Shown here: positions 1 to 56,982 of the stretch, in pieces
Numbering within the stretch: the stretch's first letter is position 1
How the letters are laid out: each line of letters begins with the position of its first letter
DNA from: a virus
Length of the DNA stretch: 56,982 nt
IMG/VR virus record: IMGVR_UViG_3300045118_000170
Span: 1-56,982 of that record
Direction: 5' to 3' (one strand)
Made by a program: the position numbers and the translations under genes
Notes under the pieces: generated by a model
Told to the model about the DNA's origin: nothing
Databases searched by the model: none
The model's input: the letters and a program-made list of their open reading frames with translations, nothing else

Positions 1-110
1 ACCCCGACTACATGCTCAAGGAAGCTGAGGACGACTTCCAGAAGTTCCCACCGCCGGGGTTTAAGCGGGACCCGAACGCGATGAACGCCGTAGTCCAGCG
101 GGGGCGATAG
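1..110 (+). CDS. Portal protein, 3' end (duplicate of the gene at 55223)
   Basis: This is the last 35 codons and the TAG stop of the portal gene, present twice because of the terminal overlap. In the closed circle it is one gene with 55223-56965. Confidence 0.9.
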   Translation, partial: PDYMLKEAEDDFQKFPPPGFKRDPNAMNAVVQRGR

Positions 111-127
111 AGGCCCTACTTTTTTTT
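1..127. repeat. Left copy of 127-bp terminal direct repeat
   Basis: Bases 1-127 are identical to 56856-56982. The repeat lies in the 3' end of the portal gene and its T-run, which is an unlikely place for a biological terminal repeat. A length of 127 equals a common maximum assembly k-mer. I infer a circular contig closed by an assembler overlap rather than a real packaged end. Confidence 0.9.
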
Positions 128-128
128 T
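91..128 (+). terminator. Possible terminator after portal
   Basis: A G-rich segment followed by a GGCCCTAC arm can fold over the portal stop codon and is followed by nine T residues at 120-128. The next promoter starts at 139. The stem is imperfect, so termination is plausible but may be partial. Confidence 0.45.
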
Positions 129-138
129 ACTTGGATAC

Positions 139-167
139 TTGACAACCTTTCTCAACTTGTGTAACAT
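139..167 (+). promoter_or_regulatory. Sigma-70 promoter for the head gene operon
   Basis: The -35 TTGACA (139-144) and -10 TAACAT (162-167) are 17 bp apart, about 22 bp before the first head gene. The segment TTGACAA-N5-CTCAACT is shared at the same spacing with the promoter at 14867. This suggests a phage late-promoter signature recognised by host RNA polymerase, possibly with an activator. Confidence 0.75.
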
Positions 168-188
168 ACTCAACAAGCAGGGAGACGT

Positions 189-725
189 ATGCTACCCAAC
201 ACCGCATCCCCCGATATGTCGAGCCTCCTCGGTGGATTAACAGGATCAAGTGGCGCAACTCGTGATCCACAAGACGTGAGCTTCACGTTGGGCTTTCTCG
301 CCGCGCTTGGTGCGAAAGAAGTCGGCGACCAGGCCGCCTCCCAGCAACGGGAAGCGAAGAAACAGGCGATGGCGTCCCCCGCTGACATGCTTCGAGGCAA
401 CCTCGGCCCCCTCGACCAATTGATGACCCTGCTGCGCCTCCAAGGTGGGCAAGGGAGTCCCGGCGGCCTTGGTCCTCAACCGCCTCCTCAATCCCCGATT
501 GGGATGTTGGCGTCTCGAATGTCCGGTCTTTCGCCCCAGGCACCTCCCCCCGTCGGTTCCCCCCTTGCGGGCGGGACGACGGCACCCCTACCCTCGCCTG
601 GGGCACCTTCACCCATGATGGCGAACGCCCTCATGCAGACCATGACGCCGATGCAAGGCGGCATGAACCCGATGCTCCTGGCCCTCCTCCAACAGCGCAT
701 GGCCCCCGCTGGAGGGATGGTGTAA
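189..725 (+). CDS. Pro/Gly/Met-rich virion-region protein
   Basis: This 178-residue protein is not recognised. Residues 1-60 contain a short predicted helix with charged Lys/Gln stretches. The rest is low-complexity Pro, Gly, Met and Gln and is probably disordered. A GGAGA ribosome site precedes the ATG, and this is the first gene after the 139 promoter. It sits between portal and scaffold, so a minor head or assembly role is likely. Its stop overlaps the next start (TAATG). Confidence 0.6.
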   Translation: MLPNTASPDMSSLLGGLTGSSGATRDPQDVSFTLGFLAALGAKEVGDQAASQQREAKKQAMASPADMLRGNLGPLDQLMTLLRLQGGQGSPGGLGPQPPPQSPIGMLASRMSGLSPQAPPPVGSPLAGGTTAPLPSPGAPSPMMANALMQTMTPMQGGMNPMLLALLQQRMAPAGGMV

Positions 726-931
726 TGCCGACCAAGGTGGAGACCGCCTTCCATGAAATGAAGCGGAACCCGCCTCGTACTCTCTCGCGCACCGCCAAAA
801 AGTACGGAGCGGCCCGCGCCGAGAAGCAGCGTGTCGCCATCGGCCTTAACAAGGCCCGCGAAGCGGAAGCCCGCATTCCCAAACGTCAGGGTCGCCGAAC
901 TCAGGCCCGCACCTCATCCAGGAGGGCGTAA
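725..931 (+). CDS. Small highly basic protein
   Basis: The 68 residues are rich in Arg, Lys and Ala with no hydrophobic segment. The start overlaps the previous stop as TAATG, which indicates translational coupling. The charge suggests nucleic-acid binding, perhaps head-associated DNA or RNA. No family is recognised. Confidence 0.6.
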   Translation: MPTKVETAFHEMKRNPPRTLSRTAKKYGAARAEKQRVAIGLNKAREAEARIPKRQGRRTQARTSSRRA

Positions 932-933
932 CG

Positions 934-1101
934 ATGCCACTCACGGATTCCTCGATTGACCTGCACTATCACTACACACAAGGAGGTTCTACTGTGAAAA
1001 GCAATGCGAAAACCAAAAAGACGGGTCTGTTGAAGGGCAAGGCCGTCGAGTCTCCCGTCAAGGCCCACTACAACGGCGACCCGATTTGCACGAAACGCTA
1101 G
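934..1101 (+). CDS. Small basic protein with two possible starts
   Basis: The ORF encodes 55 residues from ATG 934, which has a GGAGGG site 6 nt upstream. An in-frame GTG at 994 has an even stronger AAGGAGG site 7 nt upstream and would give 35 residues rich in Lys. Either or both products could be made. It follows the basic 68-residue gene after 2 nt. The function is unknown. Confidence 0.5.
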   Translation: MPLTDSSIDLHYHYTQGGSTVKSNAKTKKTGLLKGKAVESPVKAHYNGDPICTKR

Positions 1102-1120
1102 ACGCACCTCGTCATTCGTT

Positions 1121-1360
1121 ATGGCACGTGACGAGTTCCCCGTCGTAGAGGGGTTAACGCAGACCGAGGAGGATGCCCGTCCAATCCTGGATCGGCTCAC
1201 CGACCTCTTGATGCGTCCCTCCAAGCCCGATACCGACTACATTGATGAGGGCCTCAAGCACCTTGGGATGGCGTTTGAGGTCTCCCAAAACGCGCAACTC
1301 AAAGCCCGCCTCGCCGCAGCGATGACGCTTATCCGCGAGGGACCGGGTTCTTCTTCCTAG
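1121..1360 (+). CDS. Small acidic helical protein
   Basis: The 79 residues are mostly amphipathic helix with no Cys or membrane segment. No strong SD site precedes the ATG, so the start is less certain than for its neighbours. It lies immediately upstream of the scaffold gene, so an assembly accessory role is possible. No family is recognised. Confidence 0.5.
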   Translation: MARDEFPVVEGLTQTEEDARPILDRLTDLLMRPSKPDTDYIDEGLKHLGMAFEVSQNAQLKARLAAAMTLIREGPGSSS

Positions 1361-1415
1361 CCATCGCTGCACCCTCCGCCGACCACCTCGCGTCGGGACC
1401 GGAGAAAGGAGACGT

Positions 1416-2300
1416 ATGCCGAAAGAGGAGGCCGGGAAAAAGGTAGAGCTGGAAAAGGAATTGCAGGACCTTGTGGACAAGTACAACGAGGACCCTGCGG
1501 CCTTCGCCAAGGGCTACCGTGAACTGGAAAAGAAGTTGTCGAAGCAGGGTGAGGAAGTCGGGACCCTTCGCAAGAAGGCCGACGACTCCGAGAAGGCGAT
1601 GACCCAGCTCAGTGAGTACACCAAGCAGGCGAAACCGATTGTGGATTGGTACACCCAAAACCAGGCGTGGTTGCAACAGGCGGTGCAGGGGCAGGCGAAT
1701 AAAACGGCGGCCCCGGCAACGGCGACGGGCGTGAGCATTTTGACGCCGGATGAACAGACCGCGTTGATTAACGCCGCTGTCCAAAACATGCAACAGAAAA
1801 TCCTGGCACCGTGGGCACAACAGTTTACGCAACAGGTGGAAACCTACGCCAAAAAGCAGCGCGATGAATTGGAGGCCGCCCTCAACCAGCGGAATCAAAC
1901 CTCTATGCAAATCCTCTGGAACTCGCTGGAGCGAGGACTTCCAAAGGAGCGTGTCGATTCGTTGCGGGCCTATCACGAAGAGGCGCTGCGGTTCGCGGAC
2001 CCGTCGAAGCTCAAGCCGCTGGAACTTGCGGACGAAATGATCTCGACGAAGGCGCAGTTGGCGGAGTTCAAGGAAAAGGTCGCCAAGTACGAAAAGGAGA
2101 AGGAGGACGCTGCGAAAGCCGCGATTCCTTCCTACGGCAATGGATCGGGGTTGTTTGCCCCGAAGTCCGACAACAAGGACAACAAAAGCGTGCCTGAGTC
2201 CCGCCATGACCGACTCAAGGCGGTGATGCAGGACGTTCAAACGCAACATGGGAACGAAGGACTGGAACAACTGTTTGGCCGACCGACCTCCGTGCGGTAG
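1416..2300 (+). CDS. Capsid scaffolding-like protein
   Basis: The 294 residues are strongly helical and charged, with Lys/Glu-rich coiled-coil stretches at about 8-80 and 190-245 and a Gln-rich middle. An AAAGGAG site precedes the ATG. It sits directly upstream of the major capsid gene, where scaffolds normally lie. No protease motif is visible, so a separate or host protease, or release without cleavage, must be assumed. The role is inferred from composition and position. Confidence 0.75.
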   Translation: MPKEEAGKKVELEKELQDLVDKYNEDPAAFAKGYRELEKKLSKQGEEVGTLRKKADDSEKAMTQLSEYTKQAKPIVDWYTQNQAWLQQAVQGQANKTAAPATATGVSILTPDEQTALINAAVQNMQQKILAPWAQQFTQQVETYAKKQRDELEAALNQRNQTSMQILWNSLERGLPKERVDSLRAYHEEALRFADPSKLKPLELADEMISTKAQLAEFKEKVAKYEKEKEDAAKAAIPSYGNGSGLFAPKSDNKDNKSVPESRHDRLKAVMQDVQTQHGNEGLEQLFGRPTSVR

Positions 2301-2356
2301 GCCGGGCCTGGTTGTGGGCTCCTAAGTCTCCCATGTTCTAACCAAGAGGCGCACAC

Positions 2357-3316
2357 ATGCCAGTCCCAACAAGGACAGAGACCCTGAACACCTTCATTAC
2401 GGCCACCGGCCAAAACCGGCGTCCCGGTTTGGTGGACGCCTACTTTGGGTCCGCCCCCTTCCTGGCCCGTTTACGGGCAGGAGGAGACGAGACGGTTCGA
2501 CTCAGCGGCGGATCGGACATCCGCGAGAGTTTCGTGTATACGAACTTCCCTTCTTCATCCTTTGGACGAGGGGATACGTTCGATACCTCCGTGACGGAGT
2601 TCAGCACCACGTTGCGGTTCGATTGGAAGTACAGCTACGCCGCACTCAACCTCAATGTCATCGACATCGACTTGAACGATTCTCCTGAGCAAACCTTCGA
2701 TCTCGTCGAGGCCGCAATGGAGACCGCCGAACTGTCGTTGATCGACGATGCGTCCACCCAGTTGTTTGCGGACGGCAGCGGGAACGCCGGAAACGACATG
2801 GACGGGTTGGCGATTGCCGTCAGCCAGACCGGGACCTACGGCGGGATCGCTCGTGCGACAACCGTGAATAGCCCACAGCGGGCGATTCGGGCCGCCGTCG
2901 AGGATACGACCGGCGGAGCCCTTTCCCTCGGCGGCGTGAACTCCAACTTCGGGAGCGTCCAAGTCGGACGTGAAAAACCCGACTTGTTGGTGACGACGCA
3001 GACCCTTTGGAACCGGATTTGGGAGCGGTCGCAGGCCGCTGACCGCAACAAAGCTGAAAGCGACCGTGACATCGGATTTGAGAGCGTGCGGTTCAACGGC
3101 GCCGATGTGACCGTGGACTCGCACTGTCCCAGCGGCTTCCTGTATTACCTGAATACCAAGTGGTTCCGGTTCTACATCCACCGGAAGTGGGATTTCAGGA
3201 TGCGGGGACCGATGGAGCCGACCAACCAAATGCTCCAAATCGGGCAGTTGGTGGTGTGGGCGAACATGGTTTGCCGAGCCCCTCGGTTCCAAGGCGTCGC
3301 CAGCGGGTTGACGTAA
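2357..3316 (+). CDS. Major capsid protein (HK97-like fold expected)
   Basis: The 319-residue protein follows the scaffold gene and precedes decoration-type genes. The pattern of an N-terminal arm, a mixed alpha/beta P-domain with a central helix-rich Glu/Ala segment near 115-135, and late Trp/Arg-rich strands (FYIHRKWDFRMRG) fits tailed-phage capsid proteins of the N4/podovirus type. The assignment rests on size, order and composition. Confidence 0.85.
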   Translation: MPVPTRTETLNTFITATGQNRRPGLVDAYFGSAPFLARLRAGGDETVRLSGGSDIRESFVYTNFPSSSFGRGDTFDTSVTEFSTTLRFDWKYSYAALNLNVIDIDLNDSPEQTFDLVEAAMETAELSLIDDASTQLFADGSGNAGNDMDGLAIAVSQTGTYGGIARATTVNSPQRAIRAAVEDTTGGALSLGGVNSNFGSVQVGREKPDLLVTTQTLWNRIWERSQAADRNKAESDRDIGFESVRFNGADVTVDSHCPSGFLYYLNTKWFRFYIHRKWDFRMRGPMEPTNQMLQIGQLVVWANMVCRAPRFQGVASGLT

Positions 3317-3385
3317 ACGTAGATTTCCAGTAGACTGACGCCTATTCACCATCTGGTGGATCGTCATTCATGGAGTGAATCGTCG

Positions 3386-3826
3386 ATGTTGACCCATCGT
3401 GAACGAGCCCTCAACACGGTACGCCACCTCAAGATCAGTGAACCCCAGGTGGCGGACCTTCGCAAGGAAAAGACGCTGTTTGTGACGGGAGCGCCGTCGA
3501 ACTGGCCTCCCGTCCTCGTCGCCCAGTACGCCCTGCGAACGGCCCTCGAAAACGGCTGTACCGTCATCGAAGTCCAGCAAGGTATCCATCGACGGGTCAC
3601 GTTCGACACGATGCGGTTGTTTACGGTTGCGCGACAGTGGAGGGGTGGGCGACTCCCCACCGTCAAGATGGCCCGTGTACCGCGCTACATCGGCACATGG
3701 AAGCAGGCGGCGGTTGGAAACGTGCTGGAAGCCCGTCCAACCCTGATCGCCATGCCGGGCCGAACCCTCAAACCGCCCGTTTCCGGTGATCCCGGCGGGC
3801 AAGGAGTGACACATGCCAGCGAATAG
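3386..3826 (+). CDS. Head-region protein of unknown function
   Basis: The 146 residues start at ATG 3386, preceded by GGAGTG. An N-terminal helix (about 1-35) is followed by an alpha/beta stretch with TGAPSNWPP and a C-terminal basic tail. The last 14 nt overlap the next gene. It lies between capsid and decoration-type proteins, so a head completion role is possible, but no family is recognised. Confidence 0.65.
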   Translation: MLTHRERALNTVRHLKISEPQVADLRKEKTLFVTGAPSNWPPVLVAQYALRTALENGCTVIEVQQGIHRRVTFDTMRLFTVARQWRGGRLPTVKMARVPRYIGTWKQAAVGNVLEARPTLIAMPGRTLKPPVSGDPGGQGVTHASE

Positions 3827-4604
3827 CACCACTCATCAGTTTCTCAATGTCGGCAACCTCGTGGGGATGGGCAATGCGGACATCCACGAGAACTCGGCGA
3901 CCCCGAACTTTCGAGGCGGGTCGTTGTCCTTCATCAGTGATGCGATGGGGCCGCGCATCCTCAAGTACGTGAAAAACGTGCGTGGAGCGAACTCCGCCGT
4001 CGCCGAGTTGTGCGAGTATGCGGCGGATGGCGCGAACGTGCTGACGACGACCGTCAGCAACATCACGGCGGGAAGCACGACCTCCGCCACCACCTCCGGC
4101 TTAACGGCGGGGCGGCATCAAGGGATGATCTGCTACGTCTTTGACAACGCCGATTCTGCGGGGGCTGCGCCGGAAGGCGAAGTGTCCGTCGTCGCCAACA
4201 ACACGGCGACGGTGATTACGATGGAGGCGGATTACCCCTACTCGGTCGCCTTGGCCGTCAACGACGACCTGGAGCTGATTGCGACCTACCAAACGGAGAC
4301 GACTGCCGCGAACGCGGAAGCGTGGACCTGCCCTGGTTTCGTGGCCGGAAAGGACGGCATCGACAACAACAACTTCGGTTGGCTCATCATGGAAGGTTTC
4401 GTCCTGGCGAAGGGGACGGCGGCCAACATCACCGAGGGCGACCCGGTTGAAGCGGCTGCGAACGGCAGCATTTCGACCGTCGCGCAAGGCCATGAAGAGT
4501 GGGTCGGCCTCGCACTGGCGGTGATGACGAACGATTCGGTGAGCCTGCGTGTCCCGATCTCCGCCAAACTGTTCACGTATGAAAACAGCGGTGGAACCCC
4601 ATAA
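3813..4604 (+). CDS. Capsid decoration/minor head protein
   Basis: The 263 residues are beta-rich with many Thr, Ser, Ala and Gly repeats. The composition and the C-terminal half, with alternating Gly/Asp turns and EGDPVE, resemble DUF2190-type or decoration proteins of tailed phages. It starts inside the previous gene and directly follows the capsid block. Capsid-surface stabilisation is inferred from context. Confidence 0.6.
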   Translation: MPANSTTHQFLNVGNLVGMGNADIHENSATPNFRGGSLSFISDAMGPRILKYVKNVRGANSAVAELCEYAADGANVLTTTVSNITAGSTTSATTSGLTAGRHQGMICYVFDNADSAGAAPEGEVSVVANNTATVITMEADYPYSVALAVNDDLELIATYQTETTAANAEAWTCPGFVAGKDGIDNNNFGWLIMEGFVLAKGTAANITEGDPVEAAANGSISTVAQGHEEWVGLALAVMTNDSVSLRVPISAKLFTYENSGGTP

Positions 4605-4635
4605 CCGGCCTTCGGCCAGAAAGGAGGACTAGGTT

Positions 4636-5145
4636 ATGGCACTGACCATCACACTCTCTGGAGATTGGCAAGGCAATGTCGGAGCCCAGCGCCATGTGCG
4701 GGGCACGATTGCCTTCGATTCCAGCTATCCGACGGGTGGCGAGTCGCTGACCGCCGCCAACATCGGCTTGCGGGTCGTGGACTTCATCGAAGTCACCGCA
4801 AGGTCCGGGTATGTGTTCGAGTACGACTACACGAACTCGTCACTGCTGGTGTATCGTACCGCGACCGTGACCCCGGCTGGGACTCTTTCAACGCCCAGCT
4901 TTGCGATTGCCTCGTCAGCGTCCGCCTCAGCCACGTATAAATTAACGGTGAGCGCGGATTCGACCGTCGCCGTCATCGCAGGAGATTCCTTGACAGCGGC
5001 TCGCACCCTTTCCGGCACCTATTCACCAGTCGGTGTGCCGACCTTTACAGGGAATGCAACGACCGCTGCCGCTCTTGCCGAGGTCGGGAACACGACCGAC
5101 CTCTCAGCACTCACCGGTGTCCGCTTCTGGGCGGTGGGTGTGTAG
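4636..5145 (+). CDS. Beta-rich structural protein
   Basis: The 169 residues are Thr/Ser/Ala-rich beta strands, preceded by a strong AAAGGAGG site. The composition matches small virion decoration or accessory head proteins. It is the last ordinary structural gene before the glycosyltransferase/radical SAM cassette, which makes it a plausible substrate of those enzymes. That link is speculation from neighbourhood. Confidence 0.6.
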   Translation: MALTITLSGDWQGNVGAQRHVRGTIAFDSSYPTGGESLTAANIGLRVVDFIEVTARSGYVFEYDYTNSSLLVYRTATVTPAGTLSTPSFAIASSASASATYKLTVSADSTVAVIAGDSLTAARTLSGTYSPVGVPTFTGNATTAAALAEVGNTTDLSALTGVRFWAVGV

Positions 5146-5153
5146 GGAGTATT

Positions 5154-5864
5154 GTGTCGGCTCCTTTGAAGAGGTTGGGCGGTCTTGTTGCAGTCGTTAG
5201 CGGCGAGACCGCCCGCTTCGCCCGTGCGGAGGATGCTCTGAATCGGATGAAACTCCCGCCCAGCTGGGAGATGCGCCGCTTCTATGGAACCAATGTGGCC
5301 TGTAATCTCAACAACGGGGTCCGGTATGCTCTGGCGACGGGCGCGGACTACCTCCTTGTCATCGGAGATGACCACGTATTTCCAGCCTCGCTGGTTTACC
5401 ACCTTCTCTCCCGCAACGTGGACATTGTAGCCCCTCTCGTGACATTTCGACGGCCTCCTTATGCCCCTATCGCGTTCCGTGACCGGAAAGAGGGGGCCTA
5501 TATGTGGGAGACGATCCCGTGGGACACGCTTCCCTCGGAGGGCCTGATGGAAGTTGCGGCTGTCACCAATTCTGGAATGCTCATGCGGCGCTCCGTCTTA
5601 GAAGCTCTCCAAGACCCGTGGTTTGATCTCGGCCAAGTGCATCCTGAGCATACCTCGGAGGACCTTCACTTTTGCGAAAAGGCACGAGCATGCGGCTTCC
5701 GGGTATATCTCGACGTAGATATGACGCTGGAGCATTTAACGCCGATCGGGGTCAAACCGACGCGGCGTGAGGACGGGCGGTGGGGCATGGATGCCGTCTT
5801 TGATGATGGGATTATTGTGGCACTCCCGCTCTCTCTCGAAGAACAAGAGTTGGTGCCTGCATGA
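5154..5864 (+). CDS. GT-A family glycosyltransferase
   Basis: The 236-residue protein starts at GTG 5154 behind GGGAG. An Asp-rich metal/nucleotide-sugar motif (IGDDHVFP, near residue 65) corresponds to DxD. A later acidic segment (SEDLHFCEKARACG) followed by FRVYLDVDM and a final His resembles the acceptor region of GT2-like enzymes. It is predicted to move a sugar from a nucleotide sugar to an unknown acceptor. It overlaps the following methyltransferase by 4 nt (ATGA), so the two are made together. Confidence 0.8.
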   Translation: MSAPLKRLGGLVAVVSGETARFARAEDALNRMKLPPSWEMRRFYGTNVACNLNNGVRYALATGADYLLVIGDDHVFPASLVYHLLSRNVDIVAPLVTFRRPPYAPIAFRDRKEGAYMWETIPWDTLPSEGLMEVAAVTNSGMLMRRSVLEALQDPWFDLGQVHPEHTSEDLHFCEKARACGFRVYLDVDMTLEHLTPIGVKPTRREDGRWGMDAVFDDGIIVALPLSLEEQELVPA

Positions 5865-6403
5865 AACTGAACATCGGCTGTGGCCGTGAACTGCTGGGAG
5901 ACTACCTCAACATCGACGTAGTGCCACCCGCCGACTACTGCTGCGATATCCGGTCCACCAACTTCAAGGGTATCGACGAAATTTGTATGATCCATTCGCT
6001 GGAGCACATCCCGTACCGCGACGTGCCTGTGCTGCTGACTCGGATGCGGAGGTGGCTGGTTCCAGACGGGGTCCTGCGTATTGAAGTCCCGGACATGCAG
6101 GAAATTTGCAAGGACCCGACGCACCCCAACTTCCTCGTCTACACCTACGGGATTCAAACCAGCGGCGGCGAAATTCACATGAGCGGATTCACGCTGAGTT
6201 CCCTGATGGCCCTCCTTATGGATGCGGGGTTTTACGTGGAAACCGGGCGAGTGTTCCGTTCTACTCATCACCAACGAATTGGGATGCCATGCTTGGAAGT
6301 GATCGCACACGCGCCTCGATCCTTGTTACAGGAGCCGGTGGAGCGGCTGGAGCTAACCTCATCCGAGCCCTTCGCCGCGCCGACCATCCTCTCCGTCTCG
6401 TAG
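5861..6403 (+). CDS. Class I SAM-dependent methyltransferase
   Basis: The 180 residues begin with LNIGCG (motif I, residues 3-8), followed by NIDV, HSLEHI and a DGVLRIEVPD strand. This is the order of small Methyltransf_11-like enzymes often found with glycosyltransferases. It would transfer methyl from S-adenosylmethionine, perhaps onto a sugar. It is coupled to the preceding glycosyltransferase by ATGA, and its last 115 nt overlap the ATP-grasp gene. Confidence 0.8.
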   Translation: MKLNIGCGRELLGDYLNIDVVPPADYCCDIRSTNFKGIDEICMIHSLEHIPYRDVPVLLTRMRRWLVPDGVLRIEVPDMQEICKDPTHPNFLVYTYGIQTSGGEIHMSGFTLSSLMALLMDAGFYVETGRVFRSTHHQRIGMPCLEVIAHAPRSLLQEPVERLELTSSEPFAAPTILSVS

Positions 6404-7401
6404 GCGTCGATTGTAACCGTTACCACCTCGCTGCCGCCGACTGCGACGAGCGCCACCTCCTGCCTCCGACCGAGGCGGACCCCATCGCCTGGATTGAGGC
6501 GCTCTTTCCGTTCGCCGCCGTCTGCGATCTCGTCCTCCCTCAACCGGATTGTGACGTGGCGGCGCTTTCGCGGGTGGCGCACCTCCCTGAATGGAGGCGA
6601 CTCCTGGCCCTTCCCTCCACCGGGGCGATTGCGACAGCCCAGGACAAGCTCGAAACGGCCCTCTCCTTAACAGCGGCCAACGTGCCGGTCCCCTTAACCT
6701 TCCCCTATCGCACCGCGACGGTTCAAGACCTCGGCAATACGCTCGGCTGGCCGGTGTGGGTGCGAGCGCGGCATGGGGCGGGGTCCAAGGGCGCGTTCAA
6801 GGCCTGGACCGCCAATCAAGTCCGCAGTTGGGTGGACGCATGCGCCTTGAATAAGGGCATCCCTGAACACGAGTTTACGCTCTCGACCTACCTGCCTGGC
6901 CCTGAATACGGCTGTCAACTCCTCTACTGGCATGGGCATTTTATCGTGTCCCAGACGAGGGAACGAGTTGAGTACCTCTACGGCTACCTGACGCCGACCG
7001 GCCAATCATCGAGCCCCGCTGTCGCACGAACGGTGGCGAACGCCGGTATCGACCACGTGGCTGATCAAGCGGTGCGAGCCCTCGACCACGAACCACATGG
7101 CGTGTACGGTGTCGATCTGAAATGCGACGTGAACGGCATCCCCCATGTGACGGAAGTCAATGCCGGTCGTTTCTATACGACCGTGGACTTTTTGGCGGCG
7201 GCGGGACTCAACCTGCCTACTATGCTGTGGAAGCTCCACAATGGAGAGTCTGTGCCGACCCTTAACCATTCCCCGCTGGCTGCGAACCAATACTGGATTC
7301 GGACGGCGGATTGTTTGCCGCGTCTCATTCGTGCCATGGACCTTGAAAAGGAGTTTGCCCCATGCCGAGCATCAGTACCATCGTTGAGTCCAACTCATTA
7401 A
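6289..7401 (+). CDS. ATP-grasp ligase, carboxylate-amine ligase type
   Basis: From ATG 6289 the product is 370 residues. It has an N-terminal pre-ATP-grasp Rossmann segment (VTGAGGAAGANL), a central ATP-binding region with KGAFKAW, and a metal-binding segment YGVDLKCD...VTEVNAGRF that matches the D...ExNxR signature. Such enzymes join a carboxylate to an amine or thiol using ATP. The frame is open from 6106, but 6289 gives a complete domain. It overlaps the methyltransferase by 115 nt and the next gene by 40 nt. Confidence 0.8.
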   Translation: MLGSDRTRASILVTGAGGAAGANLIRALRRADHPLRLVGVDCNRYHLAAADCDERHLLPPTEADPIAWIEALFPFAAVCDLVLPQPDCDVAALSRVAHLPEWRRLLALPSTGAIATAQDKLETALSLTAANVPVPLTFPYRTATVQDLGNTLGWPVWVRARHGAGSKGAFKAWTANQVRSWVDACALNKGIPEHEFTLSTYLPGPEYGCQLLYWHGHFIVSQTRERVEYLYGYLTPTGQSSSPAVARTVANAGIDHVADQAVRALDHEPHGVYGVDLKCDVNGIPHVTEVNAGRFYTTVDFLAAAGLNLPTMLWKLHNGESVPTLNHSPLAANQYWIRTADCLPRLIRAMDLEKEFAPCRASVPSLSPTH

Positions 7402-7703
7402 GTAATACGTCCACCTTACTGGTAGGACATCGGTGCGCACTCACGGGGGCGTGCGTCATCAATACGACAGGGGCCGACGCCTATATCCAACTATTCGATG
7501 TCGCTACCGCCGCCGCCGTGACAGTTGGTACGACGGTTCCGACCTGGGTGATCCAAAACGACTACGGGAAGGGGCTTGTGAACGAATCCTCGAACATCCC
7601 GGAGGGCGGCATCGACTTCGTGAATGGGATCGCGGCGGTCTCGACTACGACGCCGACCGGCAGCACGGCGGCGGTTCAACATTTGAAAGTCTCGATCTTT
7701 TAA
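7362..7703 (+). CDS. Small beta-rich virion-type protein within the enzyme cassette
   Basis: The 113 residues are rich in Thr, Val, Ile and Ala with no catalytic motif. The pattern resembles small virion surface or spike-base proteins. An AAAGGAG site precedes the ATG, and the start lies inside the ATP-grasp gene. Its placement between ATP-grasp and a second glycosyltransferase makes it a candidate target of the cassette. That role is inferred. Confidence 0.6.
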   Translation: MPSISTIVESNSLSNTSTLLVGHRCALTGACVINTTGADAYIQLFDVATAAAVTVGTTVPTWVIQNDYGKGLVNESSNIPEGGIDFVNGIAAVSTTTPTGSTAAVQHLKVSIF

Positions 7704-7745
7704 CCGTCCTTCTGGGTAGGGGGACACCACAAGGGAGGAGGAGGT

Positions 7746-8453
7746 ATGTATCAACGATCTATCAAAAAGACGATCTACACCTTGAACATTGGGAACTATG
7801 CGCCGTCGATTACGACCCTGACCTATCCACTGATGAAGGCGTATGCCCAAAAGATTCGTGCTGATTTCTACGTGATCACCGAGCGCAAGTTCCCAGACTG
7901 GCCGGTCGTGTACGAGAAGATGCAGGTTTACGATCTCGCCCAACAGCACGGCAACGAGTGGACCTACTACATCGACAGCGATTGCCTCATCCACCCCGAT
8001 ATGTTCGACATCACCCATCACATGGGGCGGGACCAAATCGCGCACAACGCCTTCGATGTCGCCAGTCATCGGTGGGTGTACGACCGCTTTTTCCATCGGG
8101 ACGGTCGCCACATCGGGAGCGGAAACTGGCTGGCGATTGCGTCCGACTGGTGCCTTGAACTGTGGAAGCCGTTGGACGATCTCACTCTGGAGGAAGCGGT
8201 CGCCCGTATCTATCCTACAATTCGTGAACGGAACAGCGGCGTAATCGAACCGGCTCATTTAATCGACGATTTCACCTTGTCGCGCAACATCGCCAAGTAT
8301 GGGTTGAAAGTGACCAATGTGCGCTCCATCATGAAAACAATGGGGTACGCCGACAACATCGGGTTCCTCTGGCACCGCTACGCGATCCCCGAAGAACAAA
8401 AGCTGACCGAAATGAACAAGGTGCTCAAGGAGTGGGGGATCACCATTCGGTAG
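7746..8453 (+). CDS. Second GT-A glycosyltransferase
   Basis: The 235-residue protein has a strong GGAGGAGG site. A DxD-type motif, YYIDSDCLIHPD (near residue 75), is followed by an acceptor-side stretch with GSGNWLAIASDW and a late conserved His/Trp segment (GFLWHRY). The layout fits GT34/GT77-like galactosyl or xylosyl transferases more than the GT2-like enzyme at 5154. Donor and acceptor are unknown. It is followed after 12 nt by the radical SAM gene. Confidence 0.75.
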   Translation: MYQRSIKKTIYTLNIGNYAPSITTLTYPLMKAYAQKIRADFYVITERKFPDWPVVYEKMQVYDLAQQHGNEWTYYIDSDCLIHPDMFDITHHMGRDQIAHNAFDVASHRWVYDRFFHRDGRHIGSGNWLAIASDWCLELWKPLDDLTLEEAVARIYPTIRERNSGVIEPAHLIDDFTLSRNIAKYGLKVTNVRSIMKTMGYADNIGFLWHRYAIPEEQKLTEMNKVLKEWGITIR

Positions 8454-8465
8454 GGGGGACTACTT

Positions 8466-9431
8466 ATGCGCCCATTGACTCAAAAAGACGGTGTGCAAAT
8501 CGAGATCACCAATTACTGCATCCACGCCTGTAGCAACTGTACGCGGTTTTGCGGGAGCCACCAACAACACTACTACATGGATTTTGCCTACTTTCAAAAG
8601 GCCGTCGAATCCTTGGAAGGCTACCCACGCATCATTGGGGTAATGGGCGGTGAGCCGCTTCTGCACCCCGAATTTGAGCGGTTTTGCGACTATCTGCTCA
8701 CGAAATTCCCGCGTGAACAATTGGGGTTGTGGTCCACGCTACCGAAGGGTTATGAACAACACCGGGATGTTATTTGTCGTACCTTCGGCAATATTCTCTT
8801 GAATGACCACACCTTGCCGGAGGTCATGCACGCACCGCTCCTGGTCGGCATCGACGAGATCGTGACGGACAAGGCGGCGATGTGGCAGCTCATCGACCAA
8901 TGCTGGGTCCAAAACGCCTGGAGCGCCTCCATTAACCCGAAAGGGGCCTTCTTCTGCGAGGTCGCCGCCGCCCGTGCCATGCTGTTCAACGGAGCGGACG
9001 GGTGGCCGCTTGAAAAGGGTTGGTGGAAGCGGATTCCGGCGTTCTACAAGGAACAGATGGAGGAGCATTGTCCAGGGTGCGGAGGCGCCCTCCTCCTTCC
9101 TTCGCGTACAAGCATGGACGAACGAGACGATGTTTCGCCCAAAAACCTGGAGCGGTTGAAGGGGGTATCAAGGAAAGTGGATCGTGGCGAGTTTGTATTG
9201 TTCGATGTGACCAAGCCGATCCCGGCGGAACCCTCTCACTATCCACCGCAAGAGTACAAGCATGGCCCCTACCGGCAGGATGTTGCTGCCCGTTACGGGA
9301 TTTTCTTGACTGTCAATGCACGCGGGTTCTGGGACCCAAATCTCCGCCACAACTGGAAGGTGGGAGATGCTCCCCTTGAACATCGTGTCACGTTTGACCG
9401 CGTACCGGTCCAATCAGGGTATATGACGTAA
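8466..9431 (+). CDS. Radical SAM enzyme
   Basis: The 321 residues carry the radical SAM cluster motif CxxxCxxC (C18, C22, C25) and GGEP near residue 60, which bind the 4Fe-4S cluster and S-adenosylmethionine. Further cysteines occur near residue 160 (AFFCEVA) and as CPGCGG near 200, so an auxiliary cluster is possible. A GGGGG-type ribosome site precedes ATG 8466. The substrate is unknown; the context suggests modification of a glycan or a virion protein. Confidence 0.85.
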   Translation: MRPLTQKDGVQIEITNYCIHACSNCTRFCGSHQQHYYMDFAYFQKAVESLEGYPRIIGVMGGEPLLHPEFERFCDYLLTKFPREQLGLWSTLPKGYEQHRDVICRTFGNILLNDHTLPEVMHAPLLVGIDEIVTDKAAMWQLIDQCWVQNAWSASINPKGAFFCEVAAARAMLFNGADGWPLEKGWWKRIPAFYKEQMEEHCPGCGGALLLPSRTSMDERDDVSPKNLERLKGVSRKVDRGEFVLFDVTKPIPAEPSHYPPQEYKHGPYRQDVAARYGIFLTVNARGFWDPNLRHNWKVGDAPLEHRVTFDRVPVQSGYMT

Positions 9432-9434
9432 CCC

Positions 9435-10388
9435 ATGCCCGCCAACTTAGCCGACCTCACGACTCGCGTGCAACAGCTTATCGGCAACGATACCTTGTTG
9501 TCGGCGGCGGAGGTGTATAATCTCGCCCAAACCCGCTACGAGCACCTCTACGAGACGTTTCACTTTTCCCGTCGCCACCGCGACTTTACGATCTCGTTGT
9601 TCGCGCAGGTCTCCTCCAACAACTCAACCCTCGTGACGGTCACGAACGGGAACAGCACCGTGACAAGTGCGGGGTCTCCGTTTACGACCAGCGTGGCGAC
9701 AACGGCCCGCCAAATCCAAATCGGGAGTGAGGAGCAATACTTCTTCGTTAACTCGCGGACAAACGATAGCGCCATTGTCCTTGGCGACGGCGAAGCGACC
9801 GCCGTGAATTGGGCCGGGGCGAACGCCTCCAACCAGTCGTGGCGGCTGTTCCAGACGATTTACACGCTTCCGACGACCGCAGGCCCCGTGATCTCGTTAG
9901 CGTGGGATACCCCGATTGAGGAGCTGGATGGGGGGCGCGCCGCACTCGACGAAATTGACCCGGATCGCTCCTCCACCGATGCGACCCCGAAGTTTTGGTG
10001 TTACGCGGGCGTCAACTCCACTAGCGTCCGCGAGATTGAGGTGTGGCCGGTGCCAACCACCGCGAAGGTCCTTCGTGGGCAATTCCTACGCGAAGCGCCG
10101 ACGCTCGCCGCCAACACCACCATCGACATCCCTTATCCTCCCCTGGTGTACTACACCGCCGCTGACGGCTGCCATCTGCTGCACGCCAAGCAAGGGAGTA
10201 CGGAGTCGATGTGGGAAAACAAGGCGTTGTTTTTTGAGCGTAAAGGCCGTGAAGTCATGGCCGACTACATGCCGATTGAAGATGACTTGACCTCACCCGC
10301 TCGGTCGCTTCGACGGGCGTCCTCGAATCCGCTTCGGAGCCTCCGGGGGACGGACTACGAAACCAGTCACGACCTGGACCTCTTGTAA
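9435..10388 (+). CDS. Head-tail adaptor/connector protein
   Basis: The 317-residue protein has an N-terminal helical hairpin (LADLTTRVQQLIGND), a beta-rich Ser/Thr/Asn middle, and a C-terminal helical segment containing KALFFERKGREV and a disordered tail. This layout is typical of podovirus connector or gp4-like adaptors. It sits upstream of the holin-like and tail genes. The role is inferred from architecture and order. Confidence 0.65.
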   Translation: MPANLADLTTRVQQLIGNDTLLSAAEVYNLAQTRYEHLYETFHFSRRHRDFTISLFAQVSSNNSTLVTVTNGNSTVTSAGSPFTTSVATTARQIQIGSEEQYFFVNSRTNDSAIVLGDGEATAVNWAGANASNQSWRLFQTIYTLPTTAGPVISLAWDTPIEELDGGRAALDEIDPDRSSTDATPKFWCYAGVNSTSVREIEVWPVPTTAKVLRGQFLREAPTLAANTTIDIPYPPLVYYTAADGCHLLHAKQGSTESMWENKALFFERKGREVMADYMPIEDDLTSPARSLRRASSNPLRSLRGTDYETSHDLDLL

Positions 10389-10396
10389 GGGATGCC

Positions 10397-10657
10397 ATGA
10401 CCCATACACCGACACCAACCTTTGATCGAAACAATGGGATGCCGCTCTGGGTCAAATTCGTGTACTGGGTCGGGTTCCCGATTATTGTGGCGTTCTTTTT
10501 CATGTCCAAGGAGATGGGGTGGTTTGTGGACGACGCGACCGCCTATCAACAGCGCCTTGTCTTGGAGCATCGAGATGACACGAAGGAGATGGTCCGCCTC
10601 CTTCGTATTATTTGCGGTCATTCTGGAGGCACGACAACCCAGTGTGGACCTCAGTAG
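10397..10657 (+). CDS. Small single-span membrane protein
   Basis: The 86 residues contain one hydrophobic span at about 18-38 (WVKFVYWVGFPIIVAFFFM) followed by a charged helical domain and two late Cys. An AAGGG site precedes ATG. It is next to a smaller membrane protein and a lipoprotein, so it may belong to a lysis or membrane-interaction group inside the tail module. Confidence 0.6.
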   Translation: MTHTPTPTFDRNNGMPLWVKFVYWVGFPIIVAFFFMSKEMGWFVDDATAYQQRLVLEHRDDTKEMVRLLRIICGHSGGTTTQCGPQ

Positions 10658-10671
10658 AAGGAGGATAACCC

Positions 10672-10839
10672 ATGAAATGGACACGACTTTGGCCGACGGT
10701 CGCCAGTATCTTGACGGTATTGGTGGGGGCCTTTGAAGCCCCAATTCAAGAGGCGGTAAAAAGCCACCCGACCGAATCAATGGCGGTAGCGGGCGTCTTA
10801 ATCGTGGTAGCAAACATCCTGAAGTCTCCGCGTGAATAG
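10672..10839 (+). CDS. Holin-like small membrane protein
   Basis: The 55-residue ORF has a strong GAAGGAGG site before ATG 10672. Two hydrophobic stretches (about 8-22 and 35-50) are separated by a short polar loop containing EAPIQEAV, and the C-terminus is basic. Size and topology fit small phage holins. No lysozyme gene is adjacent; the endolysin is at 51490. Confidence 0.55.
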   Translation: MKWTRLWPTVASILTVLVGAFEAPIQEAVKSHPTESMAVAGVLIVVANILKSPRE

Positions 10840-10841
10840 CG

Positions 10842-11162
10842 ATGAAACTGCGCCGTTGGTGGGTGCTCGGCTTGATGCTCCTGGCCCTTGGTTGTGGGCA
10901 TCGTCCGTCTTTGCCTTCCCCAGACCAGGAAGCACCCCTTCCCGAATTGACGGTACGGCTTTTGTCCTTTCAAGTGTGTCAAGGACACGAAGTTGGATAT
11001 TGGGCCGTCTATTCCGCACAAGTGCGGGAGATTCACTATTACATGTTGTTTCTCGTCTCGAAAGATAACCTGGCGAGTGAAGAGGACCTAATTTGCCGGG
11101 TTGAATGGAACCAGCGGATTGCGGCATTTGATCCATCCTTAGTCTTTCGTTTTACTTTTTAG
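10842..11162 (+). CDS. Predicted lipoprotein
   Basis: The 106 residues start with a basic n-region, a hydrophobic core and a lipobox-like LALGC (Cys about residue 18). The mature part is short, with two further Cys and an aromatic C-terminus. Possible roles are an outer spanin-like protein or a superinfection-exclusion lipoprotein. It follows the holin-like gene after 2 nt. Confidence 0.6.
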   Translation: MKLRRWWVLGLMLLALGCGHRPSLPSPDQEAPLPELTVRLLSFQVCQGHEVGYWAVYSAQVREIHYYMLFLVSKDNLASEEDLICRVEWNQRIAAFDPSLVFRFTF

Positions 11163-11173
11163 CGAGGTCGTCT

Positions 11174-12223
11174 GTGGCCCTTCCAAATTCCGTCAATGCA
11201 GCAACCCCGGCTGGAAGCGACAGCCCCGCCACCATTGACAACCAAATCCGCGACTTCAAGACGTTCGTGGAGGATATTTTCGGCATCCCCGATGCGACAA
11301 ATATCTCCGCCAATGTGATGACCGTTGTAGCTGGGGGTCTTGATAGCATTAACTTCGCCAACTCCGGGGCGAACGCGGGGGTGGCAGGGGAACTGCAACG
11401 AAACGCCGCAAATTTGACGTTCCACGATGGAACTGCCTCCCGGACCATCATCAACAGCAATATTACGACAACGATCACTTCGGTTGGGACGATTACAACC
11501 GGCACCTGGAATGGGACGGCTATCGGCGCGGCGTATGGCGGAACCGGCATCAATTCATCGGGGTCCACCGGCATCCCGTCCGTAGCGGCTGGTACTTGGT
11601 CCATCGGGTCAGGGTTCGCGCTCGCCTCCATTCAAACCTTCACCGCAAACGGGACGTGGACAAAGCCCTCCAACATCTTACGGGTATTTATCACGGTGGT
11701 TGGTGGAGGTGGCGGAGGAGGCTCCTCGTCAGGGTCAGGAAACGGGTCAGGGGGAGGCGGCGGTGGAGGTGGCACGAGCTTCAAACTCGTTGATGTGTCC
11801 GCTATCGCAACGGTGACTGTTACCATTGGTACCGCTGGAGCGGGTGGAGCAGGAGGCGGCGGTGGGGGCGGAGGCACCACCTCGTTCGGGACGCATGTTT
11901 CGGCTACAGGAGGTAGTGGCGGTACGCAGGGAGGTGGAGGGACGGCAGGGGACGGAGGAGCCGCTGGATGGGGGTTCTCCGGCGACTTCAACATTGAAGG
12001 GGCAGATGGGTCTGTCGGAACAAGTGACGCGGCTGGAGGGCAAGGAGGGCACGGAGGAAGTTCGTACTTTGGAGGGGGCGGGAAGGGCGCATCTGTCGCT
12101 GCGCAAGCCGGGGTCGCTGGCAATGCGTATGGTGGAGGCGGAGGCGGTGCGGGGGGAGCCGGAGCGGCTGCGAACGGCGGGGCTGGAGCCGCCGGTTTTG
12201 TTCTCGTAATGGAGTACCGTTAA
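11174..12223 (+). CDS. Tail fibre/adhesin with glycine-rich tip
   Basis: The 349-residue protein starts at GTG 11174 behind GAGG. Residues 1-50 form a virion-attachment-type helix. About 60-150 is a repetitive beta-solenoid-like region. The motif FTANGTWTKPSN leads into VVGGGGGGG and then about 170 residues of poly-Gly/Ser/Ala. This matches glycine-rich phage tail-tip domains thought to form polyglycine-II bundles. It is the likely receptor-binding protein, and its stop overlaps the next start (TAATG). Confidence 0.7.
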   Translation: MALPNSVNAATPAGSDSPATIDNQIRDFKTFVEDIFGIPDATNISANVMTVVAGGLDSINFANSGANAGVAGELQRNAANLTFHDGTASRTIINSNITTTITSVGTITTGTWNGTAIGAAYGGTGINSSGSTGIPSVAAGTWSIGSGFALASIQTFTANGTWTKPSNILRVFITVVGGGGGGGSSSGSGNGSGGGGGGGGTSFKLVDVSAIATVTVTIGTAGAGGAGGGGGGGGTTSFGTHVSATGGSGGTQGGGGTAGDGGAAGWGFSGDFNIEGADGSVGTSDAAGGQGGHGGSSYFGGGGKGASVAAQAGVAGNAYGGGGGGAGGAGAAANGGAGAAGFVLVMEYR

Positions 12224-12621
12224 TGTACGCCCTCATTGCTAGAGCCTGTGTGGTGCAACTCAGTGAACAACCGTTTGAGGTCGCCCCGACCTTGACGTGG
12301 GTCGATCTCACATCCGTCTCCCCTCAACCGAACGTGGGGTGGACGTATGTAAGCGGGGTCTGGACGGCCCCTCCGACCCCGGTGGCTGCTCCTGATTCCG
12401 GCGGCTTATTGGAGGCCGTCAAAACCCTGCTAGGGCAAGGCGGAGTTCGCGCCCTCCTCAAAAAGTACCCAGACGCGATCTATGCAATTCAAGCGGCGAA
12501 CTGGCCGTGGGTCCAACAAGCCATTCTGGATGCCCGTGCAGCCAACGACCTATCCGCCGCTCAATACGCTCAACTCCAACAAGCGGTGGCAACTTATCGT
12601 ATTCCGATTACGCTGCCGTAA
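12223..12621 (+). CDS. Possible tail fibre accessory protein
   Basis: The 132 residues have a short N-terminal beta segment, a Pro-rich linker near 50-60 and a helical C-terminal half. The start overlaps the fibre stop, so the two are coupled, as seen for fibre chaperones or fibre-bound tips. No family is recognised. Confidence 0.5.
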   Translation: MYALIARACVVQLSEQPFEVAPTLTWVDLTSVSPQPNVGWTYVSGVWTAPPTPVAAPDSGGLLEAVKTLLGQGGVRALLKKYPDAIYAIQAANWPWVQQAILDARAANDLSAAQYAQLQQAVATYRIPITLP

Positions 12622-12630
12622 AGGAAACGT

Positions 12631-14184
12631 ATGCCGCGTGGCTCGACTGCTTACGTCCTCCGCCCAGACCCAGGGGGCGTGCGAGAGGACCTCAACCCAA
12701 TTACCATCCCGGATGGGTGGCTCCTGGCCTCCTCCAACTGGATGACACGGCGCGGAGTGGGTGTCCCTCGCCCCGGCTATACACAAGCGGGATCGCAGGT
12801 CGCTGCCGCAGATCGGATTGTTGGGATTGGGTATCGAACCGGCTCGCTGGATACGACGGGGATCGTCATTCATACCCTTTCCGCCGCCTATTCCTGGAAT
12901 GGGACGACGTTGACCGCGATTACCGGAACTTGGGCTGCCGACAATGATAATAATTACGATGTGGTGCGGATGGTCCCGTTTCGGAGCGGTGGGACCCTCT
13001 ACCTCCTCCGCGTCAACCCAGACAATGACGTTGAAACATGGGACGGGTCGAGTTCGGCGTTTGCCAATATCGGATCGAATGAGCCAACCGGCACGGACCT
13101 TTTTGTACTTGGAAATCGGGTTGTTGTCGTCTACGCAGACGGAGACCAGCATGCTGTTCAATGGTCCAACTTTAATGATGTCTCGGTCTGGACCGCCGCC
13201 GATATTACCCGCCTCATTGACACCTCCGGCAAACTCGTGGCGGGACGGGCCATCACTCCTTTGACGGGGGCGATCTACAAAAGTGACGGTGTATATCTAG
13301 CGACAGTTCAAGCCTCACGAACGCCGTTCCAATTCCAGTTTGTCGGGTCTGTGCCCGGCCCCCTTTCTCCTGCGTGCCTTGTCACATCCCGTGGCGTCCA
13401 CTATTGGTTGGCGGAAGATTTCGTCCTCTACTCGTTTGACGGGAGCCGGATTCAACCCGTTTCCTCGGCTCTCGCCAGTACCCTCTTCGATTCACTGGAC
13501 ATGACGAAGCGGCACCAAACGCACGGATGCGTGCTCGCCCAGGATGCGGGCGAATTGTGGTTTTTCTATGCGGATGCCGACAACGCCGGAGCCATGACGA
13601 AGGCGGTCTCCTTTAATCTTGCGACACAGGCGTTCAACCCCCATACGCTCGCCCACCAAATGTCGGCCTCCTCCTCCTGGATCAAGCAGGCCACGATCTC
13701 GATTGATGGACTGACCGCGTACTCATCAACCATCGACGGGCTTTCTTCGCACTTTGCAACGATTGACAGCATGGTGTCGAGTGGTGGGTCGGCCACGGCC
13801 CTCCTTGGTGCGACCAACGGGAACTTCTACCAATTCGGGCTCGCGGCAGACGATAATGGGACCGCGATTAGTTGGTCGTTTACACACCCTCCCAAGGCAG
13901 TTGCAGGACTTGAAAAGCGGGTCCAAATGGACGGTATTACCTCGTACTGGGAACTAACCACCGTGAGTACGCCTGTCACGTTGACCGTTACCATGTCGGA
14001 CGACTTGGGTGACGATGAGGCCTCGACGACGGGTTCCTTCAACACCGCGACGGAATCGAACCACCTCACAAACTTTTCTGGACGCGGAAAATGGGTGAAA
14101 GTCCAACATAGCGCGTCGTCCGCGTCTCTGCAACTCGCCCATCGAGGCGCGGCCATTCTTGGGTGGCCGAGGAGCATGGTCTAA
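12631..14184 (+). CDS. Tail nozzle-like beta-propeller protein
   Basis: The 517 residues are almost entirely beta, with repeating Trp, Gly and Asp patterns such as YSWNG, VETWDG and VQWSNF. This suggests a propeller-like fold. The size and the position between fibre and ejection proteins match the nozzle or tubular B-type protein of short-tailed phages. The function would be the distal tail tube through which DNA exits. The assignment is from fold pattern and order. Confidence 0.65.
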   Translation: MPRGSTAYVLRPDPGGVREDLNPITIPDGWLLASSNWMTRRGVGVPRPGYTQAGSQVAAADRIVGIGYRTGSLDTTGIVIHTLSAAYSWNGTTLTAITGTWAADNDNNYDVVRMVPFRSGGTLYLLRVNPDNDVETWDGSSSAFANIGSNEPTGTDLFVLGNRVVVVYADGDQHAVQWSNFNDVSVWTAADITRLIDTSGKLVAGRAITPLTGAIYKSDGVYLATVQASRTPFQFQFVGSVPGPLSPACLVTSRGVHYWLAEDFVLYSFDGSRIQPVSSALASTLFDSLDMTKRHQTHGCVLAQDAGELWFFYADADNAGAMTKAVSFNLATQAFNPHTLAHQMSASSSWIKQATISIDGLTAYSSTIDGLSSHFATIDSMVSSGGSATALLGATNGNFYQFGLAADDNGTAISWSFTHPPKAVAGLEKRVQMDGITSYWELTTVSTPVTLTVTMSDDLGDDEASTTGSFNTATESNHLTNFSGRGKWVKVQHSASSASLQLAHRGAAILGWPRSMV

Positions 14185-14187
14185 ACG

Positions 14188-14607
14188 ATGCCGGACCTTC
14201 CGCAAAGCATCATTCTCCCATCGGCTGAGGCCTTGGACATGCCGCCGACGTTCCATACGTGGGCGCGGCAAATGATTTCTGCGTGGGGCTGGAGTTGGAA
14301 CCTGATGGTCCAAACCTTAAATGGGCTGTCGAAGGTCGATACAGAGGCGAATCGGCCCACGAACCCGGACCTGGACCACGTCTTCTATACCGCCAACAAC
14401 GGAGAACAACGGACCTATGTCGGTGTCGATGGAGCCTGGCAAGGGATTCGCCCTACCTTGCAAGTGGTTACGACTGCCAACTTACCAGCGGCCAACGCCA
14501 GCCGTGACGGGGCTACACTCATTGAACAAGCCGGTGCCAATGACCACAACATTATCATTTATGCAGGTGGGAATCGGTATCGCATCGACGGAGGCGCCGC
14601 CTTCTAA
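14188..14607 (+). CDS. Tail-region structural protein
   Basis: The 139 residues have an N-terminal Pro-rich segment, an amphipathic helix (AWGWSWNLM) and a beta C-terminus with a YAGGNRYRIDGG ending. It lies 3 nt after the nozzle-like gene and overlaps the next start (TAATG). It is probably a minor tail protein; no family is recognised. Confidence 0.55.
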   Translation: MPDLPQSIILPSAEALDMPPTFHTWARQMISAWGWSWNLMVQTLNGLSKVDTEANRPTNPDLDHVFYTANNGEQRTYVGVDGAWQGIRPTLQVVTTANLPAANASRDGATLIEQAGANDHNIIIYAGGNRYRIDGGAAF

Positions 14608-14870
14608 TGGACCTGTTGTTAATTGAGTGGGTCGATGCTCACTCCGGTAAGGGGTGGCAGGAACTCGAAGATATGCGTGAGCGCAATGGCCCGCTCCATT
14701 GCCGTTCAGTAGGCTGGTTGATCTCCCAAAATCAGGAATATGTGACCATTGCGGCCCACCTGTCCGGCGAACGGAATGAGAACGTGGTCATCTGCGGATG
14801 CGGAGACCTCGCCATTCCTCGCCGCTGTATCGTGACGATCAAGGTCCTCCACAAAGGACGGAAAAGTTGA
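14607..14870 (+). CDS. Conserved small phage protein
   Basis: The 87 residues include RSVGWL...YVTIAAHLSG and a Cys-rich turn (VVICGCGDLAIPRRCIV). I recall this style of small protein (SVGWL followed by APHL and an IPRxxI strand) from many phages, without a known function. It closes the tail block before the promoter at 14867. Confidence 0.6.
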   Translation: MDLLLIEWVDAHSGKGWQELEDMRERNGPLHCRSVGWLISQNQEYVTIAAHLSGERNENVVICGCGDLAIPRRCIVTIKVLHKGRKS

Positions 14871-14895
14871 CAAGTTCACTCAACTATGCTAGTTT
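14867..14895 (+). promoter_or_regulatory. Sigma-70 promoter for the ejection-protein operon
   Basis: The -35 TTGACA (14867-14872) and -10 TAGTTT (14890-14895) are 17 bp apart, with an extended -10 TG at 14887-14888. The -35 overlaps the upstream stop codon. The same TTGACAA-N5-CTCAACT block occurs at 139, so the two late operons appear to share a promoter signature. Confidence 0.7.
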
Positions 14896-14910
14896 TACAA
14901 AGGAGCCAAC

Positions 14911-15429
14911 ATGGGTGAGGTCGCTTCGTTCGACGAACTAGGACGGCGCATTTCTGAAGGGACACGCCTCGTCGCCCTCCACCGTGATGTCCCTGGTTCG
15001 ACGATCCTCCTGGAACAGACCCTTGAACGCATCCAGGCGTTTAGCCGCCAGTTGGGGCAAGACCCTGCCACGCTCTCCAATGCGGTTTGGACCCTCTATG
15101 CACAAGGGAGCCCCCTCCTCGGTCTCTGGCTTGCTCGCACCGGACATGGGACCGTCGTCGGCCATGCCGTTGGGATGATCGAGCAATTTGAGGGACGCTG
15201 GGTGTTCTGGATCAACCAAGTCCAAATGGATGAAACAGCAGGCTCCCCTCTCGTCCAACACTTCTTAACGACCATCGACAACTTTGTGCTTAACTTTAAT
15301 CAACAGGTGAAGTCGAATGGGGTGGTCGTCCGCGATATTTTCATGCGCTCAAAACGCACCACGGAGGCGTGGGCTCGTCACGCTGGGTTTGAGGAATATG
15401 CCACGATTCGACGGCGAGAAGTGAGGTAA
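14911..15429 (+). CDS. GNAT-like virion protein (internal core region)
   Basis: The 172 residues carry a GNAT-like pattern: a strand and GHAVGMIEQFEG turn near 85-100 and a late WARHAGFEEYATIRR segment. Short-tailed phages often place a GNAT-fold protein, comparable to T7 gp13, at the head of the ejection-protein genes. Catalytic activity is doubtful. A strong AAAGGAG site precedes ATG. Confidence 0.55.
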   Translation: MGEVASFDELGRRISEGTRLVALHRDVPGSTILLEQTLERIQAFSRQLGQDPATLSNAVWTLYAQGSPLLGLWLARTGHGTVVGHAVGMIEQFEGRWVFWINQVQMDETAGSPLVQHFLTTIDNFVLNFNQQVKSNGVVVRDIFMRSKRTTEAWARHAGFEEYATIRRREVR

Positions 15430-15431
15430 AC

Positions 15432-16208
15432 ATGGGCGGCGGCGGAGGCGACACACGGACGACGGGTACAAATGATTACCCACCGGAGTTTCGGCCACTG
15501 GCAGCAGCGGCAGCCGGGCAAATCAAAGACTTCCAAGGGTTGTTACCGCTCTCCCACTTTGCGGCGTCCCACCCGCAACAGACCGCTGGGATTTCTCCGT
15601 TTCAACAAGCTGGGATGGGGCTCATTCCAAGTCTGTTAAACCCGCTTCCGGCCCTGCACCAACTTCGGGGCTACGGGCAACCGATCAATCTAGCAGCCGC
15701 ACAAGCCTTCGATATGGGTCAACGTACACCGAGCGCTCAAGCCGCCCTCCATTCCCTTGCTAATAGCGGACGGGTCCCCTCCTACGCGACGATGCTCCCG
15801 TCCGGCTCTCCCTCATTCCTGTTTCGAGGAGCCCTTCCATCGCCGGTGACGAGTTCCCAGTCGCTCATTCCTGGCATGACGCAGGGAGATGTCGATACCC
15901 TGCAGGGGCACCTTGCTCGTTCCATTTCAGCAGGAAGCCCGGTACTTGGACCCACACTCCCGTCACCGGATGTCCTCACCACGCTGACACAGGCGATTCT
16001 CACCACGCTGCCGGATACGGTGAAAAACCCATCCCCAGCTTCTACGCGACCACCCATTGATTATGTCGTCAGGCGTGATTTAATTGATGCTCCAGGTCAA
16101 TACGGTTACTACGCATCGGATTCAGGGGGGAACTTCTTGAGCCCGCTGCAATTCTTTTCTCAAGCCGATTTCGACGCGATGCCAACTCCGCCTCAAATTG
16201 TGGTCTAG
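15432..16208 (+). CDS. Internal virion/ejection-type protein A
   Basis: The 258 residues start with a GGGGG run, then low-complexity Ala, Gln, Pro and Ser with short helices and a tyrosine-rich C-terminus. It is the first of five consecutive large repetitive proteins before the end of the late operon. This is the usual place for proteins ejected ahead of DNA in podoviruses. No enzymatic motif is seen. Confidence 0.55.
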   Translation: MGGGGGDTRTTGTNDYPPEFRPLAAAAAGQIKDFQGLLPLSHFAASHPQQTAGISPFQQAGMGLIPSLLNPLPALHQLRGYGQPINLAAAQAFDMGQRTPSAQAALHSLANSGRVPSYATMLPSGSPSFLFRGALPSPVTSSQSLIPGMTQGDVDTLQGHLARSISAGSPVLGPTLPSPDVLTTLTQAILTTLPDTVKNPSPASTRPPIDYVVRRDLIDAPGQYGYYASDSGGNFLSPLQFFSQADFDAMPTPPQIVV

Positions 16209-16223
16209 AAGGAGCGCTGGATT

Positions 16224-16934
16224 ATGCCGGATGTGTTTGGAAACCCCACAATTTCAGATGTCGGCTACGCGGCCTACAACGGCGCACAAACGGTTCTCCC
16301 GCAAGCACAGGCCGGTCTCCTCCCCTTTACGACCGGGAATCTGGGAGATAGCCCTCTCACACGGGCTGCGATTGAGGCGTTCAAGATCAACGCGCTCCCC
16401 GTCATCCAACACCAGTTTGCGTTGCAGGGGCTTGGACAGTCTCCGGCGCTTGGAGTCGCAGTCGGGGACGCCCTCGCATCGGCGATGCCTGCCTTTATCC
16501 AGAACGACCTCGCCAACCGTTTGACCGCTTCTCAAGCACTTCAACAGAGGGGCCTCACCCAACAGCAACTTGGTGGGCAGTTTCTTGGACAAGGTGAACA
16601 ATTAGGACAAAATGCCGCGCAACTGATTGCGAACATTGGGAATCAAGAGGCGATGCGGCAGCTAGAAGCGTCCAAGGTTGCAGGACAGCTTGTCCTCGGT
16701 TACGGTCTCCCAATGACACAGCTTGAACAATCCCAGGTCCAAAATGCATTAGGCGCTTTTACTGGAGCGGGGCAACTTCAACGCGGCGTCGTCCAGGAAC
16801 AACTGGAGTCGGAATACATGGACTACCTCCGTCAACAGGGGTTGGCCGAACAAACCACGACGGGGCTCTTTGGCGGGTCGATGCTGCCTCCGACGCTGCA
16901 ACAGCAATCGAGGAGCGTCACGGACGGTAAGTAG
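16224..16934 (+). CDS. Internal virion/ejection-type protein B
   Basis: The 236 residues are Gln, Ala, Leu and Gly-rich with long amphipathic helices (about 45-200) and no Cys. An AAGGAG site precedes ATG. The composition resembles T7 gp14 or P22 gp7-type ejection proteins that form a trans-envelope channel. Confidence 0.6.
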   Translation: MPDVFGNPTISDVGYAAYNGAQTVLPQAQAGLLPFTTGNLGDSPLTRAAIEAFKINALPVIQHQFALQGLGQSPALGVAVGDALASAMPAFIQNDLANRLTASQALQQRGLTQQQLGGQFLGQGEQLGQNAAQLIANIGNQEAMRQLEASKVAGQLVLGYGLPMTQLEQSQVQNALGAFTGAGQLQRGVVQEQLESEYMDYLRQQGLAEQTTTGLFGGSMLPPTLQQQSRSVTDGK

Positions 16935-16942
16935 GGGGCGCA

Positions 16943-17791
16943 ATGGGTGGTGGAACATACGGCTCGTTAGCGGGTTCAATCATCGGGGGAGCGATTGGCG
17001 CTCCTTTTGGCTTGGCCCCAGTCGGGGCAGCCATCGGTGGAGCCGTTGGAGGCACGACAGGGAGCGTCATCGAAGGACAGCCGCCTGAACGAGTGGCCCT
17101 GTCCGGCGGGCTTGGCGGGGTGGGTGGCTATGGATTGGGAAGTGGTGCAGAGGCGCTCTCGGCGGCGTTAGCTGATAAAGCGGCAACTACCGGCACAAAG
17201 GTCGCGATTGAGGAGGGAACAAAGGCCGCTCTTGAACAGGAGGCGGAACAGGGAGCGCAACAGGGGGCGCAACAGGGCCTTCTCGTTCAACAGGACCCAG
17301 CGGTGTTGGACATGATCAATCGAGAAGCCGCCAACGCTTACTTAAACCCGGCCAGCGCGTACTTCTGGAGCCCTGCCGACGCTTACTTACAAGGCTCAAT
17401 TGGCTTACTCCCTTCCAGTTCACCTCTTCCGTCTGGACTTGGGCCAACTGGACCCGTCGATCAAATCTCCCGCTTCACGTCCTCGTTTGATCCTACAGCA
17501 GCCGCATCTGCCTCCGCCAACACCGCCGCCAGCCCCGGCGACACATTCGACTGGCTCCCCGATTTCTCGAAGTGGACCCCCGCCGACAAAGCGATGGGAG
17601 CAATGGCGCTGGGATCAGGAGCGTCCGCGATTGGCGGCGCGTTGCGTGGACAACAGACGCCACGAGCTTCTCCCCTTCCACAAGTTGGAGGCAGCCCCTA
17701 TCGAGGACCGACAGCAGACAGCGCCCTCCAATCCTGGCAAGCGTTTATGGCCCGTCGCCATCAACAACCGCTTGGACGCTTTGTAGGATAA
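16943..17791 (+). CDS. Internal virion protein with glycine-zipper segment
   Basis: The 282 residues begin with a glycine-zipper region at 5-45 (alternating GSIIGGAIGAPFG, GAAIGGAVGG), a motif that inserts into membranes. A Gln/Ala repeat (EQGAQQGAQQG) lies near 95-110, and the rest is a Pro/Ser-rich tail. A membrane-pore role during ejection is a reasonable inference. It is followed after 3 nt by the next ejection gene. Confidence 0.6.
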   Translation: MGGGTYGSLAGSIIGGAIGAPFGLAPVGAAIGGAVGGTTGSVIEGQPPERVALSGGLGGVGGYGLGSGAEALSAALADKAATTGTKVAIEEGTKAALEQEAEQGAQQGAQQGLLVQQDPAVLDMINREAANAYLNPASAYFWSPADAYLQGSIGLLPSSSPLPSGLGPTGPVDQISRFTSSFDPTAAASASANTAASPGDTFDWLPDFSKWTPADKAMGAMALGSGASAIGGALRGQQTPRASPLPQVGGSPYRGPTADSALQSWQAFMARRHQQPLGRFVG

Positions 17792-17794
17792 CCG

Positions 17795-19837
17795 ATGCCG
17801 GGCCACTGGTACACCGACCCTGCTACGTTCCCCTTAGAAGGGCCATCGACGCTTCCCCCTTCGCCGTCGCCGTCATCGGATTGGTGGAGCCTCCTCCTCC
17901 CACTCGCCATTGGTGGAGGGGGAGCCCTGGGTTACCTCAATCCACAGGCAACAGGGAACCTCCTCCAAGCCGCCTCAATGGGGTCCCTTGTCCAAATGCG
18001 GGGCGAATACCAACGACAGCGGGAAGAGGGCCTTCGCCTTTCCGAACAGCGCATGAATGACCAGCTTCTCTCTGAGGCGGCTAAAGCAGGTAATCTAGGG
18101 GCGATTGACTCTATCCTTCAAAAAGGACTGGCAGAGCGGCTCTATACACCCGATGAAGCCCACCGCCGCCGCCTTGCCAATTCCGCGATTGCACAAGGCG
18201 CACAACTGAACCGTGCTATGGTTGGGGAGGCACTCAATCTCTCTCCGCATATGTGGGGCCAATCCCTACAGACGGGAGGCCAAGTTCAACCCTCCAGTCA
18301 AGCAACGGTGGGTCTTGCCCTCGGCTCAACACAGGGGGCACCTTCTTCAACCGTAGCAGGAGAACCAGCACCGTCACCTTCATCCTCTGGATTGCTGGAA
18401 GCCTACATTCCTCACGCTTTCAATGCCCCTACCACGACGGGGCAAAGCACAATCAACCTCCAAGTGGGGCAGGGAACCGTCTCCATCCCAGTGGACCCGG
18501 TACAACAAGCGATTCGGAAATACCTCCAAACTGAAATGGCGCAAGCCCGGCAAGAAGGGAAACTGGTAAACCCGGTTGATCTCTTTAATGCAATGAAGGT
18601 CGGGAATTCCCCCGCTGTCGCCGCCCAAGTCAGCATTCTCCAAAAGGCGAATTTTGACGCGACTTATAGTCAAGCGGTGGAGAGGGGGATGCCCCCGCTT
18701 CTTGCTACCCACCTCGCTTTCCGCAGTTCTGGGTACTTTCCAGAAGGTGAACGCGGTCGTTACCTCGCCCCAAACCTCGAAGAACTCAGCAAGGCCCAAA
18801 TTACGAGTGCGTTGGCCTCACCCATTCAGGGTCTTGTGCGGAATGTCGCCGATCTTCAAGTGGACCCACACACACTGGTAGGCCGCTTTGACCCGCAAGA
18901 AAACGCTTTGAATATCGCGCAAACCAGCAACCTCCCCCTCGACGCGGCACAAATTAGGGAGGTGCTCCGGGGCTTTGAAGGCAGCACCCAACAAGTGTTT
19001 CTCGCCCTCCAACGCCGTGGCATCTCTCCTCCGGAAGCGGCGGTGCTCACAGCCCAAATTCTCCCCAACATCCCGCTTGCACCTTCCATTCAACGGATGT
19101 TAGACCCCGCCACGACGTTTGGAGAGGCAGCGGCTCGTACCCTGCTTCCATGGGCCACCCCGCAACAAGTTGGGCGGGCGGCACATGAGTTTGAGGCGCA
19201 GGCCGCTGTCGCGCATTCACCTGAAAGCGGGATGACCCTAGAGGCGGTAAAGAAGCAAGGACAGGCACCGGACTATTTAGACCTGGCAGGGAAACTCGCA
19301 CAGACGAAGGCGGAAGCAGAACGCCGAGCCGCCATCACAATCCCGGAGCGCGTGTCCACCGAAGAGAGGGGGCAAGCACAACGCCGAGCTAACCAAATTG
19401 AGGTGGGGCGGAGCCTTCTACAACAGGCCCAAGAACACCCAGACTGGTTCGGGGGAGCGGCTGGGTGGCGAGGGAAGAAAAGGGCTTTTCAGGCTTGGAT
19501 GGATACGGCTCCCCCTGGTTTTACGGATTTCAATAATGACGTAAAACGATTGCGAGCTGAGTTAATTAATGCACTGGCTGGAGCCAACATTGGACCGGCT
19601 GAGTATGACATCTACCTCTCGGTGTTCCCCGATGTGACCAGCAACAGCTCACAACAGTTTATCTCGAACACCAAAAAAACGCTCCAAAACATCCAACGGC
19701 TTGACGCCATTGCAGCCCGCATTCAAGTCCGTGAAGGGCTCCTTACCCCCCTCCCATCGGAAGCTGAACGGCAATTTTTACCCGAAAACCCAACCATGCT
19801 TAAACGCCTCAAACAAGGGGCGGGGATGATCCCCTAA
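17795..19837 (+). CDS. Large internal virion protein
   Basis: The 680 residues have a hydrophobic stretch near 30-45 (WSLLLPLAIGGGGALGYL), then long helical Gln/Ala-rich regions with coiled-coil character and an acidic/basic C-terminal third. No transglycosylase or peptidase motif was recognised. Size and order fit the medium ejection protein of short-tailed phages. Confidence 0.6.
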   Translation: MPGHWYTDPATFPLEGPSTLPPSPSPSSDWWSLLLPLAIGGGGALGYLNPQATGNLLQAASMGSLVQMRGEYQRQREEGLRLSEQRMNDQLLSEAAKAGNLGAIDSILQKGLAERLYTPDEAHRRRLANSAIAQGAQLNRAMVGEALNLSPHMWGQSLQTGGQVQPSSQATVGLALGSTQGAPSSTVAGEPAPSPSSSGLLEAYIPHAFNAPTTTGQSTINLQVGQGTVSIPVDPVQQAIRKYLQTEMAQARQEGKLVNPVDLFNAMKVGNSPAVAAQVSILQKANFDATYSQAVERGMPPLLATHLAFRSSGYFPEGERGRYLAPNLEELSKAQITSALASPIQGLVRNVADLQVDPHTLVGRFDPQENALNIAQTSNLPLDAAQIREVLRGFEGSTQQVFLALQRRGISPPEAAVLTAQILPNIPLAPSIQRMLDPATTFGEAAARTLLPWATPQQVGRAAHEFEAQAAVAHSPESGMTLEAVKKQGQAPDYLDLAGKLAQTKAEAERRAAITIPERVSTEERGQAQRRANQIEVGRSLLQQAQEHPDWFGGAAGWRGKKRAFQAWMDTAPPGFTDFNNDVKRLRAELINALAGANIGPAEYDIYLSVFPDVTSNSSQQFISNTKKTLQNIQRLDAIAARIQVREGLLTPLPSEAERQFLPENPTMLKRLKQGAGMIP

Positions 19838-19839
19838 AC

Positions 19840-21987
19840 ATGGCGGACTCTCCAACACTGGTGGAGCAATTCCATACGGGCGTCATTAACCAAGATGTAA
19901 ATTGGGAACGGCGCACCCGCGATCAGCAGTTGTTAATTACACAACGCTGGCTCCAGTCTCAATACCCCGACTTCGCCTCTATTCCCGGAACGACGCCGCA
20001 AGGACAGGCGCTTCGGGAACGGTTCACGGACGAGTTTCTCACGCAAGCCGCAGAACCGACGACAGCGGAGCAGTTTCAGGACCTCGCAGAGGACTGGGGA
20101 CCGGCCCTCGCGGGAGGTGTCGCCGCCGTCGCCACCAAGCAGCTTCCGACCCCCCTCCTATCGAGGCTTGGCGGGCGCATGGGGGCGTCCGCCCTCGCTA
20201 GTGGTGTAGGGGGCGGAGCCGGACAAGTCGCATTTGAGCAACTCCGCCCTGTTACGACGACACTTCCTCCTTCTTCGTTGGCGACATCGCTGGAGCACGG
20301 GGCTGAAAACGCGCTGATGTATCCGCTGTTCGATCTGGGCACTCAAGGCGTTGTGCGTGGGTTGGGCGCCTTCCGCCAACGGGCTTTTGCGCCGGGTGCT
20401 ACGACATTTGCGACCCGTGAGGCTCGTGCCGCGCTTGAACCACAAGGCGCGACCTTGAAGCTGTCCCAACTGAGCCAAGACGTTCCTCTCATCCCCGGAT
20501 TGGCGGAAGGCTTAGGAGAAGCAGGAGTTGGTGGCCGCCTCTTTATGAAGGCAATGACGACGGATATGGAGCAGGCGGTGAGCCAACTGGCCCAGCAAGT
20601 GGAGGAACAACTCGTTCCACGCCTCGGCTCCTTGACCAAACTCGGCCAACGGACACTCAAGCACTACAACCTCGCCCACGAAGCCAAGCAAGCGATTGGA
20701 GCCGGGCATTTTGCTGTGGTTGATCAGTTGTCTCAAGGAGGTGTCACAGTCCCGATGTCGTCCGTTTTACGGTACATGACGATTGGCCCTTCTTCCCAAG
20801 AACTCGCTCGCCAGTTCGAGATTCGTGAAATTATCAAGGAGGGCAAACCGCCCATTCCAGGCTACGCTGGACCACGGGCCTTATTCGAGGCGGCAAGTTC
20901 CGCTGGCCCCCAACGCACATCTTTTACAGATGCTCAACGGATTCGGAGTGAGTTGCTCCGCATTGGGCGCGAGAATGAAGGAGCCGCAGACCCCGTACAG
21001 CGACAGGCTGGACGCCAAGCCTCAATCATGGCGCAGGAACTCCTTGCTCAGATGGATAAGGCGGCATTGAGGTTCGATCCGACGGGGAAGGCCGCCGCAT
21101 CCTACAAGTTTGCTCGTGACTTCTGGCGGGATGAAATCGCCGAGAAATTTGAGAATGATCTCATTGTGCGTTTTGCCAAGCGGCTTGAAACAGACCCTTC
21201 ACTCATTGCTACGATGCTGCGCTCCAAATCCCAGTTCGATACCGCTCTTGCTGTGAAAAACGCTATTCCAGCACGATGGGAGACCATCCGTCATTACATG
21301 ATCCATGATATTATCGAGGACGCGGTGAAGCCGTCCGCTGAAGCCTTGGGGATGCCTGGACGCCGCACGATGGTCGGAACGCAGCCCGCTCACATCGACG
21401 GAAAAAAGCTGCTGGCGGGGTTTAACGCGCTTGGAAGGGACTACCAAGCCTTCTTGCTCGAAGGGACGACACAGGGGGACCTGCAACGGTTTGCGCTCGC
21501 ATTAGAGGTCGCGGAACGGAAAGCCCCTCAATTTGGAACAGTGGCCGTTCTCCTAGGCCAAGCGACGGCTTTAGCGGCGTTAAGCGCAACCCCTTTTGGA
21601 GGCCCCTCGGTTACGCCAGCCAACGTTATGGTGCTTGCTGGACCGACGGCCCTTGGTTACGTCCTTTCACGTCGTTCACTTCTCCGTAACATCGCCGACG
21701 GTGTCTTAGGCCAGAATACCGAACTCGTCGCCCGGACCGTGGCCTTCGCCAACGCGCAAGCCTTCGCACAGGAGGCGAAGGACTTTTTGGATACGCAAGT
21801 GAAAGCCGGTTCCTTGACGGCGCTCCCCAACCTGCCTGGACCTCGCCTCACTCAAGGGGGATCACCCCCCTCGCGGCTTCCGGCCCAACCGCCGACACCG
21901 CACCCACCGTCCATTTCGACACTCCCCGACCTACCAGAGCGACTGCTGAAAGCCCAGCCATTGACGCCGCTCGGCGCTGACTACTAG
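19840..21987 (+). CDS. Large internal virion protein, last gene of late operon
   Basis: The 715 residues are mainly helical, with an Ala/Gly-rich membrane-active-looking segment at about 85-140, a second hydrophobic helix pair near 560-620 and a Pro-rich tail. It is the longest virion protein and the last rightward gene before the convergent early operon. It is probably the principal ejection protein; no enzymatic motif was recognised. Confidence 0.6.
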   Translation: MADSPTLVEQFHTGVINQDVNWERRTRDQQLLITQRWLQSQYPDFASIPGTTPQGQALRERFTDEFLTQAAEPTTAEQFQDLAEDWGPALAGGVAAVATKQLPTPLLSRLGGRMGASALASGVGGGAGQVAFEQLRPVTTTLPPSSLATSLEHGAENALMYPLFDLGTQGVVRGLGAFRQRAFAPGATTFATREARAALEPQGATLKLSQLSQDVPLIPGLAEGLGEAGVGGRLFMKAMTTDMEQAVSQLAQQVEEQLVPRLGSLTKLGQRTLKHYNLAHEAKQAIGAGHFAVVDQLSQGGVTVPMSSVLRYMTIGPSSQELARQFEIREIIKEGKPPIPGYAGPRALFEAASSAGPQRTSFTDAQRIRSELLRIGRENEGAADPVQRQAGRQASIMAQELLAQMDKAALRFDPTGKAAASYKFARDFWRDEIAEKFENDLIVRFAKRLETDPSLIATMLRSKSQFDTALAVKNAIPARWETIRHYMIHDIIEDAVKPSAEALGMPGRRTMVGTQPAHIDGKKLLAGFNALGRDYQAFLLEGTTQGDLQRFALALEVAERKAPQFGTVAVLLGQATALAALSATPFGGPSVTPANVMVLAGPTALGYVLSRRSLLRNIADGVLGQNTELVARTVAFANAQAFAQEAKDFLDTQVKAGSLTALPNLPGPRLTQGGSPPSRLPAQPPTPHPPSISTLPDLPERLLKAQPLTPLGADY

Positions 21988-22000
21988 CTACGACTTCGAC

Positions 22001-22102
22001 CTACTTCCTCGAAAGGGGCCGTTCCACCCACCAGCCGACGAGACGAGCGACTCCCAGGACTACGATAAACCCGATGAGATCAACAAAGGGTGCGTGCCTC
22101 AT
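22001..22102 (-). CDS. 33-residue membrane microprotein
   Basis: Read leftward from ATG at 22102, the ORF has one hydrophobic span (residues 6-25, VDLIGFIVVLGVARLVGWW) and a basic end. Its SD, GGGGAGG with 6-nt spacing, lies inside the TIGEAL codons of the upstream gene, and the two genes overlap by 23 nt. It is the last gene of the early operon. Function unknown. Confidence 0.45.
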   Translation of the reverse strand: MRHAPFVDLIGFIVVLGVARLVGWWVERPLSRK

Positions 22103-22322
22103 TGAGCGCCTCCCCAATGGTGCAATGCCGTATAGTACAGTCACGGGTTGAAAAGCACCGCTCTACCCACGCCTTCTTAATCTGCTGACGAACTCGCAAC
22201 CATGAACAGGAGCAACTTGGAGGGGCGCATGGCTCGATGGATAACACCTCTCCCTTGAATAAAGGAGTGCCTGCCCCCTCAATGGCTACAAGGTCCCCGA
22301 CCTCAAAAGGCCTGTTCGACAT
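22080..22322 (-). CDS. VG/VGEL-family small protein 1
   Basis: The 80 residues begin MSNRPFEVGDLVAI and end with CTIGEAL plus a short tail. These are the N- and C-terminal motifs shared by about 20 small proteins of this region. Between them is a beta-strand-rich core with six Cys. The codons for TIGEAL contain a perfect SD for the next ORF. It overlaps the upstream paralogue. Function unknown; a small beta-barrel (SH3/KOW-like) is the simplest guess. Confidence 0.65.
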   Translation of the reverse strand: MSNRPFEVGDLVAIEGAGTPLFKGEVLSIEPCAPPSCSCSWLRVRQQIKKAWVERCFSTRDCTIRHCTIGEALNEARTLC

Positions 22323-22563
22323 CCCCTATCCCTCCTTCCTGGAGAAAAGCGCCCACCGTAAGCCGTTCGAGGTCCCGATGCTCTGCTGTTGAGACGCGAC
22401 TGTGGCGTGTTCCGTCTTTTTCCAGGATTACGAGATGGTGACACCCACATGACGCCAGTGGACAAGCGATACTTTCAATAATCATTCCCTGAATACGCCC
22501 ATGCGAGGGGATTGTAACCGAAACGTGCTCCCCCACTTCAAAAGGCCGTGTTTGTCCCGCCAT
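22303..22563 (-). CDS. VG/VGEL-family small protein 2
   Basis: From ATG at 22563 the product is 86 residues with RPFEVGEHVSV at the start and RLTVGAFLQE near the end. An in-frame ATG at 22578 is an alternative. The start region overlaps the TSCPD gene, whose GGAGGGAGGGAGG codons could supply an SD. An AAGGAGG inside its own 3' end serves the next gene. It is clearly paralogous to 22080-22322. Confidence 0.6.
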   Translation of the reverse strand: MAGQTRPFEVGEHVSVTIPSHGRIQGMIIESIACPLASCGCHHLVILEKDGTRHSRVSTAEHRDLERLTVGAFLQEGGIGDVEQAF

Positions 22564-23179
22564 CTTTGCTGGAGGCATGGCGAATCGCCAGGTCCTCCCT
22601 CCCTCCACCACATTCAATGAGGAGATGCTTCCCTACAAGGTCCACCAAGCTGGAGCAAAAACGAATCGACTCATGCCCCTGCACGGCCCCGGCAGGCTCA
22701 AACTTGGTATTCAATAGCAAGTCCCCCACCTTGGAGATGGGGGCTCCATATTGCAGTGACAAGGACACCAACCGCGCAATGACATCATACAACCCCACTA
22801 CCTCCGCCGTACAGTCCTTCCCTTTCACGCGAATAAACAACTCTTTGAGGGGGCGAGCCATGTCCGTTGTCAAGTAGACGGTCCTCCCCCCGGCCTTCAT
22901 TTTCCAGGTAATACAGCCTCGTCGGGCTGGCAGGGCTTGTCGATTCACGGGTACACGACCTCCTTGTACCCAACTGGGAGCAACCGGGCGGGGCCACATT
23001 GAGATAGGACGTTGAGGGACAGGGAGGACATCGGCCTTCACCCCCTTTTTCGCTAAGCGTACTCGCTCATTATGCATGAGCAGATGCCGCATACACCGCA
23101 CCCGCCCAGGCACCGCAGGCCCCATACAATCATGGCACAGAACGGTGGCGTGTTGGGTGTAGTCAATGGCCCGCAGCAA
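22538..23179 (-). CDS. Stand-alone TSCPD-domain protein
   Basis: From a TTG at about 23179 (or CTG 23176) the product is about 213 residues. An N-terminal Cys/His zinc-binding-like patch (LCHDCM...RCMRH) precedes a TSCPD-like domain: RTVYLTT strand, KELFIRVKGKD, VARLVSLSLQYGAPISKVGDLL and a terminal LVDLVGKHL helix. TSCPD normally ends class II ribonucleotide reductase, but no reductase gene is present here. No ATG fits the start. The role may be regulation of host nucleotide reduction or DNA metabolism. Confidence 0.6.
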   Translation of the reverse strand: MLRAIDYTQHATVLCHDCMGPAVPGRVRCMRHLLMHNERVRLAKKGVKADVLPVPQRPISMWPRPVAPSWVQGGRVPVNRQALPARRGCITWKMKAGGRTVYLTTDMARPLKELFIRVKGKDCTAEVVGLYDVIARLVSLSLQYGAPISKVGDLLLNTKFEPAGAVQGHESIRFCSSLVDLVGKHLLIECGGGREDLAIRHASSKDGGTNTAF

Positions 23180-23372
23180 GCACCTCCCCGACCGTCGCAA
23201 GGCGCACGGTGTAGACCTGCGTACATTTGACTCCCAACTCACCGAGGTCGAGGTGGACCGCTTTACCATCGTTGCGCGTTCTGCCGCAGGGCGCAACCGC
23301 TTGGATACAAGCGACAGCAGATTCACCGTCCCCGTCTTGGACCAATACCCACTGTCCTACCTTAAAAGGCAT
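23163..23372 (-). CDS. VG/VGEL-family small protein 3
   Basis: The 69 residues begin MPFKVGQWVLV and end LATVGEVL plus four residues. The core contains PCGRTRNDGKAVHLDLGELGVKCTQVY, closely matching its neighbour at 23559-23789, so this is a recent duplicate. The ATG at 23372 overlaps the upstream stop. The TVGEVL codons include GGGGAGGTG, a potential SD for the TSCPD gene. Confidence 0.65.
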   Translation of the reverse strand: MPFKVGQWVLVQDGDGESAVACIQAVAPCGRTRNDGKAVHLDLGELGVKCTQVYTVRLATVGEVLAAGH

Positions 23373-23562
23373 AGCCACGCTCACGGTTCTCGTGCCGGTA
23401 GCGAGCGAAACACTCCTCCCCGCACATAAACACCTCATCGACGATGGAGTACCAATACGTCCAGTCCTGGCACCCCGCGCATGGGCCGAAGTAGTCGCTC
23501 ACGCCCATCTCATCCATCACGTCGAAGGCTACGGCATTGGGGTATTTTTCGGTGTACTTCAT
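23362..23562 (-). CDS. Small zinc-finger-like protein
   Basis: The 66 residues contain CAGC (about 28-31) and CGEEC (about 47-51), a likely Cys4 zinc site, with acidic and aromatic residues between. It is inserted between two VG/VGEL paralogues and coupled to the upstream gene by an ATGA overlap with an AGGGAG site. Function unknown. Confidence 0.6.
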   Translation of the reverse strand: MKYTEKYPNAVAFDVMDEMGVSDYFGPCAGCQDWTYWYSIVDEVFMCGEECFARYRHENRERGYAF

Positions 23563-23789
23563 GTCACTCCCTTCACCGTAAGCACCTCCCTAACCGTCGC
23601 CAACCTGACGTGGTAAAACTGAGTACAGGCGACTTCGCCATCACCGAGGTCGAGGTGGAAAGCCGGAGGAAAGCCAGCAGGTTGACACGGGGAAATCGCC
23701 CGGATACAACCAACGACCGGCTTTATTTGCTTATTACGAGCCCACCGTCCCTTTTCAACATAAACCCACTGTCCAACTTCAAACGTCAC
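23559..23789 (-). CDS. VG/VGEL-family small protein 4
   Basis: The 76 residues start at GTG (23789), overlapping the upstream stop as GTGA. The N-terminus TFEVGQWVYV and C-terminus LATVREVL match the family motifs, with Arg replacing Gly in the second. The central HLDLGDGEVACTQFYHVRL is nearly the same as in 23163-23372. The SD is GAGGTG within the upstream 3' codons. Confidence 0.65.
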   Translation of the reverse strand: MTFEVGQWVYVEKGRWARNKQIKPVVGCIRAISPCQPAGFPPAFHLDLGDGEVACTQFYHVRLATVREVLTVKGVT

Positions 23790-24028
23790 GGTCGTTTCAC
23801 CTCGTTGAGTGCGGCGAACACCACGCTCAATGGAGCCGGTTTGGGGGCTCTGCTAACGTGGAGGTCGAGACGTTGCCCTATTACCGAACGGCCTCGAACA
23901 TGCCCACAAGCAGTTGTGTCCTTACCGCATGGTTTCCACCCATCAAACTGGAGGAGGATAGGGGGGTCATTCCCCCACGCCCTCGCTTCAACCCAATCCC
24001 CGACCTCGCACGTCCCTAACTGGTCCAC
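23786..24028 (-). CDS. VG/VGEL-family small protein 5 (GTG start)
   Basis: From GTG at 24028 the product is 80 residues. It has CEVGDWVEARAW near the start and LSVVFAALNE near the end, a diverged version of both family motifs, with a Cys-rich middle. An AAGGTGGT site 7 nt upstream lies in the primase gene, whose stop overlaps. A longer reading to 24280 is open but would mask the primase 3' end. Confidence 0.5.
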   Translation of the reverse strand: MDQLGTCEVGDWVEARAWGNDPPILLQFDGWKPCGKDTTACGHVRGRSVIGQRLDLHVSRAPKPAPLSVVFAALNEVKRP

Positions 24029-25239
24029 CAATACACCACCTTTCGCTTCCCTAACCGGCCTTCGCACTCCTTCCATTCCACTTCCTCCCCCTGAATCAGG
24101 GTGGTGAGGCAGTCGTCCAGGTCCTTCGCTACCATTCCACGCCCCCCGACCTTGCGAAGGAGAGCCGACCGATCCATCTGTTGTTCCCGTTGGAGGAGTT
24201 CTCGCACATACTCCACCATCTCCGCCCTTGGTGTCACCTTGGACAGCCGAAGCGTTTTCGGCACCTCCCCCATGATCCACTCCCAGCTTTCAATCGCGGA
24301 CTCGACGTGCTTCAATTCGATGTTGGGTGGCACACTAGGGACTTGCGGCACCGCCTCGCAATCGGCTAAAGCGTGCAAGGCCGCAAAGCGATGGATCATT
24401 TCATCCCGCCGATTGAACACCGGGTCCGATTCAACGGTGGTCGGAGGGGGGACATCCATATACCACTGTTCCCTTCGAGTTGCGGCGTCCGGCGTCAAAC
24501 TCATCGCGCCTTGGAGCCACGTATACCCGGAAATACGCCAAAGCAGGTGTTCACGCACCTCCTCGACATCCTCCGGGAGGCGAATTTTTGGATGTCGCGT
24601 CGCGTGATCCCGTTGCCCTCGCACGGTCACAATGCGTGGGAAAAAGCCGCCCTCCATCGCATCCGTCGGCACCACACGCTTCAACCACTGTTCGGTACTC
24701 CCAGCCAGCCAGTTCAAGAGCGGGTCGATGAGGACGATCTGCCCGCTGGTCCGTGTCCCGTCCCGGTAAGGGTAAGGAGGGGGAATATACAACTCCGTCA
24801 TAAACGAGATCAACTCCCACCCGTGTTCCCCGGTTCGCAACGACGACCCCAATTCCTCCGTGACCAAGTACAGCTTCGAGTTGGTGAGGAGTGTCGTCCC
24901 ATCCGCTGCTTGCACCCCCTTCCCTAGTCGATCCAGAATATGCTGACGAGTGGCCCGCCCTGCATACAGGTTGATAATGTCGCCGCCCCCTTCATGGGCC
25001 AACTTCGCGGCTTTCGTGATCGCGTGTTCCTTCCCACTCCCACTTGGCCCCACCAACATGACGTAGAGGTTACATCGGACACGGCGGGCGTCATCGGCCT
25101 GCACCCAGACGCGATCCGCCACGGACGCCGCCAACACCGACATCGCCGCCCAATAGTGCCATTGAGCCGGAATTTCACTGTGGCCGCAATGGTGTAAGTA
25201 GAGACGGAGAAAGTTGGAGGTCCGGTCCAACTCACGCAT
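24016..25239 (-). CDS. DUF3987-like primase/helicase ATPase
   Basis: The 407 residues have the DUF3987 layout: an N-terminal helix region with HYWAAMSVLAASVADRVWV, Walker A GPSGSGKE (about 65-72), a VTEELGSSL sensor-like segment and a helical C-terminal domain. Such proteins act as phage replication helicases or primases. An AAAGGAG site in the end of the upstream gene drives ATG 25239. It lies next to the polymerase, forming the replication module. Confidence 0.7.
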   Translation of the reverse strand: MRELDRTSNFLRLYLHHCGHSEIPAQWHYWAAMSVLAASVADRVWVQADDARRVRCNLYVMLVGPSGSGKEHAITKAAKLAHEGGGDIINLYAGRATRQHILDRLGKGVQAADGTTLLTNSKLYLVTEELGSSLRTGEHGWELISFMTELYIPPPYPYRDGTRTSGQIVLIDPLLNWLAGSTEQWLKRVVPTDAMEGGFFPRIVTVRGQRDHATRHPKIRLPEDVEEVREHLLWRISGYTWLQGAMSLTPDAATRREQWYMDVPPPTTVESDPVFNRRDEMIHRFAALHALADCEAVPQVPSVPPNIELKHVESAIESWEWIMGEVPKTLRLSKVTPRAEMVEYVRELLQREQQMDRSALLRKVGGRGMVAKDLDDCLTTLIQGEEVEWKECEGRLGKRKVVYWWTS

Positions 25240-25581
25240 CTATCTCTCCTTTCGCAGCCACTCGTGAATCGTGCGTTCGATGCGAGACAACCCACCCGGC
25301 ACATAGCGAAGTGGGATTTGCCCATTCGCCCGTTCCCGTATTGTCTTTGAAAGCCCATGTCGGCAAAATTTAGAGATCAGTACCACATCGAAATCGAGGT
25401 CTCCCCGAAACGAGGTAATGGCGTGATCGCTTTTTTGTCCGGTAAACGTCAAGTCAACGGGATGGTCTTTGAGCCACCGCGTCAAGTCCCGCGTTTGCGC
25501 CTCCATCAACCCGGCAACGAGGACCCGTAAAGGTCTTGTACGACCCGCTCGAACTCCTGGCGGCTGGGAAGCCGTTTCCAT
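25240..25581 (-). CDS. DUF2325-like protein nested into the polymerase 3' end
   Basis: The 113 residues have a Rossmann-like VLVAGLMEAQ start (about 20), a FDVVLISKFCRH middle and a VPGGLSRIERTI end, matching the pattern of DUF2325. Its ATG (25581) lies inside the polymerase gene with a strong AAGGAGG site 6 nt upstream that is also polymerase coding sequence. The genes overlap by 76 nt. Function unknown; the host family is linked to stress and division contexts. Confidence 0.6.
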   Translation of the reverse strand: METASQPPGVRAGRTRPLRVLVAGLMEAQTRDLTRWLKDHPVDLTFTGQKSDHAITSFRGDLDFDVVLISKFCRHGLSKTIRERANGQIPLRYVPGGLSRIERTIHEWLRKER

Positions 25582-28103
25582 TCATGTCCTCCTTTCCACC
25601 GCAAACCGACTTTCATGGTACAAGGAATCGACAAATCGAAGCCGTAATACGACCTCGGTTGTTCCAACGACGTAACGAGGAAGTGAATGACATCATACGC
25701 TGTATCGGGGCGTAAAGACAAGAGCAACGAATCGTGGCCCTGGAGGTTAATGCGCCCCTCTTTCCACCCGCCACTGGCAAGGCGGGACCAAACCGGCACG
25801 AACCCCTGATGGTTCATCCAGAGCGCCACGTTGGATTGCGGGTCGAATGAGTACCCTCGCCGATAGGTGTCCTCGTTAAAGCGGTCGTAGGCAAACGAGA
25901 GGCGGTAGCCCCACACATTTTCAAGATACTTGTCCTGGATCATGCGAGCGCGGACCCACCGGAAAAAGTCGTGGCGTTCCGGGAGTCGCGCCCCGTAGGT
26001 ATCCAGCAGCCGTTGACATTCCTCCTTCGTTTTCACAAACCCGTCCTTGAGCACCTCATCCGCCATTTTTTGACCGTGCAGGTCCCGCCAACTTCCATGC
26101 ACGGTTTTCTTGCCGAAGTAGCGGAGTTTGGCCCACTCGTCCGGCGACACATCACGCTCTGTCACCCCGAAGATGAGGGTGGTGTTTTCACTATGTTGGT
26201 CGTACTCGTCAGGCCGAAGTCGGGCCTTTTCAAGCAAGTCTCTGTTCCCGGATACCATCGAGGCGAGGAGGTAATCTAGTCGTGCTTCGGCCTGTGCGCC
26301 GTCTACCTCCGCACTTAGGCACCCCTCATCCGCCAGAAACATATCCCGCGCTTCCCGGTCGATATTTTGCGCGTTGGACCCTGTCCCTTGAGGATTGGCG
26401 CTAGAGGATAACCGAGCCGCTTCTGTGTTCATCGAATAGGAGGAGCGTAAACGCCCATCCGGGTCCACCCGCTTCTCCTGGTAAAACGTCGAAAGTTGGA
26501 GGAGCCGCCGATGGGTCAGGATCAGCGTGCCGACCCGTTGAGGGAACCGATCTGGAAAGCGCGTCATCAGCTTGCGAACGGCCACCTCGTTGGCGCTCTC
26601 CGTGCGGTGCCCGGTGGTGCGCTTCGCCAGTTGAACCGGGAGTTGCAGGGTCGTGTAGAAGTAGGTCGTCAGCCGTTTTGTCGATAACCCCTTCTTCCCG
26701 TACAACTCAACACCCGCCTCCTGAGTCAAGTCTTGGCGTGTTTGGGCCATTGCCGCCTGTAACTCAGCCAAGCGGGTTTGTCGTCTCCCTTCATCGACAC
26801 GGAGACCCCACCGAGCCAGGTCATGGAGTGGAGCAAACAGCGGTATGTACAGGGCTTGATAGATGTCCCACCCGGTTTTCCCGTTGGCGCGGTGAGACCC
26901 CTCTAACCGTTGACGGTACACTGACGCCAGTTCCCGTGTCACGGCCGCGTCCTTCCCGTTGTAGGTGAGAAAGGCGCTCCAATTCGAGGTGTACTTCGAG
27001 GCCGTATCCGGGTCCTTGGCGGTATCTTTCCAATACGGTTCACGAGTGTCCACGCTTGCACAGAACGCGAGGGAGTGGGGGGCGGATGGGTCCAAACAGT
27101 GGTGCATCAGGAGCGTGTCGTATCTCCAATTCGTCAGCCCAATCCTTCGGTCGCTCAAGTACCATAAGTCGTAGTGTCCGTTGTGGAGGGCCTTCGCCGC
27201 CTCACACTCACAGAGCCGTTGAATCCACGTCCACGCCGCCGCGAGACGCGCCTCCTCTTTCCAGTAATCGAGGGTGGTCGGGACCGTCAACGAAAACAGG
27301 GGATCGCGGCTAAACCCCACACAGAGGATGTCGGGGTCCCCTTTCACGGTCTGATGCTTGATCCGCCCCTTCAACTTCCCGGTTTTGTAGCGGAGGGGAG
27401 CCCCATCCTCCCCCCGAAGCGGGATGCGCTCCTCCTTTCGGGGGTTCTCGATATCGAGGGCCAGGATCGGGTCGTAACAAGCGAGCGTCTCGTGATAGAA
27501 CGCTTCGAGGTCGGGCAAGGTCGGTGTAATAAAATGCTCACGCACAGGCAACCGGAGGTCGGGATGCTGCGCTTCGTCTCGAATCCGCTCAAAGTCGGCA
27601 AGGGCCTGCCGCTCTAAGGAGGGTTGACGGAAGGTGGCTGCTGGATGGATCGTCGGAATTACCTTGACCACCTGCCCATCCTGCATGGTGTACGGAAGGA
27701 TCGACCCTCGCCAGGCGATAATGCCGGGGCGACTCTCCTTCCCATCCCGACTATGCCAATGGACATTGCCCTTCCCGGTAAGGGCGTAGAGCGCATAGTT
27801 CCCTAGTGGGACGAGCACGACCGGCGAACACGCTTGAAGGCGTCGATGGAGGTCCTCGATCCACGGCATCAGCGATTCCTTACTGACTAAGGCCAGCTTG
27901 TCGTTCGGGACGCGGTATTGCACGAGATTATCAAAGTAGCACTCCTGTCGAGTGAGGCCGGCCCACTTGAGCCACATCGTCAAGACACGCCCTGCCGCGC
28001 CCACAAACGGCTCCCCCTTCTCGACTTCCTCACTGGCGGGGGCTTCGCCGATGAACACAATACGGGCGTGTGGGTTGCCCCAACCTAGGACTCGACGGTG
28101 CAT
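25506..28103 (-). CDS. UDG-DNA polymerase A fusion
   Basis: From ATG 28103 the product is 865 residues. Residues 1-190 are a family-4-like uracil-DNA glycosylase (GEAPAS...GEPFVGAAG, then IPTIHPA). Next is a 3'-5' exonuclease with all three motifs (LDIE, NGHYD, YNGKD). The remainder is a family A polymerase with motif A VDGAQAEAR and motif C GHDSLLLSL. In motif B the usual Phe (E. coli 762) is His. SPO1-like polymerases also carry a UDG-like domain. Coupled to the upstream small gene by an embedded SD. Confidence 0.9.
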   Translation of the reverse strand: MHRRVLGWGNPHARIVFIGEAPASEEVEKGEPFVGAAGRVLTMWLKWAGLTRQECYFDNLVQYRVPNDKLALVSKESLMPWIEDLHRRLQACSPVVLVPLGNYALYALTGKGNVHWHSRDGKESRPGIIAWRGSILPYTMQDGQVVKVIPTIHPAATFRQPSLERQALADFERIRDEAQHPDLRLPVREHFITPTLPDLEAFYHETLACYDPILALDIENPRKEERIPLRGEDGAPLRYKTGKLKGRIKHQTVKGDPDILCVGFSRDPLFSLTVPTTLDYWKEEARLAAAWTWIQRLCECEAAKALHNGHYDLWYLSDRRIGLTNWRYDTLLMHHCLDPSAPHSLAFCASVDTREPYWKDTAKDPDTASKYTSNWSAFLTYNGKDAAVTRELASVYRQRLEGSHRANGKTGWDIYQALYIPLFAPLHDLARWGLRVDEGRRQTRLAELQAAMAQTRQDLTQEAGVELYGKKGLSTKRLTTYFYTTLQLPVQLAKRTTGHRTESANEVAVRKLMTRFPDRFPQRVGTLILTHRRLLQLSTFYQEKRVDPDGRLRSSYSMNTEAARLSSSANPQGTGSNAQNIDREARDMFLADEGCLSAEVDGAQAEARLDYLLASMVSGNRDLLEKARLRPDEYDQHSENTTLIFGVTERDVSPDEWAKLRYFGKKTVHGSWRDLHGQKMADEVLKDGFVKTKEECQRLLDTYGARLPERHDFFRWVRARMIQDKYLENVWGYRLSFAYDRFNEDTYRRGYSFDPQSNVALWMNHQGFVPVWSRLASGGWKEGRINLQGHDSLLLSLRPDTAYDVIHFLVTSLEQPRSYYGFDLSIPCTMKVGLRWKGGHEWKRLPSRQEFERVVQDLYGSSLPG

Positions 28104-28360
28104 GCTGCAAGCGCCTCTCCAACGGTTGCTGGTCTGATTTCTTCGGGTGTCCACCCAAAGAGACGAGCCTCTCCCACTCCAATCGGGTGGCAGTAGTAGA
28201 GGAGCGTAATCGAAAAACTCTGTACGGTGTCGATCGTAAAAATCTCAAAGACGGAGCCTGGTCTCGCTCCTCCAGAAGTGTGATAAGTGGACAGCCATTG
28301 GAGATGCCTCTTCCCCTCCTCCGTCAAGACAACCAACATCCCGGCTTCCAACGGCGGCAT
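28085..28360 (-). CDS. VG/VGEL-family small protein 6
   Basis: The 91 residues start with PPLEAGMLVVLTEEG, a variant of the N-terminal motif, and end with RPATVGEAL plus eight residues. The middle is beta-rich with aromatic residues. The TVGEAL codons contain GGAGAGG, which lies 10 nt before the polymerase ATG, so polymerase translation is probably coupled to this gene. Confidence 0.65.
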   Translation of the reverse strand: MPPLEAGMLVVLTEEGKRHLQWLSTYHTSGGARPGSVFEIFTIDTVQSFSITLLYYCHPIGVGEARLFGWTPEEIRPATVGEALAACTVES

Positions 28361-28367
28361 AGACCCG

Positions 28368-28661
28368 TTACTCCTTCACGCTGGATTGGAGTACGTCACC
28401 AACTGTGGCTCGGTCTACTTCGTTTTCACGCAAACGGAGGAGTCCAGCCCCAGCAGGATAGGGACGAGCCGCATAGTAGCGGACCCCTGCTGAAATCATA
28501 GACCCCTCGATCTTGAGCAAACCGCTCGCACCGAACTCCCACCCTTCTCGTAAGACCCAAGCGGCGCGTAAATTAACCCGTTGTAAGTACCCTCTCCCTT
28601 TTGCATTCAACTTGACTAATGTTCCGTTTTCGTAAGGTGGAGAATGCTCTTCTTTCGTCAC
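28368..28661 (-). CDS. VG/VGEL-family small protein 7
   Basis: The 97 residues start at GTG 28661 (GTGA overlap) with NGTLVKLNAKG near residue 12 and end DRATVGDVLQ. Here the motif codons are not SD-like; the next gene's SD (AAGGAG) lies two codons later. Conservation of TVGDVL despite this favours a protein-level role for the motif. Confidence 0.65.
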   Translation of the reverse strand: MTKEEHSPPYENGTLVKLNAKGRGYLQRVNLRAAWVLREGWEFGASGLLKIEGSMISAGVRYYAARPYPAGAGLLRLRENEVDRATVGDVLQSSVKE

Positions 28662-28948
28662 AACGCGCCCTCCTGTATGTGCAACACCTCTCCGACCGTC
28701 GCCGGTTCAATCTCACCTGCCAGGAAATGGAGAGTGTTGTCGTCTCCATCGGCCTTGACGCGATCTTCGACAGGCTTGCAGGCATAACAGGGTAAACGAG
28801 GAGCACCCTGGACCGATACTACATGGAACAAAGGAGGGTTCTTCGTCTTTGCGAAGGACGGGCTAGACAGAGAGCGGCATATCTCGAAATACGTCCACCC
28901 CCGTTTCGTCACTCGAACGATTGTCCCGGCTTCGATGAAAGGAGACAC
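28658..28948 (-). CDS. VG/VGEL-family small protein 8
   Basis: The 96 residues start at GTG 28948 behind GGAG with 6-nt spacing; a TTG at 28960 is an alternative. The N-terminus FIEAGTIVRVTKRG and C-terminus IEPATVGEVL match the family. A CAGGAGG near the 3' end serves the next GTG start. The middle has a CYAC pair. Confidence 0.6.
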   Translation of the reverse strand: MSPFIEAGTIVRVTKRGWTYFEICRSLSSPSFAKTKNPPLFHVVSVQGAPRLPCYACKPVEDRVKADGDDNTLHFLAGEIEPATVGEVLHIQEGAL

Positions 28949-28975
28949 AGTTCGCTCCAACTTCGTTGAGCAATC

Positions 28976-29314
28976 CTACTCAGGACATTGAGTACCCGGC
29001 AAGTCAATTTGTTGGTATCGACTCCGTTCACGTTCAATATCCTCACGCCCTTTAAGGTAGTCAGCCAAGGAAAGTCGCGGGTAAATGTGCTCAAGGAGCC
29101 ATGATCCACCTAGTCGTCCATCCTTTCGTGTCATCCAACGAGCAAACGAGTGGGGTTTCGTAAAACCACAAGTATGAAATGAAGTATGGCGCATCGGCCA
29201 CCTTCCACCGACCCACCTCGTATACCACCAGTCAGAGTGCGGTTTTTCCCGTTTCAGGCACTCATAATAACTGCCGTGTACATCAACAAAACAGCCCGGT
29301 TCAAGCTGCGCCAT
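28976..29314 (-). CDS. VG/VGEL-like small protein 9 (diverged)
   Basis: From ATG 29314, behind GGGAGG, the product is 112 residues. LEPGCFVDV near the start and YPRLSLADYLKG near residue 85 are diverged family motifs, with a charged C-terminal extension. The middle is Trp/His-rich. It is the first gene after the terminator at 29371, so its transcription depends on readthrough or a local promoter. Confidence 0.55.
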   Translation of the reverse strand: MAQLEPGCFVDVHGSYYECLKREKPHSDWWYTRWVGGRWPMRHTSFHTCGFTKPHSFARWMTRKDGRLGGSWLLEHIYPRLSLADYLKGREDIERERSRYQQIDLPGTQCPE

Positions 29315-29370
29315 ACATGCCTCCCACCCACTACAAAAAGCCGATTTTTTACCGAAGGCGGGAAACCGGC

Positions 29371-29390
29371 AAAACCCGCCTTTGGGCGGT
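29371..29390 (-). terminator. Leftward terminator-like hairpin
   Basis: On the minus strand, CCGCC-CAAA-GGCGG is followed by GTTTT, downstream of the ssDNA-binding-like gene. The right arm can also pair with a second CCCGCC at 29357-29362 (plus-strand GGCGGG), so two exclusive hairpins are possible. This would limit transcription into the distal cluster. Confidence 0.55.
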
Positions 29391-29452
29391 AACGGTATGC
29401 ACACTACGGAGTCCCTCTTAAGCGACTCCCGCTACCGCCATAAAACGCGCGT

Positions 29453-30055
29453 CTACCCTCCAATCCGCTTCGGGATCGCGGATGTCGCCGCCATCGGCCT
29501 CGCTGGGGCTGGACCGACCGGCCTCGCCATCTGTGCTTGCGGGGTCGGCGGCGGGATCGTTTGGCTCCCATTTGCGGGTGGTGCCCCTTTCTCGACATGG
29601 GGGGCCTTTTCGCCCTCCGCAAACCACCGGGAGACGTTGGCACGGGTCCGACCTGCGTATGGGTTCTCCTTCCCTCCACGCAGTGCAGGTTCCTGCTTAT
29701 GCGTGACCAAGCCCAACACTCGACGGTCCTTGACGGCAGAGCACACCAAGTCGGTATCCTGCCCCTCGAACGTCACGCCACAATGCTCCACAAACTGCTT
29801 GAGACGGCTGGCCCGCTTCACCCAGGTTTCGTCCTGAGAGGCATTGGGGTCCTCCTCGGTCCCAATGAAGAACAACTCGGTGTGCGTCAAGCCGACCACC
29901 TCCTGCGGCTCCAGCGCCGCCAAGCTCGCACGAAACGCCACCTGAGCCATGTCCCCGATTTTGTCTTCGGTGAGGCTGTCCACCCGCCACAGGATCAACC
30001 CCTGCGGTGGCACCTCGAACGGCTCTTTCACGCCGACTGGTACAATTCGTCCCAT
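29453..30055 (-). CDS. Possible ssDNA-binding/DUF669-like protein
   Basis: The 200 residues start at ATG 30055 with a strong AAGGAGGAG site. The N-terminal half is beta/alpha with PPQGLILWRVDS and a conserved-looking RLKQFVEHCGVTFEG helix. The last 60 residues are Pro/Ala/Gln-rich and probably disordered, like the tail of ssDNA-binding proteins. It lies beside the Sak4-like gene. The assignment is by pattern and context only. Confidence 0.4.
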   Translation of the reverse strand: MGRIVPVGVKEPFEVPPQGLILWRVDSLTEDKIGDMAQVAFRASLAALEPQEVVGLTHTELFFIGTEEDPNASQDETWVKRASRLKQFVEHCGVTFEGQDTDLVCSAVKDRRVLGLVTHKQEPALRGGKENPYAGRTRANVSRWFAEGEKAPHVEKGAPPANGSQTIPPPTPQAQMARPVGPAPARPMAATSAIPKRIGG

Positions 30056-30114
30056 AACGCTACTCCTCCTTTTGAGTAAACAGAAAAACGGCTGCTTGTA
30101 GGGAGCCGTCGAAC

Positions 30115-30378
30115 CTATGTCCACGCGAAGAATCGACGCCACCACACTTGCTGCTTCTTCGATACGTGCAGGTCACGCAGTTCCTCAAGGGACTGCCTCA
30201 ACGCTTGCGCCTCACTGAGTTCAGCCCACAACTTGACGCGGATCGCCGTCGAAGTTGGAATAGAGGAGGTCCTTCGATGGGTATACTGTCGCAGCGCACT
30301 GCCATCCACCCCAATCCCCTGTGCGACAACACCCATCCCCCACCGAGCACAGATCGCCTTCAACTCATTCCCCGTCAT
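30115..30378 (-). CDS. XRE-like helix-turn-helix protein
   Basis: The 87 residues start at ATG 30378 behind AAGGGGG. Residues 2-55 have a helix-turn-helix pattern (NELKAICARWGMGVVAQGIGVDGSALRQYTHRR) as in Cro/CI-type regulators, followed by a charged helix. It is the only clear small repressor-like protein in the genome, so it is a candidate reader of the palindromic operators at 43.8-44.0 kb. Confidence 0.65.
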   Translation of the reverse strand: MTGNELKAICARWGMGVVAQGIGVDGSALRQYTHRRTSSIPTSTAIRVKLWAELSEAQALRQSLEELRDLHVSKKQQVWWRRFFAWT

Positions 30379-30397
30379 CGCCCCCACCCCCTTTCGG

Positions 30398-30691
30398 TTA
30401 AAGAATACGACAGCAGCGGAGGAAATCCCTAAACTCACGCACATCCTTCCGAAGCCCCTTCACATAAAAGTCCGAGCCAAAAAACCGGCGGTCCTCCCGG
30501 TAACTCAAGGGGTGTTTACGGCCAGACACGCGCCCAAGGAAGTTCATATAGTCGAGAACCGTCTGTACTTGTCGTCGATCGCGCCGACTCACCAACACAA
30601 ACGGGACCGCAATCTCTTCATCGTCGGGTCCCGGCGCACACGCACAACGAACCGGAGTGCTCTTTTTTTTGCTTACTTGTAATTTGACCAT
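30398..30691 (-). CDS. Hypothetical basic protein
   Basis: The 97 residues are rich in Arg, Lys and Asp with four Cys (CACAP near the start, CC near the end). Its start lies inside the Sak4-like gene's 3' end (19-nt overlap), so the two are coupled. No family is recognised. Confidence 0.5.
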   Translation of the reverse strand: MVKLQVSKKKSTPVRCACAPGPDDEEIAVPFVLVSRRDRRQVQTVLDYMNFLGRVSGRKHPLSYREDRRFFGSDFYVKGLRKDVREFRDFLRCCRIL

Positions 30692-31437
30692 AAAGCCTCG
30701 TAGGTCGGCTCGCAGCCGTCTGGAGCGTTAATTTGACTCGCGGCATACCAAATGTTGTCGGCCTGGGTTTGGAGGGCAAACATGCGCTCCTTGCCCGTGC
30801 CCGCTTTCACGTAGGCCCGATAAGTTTCTCCGTAGCCCGCTGGCAACTCTCCAATCAACTGCCCGACCGCATTCGCGCCGCGCAGAAGGCCCTCCCCAAA
30901 CTCATCCTTCCGGTCGGAGACGTGCGCGATCACGACCACGTTGGTTTTGAGCCACACGAAACGGGCCAGAAGTTGCGACACCAACTCCCGCCGCAAGTCC
31001 GCATAGTAGAGACGAGGCTCCTTATATTGTTTGTTGAGGACCTTTTCGTCATACCGAAGGAAGGCGTTTTGGAGGAAGGTGAGCGAGTCCAAAATGATGG
31101 TGCCCCAACCGGCGGCTTCGCTGGACAACGACGGAACTCGATCCACGAACTTTTGGTAGGCCGTCGGTTGGCTGGGGTCCGGGTCAGCATAATACTCGAT
31201 CCGTGAAAGGACCGCCCCGGTTTGCCGGTCCGACACTTGCACGGCTTCAAGGCCAAGCTGGGTATAAAAAGGGTCTTGCACAGGCTCGACATTGCCGCGC
31301 TGCAAGAACGGGGTCATCTTATCGTAAGGATCGAATGCGAGAACAAGGTGGGGAGTCGGGAAAGTGCCCGCAAACCGCGTTTTGTACATCCCGGTGGCAC
31401 CATACACGAGACAATGGATCAATGGGTAATCAGCCAT
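30673..31437 (-). CDS. Sak4-like RecA-fold ATPase
   Basis: The 254 residues have Walker A GATGMYKT (about 13-20), a Walker B-like strand TIILDSLTFL and a later VVVIAHVSD strand, the layout of Sak4/AAA_24 phage recombination ATPases. They promote single-strand annealing. Its neighbours are a possible ssDNA-binding protein and a Cas4-like nuclease, together forming a recombination module. Confidence 0.75.
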   Translation of the reverse strand: MADYPLIHCLVYGATGMYKTRFAGTFPTPHLVLAFDPYDKMTPFLQRGNVEPVQDPFYTQLGLEAVQVSDRQTGAVLSRIEYYADPDPSQPTAYQKFVDRVPSLSSEAAGWGTIILDSLTFLQNAFLRYDEKVLNKQYKEPRLYYADLRRELVSQLLARFVWLKTNVVVIAHVSDRKDEFGEGLLRGANAVGQLIGELPAGYGETYRAYVKAGTGKERMFALQTQADNIWYAASQINAPDGCEPTYEALWSNYK

Positions 31438-31485
31438 GTGTAAGACCTCGTAAGCACGTTAAGGGTGAAGGAGATTCGTTTGTTG

Positions 31486-31722
31486 TTAGGGGTCGAGGGC
31501 GAGCCACTCGGCAACCGACAACTTTCGACACTGGCCGTCATGGACAGTCATAAGCCCGAACTGGTTAGTCAATACAGATATCTCCCACTCGTCATCGCAC
31601 GTCGAACATTCCTGTATTCTTGTAATGAGCCCAAGGGAAAGCTTTTCACCCACTGTGACCTCTATAATATCTCCTTCCTCCAACAAAAGAGGAACACGCT
31701 GTTGGTGGCTCATGTGAATCAT
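31486..31722 (-). CDS. VG/VGEL-like small protein 10
   Basis: From ATG 31722, with GGGAGG 5 nt upstream, the product is 78 residues. LLEEGDIIEVTVGEKLSLG resembles the family N-terminus and CRKLSVAEWLAL the C-terminus. The core has a CSTC pair. It lies between the larger family member at 31746 and the Sak4 gene. Confidence 0.55.
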   Translation of the reverse strand: MIHMSHQQRVPLLLEEGDIIEVTVGEKLSLGLITRIQECSTCDDEWEISVLTNQFGLMTVHDGQCRKLSVAEWLALDP

Positions 31723-31745
31723 ACTCGCCTCCCCCAACCGTGAGT

Positions 31746-32189
31746 TTACTCCGCCGCCCGTGTGTATGTCAAGACCTCGCCCACCGTCGCCACTTCCACC
31801 CCAACCTCCGGCGAAAACCACACCCACAACCCGCGTTGCGGAGCTTCATCTTTCGCTGCCGGAAGTTCAATCTCCTGCTGAAACTCAATAAGGACCGACA
31901 ACCAGGCAAGAGACTGAGGCCGTAGCGCCGTTGCTTGAATCTGTCTCACGGTTGGAACAAGCGGCTGACTGCGCTGAATCCAGTAGCAATACGGACCCAC
32001 CCGAACAAGGTAATGGAGGGAGGTGAGGCAATAGAGTCCGTCTGGGATCGAAGCAGGGATTGGGACTGTCTTAGTGGTTGATATCGCGCCAGGCAGAGAA
32101 CTAGGCCCTTGCGACAATCCCTGGTTAGGGAGGCTTCCCATCCCACGCCCTAGAAGAGAGGACCACGCCCCAGCTAGACTCTTTTTCAT
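31746..32189 (-). CDS. VG/VGEL-like protein 11 with long N-terminus
   Basis: The 147 residues have a Ser/Gly/Pro-rich N-terminal 45 residues absent from the other members, then a beta-rich domain and the C-terminal VEVATVGEVLTYT motif. It is the largest family member. It starts at ATG 32189 after AAGGACGGTGAAGG. The extra N-terminus is likely disordered. Confidence 0.55.
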   Translation of the reverse strand: MKKSLAGAWSSLLGRGMGSLPNQGLSQGPSSLPGAISTTKTVPIPASIPDGLYCLTSLHYLVRVGPYCYWIQRSQPLVPTVRQIQATALRPQSLAWLSVLIEFQQEIELPAAKDEAPQRGLWVWFSPEVGVEVATVGEVLTYTRAAE

Positions 32190-32210
32190 CCTTCACCGTC
32201 CTTCTCTCAT

Positions 32211-33155
32211 TCACGCCACCTCGCCCACCGTATGGAGCGGGTCCCACGGCGAATGCACCAACATTCCTTGAACAAGGTCGGGGTTTCTTGGCGTCGTACA
32301 AATAGTCTGAAACTCACACCATTGACAAGCGTTCGTGAACGTCCCCTCCTGCGCGAGGGAGGGAAGAGATTGAATCGTGGGAGCCTCCTCCATGACCTGC
32401 TGATACCGCCGCGCCAATTTAAGCGCGTCCGCCTTCCACCCCTTGAGGAACTCTTCATCCCGTGGAAACTCCCCCAACAACTGCGCCTTCGCGTGCGAGA
32501 GCCGACATTCCTTGTACTTGACATGGTGGGTCCGACATTTCCACTCGTCATTGTCGGGGAGTTTGGGAAGCTCAATGACGTTAATCAGAGCACCCGTCAC
32601 GGATTGGTTGATTGAGGCTCCTTGTACTGTTCCATGCCGCGCCCCCCAGACATACCCACTCAGTTGGGACGAGAGGTGCCACTTCCCCTGCCACGTCTCC
32701 GTGATCCGTCCTGTAAACTTATGGTCAAGCACGAGGAGGCGATCCCGCACCTGGACTAAGGCATCGAGGCGTCCAACAAGTACGATATCCCCATTGTCGT
32801 CCAAAGGGGCTTGAAAGCCGACCTCGATCAAGTCGGGAAGGACGGTGTATGGTAAGCTCGTAAGCGGGTGTGTTTGCAACCAGGCGAAGAGGATCGCCTG
32901 GACATTCGAGGCGCTCAGCCGTTCTTCGGTCGGGATGTTCTGCTGCGCCCATTGGGTGTACGGAGCAAGGTAGGTCAAGGCTTGGGCAATCGACGCGCCG
33001 CCGAAGTAGGCCGCAAGGACTCGGTGCCCCACCTGTCCGCTGAACAACTCCGCCCGCTGTTCCTTGTTGGTGTACCCCCATAAGTAGCGTAAGGCGGCTT
33101 TCGTCGTACAGGTCTGCATCGCGGCCAGCGTGGAGTTGTCAATGTAAAGGGGCAT
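32211..33155 (-). CDS. Cas4/RecB-like PD-(D/E)XK exonuclease with Fe-S cysteines
   Basis: From ATG 33155, behind GGAGG, the product is 314 residues. Motifs in order are Cys16, GHRV (His), GRLDALV (Asp), LDHKFTG (DxK), QLSGYV and a C-terminal NACQWCEFQTIC cluster. Together this is the four-Cys iron-sulphur nuclease pattern of Cas4/AddB. It would resect DNA for the Sak4-like annealing system. Unusually it ends HTVGEVA, the same tail motif as the small protein family around it. Confidence 0.8.
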   Translation of the reverse strand: MPLYIDNSTLAAMQTCTTKAALRYLWGYTNKEQRAELFSGQVGHRVLAAYFGGASIAQALTYLAPYTQWAQQNIPTEERLSASNVQAILFAWLQTHPLTSLPYTVLPDLIEVGFQAPLDDNGDIVLVGRLDALVQVRDRLLVLDHKFTGRITETWQGKWHLSSQLSGYVWGARHGTVQGASINQSVTGALINVIELPKLPDNDEWKCRTHHVKYKECRLSHAKAQLLGEFPRDEEFLKGWKADALKLARRYQQVMEEAPTIQSLPSLAQEGTFTNACQWCEFQTICTTPRNPDLVQGMLVHSPWDPLHTVGEVA

Positions 33156-33174
33156 TGGGCTTCCTCCGTTGTTC

Positions 33175-33450
33175 CTACCCTTGAGGCATGTCCGCGAACA
33201 ACCCCGCCTCCCTTGCCCGAAAGTAGTCTCCAGCACTCGCCTCTGTCAGGTGACGAGAAGATACATACCACTCACAACAACAACCAGGAGGAGGGGCTGG
33301 ATAATCCCGTTCTCCGGGTGAAGAGGAAAAACGGCAAGCTGTCGCATGGGACGTATTCGTGTGGACCGGGCAAGCCACCACCACCGCTAAACGGTTGGGG
33401 TAAAATGTACAGTGTACCAACGTCCCGACCTCAAACGGCGCTTTCGACAT
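33175..33450 (-). CDS. VG/VGEL-family small protein 12
   Basis: The 91 residues start KAPFEVGTLVHC and end with HLTEASAGDYF and a charged tail. Six Cys include a CCC run. The ATG overlaps the upstream gene by 20 nt, and its SD (GGGGAG, 7-nt spacing) lies in the upstream TVGELF codons, a clear case of the motif doubling as a ribosome site. Confidence 0.65.
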   Translation of the reverse strand: MSKAPFEVGTLVHCTFYPNRLAVVVACPVHTNTSHATACRFSSSPGERDYPAPPPGCCCEWYVSSRHLTEASAGDYFRAREAGLFADMPQG

Positions 33451-33685
33451 GGAACAACTCCCCTACGGTAATCAGCTCAAGAGAACTATAATACCCGATC
33501 CATTCCTGGTAAGAGCTTCTGCTTATTAGTAAGCCATCTGCCGAAACATGAAGGCCAGGACCTCGATAAAGCAGGCAATCCACCGCGTTTGCGGAGAGAG
33601 GGCTTGGCCCCTTTACCTGAAAGATGGAGCCAGGGAAGTGCTTATGTCTCACCAACAGGCCGGGGTCGCACTTGTCTTTGTTCAT
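33431..33685 (-). CDS. VG/VGEL-family small protein 13
   Basis: The 84 residues have CDPGLLVRHKHFPGSIFQV near the start and SLELITVGELF near the end. GLLVRH is shared with the proteins at 33778 and 34064, so these three form a sub-group. It starts 1 nt after the microprotein at 33687. Confidence 0.65.
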   Translation of the reverse strand: MNKDKCDPGLLVRHKHFPGSIFQVKGPSPLSANAVDCLLYRGPGLHVSADGLLISRSSYQEWIGYYSSLELITVGELFHVESAV

Positions 33686-33686
33686 G

Positions 33687-33785
33687 TTAGTACAACCAAA
33701 CCCGTGACCAGATCACCAGGCTGAGAAGGACAAAGGCCAGCACAAGTCCCGCCACTTGGAGCGCGTCTCGCGTGGCGTCATTCAT
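33687..33785 (-). CDS. 32-residue membrane microprotein
   Basis: From ATG 33785 the ORF encodes a charged N-terminus and a 20-residue hydrophobic helix (VAGLVLAFVLLSLVIW) ending in VWLY. It overlaps the end of the upstream family gene by 8 nt and is followed after 1 nt by the next ATG. The SD is weak. Function unknown. Confidence 0.45.
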   Translation of the reverse strand: MNDATRDALQVAGLVLAFVLLSLVIWSRVWLY

Positions 33786-34053
33786 CCCTGCGTTCGACTT
33801 GCGACAGCACTACGCCTACACGACAAGGAGAAATGGAGCTAAAGCGGACTAAGTAGCGCCCTGGATACTCAAAAGCGGAGTGTCCATCAACCCGAAACAA
33901 ATCCCCCCGTCCGGGCACTGGAGCACCCTGTATTCGGACAAAGACGTAGCCAACGAGAGTCATCGGTTCTGCGACCTCATCCACCTCAAACACACGCCCT
34001 GGAGCTTGGCGGTGTTCAACAAGGAGCCCCTTTTCTAACTTGTCGGGGTCCAT
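33778..34053 (-). CDS. VG/VGEL-family small protein 14
   Basis: The 91 residues start with LEKGLLVEHRQAPGRVFEV and end ISPCRVGVVLSQ, a weakened form of the C-terminal motif. The SD AGGAGGTGG overlaps the stop of the upstream paralogue. The N-terminal strand is nearly the same as in 33431 and 34064. Confidence 0.65.
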   Translation of the reverse strand: MDPDKLEKGLLVEHRQAPGRVFEVDEVAEPMTLVGYVFVRIQGAPVPGRGDLFRVDGHSAFEYPGRYLVRFSSISPCRVGVVLSQVERRDE

Positions 34054-34063
34054 CGTCCACCTC

Positions 34064-34345
34064 CTAGGCTCTCGCCAACGCTTCGCCCACCGAGCAAGGA
34101 GTCAAGTGTCTCGCGGACACAAGGTAAAAATGACGCCCGCGAGAGGGCGGGTAGCGTGAACGGTAAAAATCAGGGGGAAGTGTCGAAGGCCAGCCTCTTC
34201 TATTGGAGGGATGCTCCACAATCTGCACATATTGGGCGGAGTGGAAAGGAGCAGATAGACCATCAGGGGAACAGACCTCCAACACAAGTCCAGTGGCGTC
34301 TCGATGGACCACCAATAAACCGTCTATCCACCCTAATTGTTTCAT
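34064..34345 (-). CDS. VG/VGEL-family small protein 15
   Basis: The 93 residues start WIDGLLVVHRDATGLVLEV and end HLTPCSVGEALARA. The sub-group core GLLVxHxxxxGxVxEV is obvious. The central part is Pro/Ser/Arg-rich and variable. It is followed by an AGGAGGTGG ribosome site for the next member. Confidence 0.65.
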   Translation of the reverse strand: MKQLGWIDGLLVVHRDATGLVLEVCSPDGLSAPFHSAQYVQIVEHPSNRRGWPSTLPPDFYRSRYPPSRGRHFYLVSARHLTPCSVGEALARA

Positions 34346-34352
34346 CTACCCT

Positions 34353-34547
34353 CTAAATCCCCGCGTACCGGCCATCTTCAACCACGTGCCCACACCGAAA
34401 CTTGCGATCCTCCCCCGCTCGATCCTGTTCCCGCTGGAGAGCGCGTGTCGCTTCCTCGGTTGCATGCAGACGACATAGCGCAATGCGAAGGCCATGTCGG
34501 TACCAACACCCACAAGGGGCTTCTTGGGTGGTTTTGACTTTGCTCAT
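34353..34547 (-). CDS. Small Cys/His-rich protein
   Basis: From ATG 34547, with GGAGGG 7 nt upstream, the product is 64 residues. CGCWYRHG, CRLH and a final CGH suggest one or two metal sites. The middle is a charged helix. It sits within the small-gene cluster but lacks both family motifs. Function unknown. Confidence 0.6.
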   Translation of the reverse strand: MSKVKTTQEAPCGCWYRHGLRIALCRLHATEEATRALQREQDRAGEDRKFRCGHVVEDGRYAGI

Positions 34548-34630
34548 CTTCAAGCCCTCCTTGAAGCATGGATAGAGCCGTAGTGGACAGCCTTGCTCTC
34601 CTTTCCTTATCGGCACCTTCTACTGCGTAA

Positions 34631-34879
34631 TTATCCCACCCATACTCGCCGGTAACAGGTAACAGGTTCCCTGAATGTCCCGTCCGGTTTCACACCATGA
34701 AACTCCGCACACCAACAGTTTTCGCCGCAAGGCCGCTCCTGCAATGTCGCTACTAGAAGTCCATAGTGTATGGCTTCGTCTTGAAGGTCCCAAAGATCAA
34801 TCGAACCCCCATCCGGCCAATTATCGAGTATCGCTTTTGCAAAACCTTCGTAGTCCGGTTGACTCTCCCCTTTTTCCAT
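34631..34879 (-). CDS. Hypothetical acidic protein
   Basis: The 82 residues have an acidic helical N-terminal half (AKAILDNWPDGGSIDLWDL) and a Cys-rich CGENCWC segment before a basic end. An AAAGG site precedes ATG. No family is recognised, and the VG/VGEL motifs are absent. Confidence 0.5.
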   Translation of the reverse strand: MEKGESQPDYEGFAKAILDNWPDGGSIDLWDLQDEAIHYGLLVATLQERPCGENCWCAEFHGVKPDGTFREPVTCYRRVWVG

Positions 34880-34894
34880 CTTAGGGGCCTTTCT

Positions 34895-35122
34895 CTAGCC
34901 GAGCGGAAGGGGTAACGGCGGCGGCGGGGGTGGCGGTGCCCAAATCGGCAAGCACGTCGTCGTAGGGACCGGGCCAGGGCACGTCGTACACTGGTACATC
35001 GTCCCGTCCGGCCCAAACACCACCTGCACTGTACAGGCCCACACCAAGGCCGCGGCACAGGCCACCAACAGAAGCACGATGATCCACGCAAGCGCCGTGC
35101 GAGCTCCGCGATGATTGAACAT
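34895..35122 (-). CDS. Membrane-anchored Cys/Pro-rich small protein
   Basis: From ATG 35122, behind GGGGAGGG, the product is 75 residues. A basic start and a hydrophobic helix (about 10-32) are followed by a CTTCPG segment and a poly-Pro tail. It looks like a signal-anchor protein exposed in the periplasm. It has its own promoter at 35151-35179. A superinfection or envelope role is possible. Confidence 0.55.
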   Translation of the reverse strand: MFNHRGARTALAWIIVLLLVACAAALVWACTVQVVFGPDGTMYQCTTCPGPVPTTTCLPIWAPPPPPPPLPLPLG

Positions 35123-35150
35123 GGTTATTCCCTCCCCAGGGACGGTTTGT

Positions 35151-35179
35151 AGTGTACCACGCTGACTGTCACTCGTCAA
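35151..35179 (-). promoter_or_regulatory. Leftward sigma-70 promoter
   Basis: On the minus strand the -35 TTGACG (35174-35179) and -10 TACACT (35151-35156) are 17 bp apart, about 29 bp upstream of ATG 35122. The -35 overlaps the stop codon of the upstream gene. This would start a fresh transcript for the genes from 35122 leftward. Confidence 0.6.
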
Positions 35180-35576
35180 GCACGAGACGCCCATCCTGTT
35201 TCAACCGCACATATTCAGCGGTAGAGATTAGGCGGGCCTTGATTTCCAGCCAATACCCACGACTCTCCTTACAGACTTGTTGAACAACTTCCCAATCCCC
35301 TTCGACGAGGGCAACTTTCTTTAACCGAGGCCAACCCCGCCCGCTATGACCTACTTGGACCGGCGTAAGGGTACGGCAAAGGAACACTAACCCGTTTTGT
35401 TCTAGGGCATCGCGGTAAGGGAGAACGTGACCCCTCTTTTTTCCCATTGAAAACACACCAACGACTTGGAGAGGCAAGCCCTCCTCTAAGATAAACCTTC
35501 CCAGCCGCCATCTATGTCCGTCCACCCATACTTCGCCAACTTCCGGTTTCCTTTTTTGCCCGCTTTGTCTGTGCAT
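35169..35576 (-). CDS. VG/VGEL-related protein 16 (VGEVWV subgroup)
   Basis: The 135 residues pair with 35512-35925. Shared segments in order are VGEVWV, an aromatic strand, NGLVFLCR, a Gly/His turn, LVEGDWEVVQQV, RGYWLE and a final ARLISTAEYVRL that corresponds to the family C-terminal motif. It starts inside the upstream paralogue. Function unknown. Confidence 0.65.
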   Translation of the reverse strand: MHRQSGQKRKPEVGEVWVDGHRWRLGRFILEEGLPLQVVGVFSMGKKRGHVLPYRDALEQNGLVFLCRTLTPVQVGHSGRGWPRLKKVALVEGDWEVVQQVCKESRGYWLEIKARLISTAEYVRLKQDGRLVLDE

Positions 35577-35925
35577 CCTTCAACCCCCTTTTTAGATACT
35601 CACCGAGGGAGAGAGGACGAGCCCCTCGCTCAAGCCAATGACCTCGTTGCTGCCTCCCCACGAATTGAACAGCCTTCCAATCGCCTTCTACAAGGTGTCC
35701 CTCCGTGAAGTACCTAGAATTGAGCCCATCGTGGCCCTGCCCGTCGCCCCCTAAAAGACGGCAAAAGAAAGCCAGGCCGTCACGCTCTAGCACGAAAGCA
35801 GGGAAGGGAGACACGCCGGGCCGAAAAGCCCCAACGACCCGGTACAGGTAAGTACCATACCTTTCGACCCACACCTCCCCGACGACAGGCCGCCGCACCC
35901 GTTCCGTCCCCATTTGAGCCTCCAT
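35512..35925 (-). CDS. VG/VGEL-related protein 17 (VGEVWV subgroup)
   Basis: The 137 residues contain VVGEVWVERYG, ERDGLAFFCR, LVEGDWKAVQFV, RGHWLE and ARPLSLGEYLKRG, then a Lys-rich tail. It is clearly duplicated as 35169-35576. A GGGGAA site precedes ATG 35925, and a Fur-box-like palindrome lies 16-34 nt upstream, so expression may respond to iron or a phage regulator. Confidence 0.65.
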   Translation of the reverse strand: MEAQMGTERVRRPVVGEVWVERYGTYLYRVVGAFRPGVSPFPAFVLERDGLAFFCRLLGGDGQGHDGLNSRYFTEGHLVEGDWKAVQFVGRQQRGHWLERGARPLSLGEYLKRGLKDAQTKRAKKETGSWRSMGGRT

Positions 35926-35940
35926 CGTTCCCCTTTTCTA

Positions 35941-35959
35941 ATTGAGAATGATTCTCAAT
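35941..35959. promoter_or_regulatory. Fur-box-like 19-bp perfect palindrome
   Basis: ATTGAGAAT-G-ATTCTCAAT is a perfect inverted repeat whose core TGAGAATGATTCTCA fits the 7-1-7 Fur consensus. It lies just upstream of the leftward gene at 35925. It is either a host Fur site or a phage operator of similar form. Confidence 0.5.
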
Positions 35960-36422
35960 ACCAACTCGCCTAAAACCGCCCTGATTCCGCCTCCTTCTGG
36001 GTTCAACCTGAATTCAAGGCCGGGTTTCTACTTACGCCGGACGTCTTATCTTGTTGAATCATAAGCGAAATTCCGCGTAAATTCATGGTTCAATTCAAAT
36101 CTGGGCGCACCCCCGGTTCATGGTTGAGAGGGGGGTCTCTCCTATCTCTAAGTATATATATCTAGTAGAGAGAAGATAAGTAGAAGAAAACATTACACAT
36201 TGTCCCGACATGTATCTATTTGGATACACCATAGCTGGAGAACCCCCGCCGCTCCGGGTTTCGCCGAGTTTTGAATTGAAGCATGAAGTCACAGCGAATT
36301 TACCTGTGTTATCCATTGTTTAGCTCACTTTGCCTAAGTAGATACCCTGCCTTGAATTCAAGGTGAACTCTCAACCTGGCGCATTCATGGGCGTTTTCTG
36401 TGTGTCGCCATGCGATGCCTCA
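35960..36422. other. AT-rich intergenic region with TTGAATTCAA-type repeats, possible origin
   Basis: About 460 bp without a convincing gene. It contains CCTGAATTCAAGG (36007-36019), TTCAATTCAA (36089-36098), its reverse complement (36271-36280), the 14-bp palindrome CCTTGAATTCAAGG (36350-36363), a TATATATAT stretch at 36153-36162 inside a TCTCTA/TAGAGA inverted repeat, and two operator-like sites. Iteron-like repeats beside an AT-rich block suggest a replication origin or a control region. Confidence 0.4.
36212..36227. promoter_or_regulatory. Palindromic operator, GTATCTA-type
   Basis: GTATCTATTTGGATAC matches the 16-bp operator GTATCTAAGTAGATAC found near 43.9-44.0 kb. A half site with the right arm AAGTAGATAC lies at 36336-36345. 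It may bring the early-region regulator to this intergenic region. Confidence 0.55.
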
Positions 36423-36710
36423 TTATGTCAACTCGCTCTCTGAGACAGGGAGGGGACAGTGGTCTATTAACCACCCCTGTATTTTGGGAGGGAGCGCCAA
36501 AAACTCCCCCGGCTGGACAAGCGCAAATCGAGTGCTTGCTCTCAACTTGGCATGGCTATAGGTGAGGGAGAAGCCAAAATCATCGCTTGGGGAGTAAAAC
36601 AGGACCGTCACCAATCGGTCTGTTGCGCGTGTCACCACCCCAAACCCACAAAAGGGAGCAACCGCATAGGTGCCCCGGACAAAATCCCCTACTGCCAGTT
36701 TACGGACCAT
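36423..36710 (-). CDS. VGDFVR-subgroup small protein 18
   Basis: From ATG 36710 the product is 95 residues: KLAVGDFVRG, a GFGVVTRA strand, VTVLFYSPSDDFG and PGEFLALPPKIQGWL. It is a near duplicate of the next upstream gene (36689), with matching ribosome site and start context. A third relative is at 38076, so the subgroup brackets the VWA/metallopeptidase gene. Confidence 0.7.
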   Translation of the reverse strand: MVRKLAVGDFVRGTYAVAPFCGFGVVTRATDRLVTVLFYSPSDDFGFSLTYSHAKLRASTRFALVQPGEFLALPPKIQGWLIDHCPLPVSESELT

Positions 36711-36976
36711 CGAGGCACCTCTACGCGGGACATGAGCCACCTCCGTACTTTGGGAGGGAGCGCTAAGAACTCCCCCGGCTGCATGAGCCTAAGCCAAGTG
36801 CCCCTTTCACTCAACTCGGTAGGTGGATAGTCGAAGCGAATACCGTCGTTAACGATGGGGGAATAGTACAGAATCGTGACCCATTGGCCTTTTGAACAGG
36901 TTACCACTCCAGCCCCATAAGGGAGATAAGTAAGCATATGCCTCACAAAGTCCCCCACAGTCAGCTTACGGGTTAT
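36689..36976 (-). CDS. VGDFVR-subgroup small protein 19 (apparent ATA start)
   Basis: Aligned to its neighbour at 36423-36710, the start position is ATA at 36976, with the same AGGTGC-TCG spacing upstream and the same CCGTAA-CTG downstream, giving 95 residues in both. The first conventional codon is GTG at 36958 (89 residues). Motifs are KLTVGDFVRH, GAGVVTCSK, VTILYYSP and PGEFLALPPKVRRWL. The ATA overlaps the upstream stop. Confidence 0.65.
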   Translation of the reverse strand: MTRKLTVGDFVRHMLTYLPYGAGVVTCSKGQWVTILYYSPIVNDGIRFDYPPTELSERGTWLRLMQPGEFLALPPKVRRWLMSRVEVPRWSVNWQ

Positions 36977-38079
36977 CGAAGCACCTTAATGGGGAGCACC
37001 TCCCCAAAGGGAGGGGTGATCGTGGTCCCATGCGGGACGACCCACAGGACCGGGTATGGGGGAGCCTCCGCAGGGAATGAGCCTTCCAGGTCCGTGAGGT
37101 AGATCAAACACAACGGCGGGTCTTGTTCCAGCCATGTAAAGACCGGCTCGAACGCCGTGCCCCCGAAGCCCTTTACGTTATAATCGAAGGGGTCGTCAGG
37201 TCCGTAGATGGAAACCTTTTGCACTTGAGCATCGCAATACAGATGCACCAGTTCGTCCGGCTTGACCTCGGCCTGGATCGCCTCCATTGCGCACATAAAG
37301 GAGGGGAGGAGGCGCGTGGTGCTGCCGGAGGAATCCGTTGCCAGCCCAATCCGCCCCACGCGCTCCCCGCGCAGTGTGGGGAGGTACAACCCGAAGGAGG
37401 TGTATTTCCGGTTGGGGCGGAGCCATGAATAGGCGGTTCGGTCGGCAGCGGTTTGGATGAAACGGTAGAGGTACGCCATCCAATCCACCTCGCTCTCCCC
37501 AAGCGCCTTGACCAGTTGTTCCAATCCCGCCGGGAACATCCCGCGCATTTTCGCGGATTGAGCCGCTTGCTGCACGTAAATCTCCCAATCCTGTGCGGTA
37601 TTAGGGCGGACCCCTTGTTCGCGTGGCAGGTCTTTGGACCCCTCTCCAAACCCGCTGCAACAAGACAGCGGCTTCTTGCAGTCCGGGGCTTGCTGGTAGA
37701 TTTCTTCGGCGGTCCAGTCTCGATACTGCTGATCCAAAACAGACCACGGCGGAATCGGAAGTTGCTCGTCCTGGATCAAGAAGTCAGCCGGGTGCTCACA
37801 CGCCCACAGCCACTTGTCGCGGTCGGCATGGCGTGGAATGCGTTGCGGATGGTGGTACACGCAATGGGCAACTTCGTGCATGACCTCAACTAGGGTTTGG
37901 AGAGGGGTCAACGCGCTCGCGTACTCTGGATTGAACCACAAATAGGTCCCATCCGTCGCACAGGTCCGTATCGCGGGTGTTTCGATAAGCCGTAAACGGA
38001 GAGCCAACTCACCCCAAAAGGGGCGGTGCTGGATCAACGCAACAATCGCCTGCTTGATTTTCGTTTCGGTGTCCATCAT
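36973..38079 (-). CDS. VWA/metallopeptidase protein (DUF2201-like), MoxR partner
   Basis: The 368 residues have a zinc-protease motif HEVAH (about 80) followed by HHP, a Cys-rich linker (DCKKPLSCCSG), and a C-terminal VWA-like domain with MIDAS-type DSSGST, GGTAFEP and LTDLEG. This is the DUF2201 layout, usually encoded with a MoxR ATPase, here at 38361. A small VGDFVR protein separates them, coupled by ATGATG. It ends PFGEVLPIKVLR, reminiscent of the small-family tail. Confidence 0.8.
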   Translation of the reverse strand: MMDTETKIKQAIVALIQHRPFWGELALRLRLIETPAIRTCATDGTYLWFNPEYASALTPLQTLVEVMHEVAHCVYHHPQRIPRHADRDKWLWACEHPADFLIQDEQLPIPPWSVLDQQYRDWTAEEIYQQAPDCKKPLSCCSGFGEGSKDLPREQGVRPNTAQDWEIYVQQAAQSAKMRGMFPAGLEQLVKALGESEVDWMAYLYRFIQTAADRTAYSWLRPNRKYTSFGLYLPTLRGERVGRIGLATDSSGSTTRLLPSFMCAMEAIQAEVKPDELVHLYCDAQVQKVSIYGPDDPFDYNVKGFGGTAFEPVFTWLEQDPPLCLIYLTDLEGSFPAEAPPYPVLWVVPHGTTITPPFGEVLPIKVLR

Positions 38080-38342
38080 CGCTTTCTCGCCTCCCGTTGT
38101 AACCATCGTCGGGCTTTCTTCGGTAGCGCCAAGTATTCATTCATGGGGAGTGCATAGACCCATTGACGGTCTTGTGCAAGTACCTGCTGAACGTCGTAAG
38201 TGTATTTGCCGCGCCGTACACTAAAGTCAGCGAAACGAACAGTCGCCCACTTCAGTTGTGTTTCCTGCCATAGATTCACGACTACCCCGACTTCCAGCGG
38301 TGTCGTGTAAGACCGTACAAAGTCGCCCACTTTTAGCAGCAT
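38076..38342 (-). CDS. VGDFVR-subgroup small protein 20
   Basis: The 88 residues have LLKVGDFVRS, a VGVVVNLW strand, WATVRFADF and a C-terminal EYLALPKKARRWL. The PxEYLALPxKxRRWL ending is shared with both proteins beyond the VWA gene. It lies between the MoxR-like and VWA genes with ATGA-type coupling, which suggests it works with that pair. Confidence 0.7.
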   Translation of the reverse strand: MLLKVGDFVRSYTTPLEVGVVVNLWQETQLKWATVRFADFSVRRGKYTYDVQQVLAQDRQWVYALPMNEYLALPKKARRWLQREARKR

Positions 38343-38360
38343 CCTACGACCTTCCTTGTC

Positions 38361-39470
38361 CTACGTTTGCGCCGGTCTCGCTCCTTCAAACGATGTACCT
38401 GCGATGAACTTCCCCAGGGCATGTTTCTCCACTTCCTTCTTCCAGACCGGCAATGTTTTCAACCCCTGGTACTGGTCCCAACAGTCAATGACCAGGACCG
38501 AGGCGAACTCCACACGGCTTTTCGGTTTCGCTGCATACAACCGTTTGATATACACCCACAACGTCTCAAATATCTGATAGGTGTCGCGGGTGTATTCCAT
38601 CGCCAACGCGGTACAGAGGGCATGGAGAGCCGAAGGTTCATCGGGAATCGGGGCCTTGTCGGGGTCTGCTAAGACCTCTTTCGCGGTCGGAAGGGCTTGC
38701 GCCAGCCGCTTGTGCGCCAAAAAGCCGGTTGCGGCTCCCCGCCCTACAATCCCGGCATAGATCGCCAACTCCAAGTCCGCCGGGGGGCTTTGCTTGACAG
38801 CATCCGAGAGCGCCTCCCACGATCGCTCACAGGCGAACGCGACAATATCCTGGCTTGGTTCAAAGCAGTTCAGGTGGTGCGGAGCGAAGCGGAGATACGA
38901 CACCACGTAGGGATGCAGTTGGCCCTGGAGCCGCGCCCATCTGTCCCAATCGGGATGGTGAGAGACTAAGTGATAAATCCCACCGAGGAAGCGGCTCTTA
39001 ATCATTTCCAGCACACCGGACACCCCGCACTTATCGGTTCGCCGGTTCGTTGCCGCAATAAAGCGGGTATGGGGAGAGAGCACATGCTCCCCGCATTCGC
39101 CGCCCCACAGCCATTGGGCATAGGGGGCTTGTACCGCCGGTGGGGCCTGCCCAAAATCGTCAAGCCCCCACACCAGTAATTCTTGGGCTTGACACGCCGC
39201 CAGGATTTTGGGGAAAGGGTAGAACTTGGCTTTTCCATCCGCAAACCACGGCATTCCCATCGGGTGTGTCGGGTCTTCAACAGAAGGGTGAGAGAGCTGG
39301 AACTTCGCCCCCTCCGCCGCCGCCGCTTGCTTCATGATCGCGGTTTTGCCGACGCCGGGGGGTCCGACGATTAAGGCGGGTCGCCCCAACCGTACCGCAA
39401 AACGGAGGCACTCCAATAACTGAGAGGGTGTCACCGTCACAATCCCCATGTCCGCTTTACTGTCCACCAT
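38361..39470 (-). CDS. MoxR-like AAA+ ATPase
   Basis: The 369 residues have Walker A GPPGVGKT (about 36-43), a Walker B-like LLVWGLDDFGQAP, sensor ATNRRTD and an arginine-containing helix, the MoxR order. MoxR ATPases work with VWA proteins to remodel or mature targets. A strong AAAGGAGG site drives ATG 39470. With 36973 and the VGDFVR proteins it forms a compact chaperone-like module. Confidence 0.8.
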   Translation of the reverse strand: MVDSKADMGIVTVTPSQLLECLRFAVRLGRPALIVGPPGVGKTAIMKQAAAAEGAKFQLSHPSVEDPTHPMGMPWFADGKAKFYPFPKILAACQAQELLVWGLDDFGQAPPAVQAPYAQWLWGGECGEHVLSPHTRFIAATNRRTDKCGVSGVLEMIKSRFLGGIYHLVSHHPDWDRWARLQGQLHPYVVSYLRFAPHHLNCFEPSQDIVAFACERSWEALSDAVKQSPPADLELAIYAGIVGRGAATGFLAHKRLAQALPTAKEVLADPDKAPIPDEPSALHALCTALAMEYTRDTYQIFETLWVYIKRLYAAKPKSRVEFASVLVIDCWDQYQGLKTLPVWKKEVEKHALGKFIAGTSFEGARPAQT

Positions 39471-39502
39471 ACAAACCTCCTTTGTAAGATAGATCGGTGC
39501 AA

Positions 39503-39568
39503 CTACCTAAGACGCAACAGAAACCCGGCTAACGCAAGCCCGATCAGGACACCGAGAAGCAAGCTCAT
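39503..39568 (-). CDS. 21-residue membrane microprotein
   Basis: From ATG 39568 the ORF is essentially one hydrophobic helix (LLLGVLIGLALAGFLL) with an RLR end, preceded by GGAGGGCGAGG. It lies between the zinc-ribbon gene and the MoxR gene. It is short, but the ribosome site and fit into the gap support it. Confidence 0.4.
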   Translation of the reverse strand: MSLLLGVLIGLALAGFLLRLR

Positions 39569-39580
39569 ACCTCGCCCTCC

Positions 39581-39748
39581 CTACGGTTCCATACAGTCGG
39601 GATAGCTCCGATTGCGAAGGATACAGGGGTCAAGGATATTCCCGCAATTCACGCACTTATATTGAGGGTCCGTCGCCGGTTCCCAATACCCCGTCTCTTG
39701 AGGGGGTGGTTGAACGATCATCAGCCCGGCACACCGGGGACAGGTCAT
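39581..39748 (-). CDS. Small zinc-ribbon protein
   Basis: From ATG 39748 (ATGA overlap with the upstream stop) the product is 55 residues with CPRC near the start and CVNC plus two later Cys. This is a Cys4 zinc ribbon of the kind seen in small phage DNA- or RNA-associated proteins. Function unknown. Confidence 0.6.
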   Translation of the reverse strand: MTCPRCAGLMIVQPPPQETGYWEPATDPQYKCVNCGNILDPCILRNRSYPDCMEP

Positions 39749-39933
39749 GTCAGGTCCTTTCCGTCCGGCTGGACACGCTTCCGGTTTGGGCGCGGTTTGT
39801 CTTTCGGCCACTGGACAAGACTCCACGCCGCCCATAGGACAACGCCGTATAGGGCGACATAAAGCAGGACCTTGATACCAAAAAACAATGGAGAGAGGAA
39901 GCCTGGAGTGACCTGCAAGACAGTCGGCTCCAT
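39745..39933 (-). CDS. Small single-span membrane protein
   Basis: From ATG 39933 (TGATG overlap) the product is 62 residues with a hydrophobic helix at about 12-38 and a very basic C-terminal tail. The SD GAGGTGG lies in the upstream gene's final codons (NEVA). No family is recognised. Confidence 0.55.
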   Translation of the reverse strand: MEPTVLQVTPGFLSPLFFGIKVLLYVALYGVVLWAAWSLVQWPKDKPRPNRKRVQPDGKDLT

Positions 39934-40532
39934 CACGCCACCTCGTTCTTGTTAACCGTATTGAGGGCCACGTCGTTCACGACCTCCGCCCACCACGTCC
40001 TAATCATTGACGCCGCTTCCGGTAAGCCAAGGACCGCTTGCACCGCGTACTCCGCGTTCGGACTACGGTGCTTGCGGTATCGTGTAAATCCATTGCATTG
40101 CGGTACGGGCAAGCCGACCGACGCCAGTTGACTCACAAGGCACTCCCGATGCACCGTCAAAAGCTCTTGCTTCTGGCGAAGCGCGTACAAGGCCGCCGGA
40201 CGGTCCCTGCGTTTTGCTCGAAGCGCCGCGTACTCTCGAACGTACCCCTTGCGAGAGAGAGAAAGCTGCCTAACGGCTTCCGCCTTGGGGTCCAAGTAGG
40301 CTCCACGTCTGAGTTTGTGCCGACTCCGATGGAGTCGATACTCCTCAAGCGGTTTCGTGAGTAACGCCCTCGCTTGTCGTTCGTCCTGCCGGGCTTTCTT
40401 CCACCACTTTCGGGTCTCGATCAACTCCTTCTCGATCCCTTCTAGCTCCGTCAACTCCCATGCTAAGGTGCGAAGGGCCTTGTCCGTGGTGAGGTACTCC
40501 GCCTGAAGCTGCTTGATGGTGTCCTTGTTCAT
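39933..40532 (-). CDS. Coiled-coil basic protein
   Basis: From ATG 40532 the product is 199 residues with long charged helices at about 5-60 and 95-145, an Arg/Lys-rich middle and a short conserved-looking C-terminal segment. It is coupled to the upstream gene by ATGA with GGGAGG. Its stop region again encodes GAGGTGGCG. Function unknown. Confidence 0.6.
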   Translation of the reverse strand: MNKDTIKQLQAEYLTTDKALRTLAWELTELEGIEKELIETRKWWKKARQDERQARALLTKPLEEYRLHRSRHKLRRGAYLDPKAEAVRQLSLSRKGYVREYAALRAKRRDRPAALYALRQKQELLTVHRECLVSQLASVGLPVPQCNGFTRYRKHRSPNAEYAVQAVLGLPEAASMIRTWWAEVVNDVALNTVNKNEVA

Positions 40533-40852
40533 ACGGCCTCCCTTCTCATCCTCTGCACCGGCACGTCCTTGATCTCGTACACATGCACCCAATCCTGTTG
40601 TATCCAGCGCTCAATCGGGGCATGGGAAAAGTCAACGGCGCGAAAGCCGAACACCCATCCGACTTGCTGGGTTTGTCCGTCCTTTTGATCGACATACATA
40701 GGGACACGCTTGCTCTTAGCGTACCGAGTCCGAAGATACTGCTTGACTTCTTCAAACGTGGAGAAGCAGACATACTCGGTGTCCGCTATGTGCCGCCAGT
40801 GATCCTTCGCGGCATAGCCCTTTGCCGTTGCCTGGATACTTAGTTGAAACAT
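40529..40852 (-). CDS. Hypothetical protein
   Basis: The 107 residues are a mixed alpha/beta protein with many aromatic residues (WRHIADTEYVCF, GWVFGFRAVDF, WIQQDWVHVYEI). No Cys pair or membrane span is seen. It is followed by an ATGA overlap. No family is recognised. Confidence 0.5.
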   Translation of the reverse strand: MFQLSIQATAKGYAAKDHWRHIADTEYVCFSTFEEVKQYLRTRYAKSKRVPMYVDQKDGQTQQVGWVFGFRAVDFSHAPIERWIQQDWVHVYEIKDVPVQRMRREAV

Positions 40853-40864
40853 GGCTTACTCCCC

Positions 40865-41230
40865 TCAAAAAGGGCGCTGGATTTTCATGCACATCCCGCC
40901 CTTAATCCGAGCCTTTTCGCCATCGCAATCCAGTAGTGCGTTCTTGTGAAAGTGGACACGCCAAAACTGGCATGTCCGATCAACTCCAAAATATGCCCAG
41001 GCACGGGCCGCTGACGTGACATGCAATCCAGCGGAGCAGACGCCTGCCCCTGCCGGAGCGGCATCGCGAATAATGACGCGCCCGGCTCTTTGTCGATACG
41101 CGGAATTGAAACGGCCAGAACCATCGGCCCGTGTAATCCGGTACGCAACGGCATAGCCTTCCTTATCGAAGTGAAGACCGATCGCCGCCCCGCCACACGC
41201 CATCCCGCCACACGCCATCCAGCCACACAA
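40865..41230 (-). CDS. Hypothetical protein with GLHVTS motif
   Basis: The reading frame gives up to 121 residues from TTG 41230. The domain runs from VAYRITRADGSG through GVCSAGLHVTSAARAWAYFG and FWRVHFHKNALLDCDGEKARIKGG. I recall phage proteins with a C-x-GLH-x-S plus WRV pattern. No strong start is visible, and the first 20 residues come from a repeated Gly-rich DNA segment shared out of frame with 41163-41312, so a frameshift product is possible. Confidence 0.5.
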   Translation of the reverse strand: MCGWMACGGMACGGAAIGLHFDKEGYAVAYRITRADGSGRFNSAYRQRAGRVIIRDAAPAGAGVCSAGLHVTSAARAWAYFGVDRTCQFWRVHFHKNALLDCDGEKARIKGGMCMKIQRPF

Positions 41231-41312
41231 TGCTGCTTCCGTGTACCTCTACAACAGCGCCAACGGTATCCGCGTTTCGCAACCATTGGGGCCAATGCTT
41301 ACGGGGAGTCAT
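41163..41312 (-). CDS. 49-residue WxDGVW-repeat protein
   Basis: From ATG 41312 (ATGA overlap; GAGAGG 6 nt upstream) the ORF has an N-terminal helix and VVEVHG strand, then a repeat WLDGVWRDGVWRGG. Such W-x-x-G-x-W arrays occur in other phage proteins. It stops after 49 codons, but a shift of frame would join it to 40865-41230, whose domain follows directly. Confidence 0.5.
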   Translation of the reverse strand: MTPRKHWPQWLRNADTVGAVVEVHGSSIVWLDGVWRDGVWRGGDRSSLR

Positions 41313-41578
41313 CGCTTACCTCTCTTTCTTTGTAGGGTCGGTTGATGCTGTGAACAGTAGCCTTCCTTGACCAGAACACCCCGCCCACCCCATCTAGTTA
41401 GGTACGTAGTATAGCCGATGGCCGGTCTGATATCTGCGAGGGGACAGTGAGCGCATCGGTCAGGGATTCCGCCACGGAGTCCGACAGACCAACGCCCGAC
41501 TTTTGGCTGGCCGTACTTTGTGAGTAAGTCAACCATGATCAACTTCCCGTCCTCTGTCCCCTTGACCTCATAAGCCAT
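41309..41578 (-). CDS. Hypothetical zinc-binding-like protein
   Basis: The 89 residues contain CAHC (about 43-46) and a later CSQH, a possible Cys3His site, with a basic C-terminal tail. The C-terminal codons supply the SD for the next ORF, and the stop overlaps its ATG. Function unknown. Confidence 0.55.
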   Translation of the reverse strand: MAYEVKGTEDGKLIMVDLLTKYGQPKVGRWSVGLRGGIPDRCAHCPLADIRPAIGYTTYLTRWGGRGVLVKEGYCSQHQPTLQRKRGKR

Positions 41579-41581
41579 ATA

Positions 41582-42115
41582 TCACCTCCCGAAGTAGAAA
41601 CACCGAGCATAGTCCACGACGGCCTCTTCTTCTTCCTGATCTAGAAGGTACTCCGTCCAGGGAGTAAACCAGTCTTGATGCTCAATGGTTGCCGATTCCG
41701 GCTCGCCGTATTCGTCCAATGATCCAATGATCCTACAGGCGGGTCCCCCTGTACCAAGGAGAATCGTGTACTGGGCAGGTGTAAGCGGCTCACCCAGCCT
41801 GGTCCAGCCAGAGCGGACCTCGACACATAATGGGTCTTCGTGTATCACCTGTTCGGCATCCTCTGCGTTATGGTACTCCGCACGCTCCTCGTCGATCGCA
41901 CACTTCCCGTACTTCGAGTCCCCTTTCTCGTAGTACAAGTTAAGGCCCCTCTTGATTGTCGCCGTGTCCAGGGTACAATCCTCCCCCGTACACTCCTGCG
42001 AGTGGCGGAGTCGGGCCACCATGTCAAGGATTCCCGCAAGGGCGGCGGCGGCTTGCCTTTCTGAGCGTTGTTCTTCTTGATCTTTAGCGACCTTTTGCGG
42101 TTTTGTCGTAGGCAT
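41582..42115 (-). CDS. Hypothetical acidic protein
   Basis: The 177 residues have a Lys/Glu/Gln N-terminal helix, a CTGEDC pair near 42-47, and an alpha/beta C-terminal domain with CRIIGSLDEYG and an acidic DQEEEEAVVDYARCF end. A good AGGGGGG-type site precedes ATG 42115. It resembles phage proteins of unknown function that carry an adenine-methylation or charge-rich tail, but I do not assign a family. Confidence 0.55.
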   Translation of the reverse strand: MPTTKPQKVAKDQEEQRSERQAAAALAGILDMVARLRHSQECTGEDCTLDTATIKRGLNLYYEKGDSKYGKCAIDEERAEYHNAEDAEQVIHEDPLCVEVRSGWTRLGEPLTPAQYTILLGTGGPACRIIGSLDEYGEPESATIEHQDWFTPWTEYLLDQEEEEAVVDYARCFYFGR

Positions 42116-42159
42116 TGTGCCCCCCTTGGTTGGGTGTTACAGTTAACTCACAGTTGAGC

Positions 42160-42441
42160 CTAGCCGTGGATATAAGCCGCGTAATCCGCTTCACAGGCGG
42201 CTTTCGCCTCTTTTACCGTGGCATATAGGCCATGTGATTCAGGGACTAAACAAGTCTCAAAATCGTCGAATGAAGCTTCCCATCGTTGCTGATCCCGTTC
42301 CCATGCAACCGTGTACTTACGACGCTTTAAGTTCATGACGGGAAATGCGACAAAGAAGCAGGGCTTGCCTCCCGTTGTAGCGCTGACAACTTCTTTCCAA
42401 GCAAGAGCCGGAACTAGCGCGGATGCTTTTAATTTCTCCAT
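42160..42441 (-). CDS. Hypothetical protein
   Basis: The 93 residues have a beta-rich middle (KPCFFVAFPVM, KYTVAWERDQQRWEASF) and a C-terminal helix. It is preceded by an AGAGGGA site and separated from neighbours by short gaps. No family is recognised. Confidence 0.5.
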   Translation of the reverse strand: MEKLKASALVPALAWKEVVSATTGGKPCFFVAFPVMNLKRRKYTVAWERDQQRWEASFDDFETCLVPESHGLYATVKEAKAACEADYAAYIHG

Positions 42442-42518
42442 GTTGTCCCTCTTTCTAATGTTGTGTACGCCAACCCCATTTTTCAGGCCTATACCCTTGC
42501 CGCACGTGATTTTCCCCC

Positions 42519-42887
42519 TTACTCGTTCCGTGGAGTCAACACAATCGAAAGGCTGTCAAGCGTGGTGTAAGTCCATTGATACCTTGCTTGTAGTTCTTTT
42601 GTTTCAAGACGGTTGACGGGGTAAACAATGCGATGCTGAGCGTAATTATTGACCTTTTGTGCGTCTCTCCATTGACGTAACTGATAGTCTCTTGACCATT
42701 TCCGACCGACCTGCGGTAAACTGGTATTGATCTTTTTGTTTAAGCAGGTCCGAAACCATGTCCGCCATTGATCGGCGGGTATCGTTTCATCCGGCCAACA
42801 CGCACGGCCAAGGTACACTGAACCGTTGGGGTGTTCCTTGACCCACCGCAAAGTTGCCACAAGTTGCTGAGCCGTGTAGGTACGCAC
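42519..42887 (-). CDS. Hypothetical basic protein
   Basis: The 122 residues start with a helix (TAQQLVATLRWVKEHP), then a Trp/Arg-rich segment, and lack Cys pairs or membrane spans. The composition is compatible with nucleic-acid binding. It is an early gene near the control region. No family is recognised. Confidence 0.5.
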   Translation of the reverse strand: MRTYTAQQLVATLRWVKEHPNGSVYLGRACWPDETIPADQWRTWFRTCLNKKINTSLPQVGRKWSRDYQLRQWRDAQKVNNYAQHRIVYPVNRLETKELQARYQWTYTTLDSLSIVLTPRNE

Positions 42888-42960
42888 AGTCAGTCTCCCC
42901 TGTTACTGGTTCTCTATCAGTCCCTTGTGGGACTCCCCGATTACCCCGCTCCTTGAACGC

Positions 42961-43263
42961 CTATTGATCGACTTCCGTCAACACTTCCTTTACAATTTGT
43001 TCACTTGTCAGTCGAAAACTCTCATACATCCCGAACTTGAACGTAACCTCGATCCGATCCGGCATGGTTTTCCAGCGTTTGACTTGTGAGGCGACGCGAA
43101 TACGTGCGGCTCTCCCCTGCTGATCATGATACCAAAACTCTTGCCCATAGACCATAGCCTTGGCTTCATCCAAGGTGACAGGTCGAAGCGTCACCATCGT
43201 TGGATGCTTCCTCTTGTCCCCCCGTAGCGGGATTGTGACTATGTTAGTTGTTTGTTCTCGCAT
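42961..43263 (-). CDS. Hypothetical early protein
   Basis: From ATG 43263, with AAGGGAGGGG upstream, the product is 100 residues: a beta-rich core (MVTLRPVTLDEAKAMVYGQEFWY) and a final helical segment. The frame is open further upstream, but the ribosome site favours this start. It overlaps the frameshifted coiled-coil ORF. No family is recognised. Confidence 0.55.
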   Translation of the reverse strand: MREQTTNIVTIPLRGDKRKHPTMVTLRPVTLDEAKAMVYGQEFWYHDQQGRAARIRVASQVKRWKTMPDRIEVTFKFGMYESFRLTSEQIVKEVLTEVDQ

Positions 43264-43420
43264 GTGACCCCTCCCTTCGCTTTGCTTCTTCTTGCCGCCA
43301 GGCTTCGACATGCTGCCAGGCTTCAATCGCTATCCGATAATCTGTAGTTACTTGCTGGTGTGCCTCGACATAGGCTTGCCAGGCGACTAGGTAGCAGTTC
43401 CAACGAGAAGCTTCTTCATG
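43244..43420 (-). pseudogene. Coiled-coil ORF lacking an in-frame start
   Basis: A 58-codon frame encodes a charged Trp/Glu/Gln helix (AYVEAHQQV, IEAWQHVEAWRQEEAKRREG), similar in style to the 50-residue gene upstream. The only good start, ATG 43419 after AAAGGGGAC, is in the neighbouring frame and stops after 10 codons. A one-base indel or a frameshift event is needed. Confidence 0.4.
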
Positions 43421-43467
43421 GTGTCCCCTTTGGTTGTGTCCGCCCCGTGTCCGCGTTTACTGACGGA

Positions 43468-43620
43468 TTAGCCGTGCCTAATGGTTTCCATGTATCGCTG
43501 CCAGGCTTCATCGGAACGTCGCCTTGCCTCCTCACACGCGAGCCGAGCTTCGTTATACCGTTGTTTGGCCGCTTGATACGCTTGCTTTGCCAGGCTAATC
43601 GACTCTTTTGAGCTTTTCAT
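43468..43620 (-). CDS. 50-residue coiled-coil protein, first leftward gene
   Basis: From ATG 43620, behind GAGAGGAC, the ORF encodes a continuous charged helix with Lys, Glu, Ala, Arg and Gln heptads (AKQAYQAAKQRYNEARLACEEARRR). It is the promoter-proximal gene of the early operon. Function unknown. Confidence 0.5.
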   Translation of the reverse strand: MKSSKESISLAKQAYQAAKQRYNEARLACEEARRRSDEAWQRYMETIRHG

Positions 43621-43765
43621 GTTGTCCTCTCTGTGTCCACGTTCGCCTCTACTTTAAAGGATGCAATCCCCTTGCCACCTAATTGAAAATATCCACAACC
43701 AGGTTATAACATAACTGCTTGATTTTCCTGTGCAGGCAAAAAGTATGCCTATCAATAACCGACTG

Positions 43766-43800
43766 AGGACCGCAAATTGTCGTCACAGGACCGCAAATTG
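43766..43800. repeat. Direct repeat of AGGACCGCAAATTG, 21-bp phase
   Basis: Two exact 14-bp copies start at 43766 and 43787, two helical turns apart. The part GCAAATTGCGT recurs inverted at 44030-44040. These are a second class of likely protein-binding sites, flanking the palindromic operators. Confidence 0.6.
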
Positions 43801-43807
43801 CGTCACC

Positions 43808-43823
43808 GTATCTTAATGGATAC
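43808..43823. promoter_or_regulatory. Operator 1, GTATCTTAATGGATAC
   Basis: It matches the 16-bp operator consensus, with GTATCT and GGATAC arms. It lies about 190 bp upstream of the first leftward gene and next to the direct repeat. Confidence 0.6.
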
Positions 43824-43941
43824 CACTTAACACGTAGTCCTACGGTACGCGGCGATCTCCAAGCTGGGCGCGGTGGCACGGCGTTTGCTCTTGTCGAAGG
43901 GCGGGGTGTGGTTTCTACGTGCAAGGTTCGTGCCCGACGAC

Positions 43942-44018
43942 GTATCTAAGTAGATACACGGGTTACGGGTATGTACCTAATTGGATACAGCGCCCAGCTT
44001 CTGTATCTAAGTAGATAC
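43942..44018. promoter_or_regulatory. Phased array of three palindromic operators
   Basis: GTATCTAAGTAGATAC occurs at 43942-43957 and 44003-44018, with GTACCTAATTGGATAC at 43973-43988. Starts are 31 and 30 bp apart, close to three helical turns, so bound dimers would lie on one face of the DNA. A repressor/activator switch is likely; the HTH protein at 30115 is the obvious candidate reader. Confidence 0.7.
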
Positions 44019-44096
44019 ACCACGTTGGCACGCAATTTGCTTCCAGGGGTGGTGGTTCACAAATAGTGGTGAGGCCAAGCACGGGCCGGACCCTTT

Positions 44097-44131
44097 GCGT
44101 AAGGGGTGGGGGTGGCGTAAGGGGTGGGGGG
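44097..44131 (+). repeat. Tandem GCGTAAGGGGTGGGGG repeat, G-quadruplex potential
   Basis: A 16-bp unit occurs at 44097-44112 and 44115-44130. The plus strand has four runs of four or more G within 30 bases, which could fold into a G-quadruplex. It lies just upstream of the rightward promoters. Confidence 0.55.
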
Positions 44132-44194
44132 TAGACAAGGGGGTAGCCAGGGGGGTATGGAGCGACCTCCTGGGGTCAATTGACACTCAAGCGC

Positions 44195-44223
44195 TTGACA
44201 TGGGAAACCGAAGAACATATACT
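44195..44223 (+). promoter_or_regulatory. Strong rightward sigma-70 promoter P1
   Basis: TTGACA (44195-44200) and TATACT (44218-44223) are exactly 17 bp apart. It is the closest match to consensus in the genome and is expected to be active immediately on infection. Its transcript begins just before a hairpin and terminator, with no gene in between. Confidence 0.75.
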
Positions 44224-44229
44224 GCCTAA

Positions 44230-44290
44230 ACGACTCCCCACCTGGCTTCGGGCAGGTGGCGTAGGGGCTCCTTTGGGAGCCCTTGCTTTA
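44230..44290 (+). ncRNA. Possible short regulatory RNA or attenuator leader
   Basis: Transcription from P1 would give about 60 nt containing hairpin CCACCTG/CAGGTGG (44238-44259) and a terminator hairpin. No ORF with a ribosome site is present. It could be a small RNA or an attenuated leader for the operon. Prediction from structure only. Confidence 0.4.
44263..44290 (+). terminator. Intrinsic terminator after P1
   Basis: GGGCTCC (44265-44271), loop TTTG and GGAGCCC (44276-44282) form a 7-9 bp stem, followed by TTGCTTTAT. The T-tract is interrupted, so termination may be partial. Confidence 0.55.
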
Positions 44291-44340
44291 TGTGCTCCTC
44301 ACCATGCCCCCTTATCCATCCCTCAACCTGCTCTAGGGGC

Positions 44341-44369
44341 TTGACAAATCGAGGGGATACCTGTACAGT
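44341..44369 (+). promoter_or_regulatory. Rightward sigma-70 promoter P2
   Basis: TTGACA (44341-44346) and TACAGT (44364-44369) are 17 bp apart. Transcription would start about 15 nt before the first gene of the rightward accessory operon. Confidence 0.7.
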
Positions 44370-44389
44370 GCTGGGAGGGGGGAGGCGAC

Positions 44390-44821
44390 GTGACCTCGGA
44401 CGCAATGCTGGAGCGAGCTATCTTTGCCGCGTTGATGCATCACCACGGCCAGCGCGATAAGTCTGGAGAACCAATCATCCTCCATCCCTTAACGGTAATG
44501 GCGAACGTCGAAGGCCACGTAAGAAAAGCCATTGCCGTCCTCCATGATGTTGTAGAAGATACCGATTTGACTCTCGCCCAGTTGCGGGAAATGGAGTTCC
44601 CGGTCGAGGTGGTGGAGGGAGTGGATCGCTTGACCCGTCGTCCGGGCGAGTCTTACCATGCCGCGTTACAACGTGCGAAGGAGCACGAGGACTCCAAAGC
44701 CGTGAAAATCGCGGACGTGCGCCATAACCTGTCGCGGGGGTCTCAGTTACCACAAAAAGAACAGGAGTCGTTGCAACGCCGCTACCAACAAGCGCTTGTG
44801 TTCTTGGAGGGGGAGGAGTAG
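44390..44821 (+). CDS. MESH1-like HD hydrolase (alarmone hydrolase-like)
   Basis: The 143 residues from GTG 44390 (GGAGG site) have the RelA/SpoT HD-domain layout: HHHGQRDKSGEP...HPLTV, VLHDVVEDTDL (HD and ED), and VKIADVRHNLS. Family members hydrolyse (p)ppGpp or NADPH-type phosphates with a metal. No synthetase domain follows, so it should be a pure hydrolase. It is the first gene after P2, consistent with early reshaping of host stress signalling. Confidence 0.75.
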   Translation: MTSDAMLERAIFAALMHHHGQRDKSGEPIILHPLTVMANVEGHVRKAIAVLHDVVEDTDLTLAQLREMEFPVEVVEGVDRLTRRPGESYHAALQRAKEHEDSKAVKIADVRHNLSRGSQLPQKEQESLQRRYQQALVFLEGEE

Positions 44822-44825
44822 AACG

Positions 44826-45152
44826 ATGTTGGACCCCGACGATACGAGCGATAACCACCCATCGAACCTCAATGTTCGAGCACAGTTTGAACAGGCCAAG
44901 CTCTATGAGCGCCTACGTCCTTCCATCGACGGGCAGGGCTTGTGCTTTCGCTGTACCAACTCCTTGATTACGAAACGCCGCACGAAGAACGAGCCGACTA
45001 TCTTTTGCCATGAAGCCCGACAACCCATGCCACCCGACATCGAGCAATGTAACAAGTTTCAACCACGGGGGCAGTTGAACATTTGGGATTTGGCGCAACT
45101 CTGCCGCATCATTGAGGTCCAACCGGCGTCGGAACGGGGAGGGTATCGATGA
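44826..45152 (+). CDS. Small Cys-rich protein
   Basis: From ATG 44826, with GGAGGAG upstream, the product is 108 residues with CFRC near 40 and later CHEARQPMPPDIEQC, a probable zinc site. It is coupled to the next gene by ATGA. No family is recognised. Confidence 0.55.
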   Translation: MLDPDDTSDNHPSNLNVRAQFEQAKLYERLRPSIDGQGLCFRCTNSLITKRRTKNEPTIFCHEARQPMPPDIEQCNKFQPRGQLNIWDLAQLCRIIEVQPASERGGYR

Positions 45153-45379
45153 ACCATCCAGAACTATTGCGTGTTGTTGTCCGACGACTTAGCTACCCAA
45201 GTGCGCGAGCTTTCAAGGCCGCGAAGCGCCGAGAACTCCGTCAACTTGAAAAGGCCCTCTCCCTGTTTCGGTTCGGCTGTGCTGGGTGTCCATCCCCCGC
45301 CTCGTCCTTTGTTCGCTCGTTTCAAGGCCAACTAGACCGTCTGAAACAAACCTTGTCCGTTCGTCAGTGGGGGCGTTGA
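45149..45379 (+). CDS. Small basic helical protein
   Basis: The 76 residues are rich in Arg, Leu and Ser with a CAGC pair near residue 46. The ATG overlaps the previous stop. It lies immediately before the RusA gene. No family is recognised. Confidence 0.5.
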   Translation: MNHPELLRVVVRRLSYPSARAFKAAKRRELRQLEKALSLFRFGCAGCPSPASSFVRSFQGQLDRLKQTLSVRQWGR

Positions 45380-45381
45380 CG

Positions 45382-45780
45382 GTGTGGTTGGTGCTCCCTG
45401 GACAATGCCCGTCAGGGAAAAACGCCGTACAAATCACCCGCACGGGGCATCGCTATCCAACCAAGCGGTTTACGACGTGGCGGGAAGCGTCATTAAGTGC
45501 CATCAAGGAGCAAGTAGAGCAGGTCAAGGCCAACGTGGGGCACCCGATGGAACGACATCTGCATGGCCCGCCGTATTCCCTCCATGTCTCGTATTGGCCG
45601 GGGGACTTGCGCCGCCGGGACGTTCCTGGTATGCTGGATGCGGTGTTTCATGTGTTGGAACGTGCCTGTCTTGTGGAGGACGACGCGCACATTACCCACG
45701 TCCAATGGACGACGGAGGCTGTGGATCGCACAACACCACGAGTGGAATTGCGGTTGGTCTCGATTCGAGGGGAGGAGTAA
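45382..45780 (+). CDS. rusA: RusA-like Holliday junction resolvase
   Basis: From GTG 45382 the product is 132 residues (a TTG at 45376, overlapping the upstream stop, is an alternative). The RusA pattern is clear: PSGKNAVQITRTGHRYPT near the start, then DLRRRDVPGMLDAVFHVLE and LVEDDAHITHV, which provide the catalytic Asp residues. It cuts four-way junctions and would clear recombination or packaging intermediates. Confidence 0.8.
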   Translation: MWLVLPGQCPSGKNAVQITRTGHRYPTKRFTTWREASLSAIKEQVEQVKANVGHPMERHLHGPPYSLHVSYWPGDLRRRDVPGMLDAVFHVLERACLVEDDAHITHVQWTTEAVDRTTPRVELRLVSIRGEE

Positions 45781-45785
45781 CCGCC

Positions 45786-45872
45786 ATGTTGACGACTTTT
45801 GGCCTCGGCTTTGTGGTCGGCTTCCTAACCATGTTTGGCGTGTGGTGTATGCTGGAGTACACGCGGAGGTAG
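45786..45872 (+). CDS. 28-residue membrane microprotein
   Basis: ATG 45786 has a GGAGGAG site. The product is one hydrophobic helix (FGLGFVVGFLTMFGVW) with a basic EYTRR end. It is packed tightly between neighbours, and the next gene's GGAGG overlaps its stop. Function unknown. Confidence 0.5.
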   Translation: MLTTFGLGFVVGFLTMFGVWCMLEYTRR

Positions 45873-45875
45873 GCG

Positions 45876-46043
45876 ATGTGGACCTGGCATGACGGCGTGA
45901 CCCTGGGGTTTTGGTTTACGATTGGCGGGAGTGTTGCGACCCTTTTTACCCTTGTGGCCCTCCGTATTGTAACGAGCCTGTTCGACTGTATCTTGGCGTG
46001 GTTAAAGACGGAAGTGCCTCCCTCCACGAACGACGAACCTTAG
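45876..46043 (+). CDS. 55-residue membrane protein
   Basis: ATG 45876 follows GGAGGTAGGCG. The protein has two adjoining hydrophobic segments (about 8-24 and 27-42) and a short acidic tail. It follows the microprotein after 3 nt; the two may act together at the inner membrane. No family is recognised. Confidence 0.5.
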   Translation: MWTWHDGVTLGFWFTIGGSVATLFTLVALRIVTSLFDCILAWLKTEVPPSTNDEP

Positions 46044-46053
46044 AGGCCGACAC

Positions 46054-46266
46054 ATGGCGCGACGGTGCCGACATCAGTGGCGGTACTCACACGGCGTCCT
46101 CGACCGGCGGAAGCGCGTCCCGTTTACCGTGGTCGTCGTGCGGTATTGCGCCGACTGTCAACGGCGAGAGGTGTCCAGAACGCAAATATGGACAAAAGCG
46201 CGTGGCGATCATGCCCTCCCGTTCCACTATGGGCCGAGTTTTCCCATCGTTGAGTTAGCGGGCTGA
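46054..46266 (+). CDS. Small basic zinc-knuckle-like protein
   Basis: The 70 residues are Arg-rich with CADC near residue 32 and a late GDHALPFHYG segment. GAGG precedes the ATG. The stop overlaps the next start. It may bind nucleic acid; no family is recognised. Confidence 0.5.
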   Translation: MARRCRHQWRYSHGVLDRRKRVPFTVVVVRYCADCQRREVSRTQIWTKARGDHALPFHYGPSFPIVELAG

Positions 46267-47111
46267 TGCAACTCCTAGAACACACTATCCTCGTCCCAAA
46301 CTACACCACGACGGTCTCAGTATTCCCATTTGCCTGTGTCCACAAAGATTCCGACGGCCATTCGAGCCACCATTGGCAGGCGTTTCTTGATGAGGTACGC
46401 AGTACCACCTATGCCGTTGCACCGGGCTTGGGCGATTACCACGACTGGCTCCGCACCCATGCCCGCGAGTTTCTCCGCCAGTACCCCCACGACAAGAACA
46501 GTTTTCAACGCCTCCACGATTGGCGGCATCAGATGACCGAGCAATTCGCACGAGAACTCGAACCCATCAAGGACAAAATCCCGTTCCTGTCCCTCGGCAA
46601 CCATCACCACGACTATGCAGACGGCACCAACGACGTGCAAGAACTCTGTCGGTTGTTGGGCGTGCCCTATGGCGGCGTCGGCGGGTTCTTGCGCCTCCGT
46701 ATCTGCTTAAAAGAGCGCCCGACGATGGCTTTTATCGTCTTGAATATCCTTTATCACCACGGCACAAGGATCGGGATGGGCTCCACGATGGGCGGCGATG
46801 TCAACGCGATGGTCAAGAAGGCCGAAGCCTGGGACTTCGATGCCTTGATCGTCGCGCATAATCACAAAAAACACGGCGTCCACATCCCGCTCGTCGGCGT
46901 GCCTAAGCGAGGGCGGATGCAGTTGATCGAGCGCCCGAAAGCCTACATCCGGGCTGGGTGTTTCATGCGCGGCTACGTGAAGGATTGCGTCACCTACGCC
47001 GAGGAAGCCGGGTTGATGAACCCAACCGCCATTGGGCATGTCCGGTGGGATATTATACCGAAGCGGCGGGAGAATGACCAGATTGGGTACGAGTTTAAGA
47101 TGACGTATTAG
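46266..47111 (+). CDS. Calcineurin-like metallophosphoesterase
   Basis: The 281 residues show the metallophosphoesterase motifs in order: FACVHKDSDG (D/H), GLGDYHDW (GD), LGNHHHD (GNH), NILYHHG (H) and VAHNHKKHG (HxH-like). Two metal ions would be bound and a phosphate ester hydrolysed. Targets could be DNA ends or nucleotides. It is followed after 11 nt by a small helical gene. Confidence 0.75.
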   Translation: MQLLEHTILVPNYTTTVSVFPFACVHKDSDGHSSHHWQAFLDEVRSTTYAVAPGLGDYHDWLRTHAREFLRQYPHDKNSFQRLHDWRHQMTEQFARELEPIKDKIPFLSLGNHHHDYADGTNDVQELCRLLGVPYGGVGGFLRLRICLKERPTMAFIVLNILYHHGTRIGMGSTMGGDVNAMVKKAEAWDFDALIVAHNHKKHGVHIPLVGVPKRGRMQLIERPKAYIRAGCFMRGYVKDCVTYAEEAGLMNPTAIGHVRWDIIPKRRENDQIGYEFKMTY

Positions 47112-47122
47112 GAAGGTGAAGG

Positions 47123-47317
47123 ATGTCAAAGGATGAGGATGTCCAGCGTCTTGCGGCTCATGTCGTTGAACGCCTCGGCGACAGCGATGAACTCCTGGAC
47201 TTTCTGTGGGCGTTGGAGTATGCGCCGACGGTGTTCCGACGCGCCGCGATTGAAGGGGCGAGAAAACACCGCGATTGGGTTGTGACCTCTCTAATTACCA
47301 AAGGGAAACTTCCATGA
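47123..47317 (+). CDS. Small helical protein
   Basis: The 64 residues form several amphipathic helices with acidic and Arg-rich faces (VQRLAAHVVERLGDSDELLDFL). AAGGTGAAGG precedes ATG, and the stop overlaps the next start (ATGA). No family is recognised. Confidence 0.55.
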   Translation: MSKDEDVQRLAAHVVERLGDSDELLDFLWALEYAPTVFRRAAIEGARKHRDWVVTSLITKGKLP

Positions 47318-47574
47318 ATCGGTGGCTTCGCTACCAACGCGGACCTTTGATCGTTCACCTAGCCATTCAATCCCCTTATTGGGAGTGGCTCATCGGCGTT
47401 CGCGTGTCTCGTAAACCAGGACATCGGGGAGGACAGGTGATGTGCGGTCTTGGTCCTGCGCTCTCCCTGTCGGTGGACTGGCATCCAACAAATCGCCAGA
47501 TTCACTTAGACGGGTTGCGGATGGTCACGGCGACGGAGGAATCAAGAAGCGGCGATCAAAGGAGAAATCCCTGA
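47314..47574 (+). CDS. Hypothetical protein
   Basis: The 86 residues are beta-rich with Trp and Arg and start at ATG 47314 behind AAAGGG. The terminal codons contain AAAGGAG, the ribosome site of the methyltransferase, whose CTG start overlaps this stop as CTGA. No family is recognised. Confidence 0.5.
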   Translation: MNRWLRYQRGPLIVHLAIQSPYWEWLIGVRVSRKPGHRGGQVMCGLGPALSLSVDWHPTNRQIHLDGLRMVTATEESRSGDQRRNP

Positions 47575-48389
47575 AGCCGTATTATGATGAGGGGGGTATC
47601 GTATTCTACCTGGGGGACGCCCGCGAGGTGATGCAAGATGTCGGCTCTGCTGACATGGTGTTCACGGACCCTCCGTATGGACATAACAACAACAACAACG
47701 GAGACCTCGCTCACAGATGGGAGCACGCCCTCGGTCTCCTTCCATCTGGGACAGGGAGTTCACCCCTTCCTCGCCCAATTGCGAATGATGGAGCGGAGGC
47801 GAATGAACTCGCGCGTTGGCTCTTTTTGACGGCCTCCAAGGTGCTCAAGCCGGGCGCTTGCTGCTGCTGCTGCGGCGGCGGCGGCGGCCCCGACCCGCAA
47901 TTCGCCCGTTGGTCGCTCTGGATGGATGAAGTGCTCGACTTCAAGCAAATGGTTGTCTGGGATAAAGGCCCAATGGGAATGGGGTGGCACTATCGGCGCA
48001 GCTATGAGACCATCCTTGTCGGCCAGGTGCCGGGCGTGAAGTGCCGCTGGTTTGATACCACCCACAAAGTCGAGAATGTGATTCGCACGATCCCGAAAAT
48101 CATCCCGACGAAGCACCAGCATCCGACCGCGAAACCACCAGCCTTGGCCGCATATTTCATCCGGCTCCACTCACAACCCGGAGACATCGTGCTTGATCCT
48201 TTTATGGGGGCTGGAAGTACGGCGGAAGCCGCTCAACATCTAGGGCGGAAGTTTGTCGGCATTGAGATCGAGGAACGGTATTTAGCAATGGCCGTTGAGC
48301 GCGTCAACAAGACGCGCCCCGCCGACCTCGGCCCTCCACCCACAGAGAAATCGGAGGACCAGCACGGCTCAACAAGGGCCGATAGCTGA
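47571..48389 (+). CDS. DNA methyltransferase (N6A/N4C, beta class) with CTG start
   Basis: From CTG 47571 the product is 272 residues beginning KPYYDEGGIVFYLGDA, the usual start of phage methyltransferases, with AAGGAG 6 nt upstream. The catalytic TDPPYG comes first and DPFMGAGST later, the beta-class order. Five-unit triplet repeats encode poly-Asn right after DPPY and CCCCC-GGGGG in the middle. It likely protects phage DNA from host restriction. No in-frame ATG fits this position. Confidence 0.8.
   Translation: MKPYYDEGGIVFYLGDAREVMQDVGSADMVFTDPPYGHNNNNNGDLAHRWEHALGLLPSGTGSSPLPRPIANDGAEANELARWLFLTASKVLKPGACCCCCGGGGGPDPQFARWSLWMDEVLDFKQMVVWDKGPMGMGWHYRRSYETILVGQVPGVKCRWFDTTHKVENVIRTIPKIIPTKHQHPTAKPPALAAYFIRLHSQPGDIVLDPFMGAGSTAEAAQHLGRKFVGIEIEERYLAMAVERVNKTRPADLGPPPTEKSEDQHGSTRADS
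47685..47699 (+). repeat. (AAC)5 triplet repeat in methyltransferase
   Basis: Five AAC codons encode Asn5 directly after the DPPY catalytic motif. Slippage would change length by whole codons. Confidence 0.8.
47859..47888 (+). repeat. (TGC)5(GGC)5 triplet repeats in methyltransferase
   Basis: Five TGC followed by five GGC units encode Cys5-Gly5. These replace a normally hydrophobic strand region of such enzymes, and unit number could vary. Confidence 0.8.
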
Positions 48390-48398
48390 GGGAGGCTG

Positions 48399-48644
48399 AT
48401 GAACATGGATGCGTTTCATTTCGCCGGTGAACCGATTGCGGACCCGCATGCGTGGGCGAAAGCCCGTGGCGAGCAGATGGTCCAGTACGCGCTTGTCTTT
48501 ATCCTGTATGACAAGACGAATGAACGCGAACTGCGCCACATCGTCGAAGGCGAGATGCCCGCCTCGTTCTATGAAGCCTTGTGTGCGAAAAAGAGTGCCT
48601 TTCAGTATTTTTCTTACCATGAAGTGGAGCGGCGAGACCCCTAA
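48399..48644 (+). CDS. Hypothetical acidic protein
   Basis: The 81 residues are mixed alpha/beta (ALVFILYDKTNERELRHIV). GGGAGG precedes ATG 48399. It follows the methyltransferase after 9 nt. No family is recognised. Confidence 0.5.
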   Translation: MNMDAFHFAGEPIADPHAWAKARGEQMVQYALVFILYDKTNERELRHIVEGEMPASFYEALCAKKSAFQYFSYHEVERRDP

Positions 48645-48670
48645 TTCGCGGCTCCTGCCAGGAGGGAATA

Positions 48671-48937
48671 ATGGCTCGGCGCACCCACATGCGTTCGCAG
48701 AACGGCCAAATACGCAGGTTGAAGGACCTCATTGCGAAGTTGGAGGAGCAGGTTAAGGGGATTGTGTGCGAGGTTTGTTGGACAACATCATGGATACCAA
48801 TACCGACAAAGAAGGAAGCCGATGGTGTAAATACAAAAACCGATCCAAATGGGGACTTAGCGCGGTGCGATTATTGTTGGTTGGAGCATCAACTCATCAA
48901 ACAGCGTGGGGCGGCACGGGGGCCACATGCCGATTAA
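48671..48937 (+). CDS. Coiled-coil zinc-binding small protein
   Basis: The 88 residues have a basic coiled-coil N-terminus, then CEVC (about 33-36) and CDYC (about 67-70), a Cys4 zinc site. CAGGAGG precedes ATG. It overlaps the next gene by 11 nt. Function unknown. Confidence 0.55.
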   Translation: MARRTHMRSQNGQIRRLKDLIAKLEEQVKGIVCEVCWTTSWIPIPTKKEADGVNTKTDPNGDLARCDYCWLEHQLIKQRGAARGPHAD

Positions 48938-49172
48938 GAAACCTAAGGACAAAGTAAAATCGACCCCCTACGAGTGGCGGTGTGGCCGGTTGCGAGTGCT
49001 TCCGTGGCAGGAGTGGACGCCGTGGTTTGACCGGCGCTCCTATAACTGGCTCGGTCTGCACATGGCGCTGGTGCATGTGGAGTACGCCAGCTACAAAGAA
49101 GCGGCTGAGATCAACCTGTGTTTGTTCGGGTTTGGGGTGTGCATCGAGTGGCAGTTTGGGCCGTCCTCTTGA
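48927..49172 (+). CDS. Hypothetical Trp-rich protein
   Basis: The 81 residues contain seven Trp and end CLFGFGVCIEWQFG, suggesting a small beta domain. The stop codon overlaps the -35 of the promoter at 49169. No family is recognised. Confidence 0.5.
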   Translation: MPIKKPKDKVKSTPYEWRCGRLRVLPWQEWTPWFDRRSYNWLGLHMALVHVEYASYKEAAEINLCLFGFGVCIEWQFGPSS

Positions 49173-49197
49173 CAGACGCCCGTTCCCGTCTTACAAT
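49169..49197 (+). promoter_or_regulatory. Rightward sigma-70 promoter P3
   Basis: TTGACA (49169-49174) and TACAAT (49192-49197) are 17 bp apart. The transcript would start at about 49204, after the ATG at 49202 but before the ATG at 49222, which supports the latter as the real gene start. Confidence 0.7.
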
Positions 49198-49221
49198 ACC
49201 CATGACCACGAGGAAACCCCG

Positions 49222-49926
49222 ATGGCGACGACCCCGGTACACGACCACCAAACGCCTCCGCTGGCTCCGCGAAGAAGGGTGGGTGCCGCTACCCGAAGCC
49301 GCCCGGTCGTTGCACCTCCGCTCACGCCACCTGCTGCCCCTGTGGAGGGACCTGCACTTCCCGCTGTACCACTATCGCGGCCACGATCTCGTCGGAAGCC
49401 GATTCCGCAAGCATTGGCAACAAACGACCCTCAACCCCAGCAACTACGTCCTGCACACGACGCACCTCCTTCTCCTGTATACGCTGATTCTGCGGTATCA
49501 CTGGAAGCAGGACGCCCGCTTGCTCCGTATGGTGATGGAGCCCACCCGACCGTTATCCCCGCCCTTCCCGTTACCAATCTCCGAGGCTCTGTACGCCAAA
49601 TTCTTGCGGCGGTATCCCCACTACTCCTCCAAGGTACATTCGCTAGTGTCAACAAGTTCTTTGAGATGGCTGAGGAGGCGAAACAACGGGACGACTACAC
49701 CCTCCAGTACCTCAACTCCGTCGCAGGGTCCAAGCTCCAAACGAAATTGGTCGAGTTCACGGTCGGGAAAACGCTCCACGTCAACGCGACGGTAAGGAAT
49801 CAAATGGACCTCCCCCGGTGGGATGCGCTCCCGAAGGAAACCCGCGAGCAACTCGACGCGATTCTGACTTCGGCGCACGCCCCCACGGGCGAGGTCATCG
49901 ACGTAGAACCGATTTTTGGAGGGTAG
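49222..49926 (+). CDS. Proline-rich protein with helical C-terminal domain
   Basis: From ATG 49222, with GAGG upstream, the product is 234 residues. Residues 1-110 are Pro/Ala/Arg-rich and disordered. About 120-225 is helical (VNKFFEMAEEAKQRDDYTLQYL, LPKETREQLDAIL). It could be a DNA-packaging or small-terminase-like protein, but no HTH is evident. A 198-codon frame starting at 49202 overlaps in another phase. Confidence 0.5.
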   Translation: MATTPVHDHQTPPLAPRRRVGAATRSRPVVAPPLTPPAAPVEGPALPAVPLSRPRSRRKPIPQALATNDPQPQQLRPAHDAPPSPVYADSAVSLEAGRPLAPYGDGAHPTVIPALPVTNLRGSVRQILAAVSPLLLQGTFASVNKFFEMAEEAKQRDDYTLQYLNSVAGSKLQTKLVEFTVGKTLHVNATVRNQMDLPRWDALPKETREQLDAILTSAHAPTGEVIDVEPIFGG

Positions 49927-49936
49927 GGCGACTAGC

Positions 49937-50278
49937 ATGGTGCGACGTTCGACCGGTTCCTTTCAGGTAGGGGATTTGGTAGTGCCGGGGGATGCTCCAG
50001 CTACTATTGTGGAGGTGTTAAGGGCCGATCATCACTGCTACGGGCGCGTATTGGTTGGAGGGATCGGGCATAGAGGGGCAGTAGAGGACGAGACGGTGCA
50101 TCAAGATGCCCGTATTTGGGATGACCAGGGGAGGCCACGTGCTTGGTATCTTCTAAGCGGCTTACGCCCTCTCCCTGTTTCGATGTACTTCCAACGACGT
50201 GCCGAAATCGAAAAAGGGAGAAGCCAGTATCTTCTCACAGCGGAAGGACAGCCTCGTGACCAGCCTGAAACAACTTAA
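49937..50278 (+). CDS. VG-family relative on the plus strand
   Basis: The 113 residues contain FQVGDLVVPGDAPATIVEVL near the start, matching the N-terminal motif of the early-region family, and LRPLPVSMYFQRR later in the place of the C-terminal motif. It is the only such copy outside the leftward cluster, so it is likely a transferred or ancient relative. AGGG precedes ATG 49937. Confidence 0.5.
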   Translation: MVRRSTGSFQVGDLVVPGDAPATIVEVLRADHHCYGRVLVGGIGHRGAVEDETVHQDARIWDDQGRPRAWYLLSGLRPLPVSMYFQRRAEIEKGRSQYLLTAEGQPRDQPETT

Positions 50279-50501
50279 ACGGGATGTCGCGGCGTTGTCG
50301 AAGCGCGTCGAGGCGCTCACGGTGCAAATTGCCGAGTTGGAGGGGCGTGTTGAGGCTCCTCCCCCGGTTCACCAGCGAAATACATCGACGTATTGGCCTC
50401 GGTATGCTGTAGACGATCAAACGCCGTCTACCCGGTGGTGGACCGTGTGGAACGGACCAAAAAAGCCACTCAATTCAACATTCTGGCACACCTGCGACTA
50501 G
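50256..50501 (+). CDS. Coiled-coil small protein
   Basis: From GTG 50256 (AAGGA upstream) the product is 81 residues: a clear leucine-heptad coiled coil (LKQLKRDVAALSKRVEALTVQIAELEGRV) followed by a Trp-rich end. A GTG at 50199 would extend it. Function unknown. Confidence 0.5.
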   Translation: MTSLKQLKRDVAALSKRVEALTVQIAELEGRVEAPPPVHQRNTSTYWPRYAVDDQTPSTRWWTVWNGPKKPLNSTFWHTCD

Positions 50502-50513
50502 GGATGGACGTGC

Positions 50514-50936
50514 ATGCGCTTTAGCCGTTACCAAGACGGGTCGTTGCTGATTGAGGTGAACTTCGCCCCGTTCAAGCTCGCCTGGGTCGGCGCTCCGCTA
50601 GAGGACCGTTGTGTGCTGGACGACCATCGCCCGGCGGTGCGCCGAGCCGACGACATCGGAGTCTCCTACACCACCCTCCATCCCCTGGTGTGGGATCGTG
50701 TGAAGGGGCAAATGAAAACCCTGCTGAATAAGGGGCGTCCGCTTGAACCGCTCGCCCGTGCAAAACGTTGCGCCGCGTGCGGGACCGAACTCCAAGTCGC
50801 CCGCGAGTTCGAGCAGGTCTGGACGATGCGCTGCCCTCGGTGTACCTCCCTTGCGGTCCTTGGCAAAGCCGAGGTCGGCGGGACCATTGGAGCCGGTGAC
50901 AAGGAAGCGCTCCCCGATAGGCGGCGAGAGGTCTAG
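50514..50936 (+). CDS. Zinc-ribbon protein
   Basis: The 140 residues end with a Cys4 zinc ribbon (CAACG at about 86-90, CPRC at about 108-111). The N-terminal part is beta/alpha with FAPFKLAWVG. It may regulate transcription or bind DNA. The ribosome site is weak. Confidence 0.55.
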   Translation: MRFSRYQDGSLLIEVNFAPFKLAWVGAPLEDRCVLDDHRPAVRRADDIGVSYTTLHPLVWDRVKGQMKTLLNKGRPLEPLARAKRCAACGTELQVAREFEQVWTMRCPRCTSLAVLGKAEVGGTIGAGDKEALPDRRREV

Positions 50937-50941
50937 CCCGT

Positions 50942-51139
50942 ATGAAATTCCCGGTGCAAGCAGAAGTACGTGAGGATGTTCAGCATGCCCATCAGTTATT
51001 GGCCCTCTGCGTCTCGAAGCTGCGTGGAGGTCGCGCCCTAAAACCGGGTGAAGAAGTGCTCCAATATAACCGCTTGCGGGAAGCCGTGGCGATTCTCGAC
51101 GGCTTCTTGCGGGTTACGAAAGGGAAGGAGACCCAGTGA
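50942..51139 (+). CDS. Small helical protein
   Basis: The 65 residues form two helices (HQLLALCVSKLRGG, LREAVAILDGFLR). The gene is coupled to the next by GTGA. The end encodes AAGGGAAGGAG, the next ribosome site. No family is recognised. Confidence 0.5.
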   Translation: MKFPVQAEVREDVQHAHQLLALCVSKLRGGRALKPGEEVLQYNRLREAVAILDGFLRVTKGKETQ

Positions 51140-51312
51140 CCCTCCTCTGTCCAACCTGTTGTCAGCCGATCGATCCCACCCACCAAGAAACAATGGCGGC
51201 CTGCTGCTTGGCGACGTTGTGGGATTTCGACGCGCAGATGAAATGGGCGGCGAGTATGGGCATCATGTTCTTTGTCCCTCCATCCACCCACGACCGGCCC
51301 TCGGAGGGGTAA
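51136..51312 (+). CDS. 58-residue Cys-rich protein
   Basis: GTG 51136 overlaps the previous stop. CPTCC near residue 5 and a later ACC could bind zinc. The middle is helical with several Met. AAGGAG lies 5 nt upstream. Function unknown. Confidence 0.45.
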   Translation: MTLLCPTCCQPIDPTHQETMAACCLATLWDFDAQMKWAASMGIMFFVPPSTHDRPSEG

Positions 51313-51500
51313 TGGTTGCGACGTGGCCGAAAAAGACGATGACCGCCGTCATTTGCGCCAGTCTTCAGTCAGGGGGCCTTCCTCAACATCGACGAGGGGG
51401 AGCCCCCGTCACGCGGAAGTGGAAGGCGGAGCGCGGGTTTTGGAACCCGCCCGCTAAATCGTCTGTGGCGGCTCAATCAGGGACACATTATGACGGGTGA
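51312..51500 (+). CDS. 62-residue basic protein
   Basis: The ATG overlaps the previous stop (TAATG) with GGAGG 4 nt upstream. The product is basic with Gly, Pro and Trp and overlaps the endolysin start by 11 nt. Coding status is uncertain. Confidence 0.35.
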   Translation: MVATWPKKTMTAVICASLQSGGLPQHRRGGAPVTRKWKAERGFWNPPAKSSVAAQSGTHYDG

Positions 51501-52185
51501 ACTTACGCAGGTTGATCCACGCCTCCTCACGCGGCTGGCGAAACTTGAAGAGGAGGTCAAGCGCCCGCTCCACATCACCTCCGGCTTTCGGGACCCTCAA
51601 CACAACACCGAGGTCGGCGGGGTCAAAAACAGCGAGCACACCGACACCCCCGCGACCGGCGTCGATATCGCCTGTACCACCTCCGGTGCTCGCTTTAGCT
51701 TGATTAAAGCGGCGCTCGCGGCGGGGTTCACGCGCCTCGGCATTGGAAAAACCTTTGTCCACCTCGGCATTTCGACGACCCGCCCTCAACCGGTCATGTG
51801 GCATTACTACCCGTCCTGGATTGCCGCGTGCCTCTTGTTGGCGTCGTCGTGCGTGTGGCAACCCTCCACCCCCGCCTACGGGCAAATGGACACCCTGGAG
51901 CGCATGGAATATGATTTTCTCCGCCTCAATGAACCGTGTAACGCCGATGGTACTTTCTTTCAACGCCTCGATGGGGTGGATTACCGCATTCGCACCTACC
52001 GATGCGGGGCCAAGAAGTGGCGGCTGTGGCAATACTTGTGTGAGGAAGGGTATTATTCACGGGTAATTTTGTTGGACCAGTCTGACGAAAACGAGGATGT
52101 TTATTACCTGGATCGGTTTGGCGGATTACACAATGGTCGTCCGCAGGGCTTTATCGAGGCATACCGTCCCCGCTGTGGGACGTAA
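51490..52185 (+). CDS. M15 peptidase endolysin fused to a lipoprotein-like segment
   Basis: The 231 residues begin with an M15 (D-Ala-D-Ala carboxypeptidase-type) domain: HITSGFRDPQHNTEVGG, SEHTDTPATGVDI, and FVHLGI, ending at VMWHY near residue 107 where such endolysins normally stop. The frame continues into a hydrophobic segment with LLLASSC (lipobox-like) and a 100-residue Cys/Tyr-rich domain. It would cleave peptidoglycan cross-links. This may be a lost stop codon or a membrane-tethered design. Confidence 0.75.
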   Translation: MTGELTQVDPRLLTRLAKLEEEVKRPLHITSGFRDPQHNTEVGGVKNSEHTDTPATGVDIACTTSGARFSLIKAALAAGFTRLGIGKTFVHLGISTTRPQPVMWHYYPSWIAACLLLASSCVWQPSTPAYGQMDTLERMEYDFLRLNEPCNADGTFFQRLDGVDYRIRTYRCGAKKWRLWQYLCEEGYYSRVILLDQSDENEDVYYLDRFGGLHNGRPQGFIEAYRPRCGT

Positions 52186-52204
52186 CATAAAGGAGGATGA
52201 CGCT

Positions 52205-52468
52205 GTGACTACGAAATGGTGGATGCTCGTCGTCGCTTTGACCCTCTTCGTGGCGTGTTCCACGGAACAGCAGATGAAAGCCCAGGAAGCTGCACAACAG
52301 GCGTGTGCCGCACTCCCCGCTGCACAAGCCGCGACCGTCGCCGCCGAGGAAGCCTTCAAGCTCCTTCCGCCCGGCACGGATAAGAAGCAGGCGAAGGCGG
52401 ACCTCGCGCAGGCCCAACGCATCCTGGCCCATCTTCAAGCCCTGTGCGCCCTCATTCCGGCGAAGTAG
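52205..52468 (+). CDS. Predicted lipoprotein (spanin-like)
   Basis: GTG 52205 has AAAGGAGG upstream. The 87 residues have a basic start, a hydrophobic core and lipobox LFVAC (Cys about 17), then an Ala/Gln-rich helix with two Cys. It sits directly after the endolysin, the typical position of an outer-membrane spanin subunit. Confidence 0.6.
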   Translation: MTTKWWMLVVALTLFVACSTEQQMKAQEAAQQACAALPAAQAATVAAEEAFKLLPPGTDKKQAKADLAQAQRILAHLQALCALIPAK

Positions 52469-52471
52469 CCC

Positions 52472-52711
52472 ATGTGCGCGATCGCAACTACGCTCCTCCT
52501 TGTCGCGCTTGCGGGGATGGGGGGTGTCCTGTACAAATTGTGGGTGTTTGGCCTCCAACTTCAAGCCCAGTTGGATATGCTTGTGGCCGAGGTCACGGGG
52601 TTGGCGGTGCCCGCTACTTTGATGACCACGCCAAGCTACACAAAGCAAGGAGACCAGGATGAAGAAGTCGCCGAAGTCGGGTCCTACGAAGGCCCGAAAG
52701 GGTGGCGGTAA
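52472..52711 (+). CDS. Small inner-membrane protein of the lysis cassette
   Basis: The 79 residues start with a hydrophobic helix (IATTLLLVALAGMGGVLYKLWVF) followed by a helical and acidic tail. With the adjacent lipoprotein it could form a two-part spanin. It follows the lipoprotein stop after 3 nt and overlaps the next gene. Confidence 0.5.
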   Translation: MCAIATTLLLVALAGMGGVLYKLWVFGLQLQAQLDMLVAEVTGLAVPATLMTTPSYTKQGDQDEEVAEVGSYEGPKGWR

Positions 52712-52874
52712 CGTCGGGATCGCCGCGATCCTGACGATCTTTGACGCCAGCCGCATGACCGCCGTAGGACGGCGCTCCATTGCGGCGTGGCTGTTGAAGC
52801 AAGCCTTCTACTTAGTGGCCTACGGACAGGAGTACGCCCAAACCTATACGGGCCGCTACCGCTATCGAGACTAA
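52659..52874 (+). CDS. Small basic/hydrophobic protein
   Basis: The 71 residues start with a Lys/Gly-rich tail, then a hydrophobic helix (NVGIAAILTIF) and an aromatic C-terminus. The ATG has AAGGAG upstream and overlaps the previous gene by 53 nt. It precedes the terminase gene. Function unknown. Confidence 0.5.
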   Translation: MKKSPKSGPTKARKGGGNVGIAAILTIFDASRMTAVGRRSIAAWLLKQAFYLVAYGQEYAQTYTGRYRYRD

Positions 52875-52888
52875 ACGCGGGCCTCGGC

Positions 52889-54613
52889 ATGGAAGTCAGC
52901 ACCGAAGTTTACGACCGCCTCTACTGGGCCAAAGAACTTGCGAAGTGTGAAGCAAGTTACCTGTACCTCGCGCAACGCTACTTGCGGGTAAAATCCCGGA
53001 TCGCTGTTGGGTTCCCCACCCTCAAGCTTAACCCCATCCAAACCATGCTCCACGAGAAAGTCACCGCCCAATGGAAGCGGGATGGGTGGGTCCGCCAAAT
53101 TTGGGGGAAACCGCGCCAAATCGGGGCCAGTACCTACGTCCTCTCCCTGTTTTTCCAGCGCACCGCCTTCCAGAACTACCACAACGCCTTCATCGTCTCC
53201 TACGACGAGGATACGGCGGCGGAGCGGTTCGACACCATCGCCACGTTCTACGACGCGCTGCCGACCCCCCTCCAACCGCCGACCCGTTACAAGTCCAAGT
53301 TCAAAATCGAGTTCGATGGACGCCGCTCCCGCTTCCTGGCGGGGCACTCCAAGAACGTGAACGTCGGCGCGGGCGAAATGAACCATCTCATCCACCTCAC
53401 CGAGGTCGCCCGCTATAGCAACCCCGACGAGGTGCAAGCCTCCTTGTTCCCCACCATTTCCAAGGCCAAGGGGAAACAACCGTCGATTGTCATTATGGAA
53501 TCGACGGCGTTCTTCGGCGGCGACTGGTTCAAGAACTTCGCGGAGGCGGCGCAACGGGGCGAGACCGAGTACGAGTTTACCTTTGTGCCGTGGTCCCTCA
53601 ATCCCGAATACAGCGATCCCATCCCGCCGCACTTTGAGGTGTCCGAGACGGAAAAAGACCTCATGCGTAAGTACGGCCTCTCGACCGAAAACATCGCGTG
53701 GCGACGACGGATGTTGGCGACCTACGCCGCCGCAGGCAACCCCTTTCTTTTCTACCAGGAGTATCCCCTCGATTTCGACGAAGCGTGGCAGTCCCCCAAA
53801 GGGACGTTCCGTACTTTTCCTGATGAGGTAATCGTGTACTTGCAGTCCACCCTCAAACCGGGCATGACCGGATGGATCGACTCGACGGGGTTCCACGAGT
53901 CGCTCAGTGGTCCCATTGAACAGTGGCAGCCCCCTGTCGAAGGGGCCTTCTACGACATCGGGATTGACGTGGCGGGAGGCCACGAAACCGGCGATTGGAC
54001 CGTTCTGGAGGTCATTCGTCGAGACACACTGGAGCAGGTCGCGGAAGCCCGTGGACACTGGAACCCCGCCGACTCGGAATTTTTAGACCTTGTCTATTGG
54101 ACCGGGTTGTACTATAATCGCGCCCAACTAATCCCGGATATCACGGGAGGCTGGGGCTACGCGCTCCTCAACGACCTCCAAAAGCGGGATTACCCAAATT
54201 TGTGGCAATGGCGGCGGCGCGATGACCTGATGGAGCGCCCATCCAAGCGGATCGGGTTTCTCTATAACCGTCGAGAGAAGGCGTCCCTAGTCACCAATGC
54301 GGTGCGCGTGGTCCAACGCGACAAACCCTTGGTCCACTCAGAAGGACTCTACGAAGAACTCCAGGACTTCCTCAATGTTGGCATCGACGAGTGGGCCGCT
54401 CGAAGCGGCGGGTTTGACGACCGCGTAAACGCCTGGATGTTGGCGTTACTGGCGGCGTGTGATGAACGGAAAGGCCCTTCCCCGGAGTCCTTGATGATGA
54501 CACCCGAAACACCCCCTCCATGGGCTTACATGGATGTGGATGAGGACCTCTTTGACCGAACCCGTGAGATGGGCGACTTTTTGTTAGACCCCCAAAACGC
54601 GCTGTGGAGGTAA
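52889..54613 (+). CDS. terL: Large terminase subunit
   Basis: From ATG 52889 the product is 574 residues. The ATPase domain has an atypical Walker A (KPRQIGAST, about 75-83) and a Walker B-like HLIHLTEVARY. The C-terminal nuclease domain has IGIDVAGGHETGDWT, ITGGWG and FDDRVNAW, carrying the metal-binding Asp residues. It packages DNA at the portal. The ribosome site is weak (GCGGGCC), so translation may depend on the upstream gene. Confidence 0.9.
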   Translation: MEVSTEVYDRLYWAKELAKCEASYLYLAQRYLRVKSRIAVGFPTLKLNPIQTMLHEKVTAQWKRDGWVRQIWGKPRQIGASTYVLSLFFQRTAFQNYHNAFIVSYDEDTAAERFDTIATFYDALPTPLQPPTRYKSKFKIEFDGRRSRFLAGHSKNVNVGAGEMNHLIHLTEVARYSNPDEVQASLFPTISKAKGKQPSIVIMESTAFFGGDWFKNFAEAAQRGETEYEFTFVPWSLNPEYSDPIPPHFEVSETEKDLMRKYGLSTENIAWRRRMLATYAAAGNPFLFYQEYPLDFDEAWQSPKGTFRTFPDEVIVYLQSTLKPGMTGWIDSTGFHESLSGPIEQWQPPVEGAFYDIGIDVAGGHETGDWTVLEVIRRDTLEQVAEARGHWNPADSEFLDLVYWTGLYYNRAQLIPDITGGWGYALLNDLQKRDYPNLWQWRRRDDLMERPSKRIGFLYNRREKASLVTNAVRVVQRDKPLVHSEGLYEELQDFLNVGIDEWAARSGGFDDRVNAWMLALLAACDERKGPSPESLMMTPETPPPWAYMDVDEDLFDRTREMGDFLLDPQNALWR

Positions 54614-54616
54614 AAC

Positions 54617-55219
54617 ATGGCGACTGGACGGAAAACACTCACCATCTCATTACCAGCGGAGATGTACGATACCCTCAACGCACAAGTCGCCAGCGGCGGC
54701 GTGAAAGCCAGCACGCTTATTGAAGAAGCCCTCGCCGCTCAGCCCACAGGACTTCACCCCAGCGCCAGCGCGACGGCTCCTTCCACCCTCTCCGCCGTCG
54801 ATGCGGCGACGACCCTCCTCACCCTCTTGGCCCCGGAACACGCCCAGTTGATTCGCGCCTGCGCCACGGAACAGCACCGTCCGGTGCTCGACTTCGTGGT
54901 GGGGGCGCTCCAACTGGTGTACGACCAGGGGCTTGTATCTCAGACGACCGCGCAGCAGTTCGAGGACGCCTCGTTGATGGAACGCCCTGCGTCTCCGCCG
55001 ACCGCGAAAGCCTGCGAGTTTTGCGGCAAGCCGTTTACACCCCCACCTGACCGTCCCAGCGCCCGCTATTGCCCGCCCAGTGAGGACAATCCGGATGAGT
55101 CGTGCGGGCGACAAGCCTCCCTCAAGGACCTTCGAGAGCGCATGCGGACGCGCATCCCCCAGCGTGGCGTGCCGGTTCCTCCTCGGATTGGTCCTCCCTT
55201 GACGGCCCCTGTGAGGTAA
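54617..55219 (+). CDS. RHH and zinc-ribbon protein between terminase and portal
   Basis: The 200 residues start with a ribbon-helix-helix pattern (KTLTISLPAEMYDTLNAQV, then a helix), have an Ala/Leu helical middle, and then a Cys-rich ribbon (CEFCGKPF...YCPP...SCG, about 135-165). It lies 3 nt after the terminase and 3 nt before the portal. A small-terminase-like or DNA-binding regulator is possible. Confidence 0.6.
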   Translation: MATGRKTLTISLPAEMYDTLNAQVASGGVKASTLIEEALAAQPTGLHPSASATAPSTLSAVDAATTLLTLLAPEHAQLIRACATEQHRPVLDFVVGALQLVYDQGLVSQTTAQQFEDASLMERPASPPTAKACEFCGKPFTPPPDRPSARYCPPSEDNPDESCGRQASLKDLRERMRTRIPQRGVPVPPRIGPPLTAPVR

Positions 55220-55222
55220 GCC

Positions 55223-56965
55223 GTGGCTGCGAAAGAGTTTGCACCCCCCATCAACACAAAAACCACGCAACGCGGGGGCGATGAACGCGCCCTCCTCGAT
55301 GACCTGCACGCCCTCATCCACGATTACGAGACGGCGAAGAAACAGGCCACGCTCCGCGATGACGGCTTCACGGACGACGACGACCTCAAGCTGTATCGCG
55401 GCGAAGTCGGCCCCAAGGACCGTCTCTTCGACTGCAACTTCGTCCAAGCGTTTGTGGATCGGCTCGTCGCCCAATTAACCGACAACCGCCCAACCCTGCG
55501 CGTCGAGCACCGTAAGCAGGGGATGGAGAAAGTTGCACGGGCGCTTCGCCACGGCGTTACGGCGGTGTGGCAAGAAACCGACCTCCAGCGCCAACTGTTC
55601 AAGATGTGTCATAACGCCGCCATTAAGCGGAGTGCCGGGCTCTACACCGGCTACGACTCCGTGACCGACGCGCCCTTTATCGAAGTCCTGCGTCCCGACC
55701 AAGTGTTGGTTGATCCCGCCGTTCAAGAAGCCGGGTTGATGGACCGGAGTGAGGCGGTCTTTATTCGGCGCGTCGTCCCACTCTCGCTCCTCCGGCAACG
55801 CTTCCCCGGTCGTGGCGCGTTAGTCGGCCCCGATGCTTCTCCTCCCGGTCGCACAACGTTCCGCACCGTCGAATCGCCGGTCACAACGTTGCTCCAACAG
55901 TCGAAAGACGAGAAAGCTCTTAAAGGCACCCAGTCCGTCATCCCGTATGCGACCGTCTGGGAGGGGTTTCTCCAAGACCGTCAAACGGCGGCGAACGGTG
56001 ATCTCCTCTTTCCGCATGGGCGTAATATTCACTTTACCAGTGACACCGTGCTCTGGGATGGTCCTCACCCCTTTTGGGATGGACGGTGGCCTATCGATTG
56101 GTTCGATTGGACGGTAGACCCCAACCACGTTTGGGGTCACAGTTCGATCTCCCTCATGCGGCGGATGCAAACCTCGTTCAACCAGTTGATTGACGGCACA
56201 GTGGAAAACCAACTCATCACAAACTTCATCCAGGTGATCGGGGATAGCGATGTCCTCTCCGACCGCCAGTGGAAGCAGCTTCAAAAGATTCGCAACTCCG
56301 TGATCCTCAAAAAGCAAGGGGGGCCGAACAAGACGCTTGCCTTGGTCCCTCCTCCGCCATTCGGGGCCGACCGCATGCAACTCGCTCGGTTCTTGTTCAC
56401 CTTCGCCCAGTTGGTGATGGGCGTGACAGACGTGACGTTGGGTGAAACACCCGGTTCGCTCCAGTCCGGGTTGGCGATTGAGGGACTCCAAGAAGGGGCC
56501 AACTTGATGACGAGGGCACGCGCCTCCCGCCTCGAAGATTTACTGAGCCGGGTCGGGCAAAAACTGGTGGCACGTATCCTCCAATTCGTGACGGCAGACC
56601 GTGTATTCTCGGTGATGGGGCCGTCCGGCGAAGCGGTAGAGTACGCACTCGCCCGTAGTGAGTTGTTCTTGGATGATAAGGGGCACCCCGTCACGGCAGA
56701 GCAGCGACGTGAGTTCTTCCGCTACCTCCGCTTCACGGTTGATCCAGGGTCCAGCGCACCGGGGACTCGCATTCGGCGGGCGGAGATGATGATGCGCCTC
56801 AACGCGATTGGAGCCGCGTCCCGGAAGATGGTCCTCCAAGCCGCCGACTTCCCGGACCCCGACTACATGCTCAAGGAAGCTGAGGACGACTTCCAGAAGT
56901 TCCCACCGCCGGGGTTTAAGCGGGACCCGAACGCGATGAACGCCGTAGTCCAGCGGGGGCGATAG
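55223..56965 (+). CDS. Portal protein
   Basis: The 580 residues start at GTG 55223. The layout has an acidic helical N-terminus, a wing domain with FVQAFVDRLVAQLTDNRPTLRVE, a stem/crown region with IEVLRPDQVLVDP and WPIDWFDWTV, and a C-terminal helical crown. This fits podovirus portal proteins that form the 12-mer at the packaging vertex. The gene crosses the contig junction. Confidence 0.85.
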   Translation: MAAKEFAPPINTKTTQRGGDERALLDDLHALIHDYETAKKQATLRDDGFTDDDDLKLYRGEVGPKDRLFDCNFVQAFVDRLVAQLTDNRPTLRVEHRKQGMEKVARALRHGVTAVWQETDLQRQLFKMCHNAAIKRSAGLYTGYDSVTDAPFIEVLRPDQVLVDPAVQEAGLMDRSEAVFIRRVVPLSLLRQRFPGRGALVGPDASPPGRTTFRTVESPVTTLLQQSKDEKALKGTQSVIPYATVWEGFLQDRQTAANGDLLFPHGRNIHFTSDTVLWDGPHPFWDGRWPIDWFDWTVDPNHVWGHSSISLMRRMQTSFNQLIDGTVENQLITNFIQVIGDSDVLSDRQWKQLQKIRNSVILKKQGGPNKTLALVPPPPFGADRMQLARFLFTFAQLVMGVTDVTLGETPGSLQSGLAIEGLQEGANLMTRARASRLEDLLSRVGQKLVARILQFVTADRVFSVMGPSGEAVEYALARSELFLDDKGHPVTAEQRREFFRYLRFTVDPGSSAPGTRIRRAEMMMRLNAIGAASRKMVLQAADFPDPDYMLKEAEDDFQKFPPPGFKRDPNAMNAVVQRGR

Positions 56966-56982
56966 AGGCCCTACTTTTTTTT
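56856..56982. repeat. Right copy of 127-bp terminal direct repeat
   Basis: It is identical to bases 1-127. It closes the circle inside the portal 3' end and its T-run. Confidence 0.9.

Follow-up and report, generated by a model that had tools for sequence, protein, structure and literature searches.

Glycosylation of virions is already known. In the Che8-type mycobacteriophages, for which we rely on Freeman et al. 2023 as cited in PMC12619734 and PMC11256854, glycans are carried by the capsid and the tail tube. As far as these accounts describe the system, our phage resembles them in encoding its own glycosyltransferases (GTs), whereas we infer here the virion-protein targets that have been demonstrated there. 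The F1 phage Maravista, a relative of Che8, has its GT genes close to the genomic 3' end (PMC11256854), whereas ours lie between the capsid and adaptor genes and, compared with the Che8-type enzymes by description, are accompanied by a twitch-type radical SAM enzyme (rSAM) and an ATP-grasp ligase. Chlorovirus capsid glycosylation is also known, and the A64R protein of PBCV-1 additionally contains a methyltransferase domain (PMC4691112); A64R is deposited in the PDB as the PBCV-1 major-capsid glycosyltransferase. It shares with our locus a GT-A fold and the company of a methyltransferase, fused in A64R and encoded separately here. However, PBCV-1 is a eukaryotic virus, and PMC4691112 mentions no radical SAM enzyme. 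Few systems with demonstrated phage virion glycosylation exist, and their glycan-building chemistry is little known. The unusual parts of the present locus are the radical SAM partner and the link between phages and bacterial flagellin. In the literature searched, we found no description of a GT, radical SAM and ATP-grasp set among phage head genes, nor of an rSAM–GT pair beside capsid genes, its flagellin-island kin or a lectin-to-enzyme swap.

The window, meaning the whole stretch of DNA analysed, is record IMGVR_UViG_3300045118_000170 (56,982 bases). Its direct terminal repeat of 127 bases indicates a probably complete tailed-phage genome of about 57 kb. The terminase and portal genes lie at 52.8–57.0 kb, and the plus strand from 0.2 to 22 kb carries, by PHROG assignment, scaffold, major capsid protein (MCP), decoration, adaptor and tail-type genes in that order. 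The enzyme block is flanked by the gene for a 169-aa protein on the left and by an SU10-like adaptor gene on the right. The relevant features, with the enzymes assigned to two inserts, are as follows.

2357..3316, plus strand: major capsid protein, Mx8-like (PHROG 9953 major head protein, E 6e-48)
3813..4604, plus strand: probable cement/decoration protein (weak Phage_cement_2 match, E 0.003, below cut-off; kept in all relatives)
4636..5145, plus strand: 169-aa core protein, S/T-rich (26%), left edge of insert 1 (conserved in L002–L010)
5154..5864, plus strand: GT_A, GT2-like glycosyltransferase, insert 1 (Pfam Glyco_tranf_2_3, E 1e-5, just under cut-off; PHROG glycosyltransferase, 2e-6)
5861..6403, plus strand: class I SAM-dependent methyltransferase, insert 1 (Methyltransf_23, E 9e-7, above cut-off)
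6289..7401, plus strand: ATP-grasp ligase, CPS/PRK12767-like superfamily, insert 1 (NCBIfam CPS-like ATP-grasp, 3e-18)
7362..7703, plus strand: 113-aa core phage protein (g113), S/T-rich (24%), splitting insert 1 from insert 2
7746..8453, plus strand: GT_B, GT-A-fold glycosyltransferase, insert 2 (fold model and invariant DxD)
8466..9431, plus strand: rSAM, twitch-type radical SAM enzyme, insert 2 (Pfam 3e-4, below cut-off; CX3CX2C; superfamily-level assignment)
9435..10388, plus strand: SU10-like head–tail adaptor, right edge of insert 2 (PF24175, E 1e-6, above cut-off; conserved in relatives)
11174..12223, plus strand: glycine-rich tail-fibre-like protein (PHROG 863 tail, E 9e-43)

The original prediction described six genes with overlapping ends between the decoration and connector genes. 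The six ORFs within 5154–9431 are indeed real, lie in the same direction on the plus strand and occupy the interval between the decoration and adaptor genes. The overlaps hold for the first half of the block (4, 115 and 40 nt), but the second half shows gaps of 42, 12 and 3 nt. The 115-nt overlap joins the methyltransferase and ATP-grasp genes and has a kept equivalent in the related contig L002; the ATP-grasp start is best set at the ATG at 6289, not at the program-called TTG at 6106. Promoter and terminator scans gave no signal above chance, so a single late transcript can only be presumed. An Rfam search of the whole window returned zero matches.

Nine viral loci are related to the MCP locus of the window. 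A synteny search for the six-gene block, proposed with the original prediction, recovered the identical order in L002, where the enzymes share 64–83% amino acid identity with ours. The dN/dS values for GT_A, the methyltransferase, the ATP-grasp ligase and GT_B are about 0.08–0.24; for rSAM, dS is saturated and third-position changes predominate. Judged from these codon comparisons, the enzymes of both phages are under purifying selection, and the shared order, identity and low dN/dS values indicate that the block is more than a chance association. The five-enzyme set also looks as rare as predicted, with L002 the one other contig found to carry it. Since only these two contigs are known to carry the set, its co-occurrence does not establish that all five enzymes cooperate.

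The remaining relatives, L003–L010 (MCP identity 60–69%), have retained both the decoration gene and the 169-aa gene; none of the five enzymes was found in the sequence covered for each locus. In L003 and L010, nothing gene-sized separates the 169-aa gene from the 113-aa gene, indicating that GT_A, the methyltransferase and the ATP-grasp ligase arrived as one insertion. Homologues of the 113-aa protein occur in L003, L009 and L010, all lacking every one of the five enzymes, and the 113-aa gene therefore falls outside the enzyme set. Between this gene and the adaptor gene, the relatives have beta-rich ORFs, two of which (in L009 and L003) encode concanavalin-like LamG domains; GT_B and rSAM take that place in our phage. 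We considered the six-gene block as a single unit and rejected it, given that g113 is a core gene and that the GT_B–rSAM pair moves without insert 1. The best reading is that the block comprises two adjoining cargo modules at a variable site among the late, virion-encoding genes. The original prediction had named enzyme-free homologous loci and separately moving parts as evidence against it; both do exist, but they indicate modular cargo rather than a non-functional set.

In insert 1, the first aspartate of the usual DxD motif of GT_A is replaced by glycine (GDD), both in this phage and in L002. The ATP-grasp ligase is assigned at the superfamily level only, since it scores 65.8 bits against the NCBIfam PRK12767-type equivalog cut-off of 218. 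In the viral-contig sequence search, GT_A and the ATP-grasp ligase found homologues only in L002, and a search of a phage collection with rSAM, the ATP-grasp ligase and the methyltransferase gave zero matches. The nearest cellular relative found for the ATP-grasp ligase lies in a glycan cluster with an epimerase, a methyltransferase, an aminotransferase and GTs.

The GT_B protein of insert 2 has zero matches in Pfam, and its identity therefore rests on the fold model and on an invariant DxD motif. Of the 48 PDB structures that match the model (pLDDT 90.4) at E<=0.001, almost all are GT-A glycosyltransferases or related nucleotidyltransferases. The best folds are those of PBCV-1 A64R (2p73/2p72/2p6w; E 2e-7, TM-score 0.53–0.59, at about 12% sequence identity), followed by UGGT, GT34, COLGALT1 and GT6 enzymes. 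D77 and D79, which form the DxD metal-binding motif (D77xD79), are invariant in 17 GT_B sequences. On the strength of this model, we assign a GT-A fold to GT_B.

Across 13 sequences, rSAM has invariant C18, C22 and C25 (CX3CX2C) as well as four invariant auxiliary cysteines arranged as C146-X13-G160-X3-C164 ... C202-X2-C205. The published twitch/SPASM auxiliary motif is CX9-15GX4C ... CX2C, the twitch type holding one auxiliary cluster (PMC6231123), and rSAM (CX13GX3C) fits this pattern except for one residue, GX3C in place of GX4C. Its structure model is weak (pLDDT 48). BtrN is the top match and AbmM and SpeY are also among the leading ones; all three share with rSAM the CX3CX2C motif and four auxiliary cysteines, but have no detectable full-length sequence similarity to it. 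Because the model is weak, these matches give a mere hint at sugar or aminocyclitol oxidation, and we dropped a reaction assignment from it. PDB sequence searches with profiles gave superfamily-level or chance matches only.

The second module recurs elsewhere. A GT_B–rSAM pair is present in L013, L033 and L034. In L013 and L034, it lies between the MCP and adaptor genes, with 41–44% (GT_B) and 48–50% (rSAM) identity to our phage, and their capsid proteins (PHROG 283) have no BLAST similarity to the window MCP. The order is MCP, GT_B, rSAM in L013, and MCP, a 592-aa protein, GT_B, a sugar epimerase, rSAM in L034. Relatives of GT_A directly follow the MCP gene, with or without one small gene between, in three Manatee Spring phages (MW202711, MW202496 and MW202462) and in Microcystis phage Mel-JY34. 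Based on these placements, a glycosyltransferase occupies the MCP–adaptor interval in three or more head lineages between which BLAST detects no link. The MCP family also includes Mx8, BUCT555 and the TM7 phage as distant members, and in none of these three is a GT annotated behind the MCP gene. Other GT_B relatives accompany fibre genes: in L022 and L024, directly upstream of a Gly-rich fibre protein with the same domain as the product of 11174..12223, and in L019, by reading of the locus, adjoining a Gly-rich fibre gene. The L012 relative, again by reading, has RCC1-repeat and oxygenase genes as its island neighbours.

Close cellular members of the rSAM family are few. A genome scan revealed two close cellular relatives of rSAM (47–50% identity), in Trichlorobacter thiogenes and a Desulfuromonadaceae MAG, both within flagellin glycosylation islands. 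Each island contains GT41-type TPR proteins and methyltransferases, with the rSAM gene two genes upstream of fliC (flagellin) and FlbT after it; the two rSAMs are 82% identical to each other, so they count as one arrangement. Including these two, relatives at E<=1e-40 occur in 10 of 141 genomes of the Trichlorobacter order. Among the more distant relatives, several are accompanied by TPR-glycosyltransferases or sugar-activating genes, and others merely lie beside a GT gene or have no clear GT. The islands resemble our locus in the rSAM family, in the adjoining GTs and methyltransferases and in having a structural gene next to them, for flagellin there and for capsid-type proteins here. However, they use GT41/GT4 TPR proteins in place of GT_B, no relative of which was found in the two island genomes or in the 141 genomes of the order. 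The kinship suggests that a toolkit for surface sugars is common to phages and bacteria. Tentatively, and with more doubt than confidence, one may picture a mobile protein-glycan toolkit built around a twitch rSAM, serving flagellin in bacteria and, together with GT_B, phage heads, where in this lineage it would have replaced lectin-like virion proteins; the particle would then show a sugar altered by radical chemistry in place of a glycan-binding domain.

Most likely, with a probability of roughly 0.6, the two modules together glycosylate a virion protein and tailor the glycan. The original prediction had left open whether a sugar is built and attached to the virion or a virion protein is matured; the sugar option is now the better supported. 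It draws on the head-gene placement across unrelated lineages, on how GT_B folds and on the kinship of rSAM with enzymes of flagellin islands. Enzyme synthesis would fall in the late phase, alongside that of the virion proteins, and glycosylation would take place in the cytoplasm. GT_B (GT-A fold) and GT_A (GT2-like) would draw on host nucleotide sugars and place a short glycan on Ser/Thr residues of at least one abundant virion protein, either of the decoration, 169-aa or 113-aa type or the Gly-rich fibre. The twitch rSAM might then oxidise or rearrange the sugar, the ATP-grasp ligase could couple a carboxylate or an amino acid to it, and the methyltransferase may cap it. From the locus we infer that the enzymes and the virion proteins are expressed together and that the acceptor is a protein of the particle, as well as each of the chemical steps.

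The same enzymes could instead act late in infection on the O-antigen or capsule polysaccharide of the host surface, for example to block superinfection or to keep progeny from re-adsorbing to debris. In pelagimyophages, GTs near tail-fibre genes have been read as host-surface modifiers, some with a radical SAM gene there (PMC7029224), and possible O-antigen clusters surround some of the distant relatives of rSAM and of the ATP-grasp ligase. We nevertheless regard this as unlikely: the genes are set among head genes, the capsid-adjacent placement recurs across lineages, and the closest rSAM relatives belong to flagellin islands. The block also has no flippase, GtrA/GtrB-like or other membrane protein, and none of the cassette proteins contains a transmembrane segment, which speaks against O-antigen conversion by a Gtr-type set of membrane flippase and lipid-linked glucosyltransferase. 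It is less probable still that rSAM and the ATP-grasp ligase act directly on a virion polypeptide in a RiPP-like manner, with the GTs serving a separate function. Twitch/SPASM enzymes do include RiPP maturases such as SkfB (PMC6231123), and peptides can be ATP-grasp substrates, but rSAM has no N-terminal leader-binding domain (RRE), its barrel beginning within the first ~10 residues, and the block contains neither an RRE match nor a precursor-like peptide gene, its sole small ORF, g113, being present in the enzyme-free L003, L009 and L010. Moreover, rSAM is paired with a GT and, in L034, with a sugar epimerase as well. The RiPP maturation originally suggested is not supported.

Equally improbable, in our estimate, is a role for the cassette in making a small molecule or nucleotide sugar in modified form, to be used in host metabolism or released at lysis. 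The rSAM and ATP-grasp families do include small-molecule enzymes (BtrN, D-Ala ligase), but this proposal leaves the two transferases and the recurrent capsid–adaptor placement unexplained. Hypermodification of phage DNA is the least credible of the alternatives. Hydroxymethylated bases are possible substrates of phage GTs, but the partner genes are missing: a Pfam and PHROG scan of 63 other ORFs detected one N6/N4 DNA methylase and apart from it no hydroxymethyl-pyrimidine synthase, TET/JBP or comparable base-modification protein. The genes also lie in the virion block, and their relatives are tied to protein or surface glycosylation.

The locus marks the capsid–adaptor interval as a site where glycan-binding virion proteins and glycan-making enzymes are swapped. 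The GT/rSAM pair, which recurs beside capsid genes in unrelated phages, offers a concrete marker, open to testing, by which sugar-coated phage particles might be recognised, and rSAM itself is a candidate for the radical tailoring of sugars bound to protein. The candidate acceptors are the S/T-rich decoration-type proteins and the Gly-rich fibre. The case for the 113- and 169-residue proteins, first put forward as substrates, is weakened by their occurrence in relatives that have none of the five enzymes, and the glycine-rich tail-fibre-like protein (11174..12223) is a possible alternative. As a separate observation, neither the 169-aa nor the 113-aa protein depends on the enzymes for its existence.

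An exact direct repeat of 127 bases occupies both ends of the window (1-127 and 56856-56982), despite the classification of the record as linear, and given this repeat the window is probably a complete genome. Two predicted sites lie at or beside the terminal repeat, ahead of the virion genes:

101-117: terminator-like site
139-167: best sigma-70-like promoter

Two further minus-strand loci are the following:

25506-28154, minus strand: single ORF of 882 aa joining a uracil-DNA glycosylase (UDG) superfamily domain to a family A DNA polymerase (Pfam matches UDG, 3e-23, and DNA_pol_A, 1e-16)
36973-39470, minus strand: early-region pair, an AAA ATPase adjoining a DUF2201 metallopeptidase/VWA-like gene

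Numerous small minus-strand ORFs of about 75-115 aa (22080-22617, 28658-28960, 31486-31827, 33431-34345, 36423-36958 and 38076-38342) appear mutually similar by eye, with a start followed by '...LLVxHxxxPGxVFEV...' or 'VGDFVR...GVV', and '...VGE' at the end. This pattern suggests a possible expanded family of small paralogues.

In two more distant relatives, the interval equivalent to that of the glycosyltransferase GT_B and the radical SAM enzyme holds a LamG/concanavalin-like lectin-domain protein:

L009 16169-17044
L003 14432-15178

In a third such relative, L010, the capsid gene match (10001-11217) falls into two pieces, separated by a gap of about 260 bases that may represent an intron or insertion:

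10001-10081: residues 1-27
10345-11217: residues 29-319

In the deposited phage genome MW202462, the relative of the glycosyltransferase GT_A (5926-6543) is unannotated and lies in a gap between the gene after the major capsid protein and the next CDS. The GT_B relative in MH319737, an unannotated marine single-cell virus, is surrounded by a dense gene island (2216-15931), whose apparent genes, by reading of the sequence, include 2OG-Fe oxygenases, glycosyltransferases, and sulfotransferase-like, RCC1-repeat and nucleotide-sugar genes.
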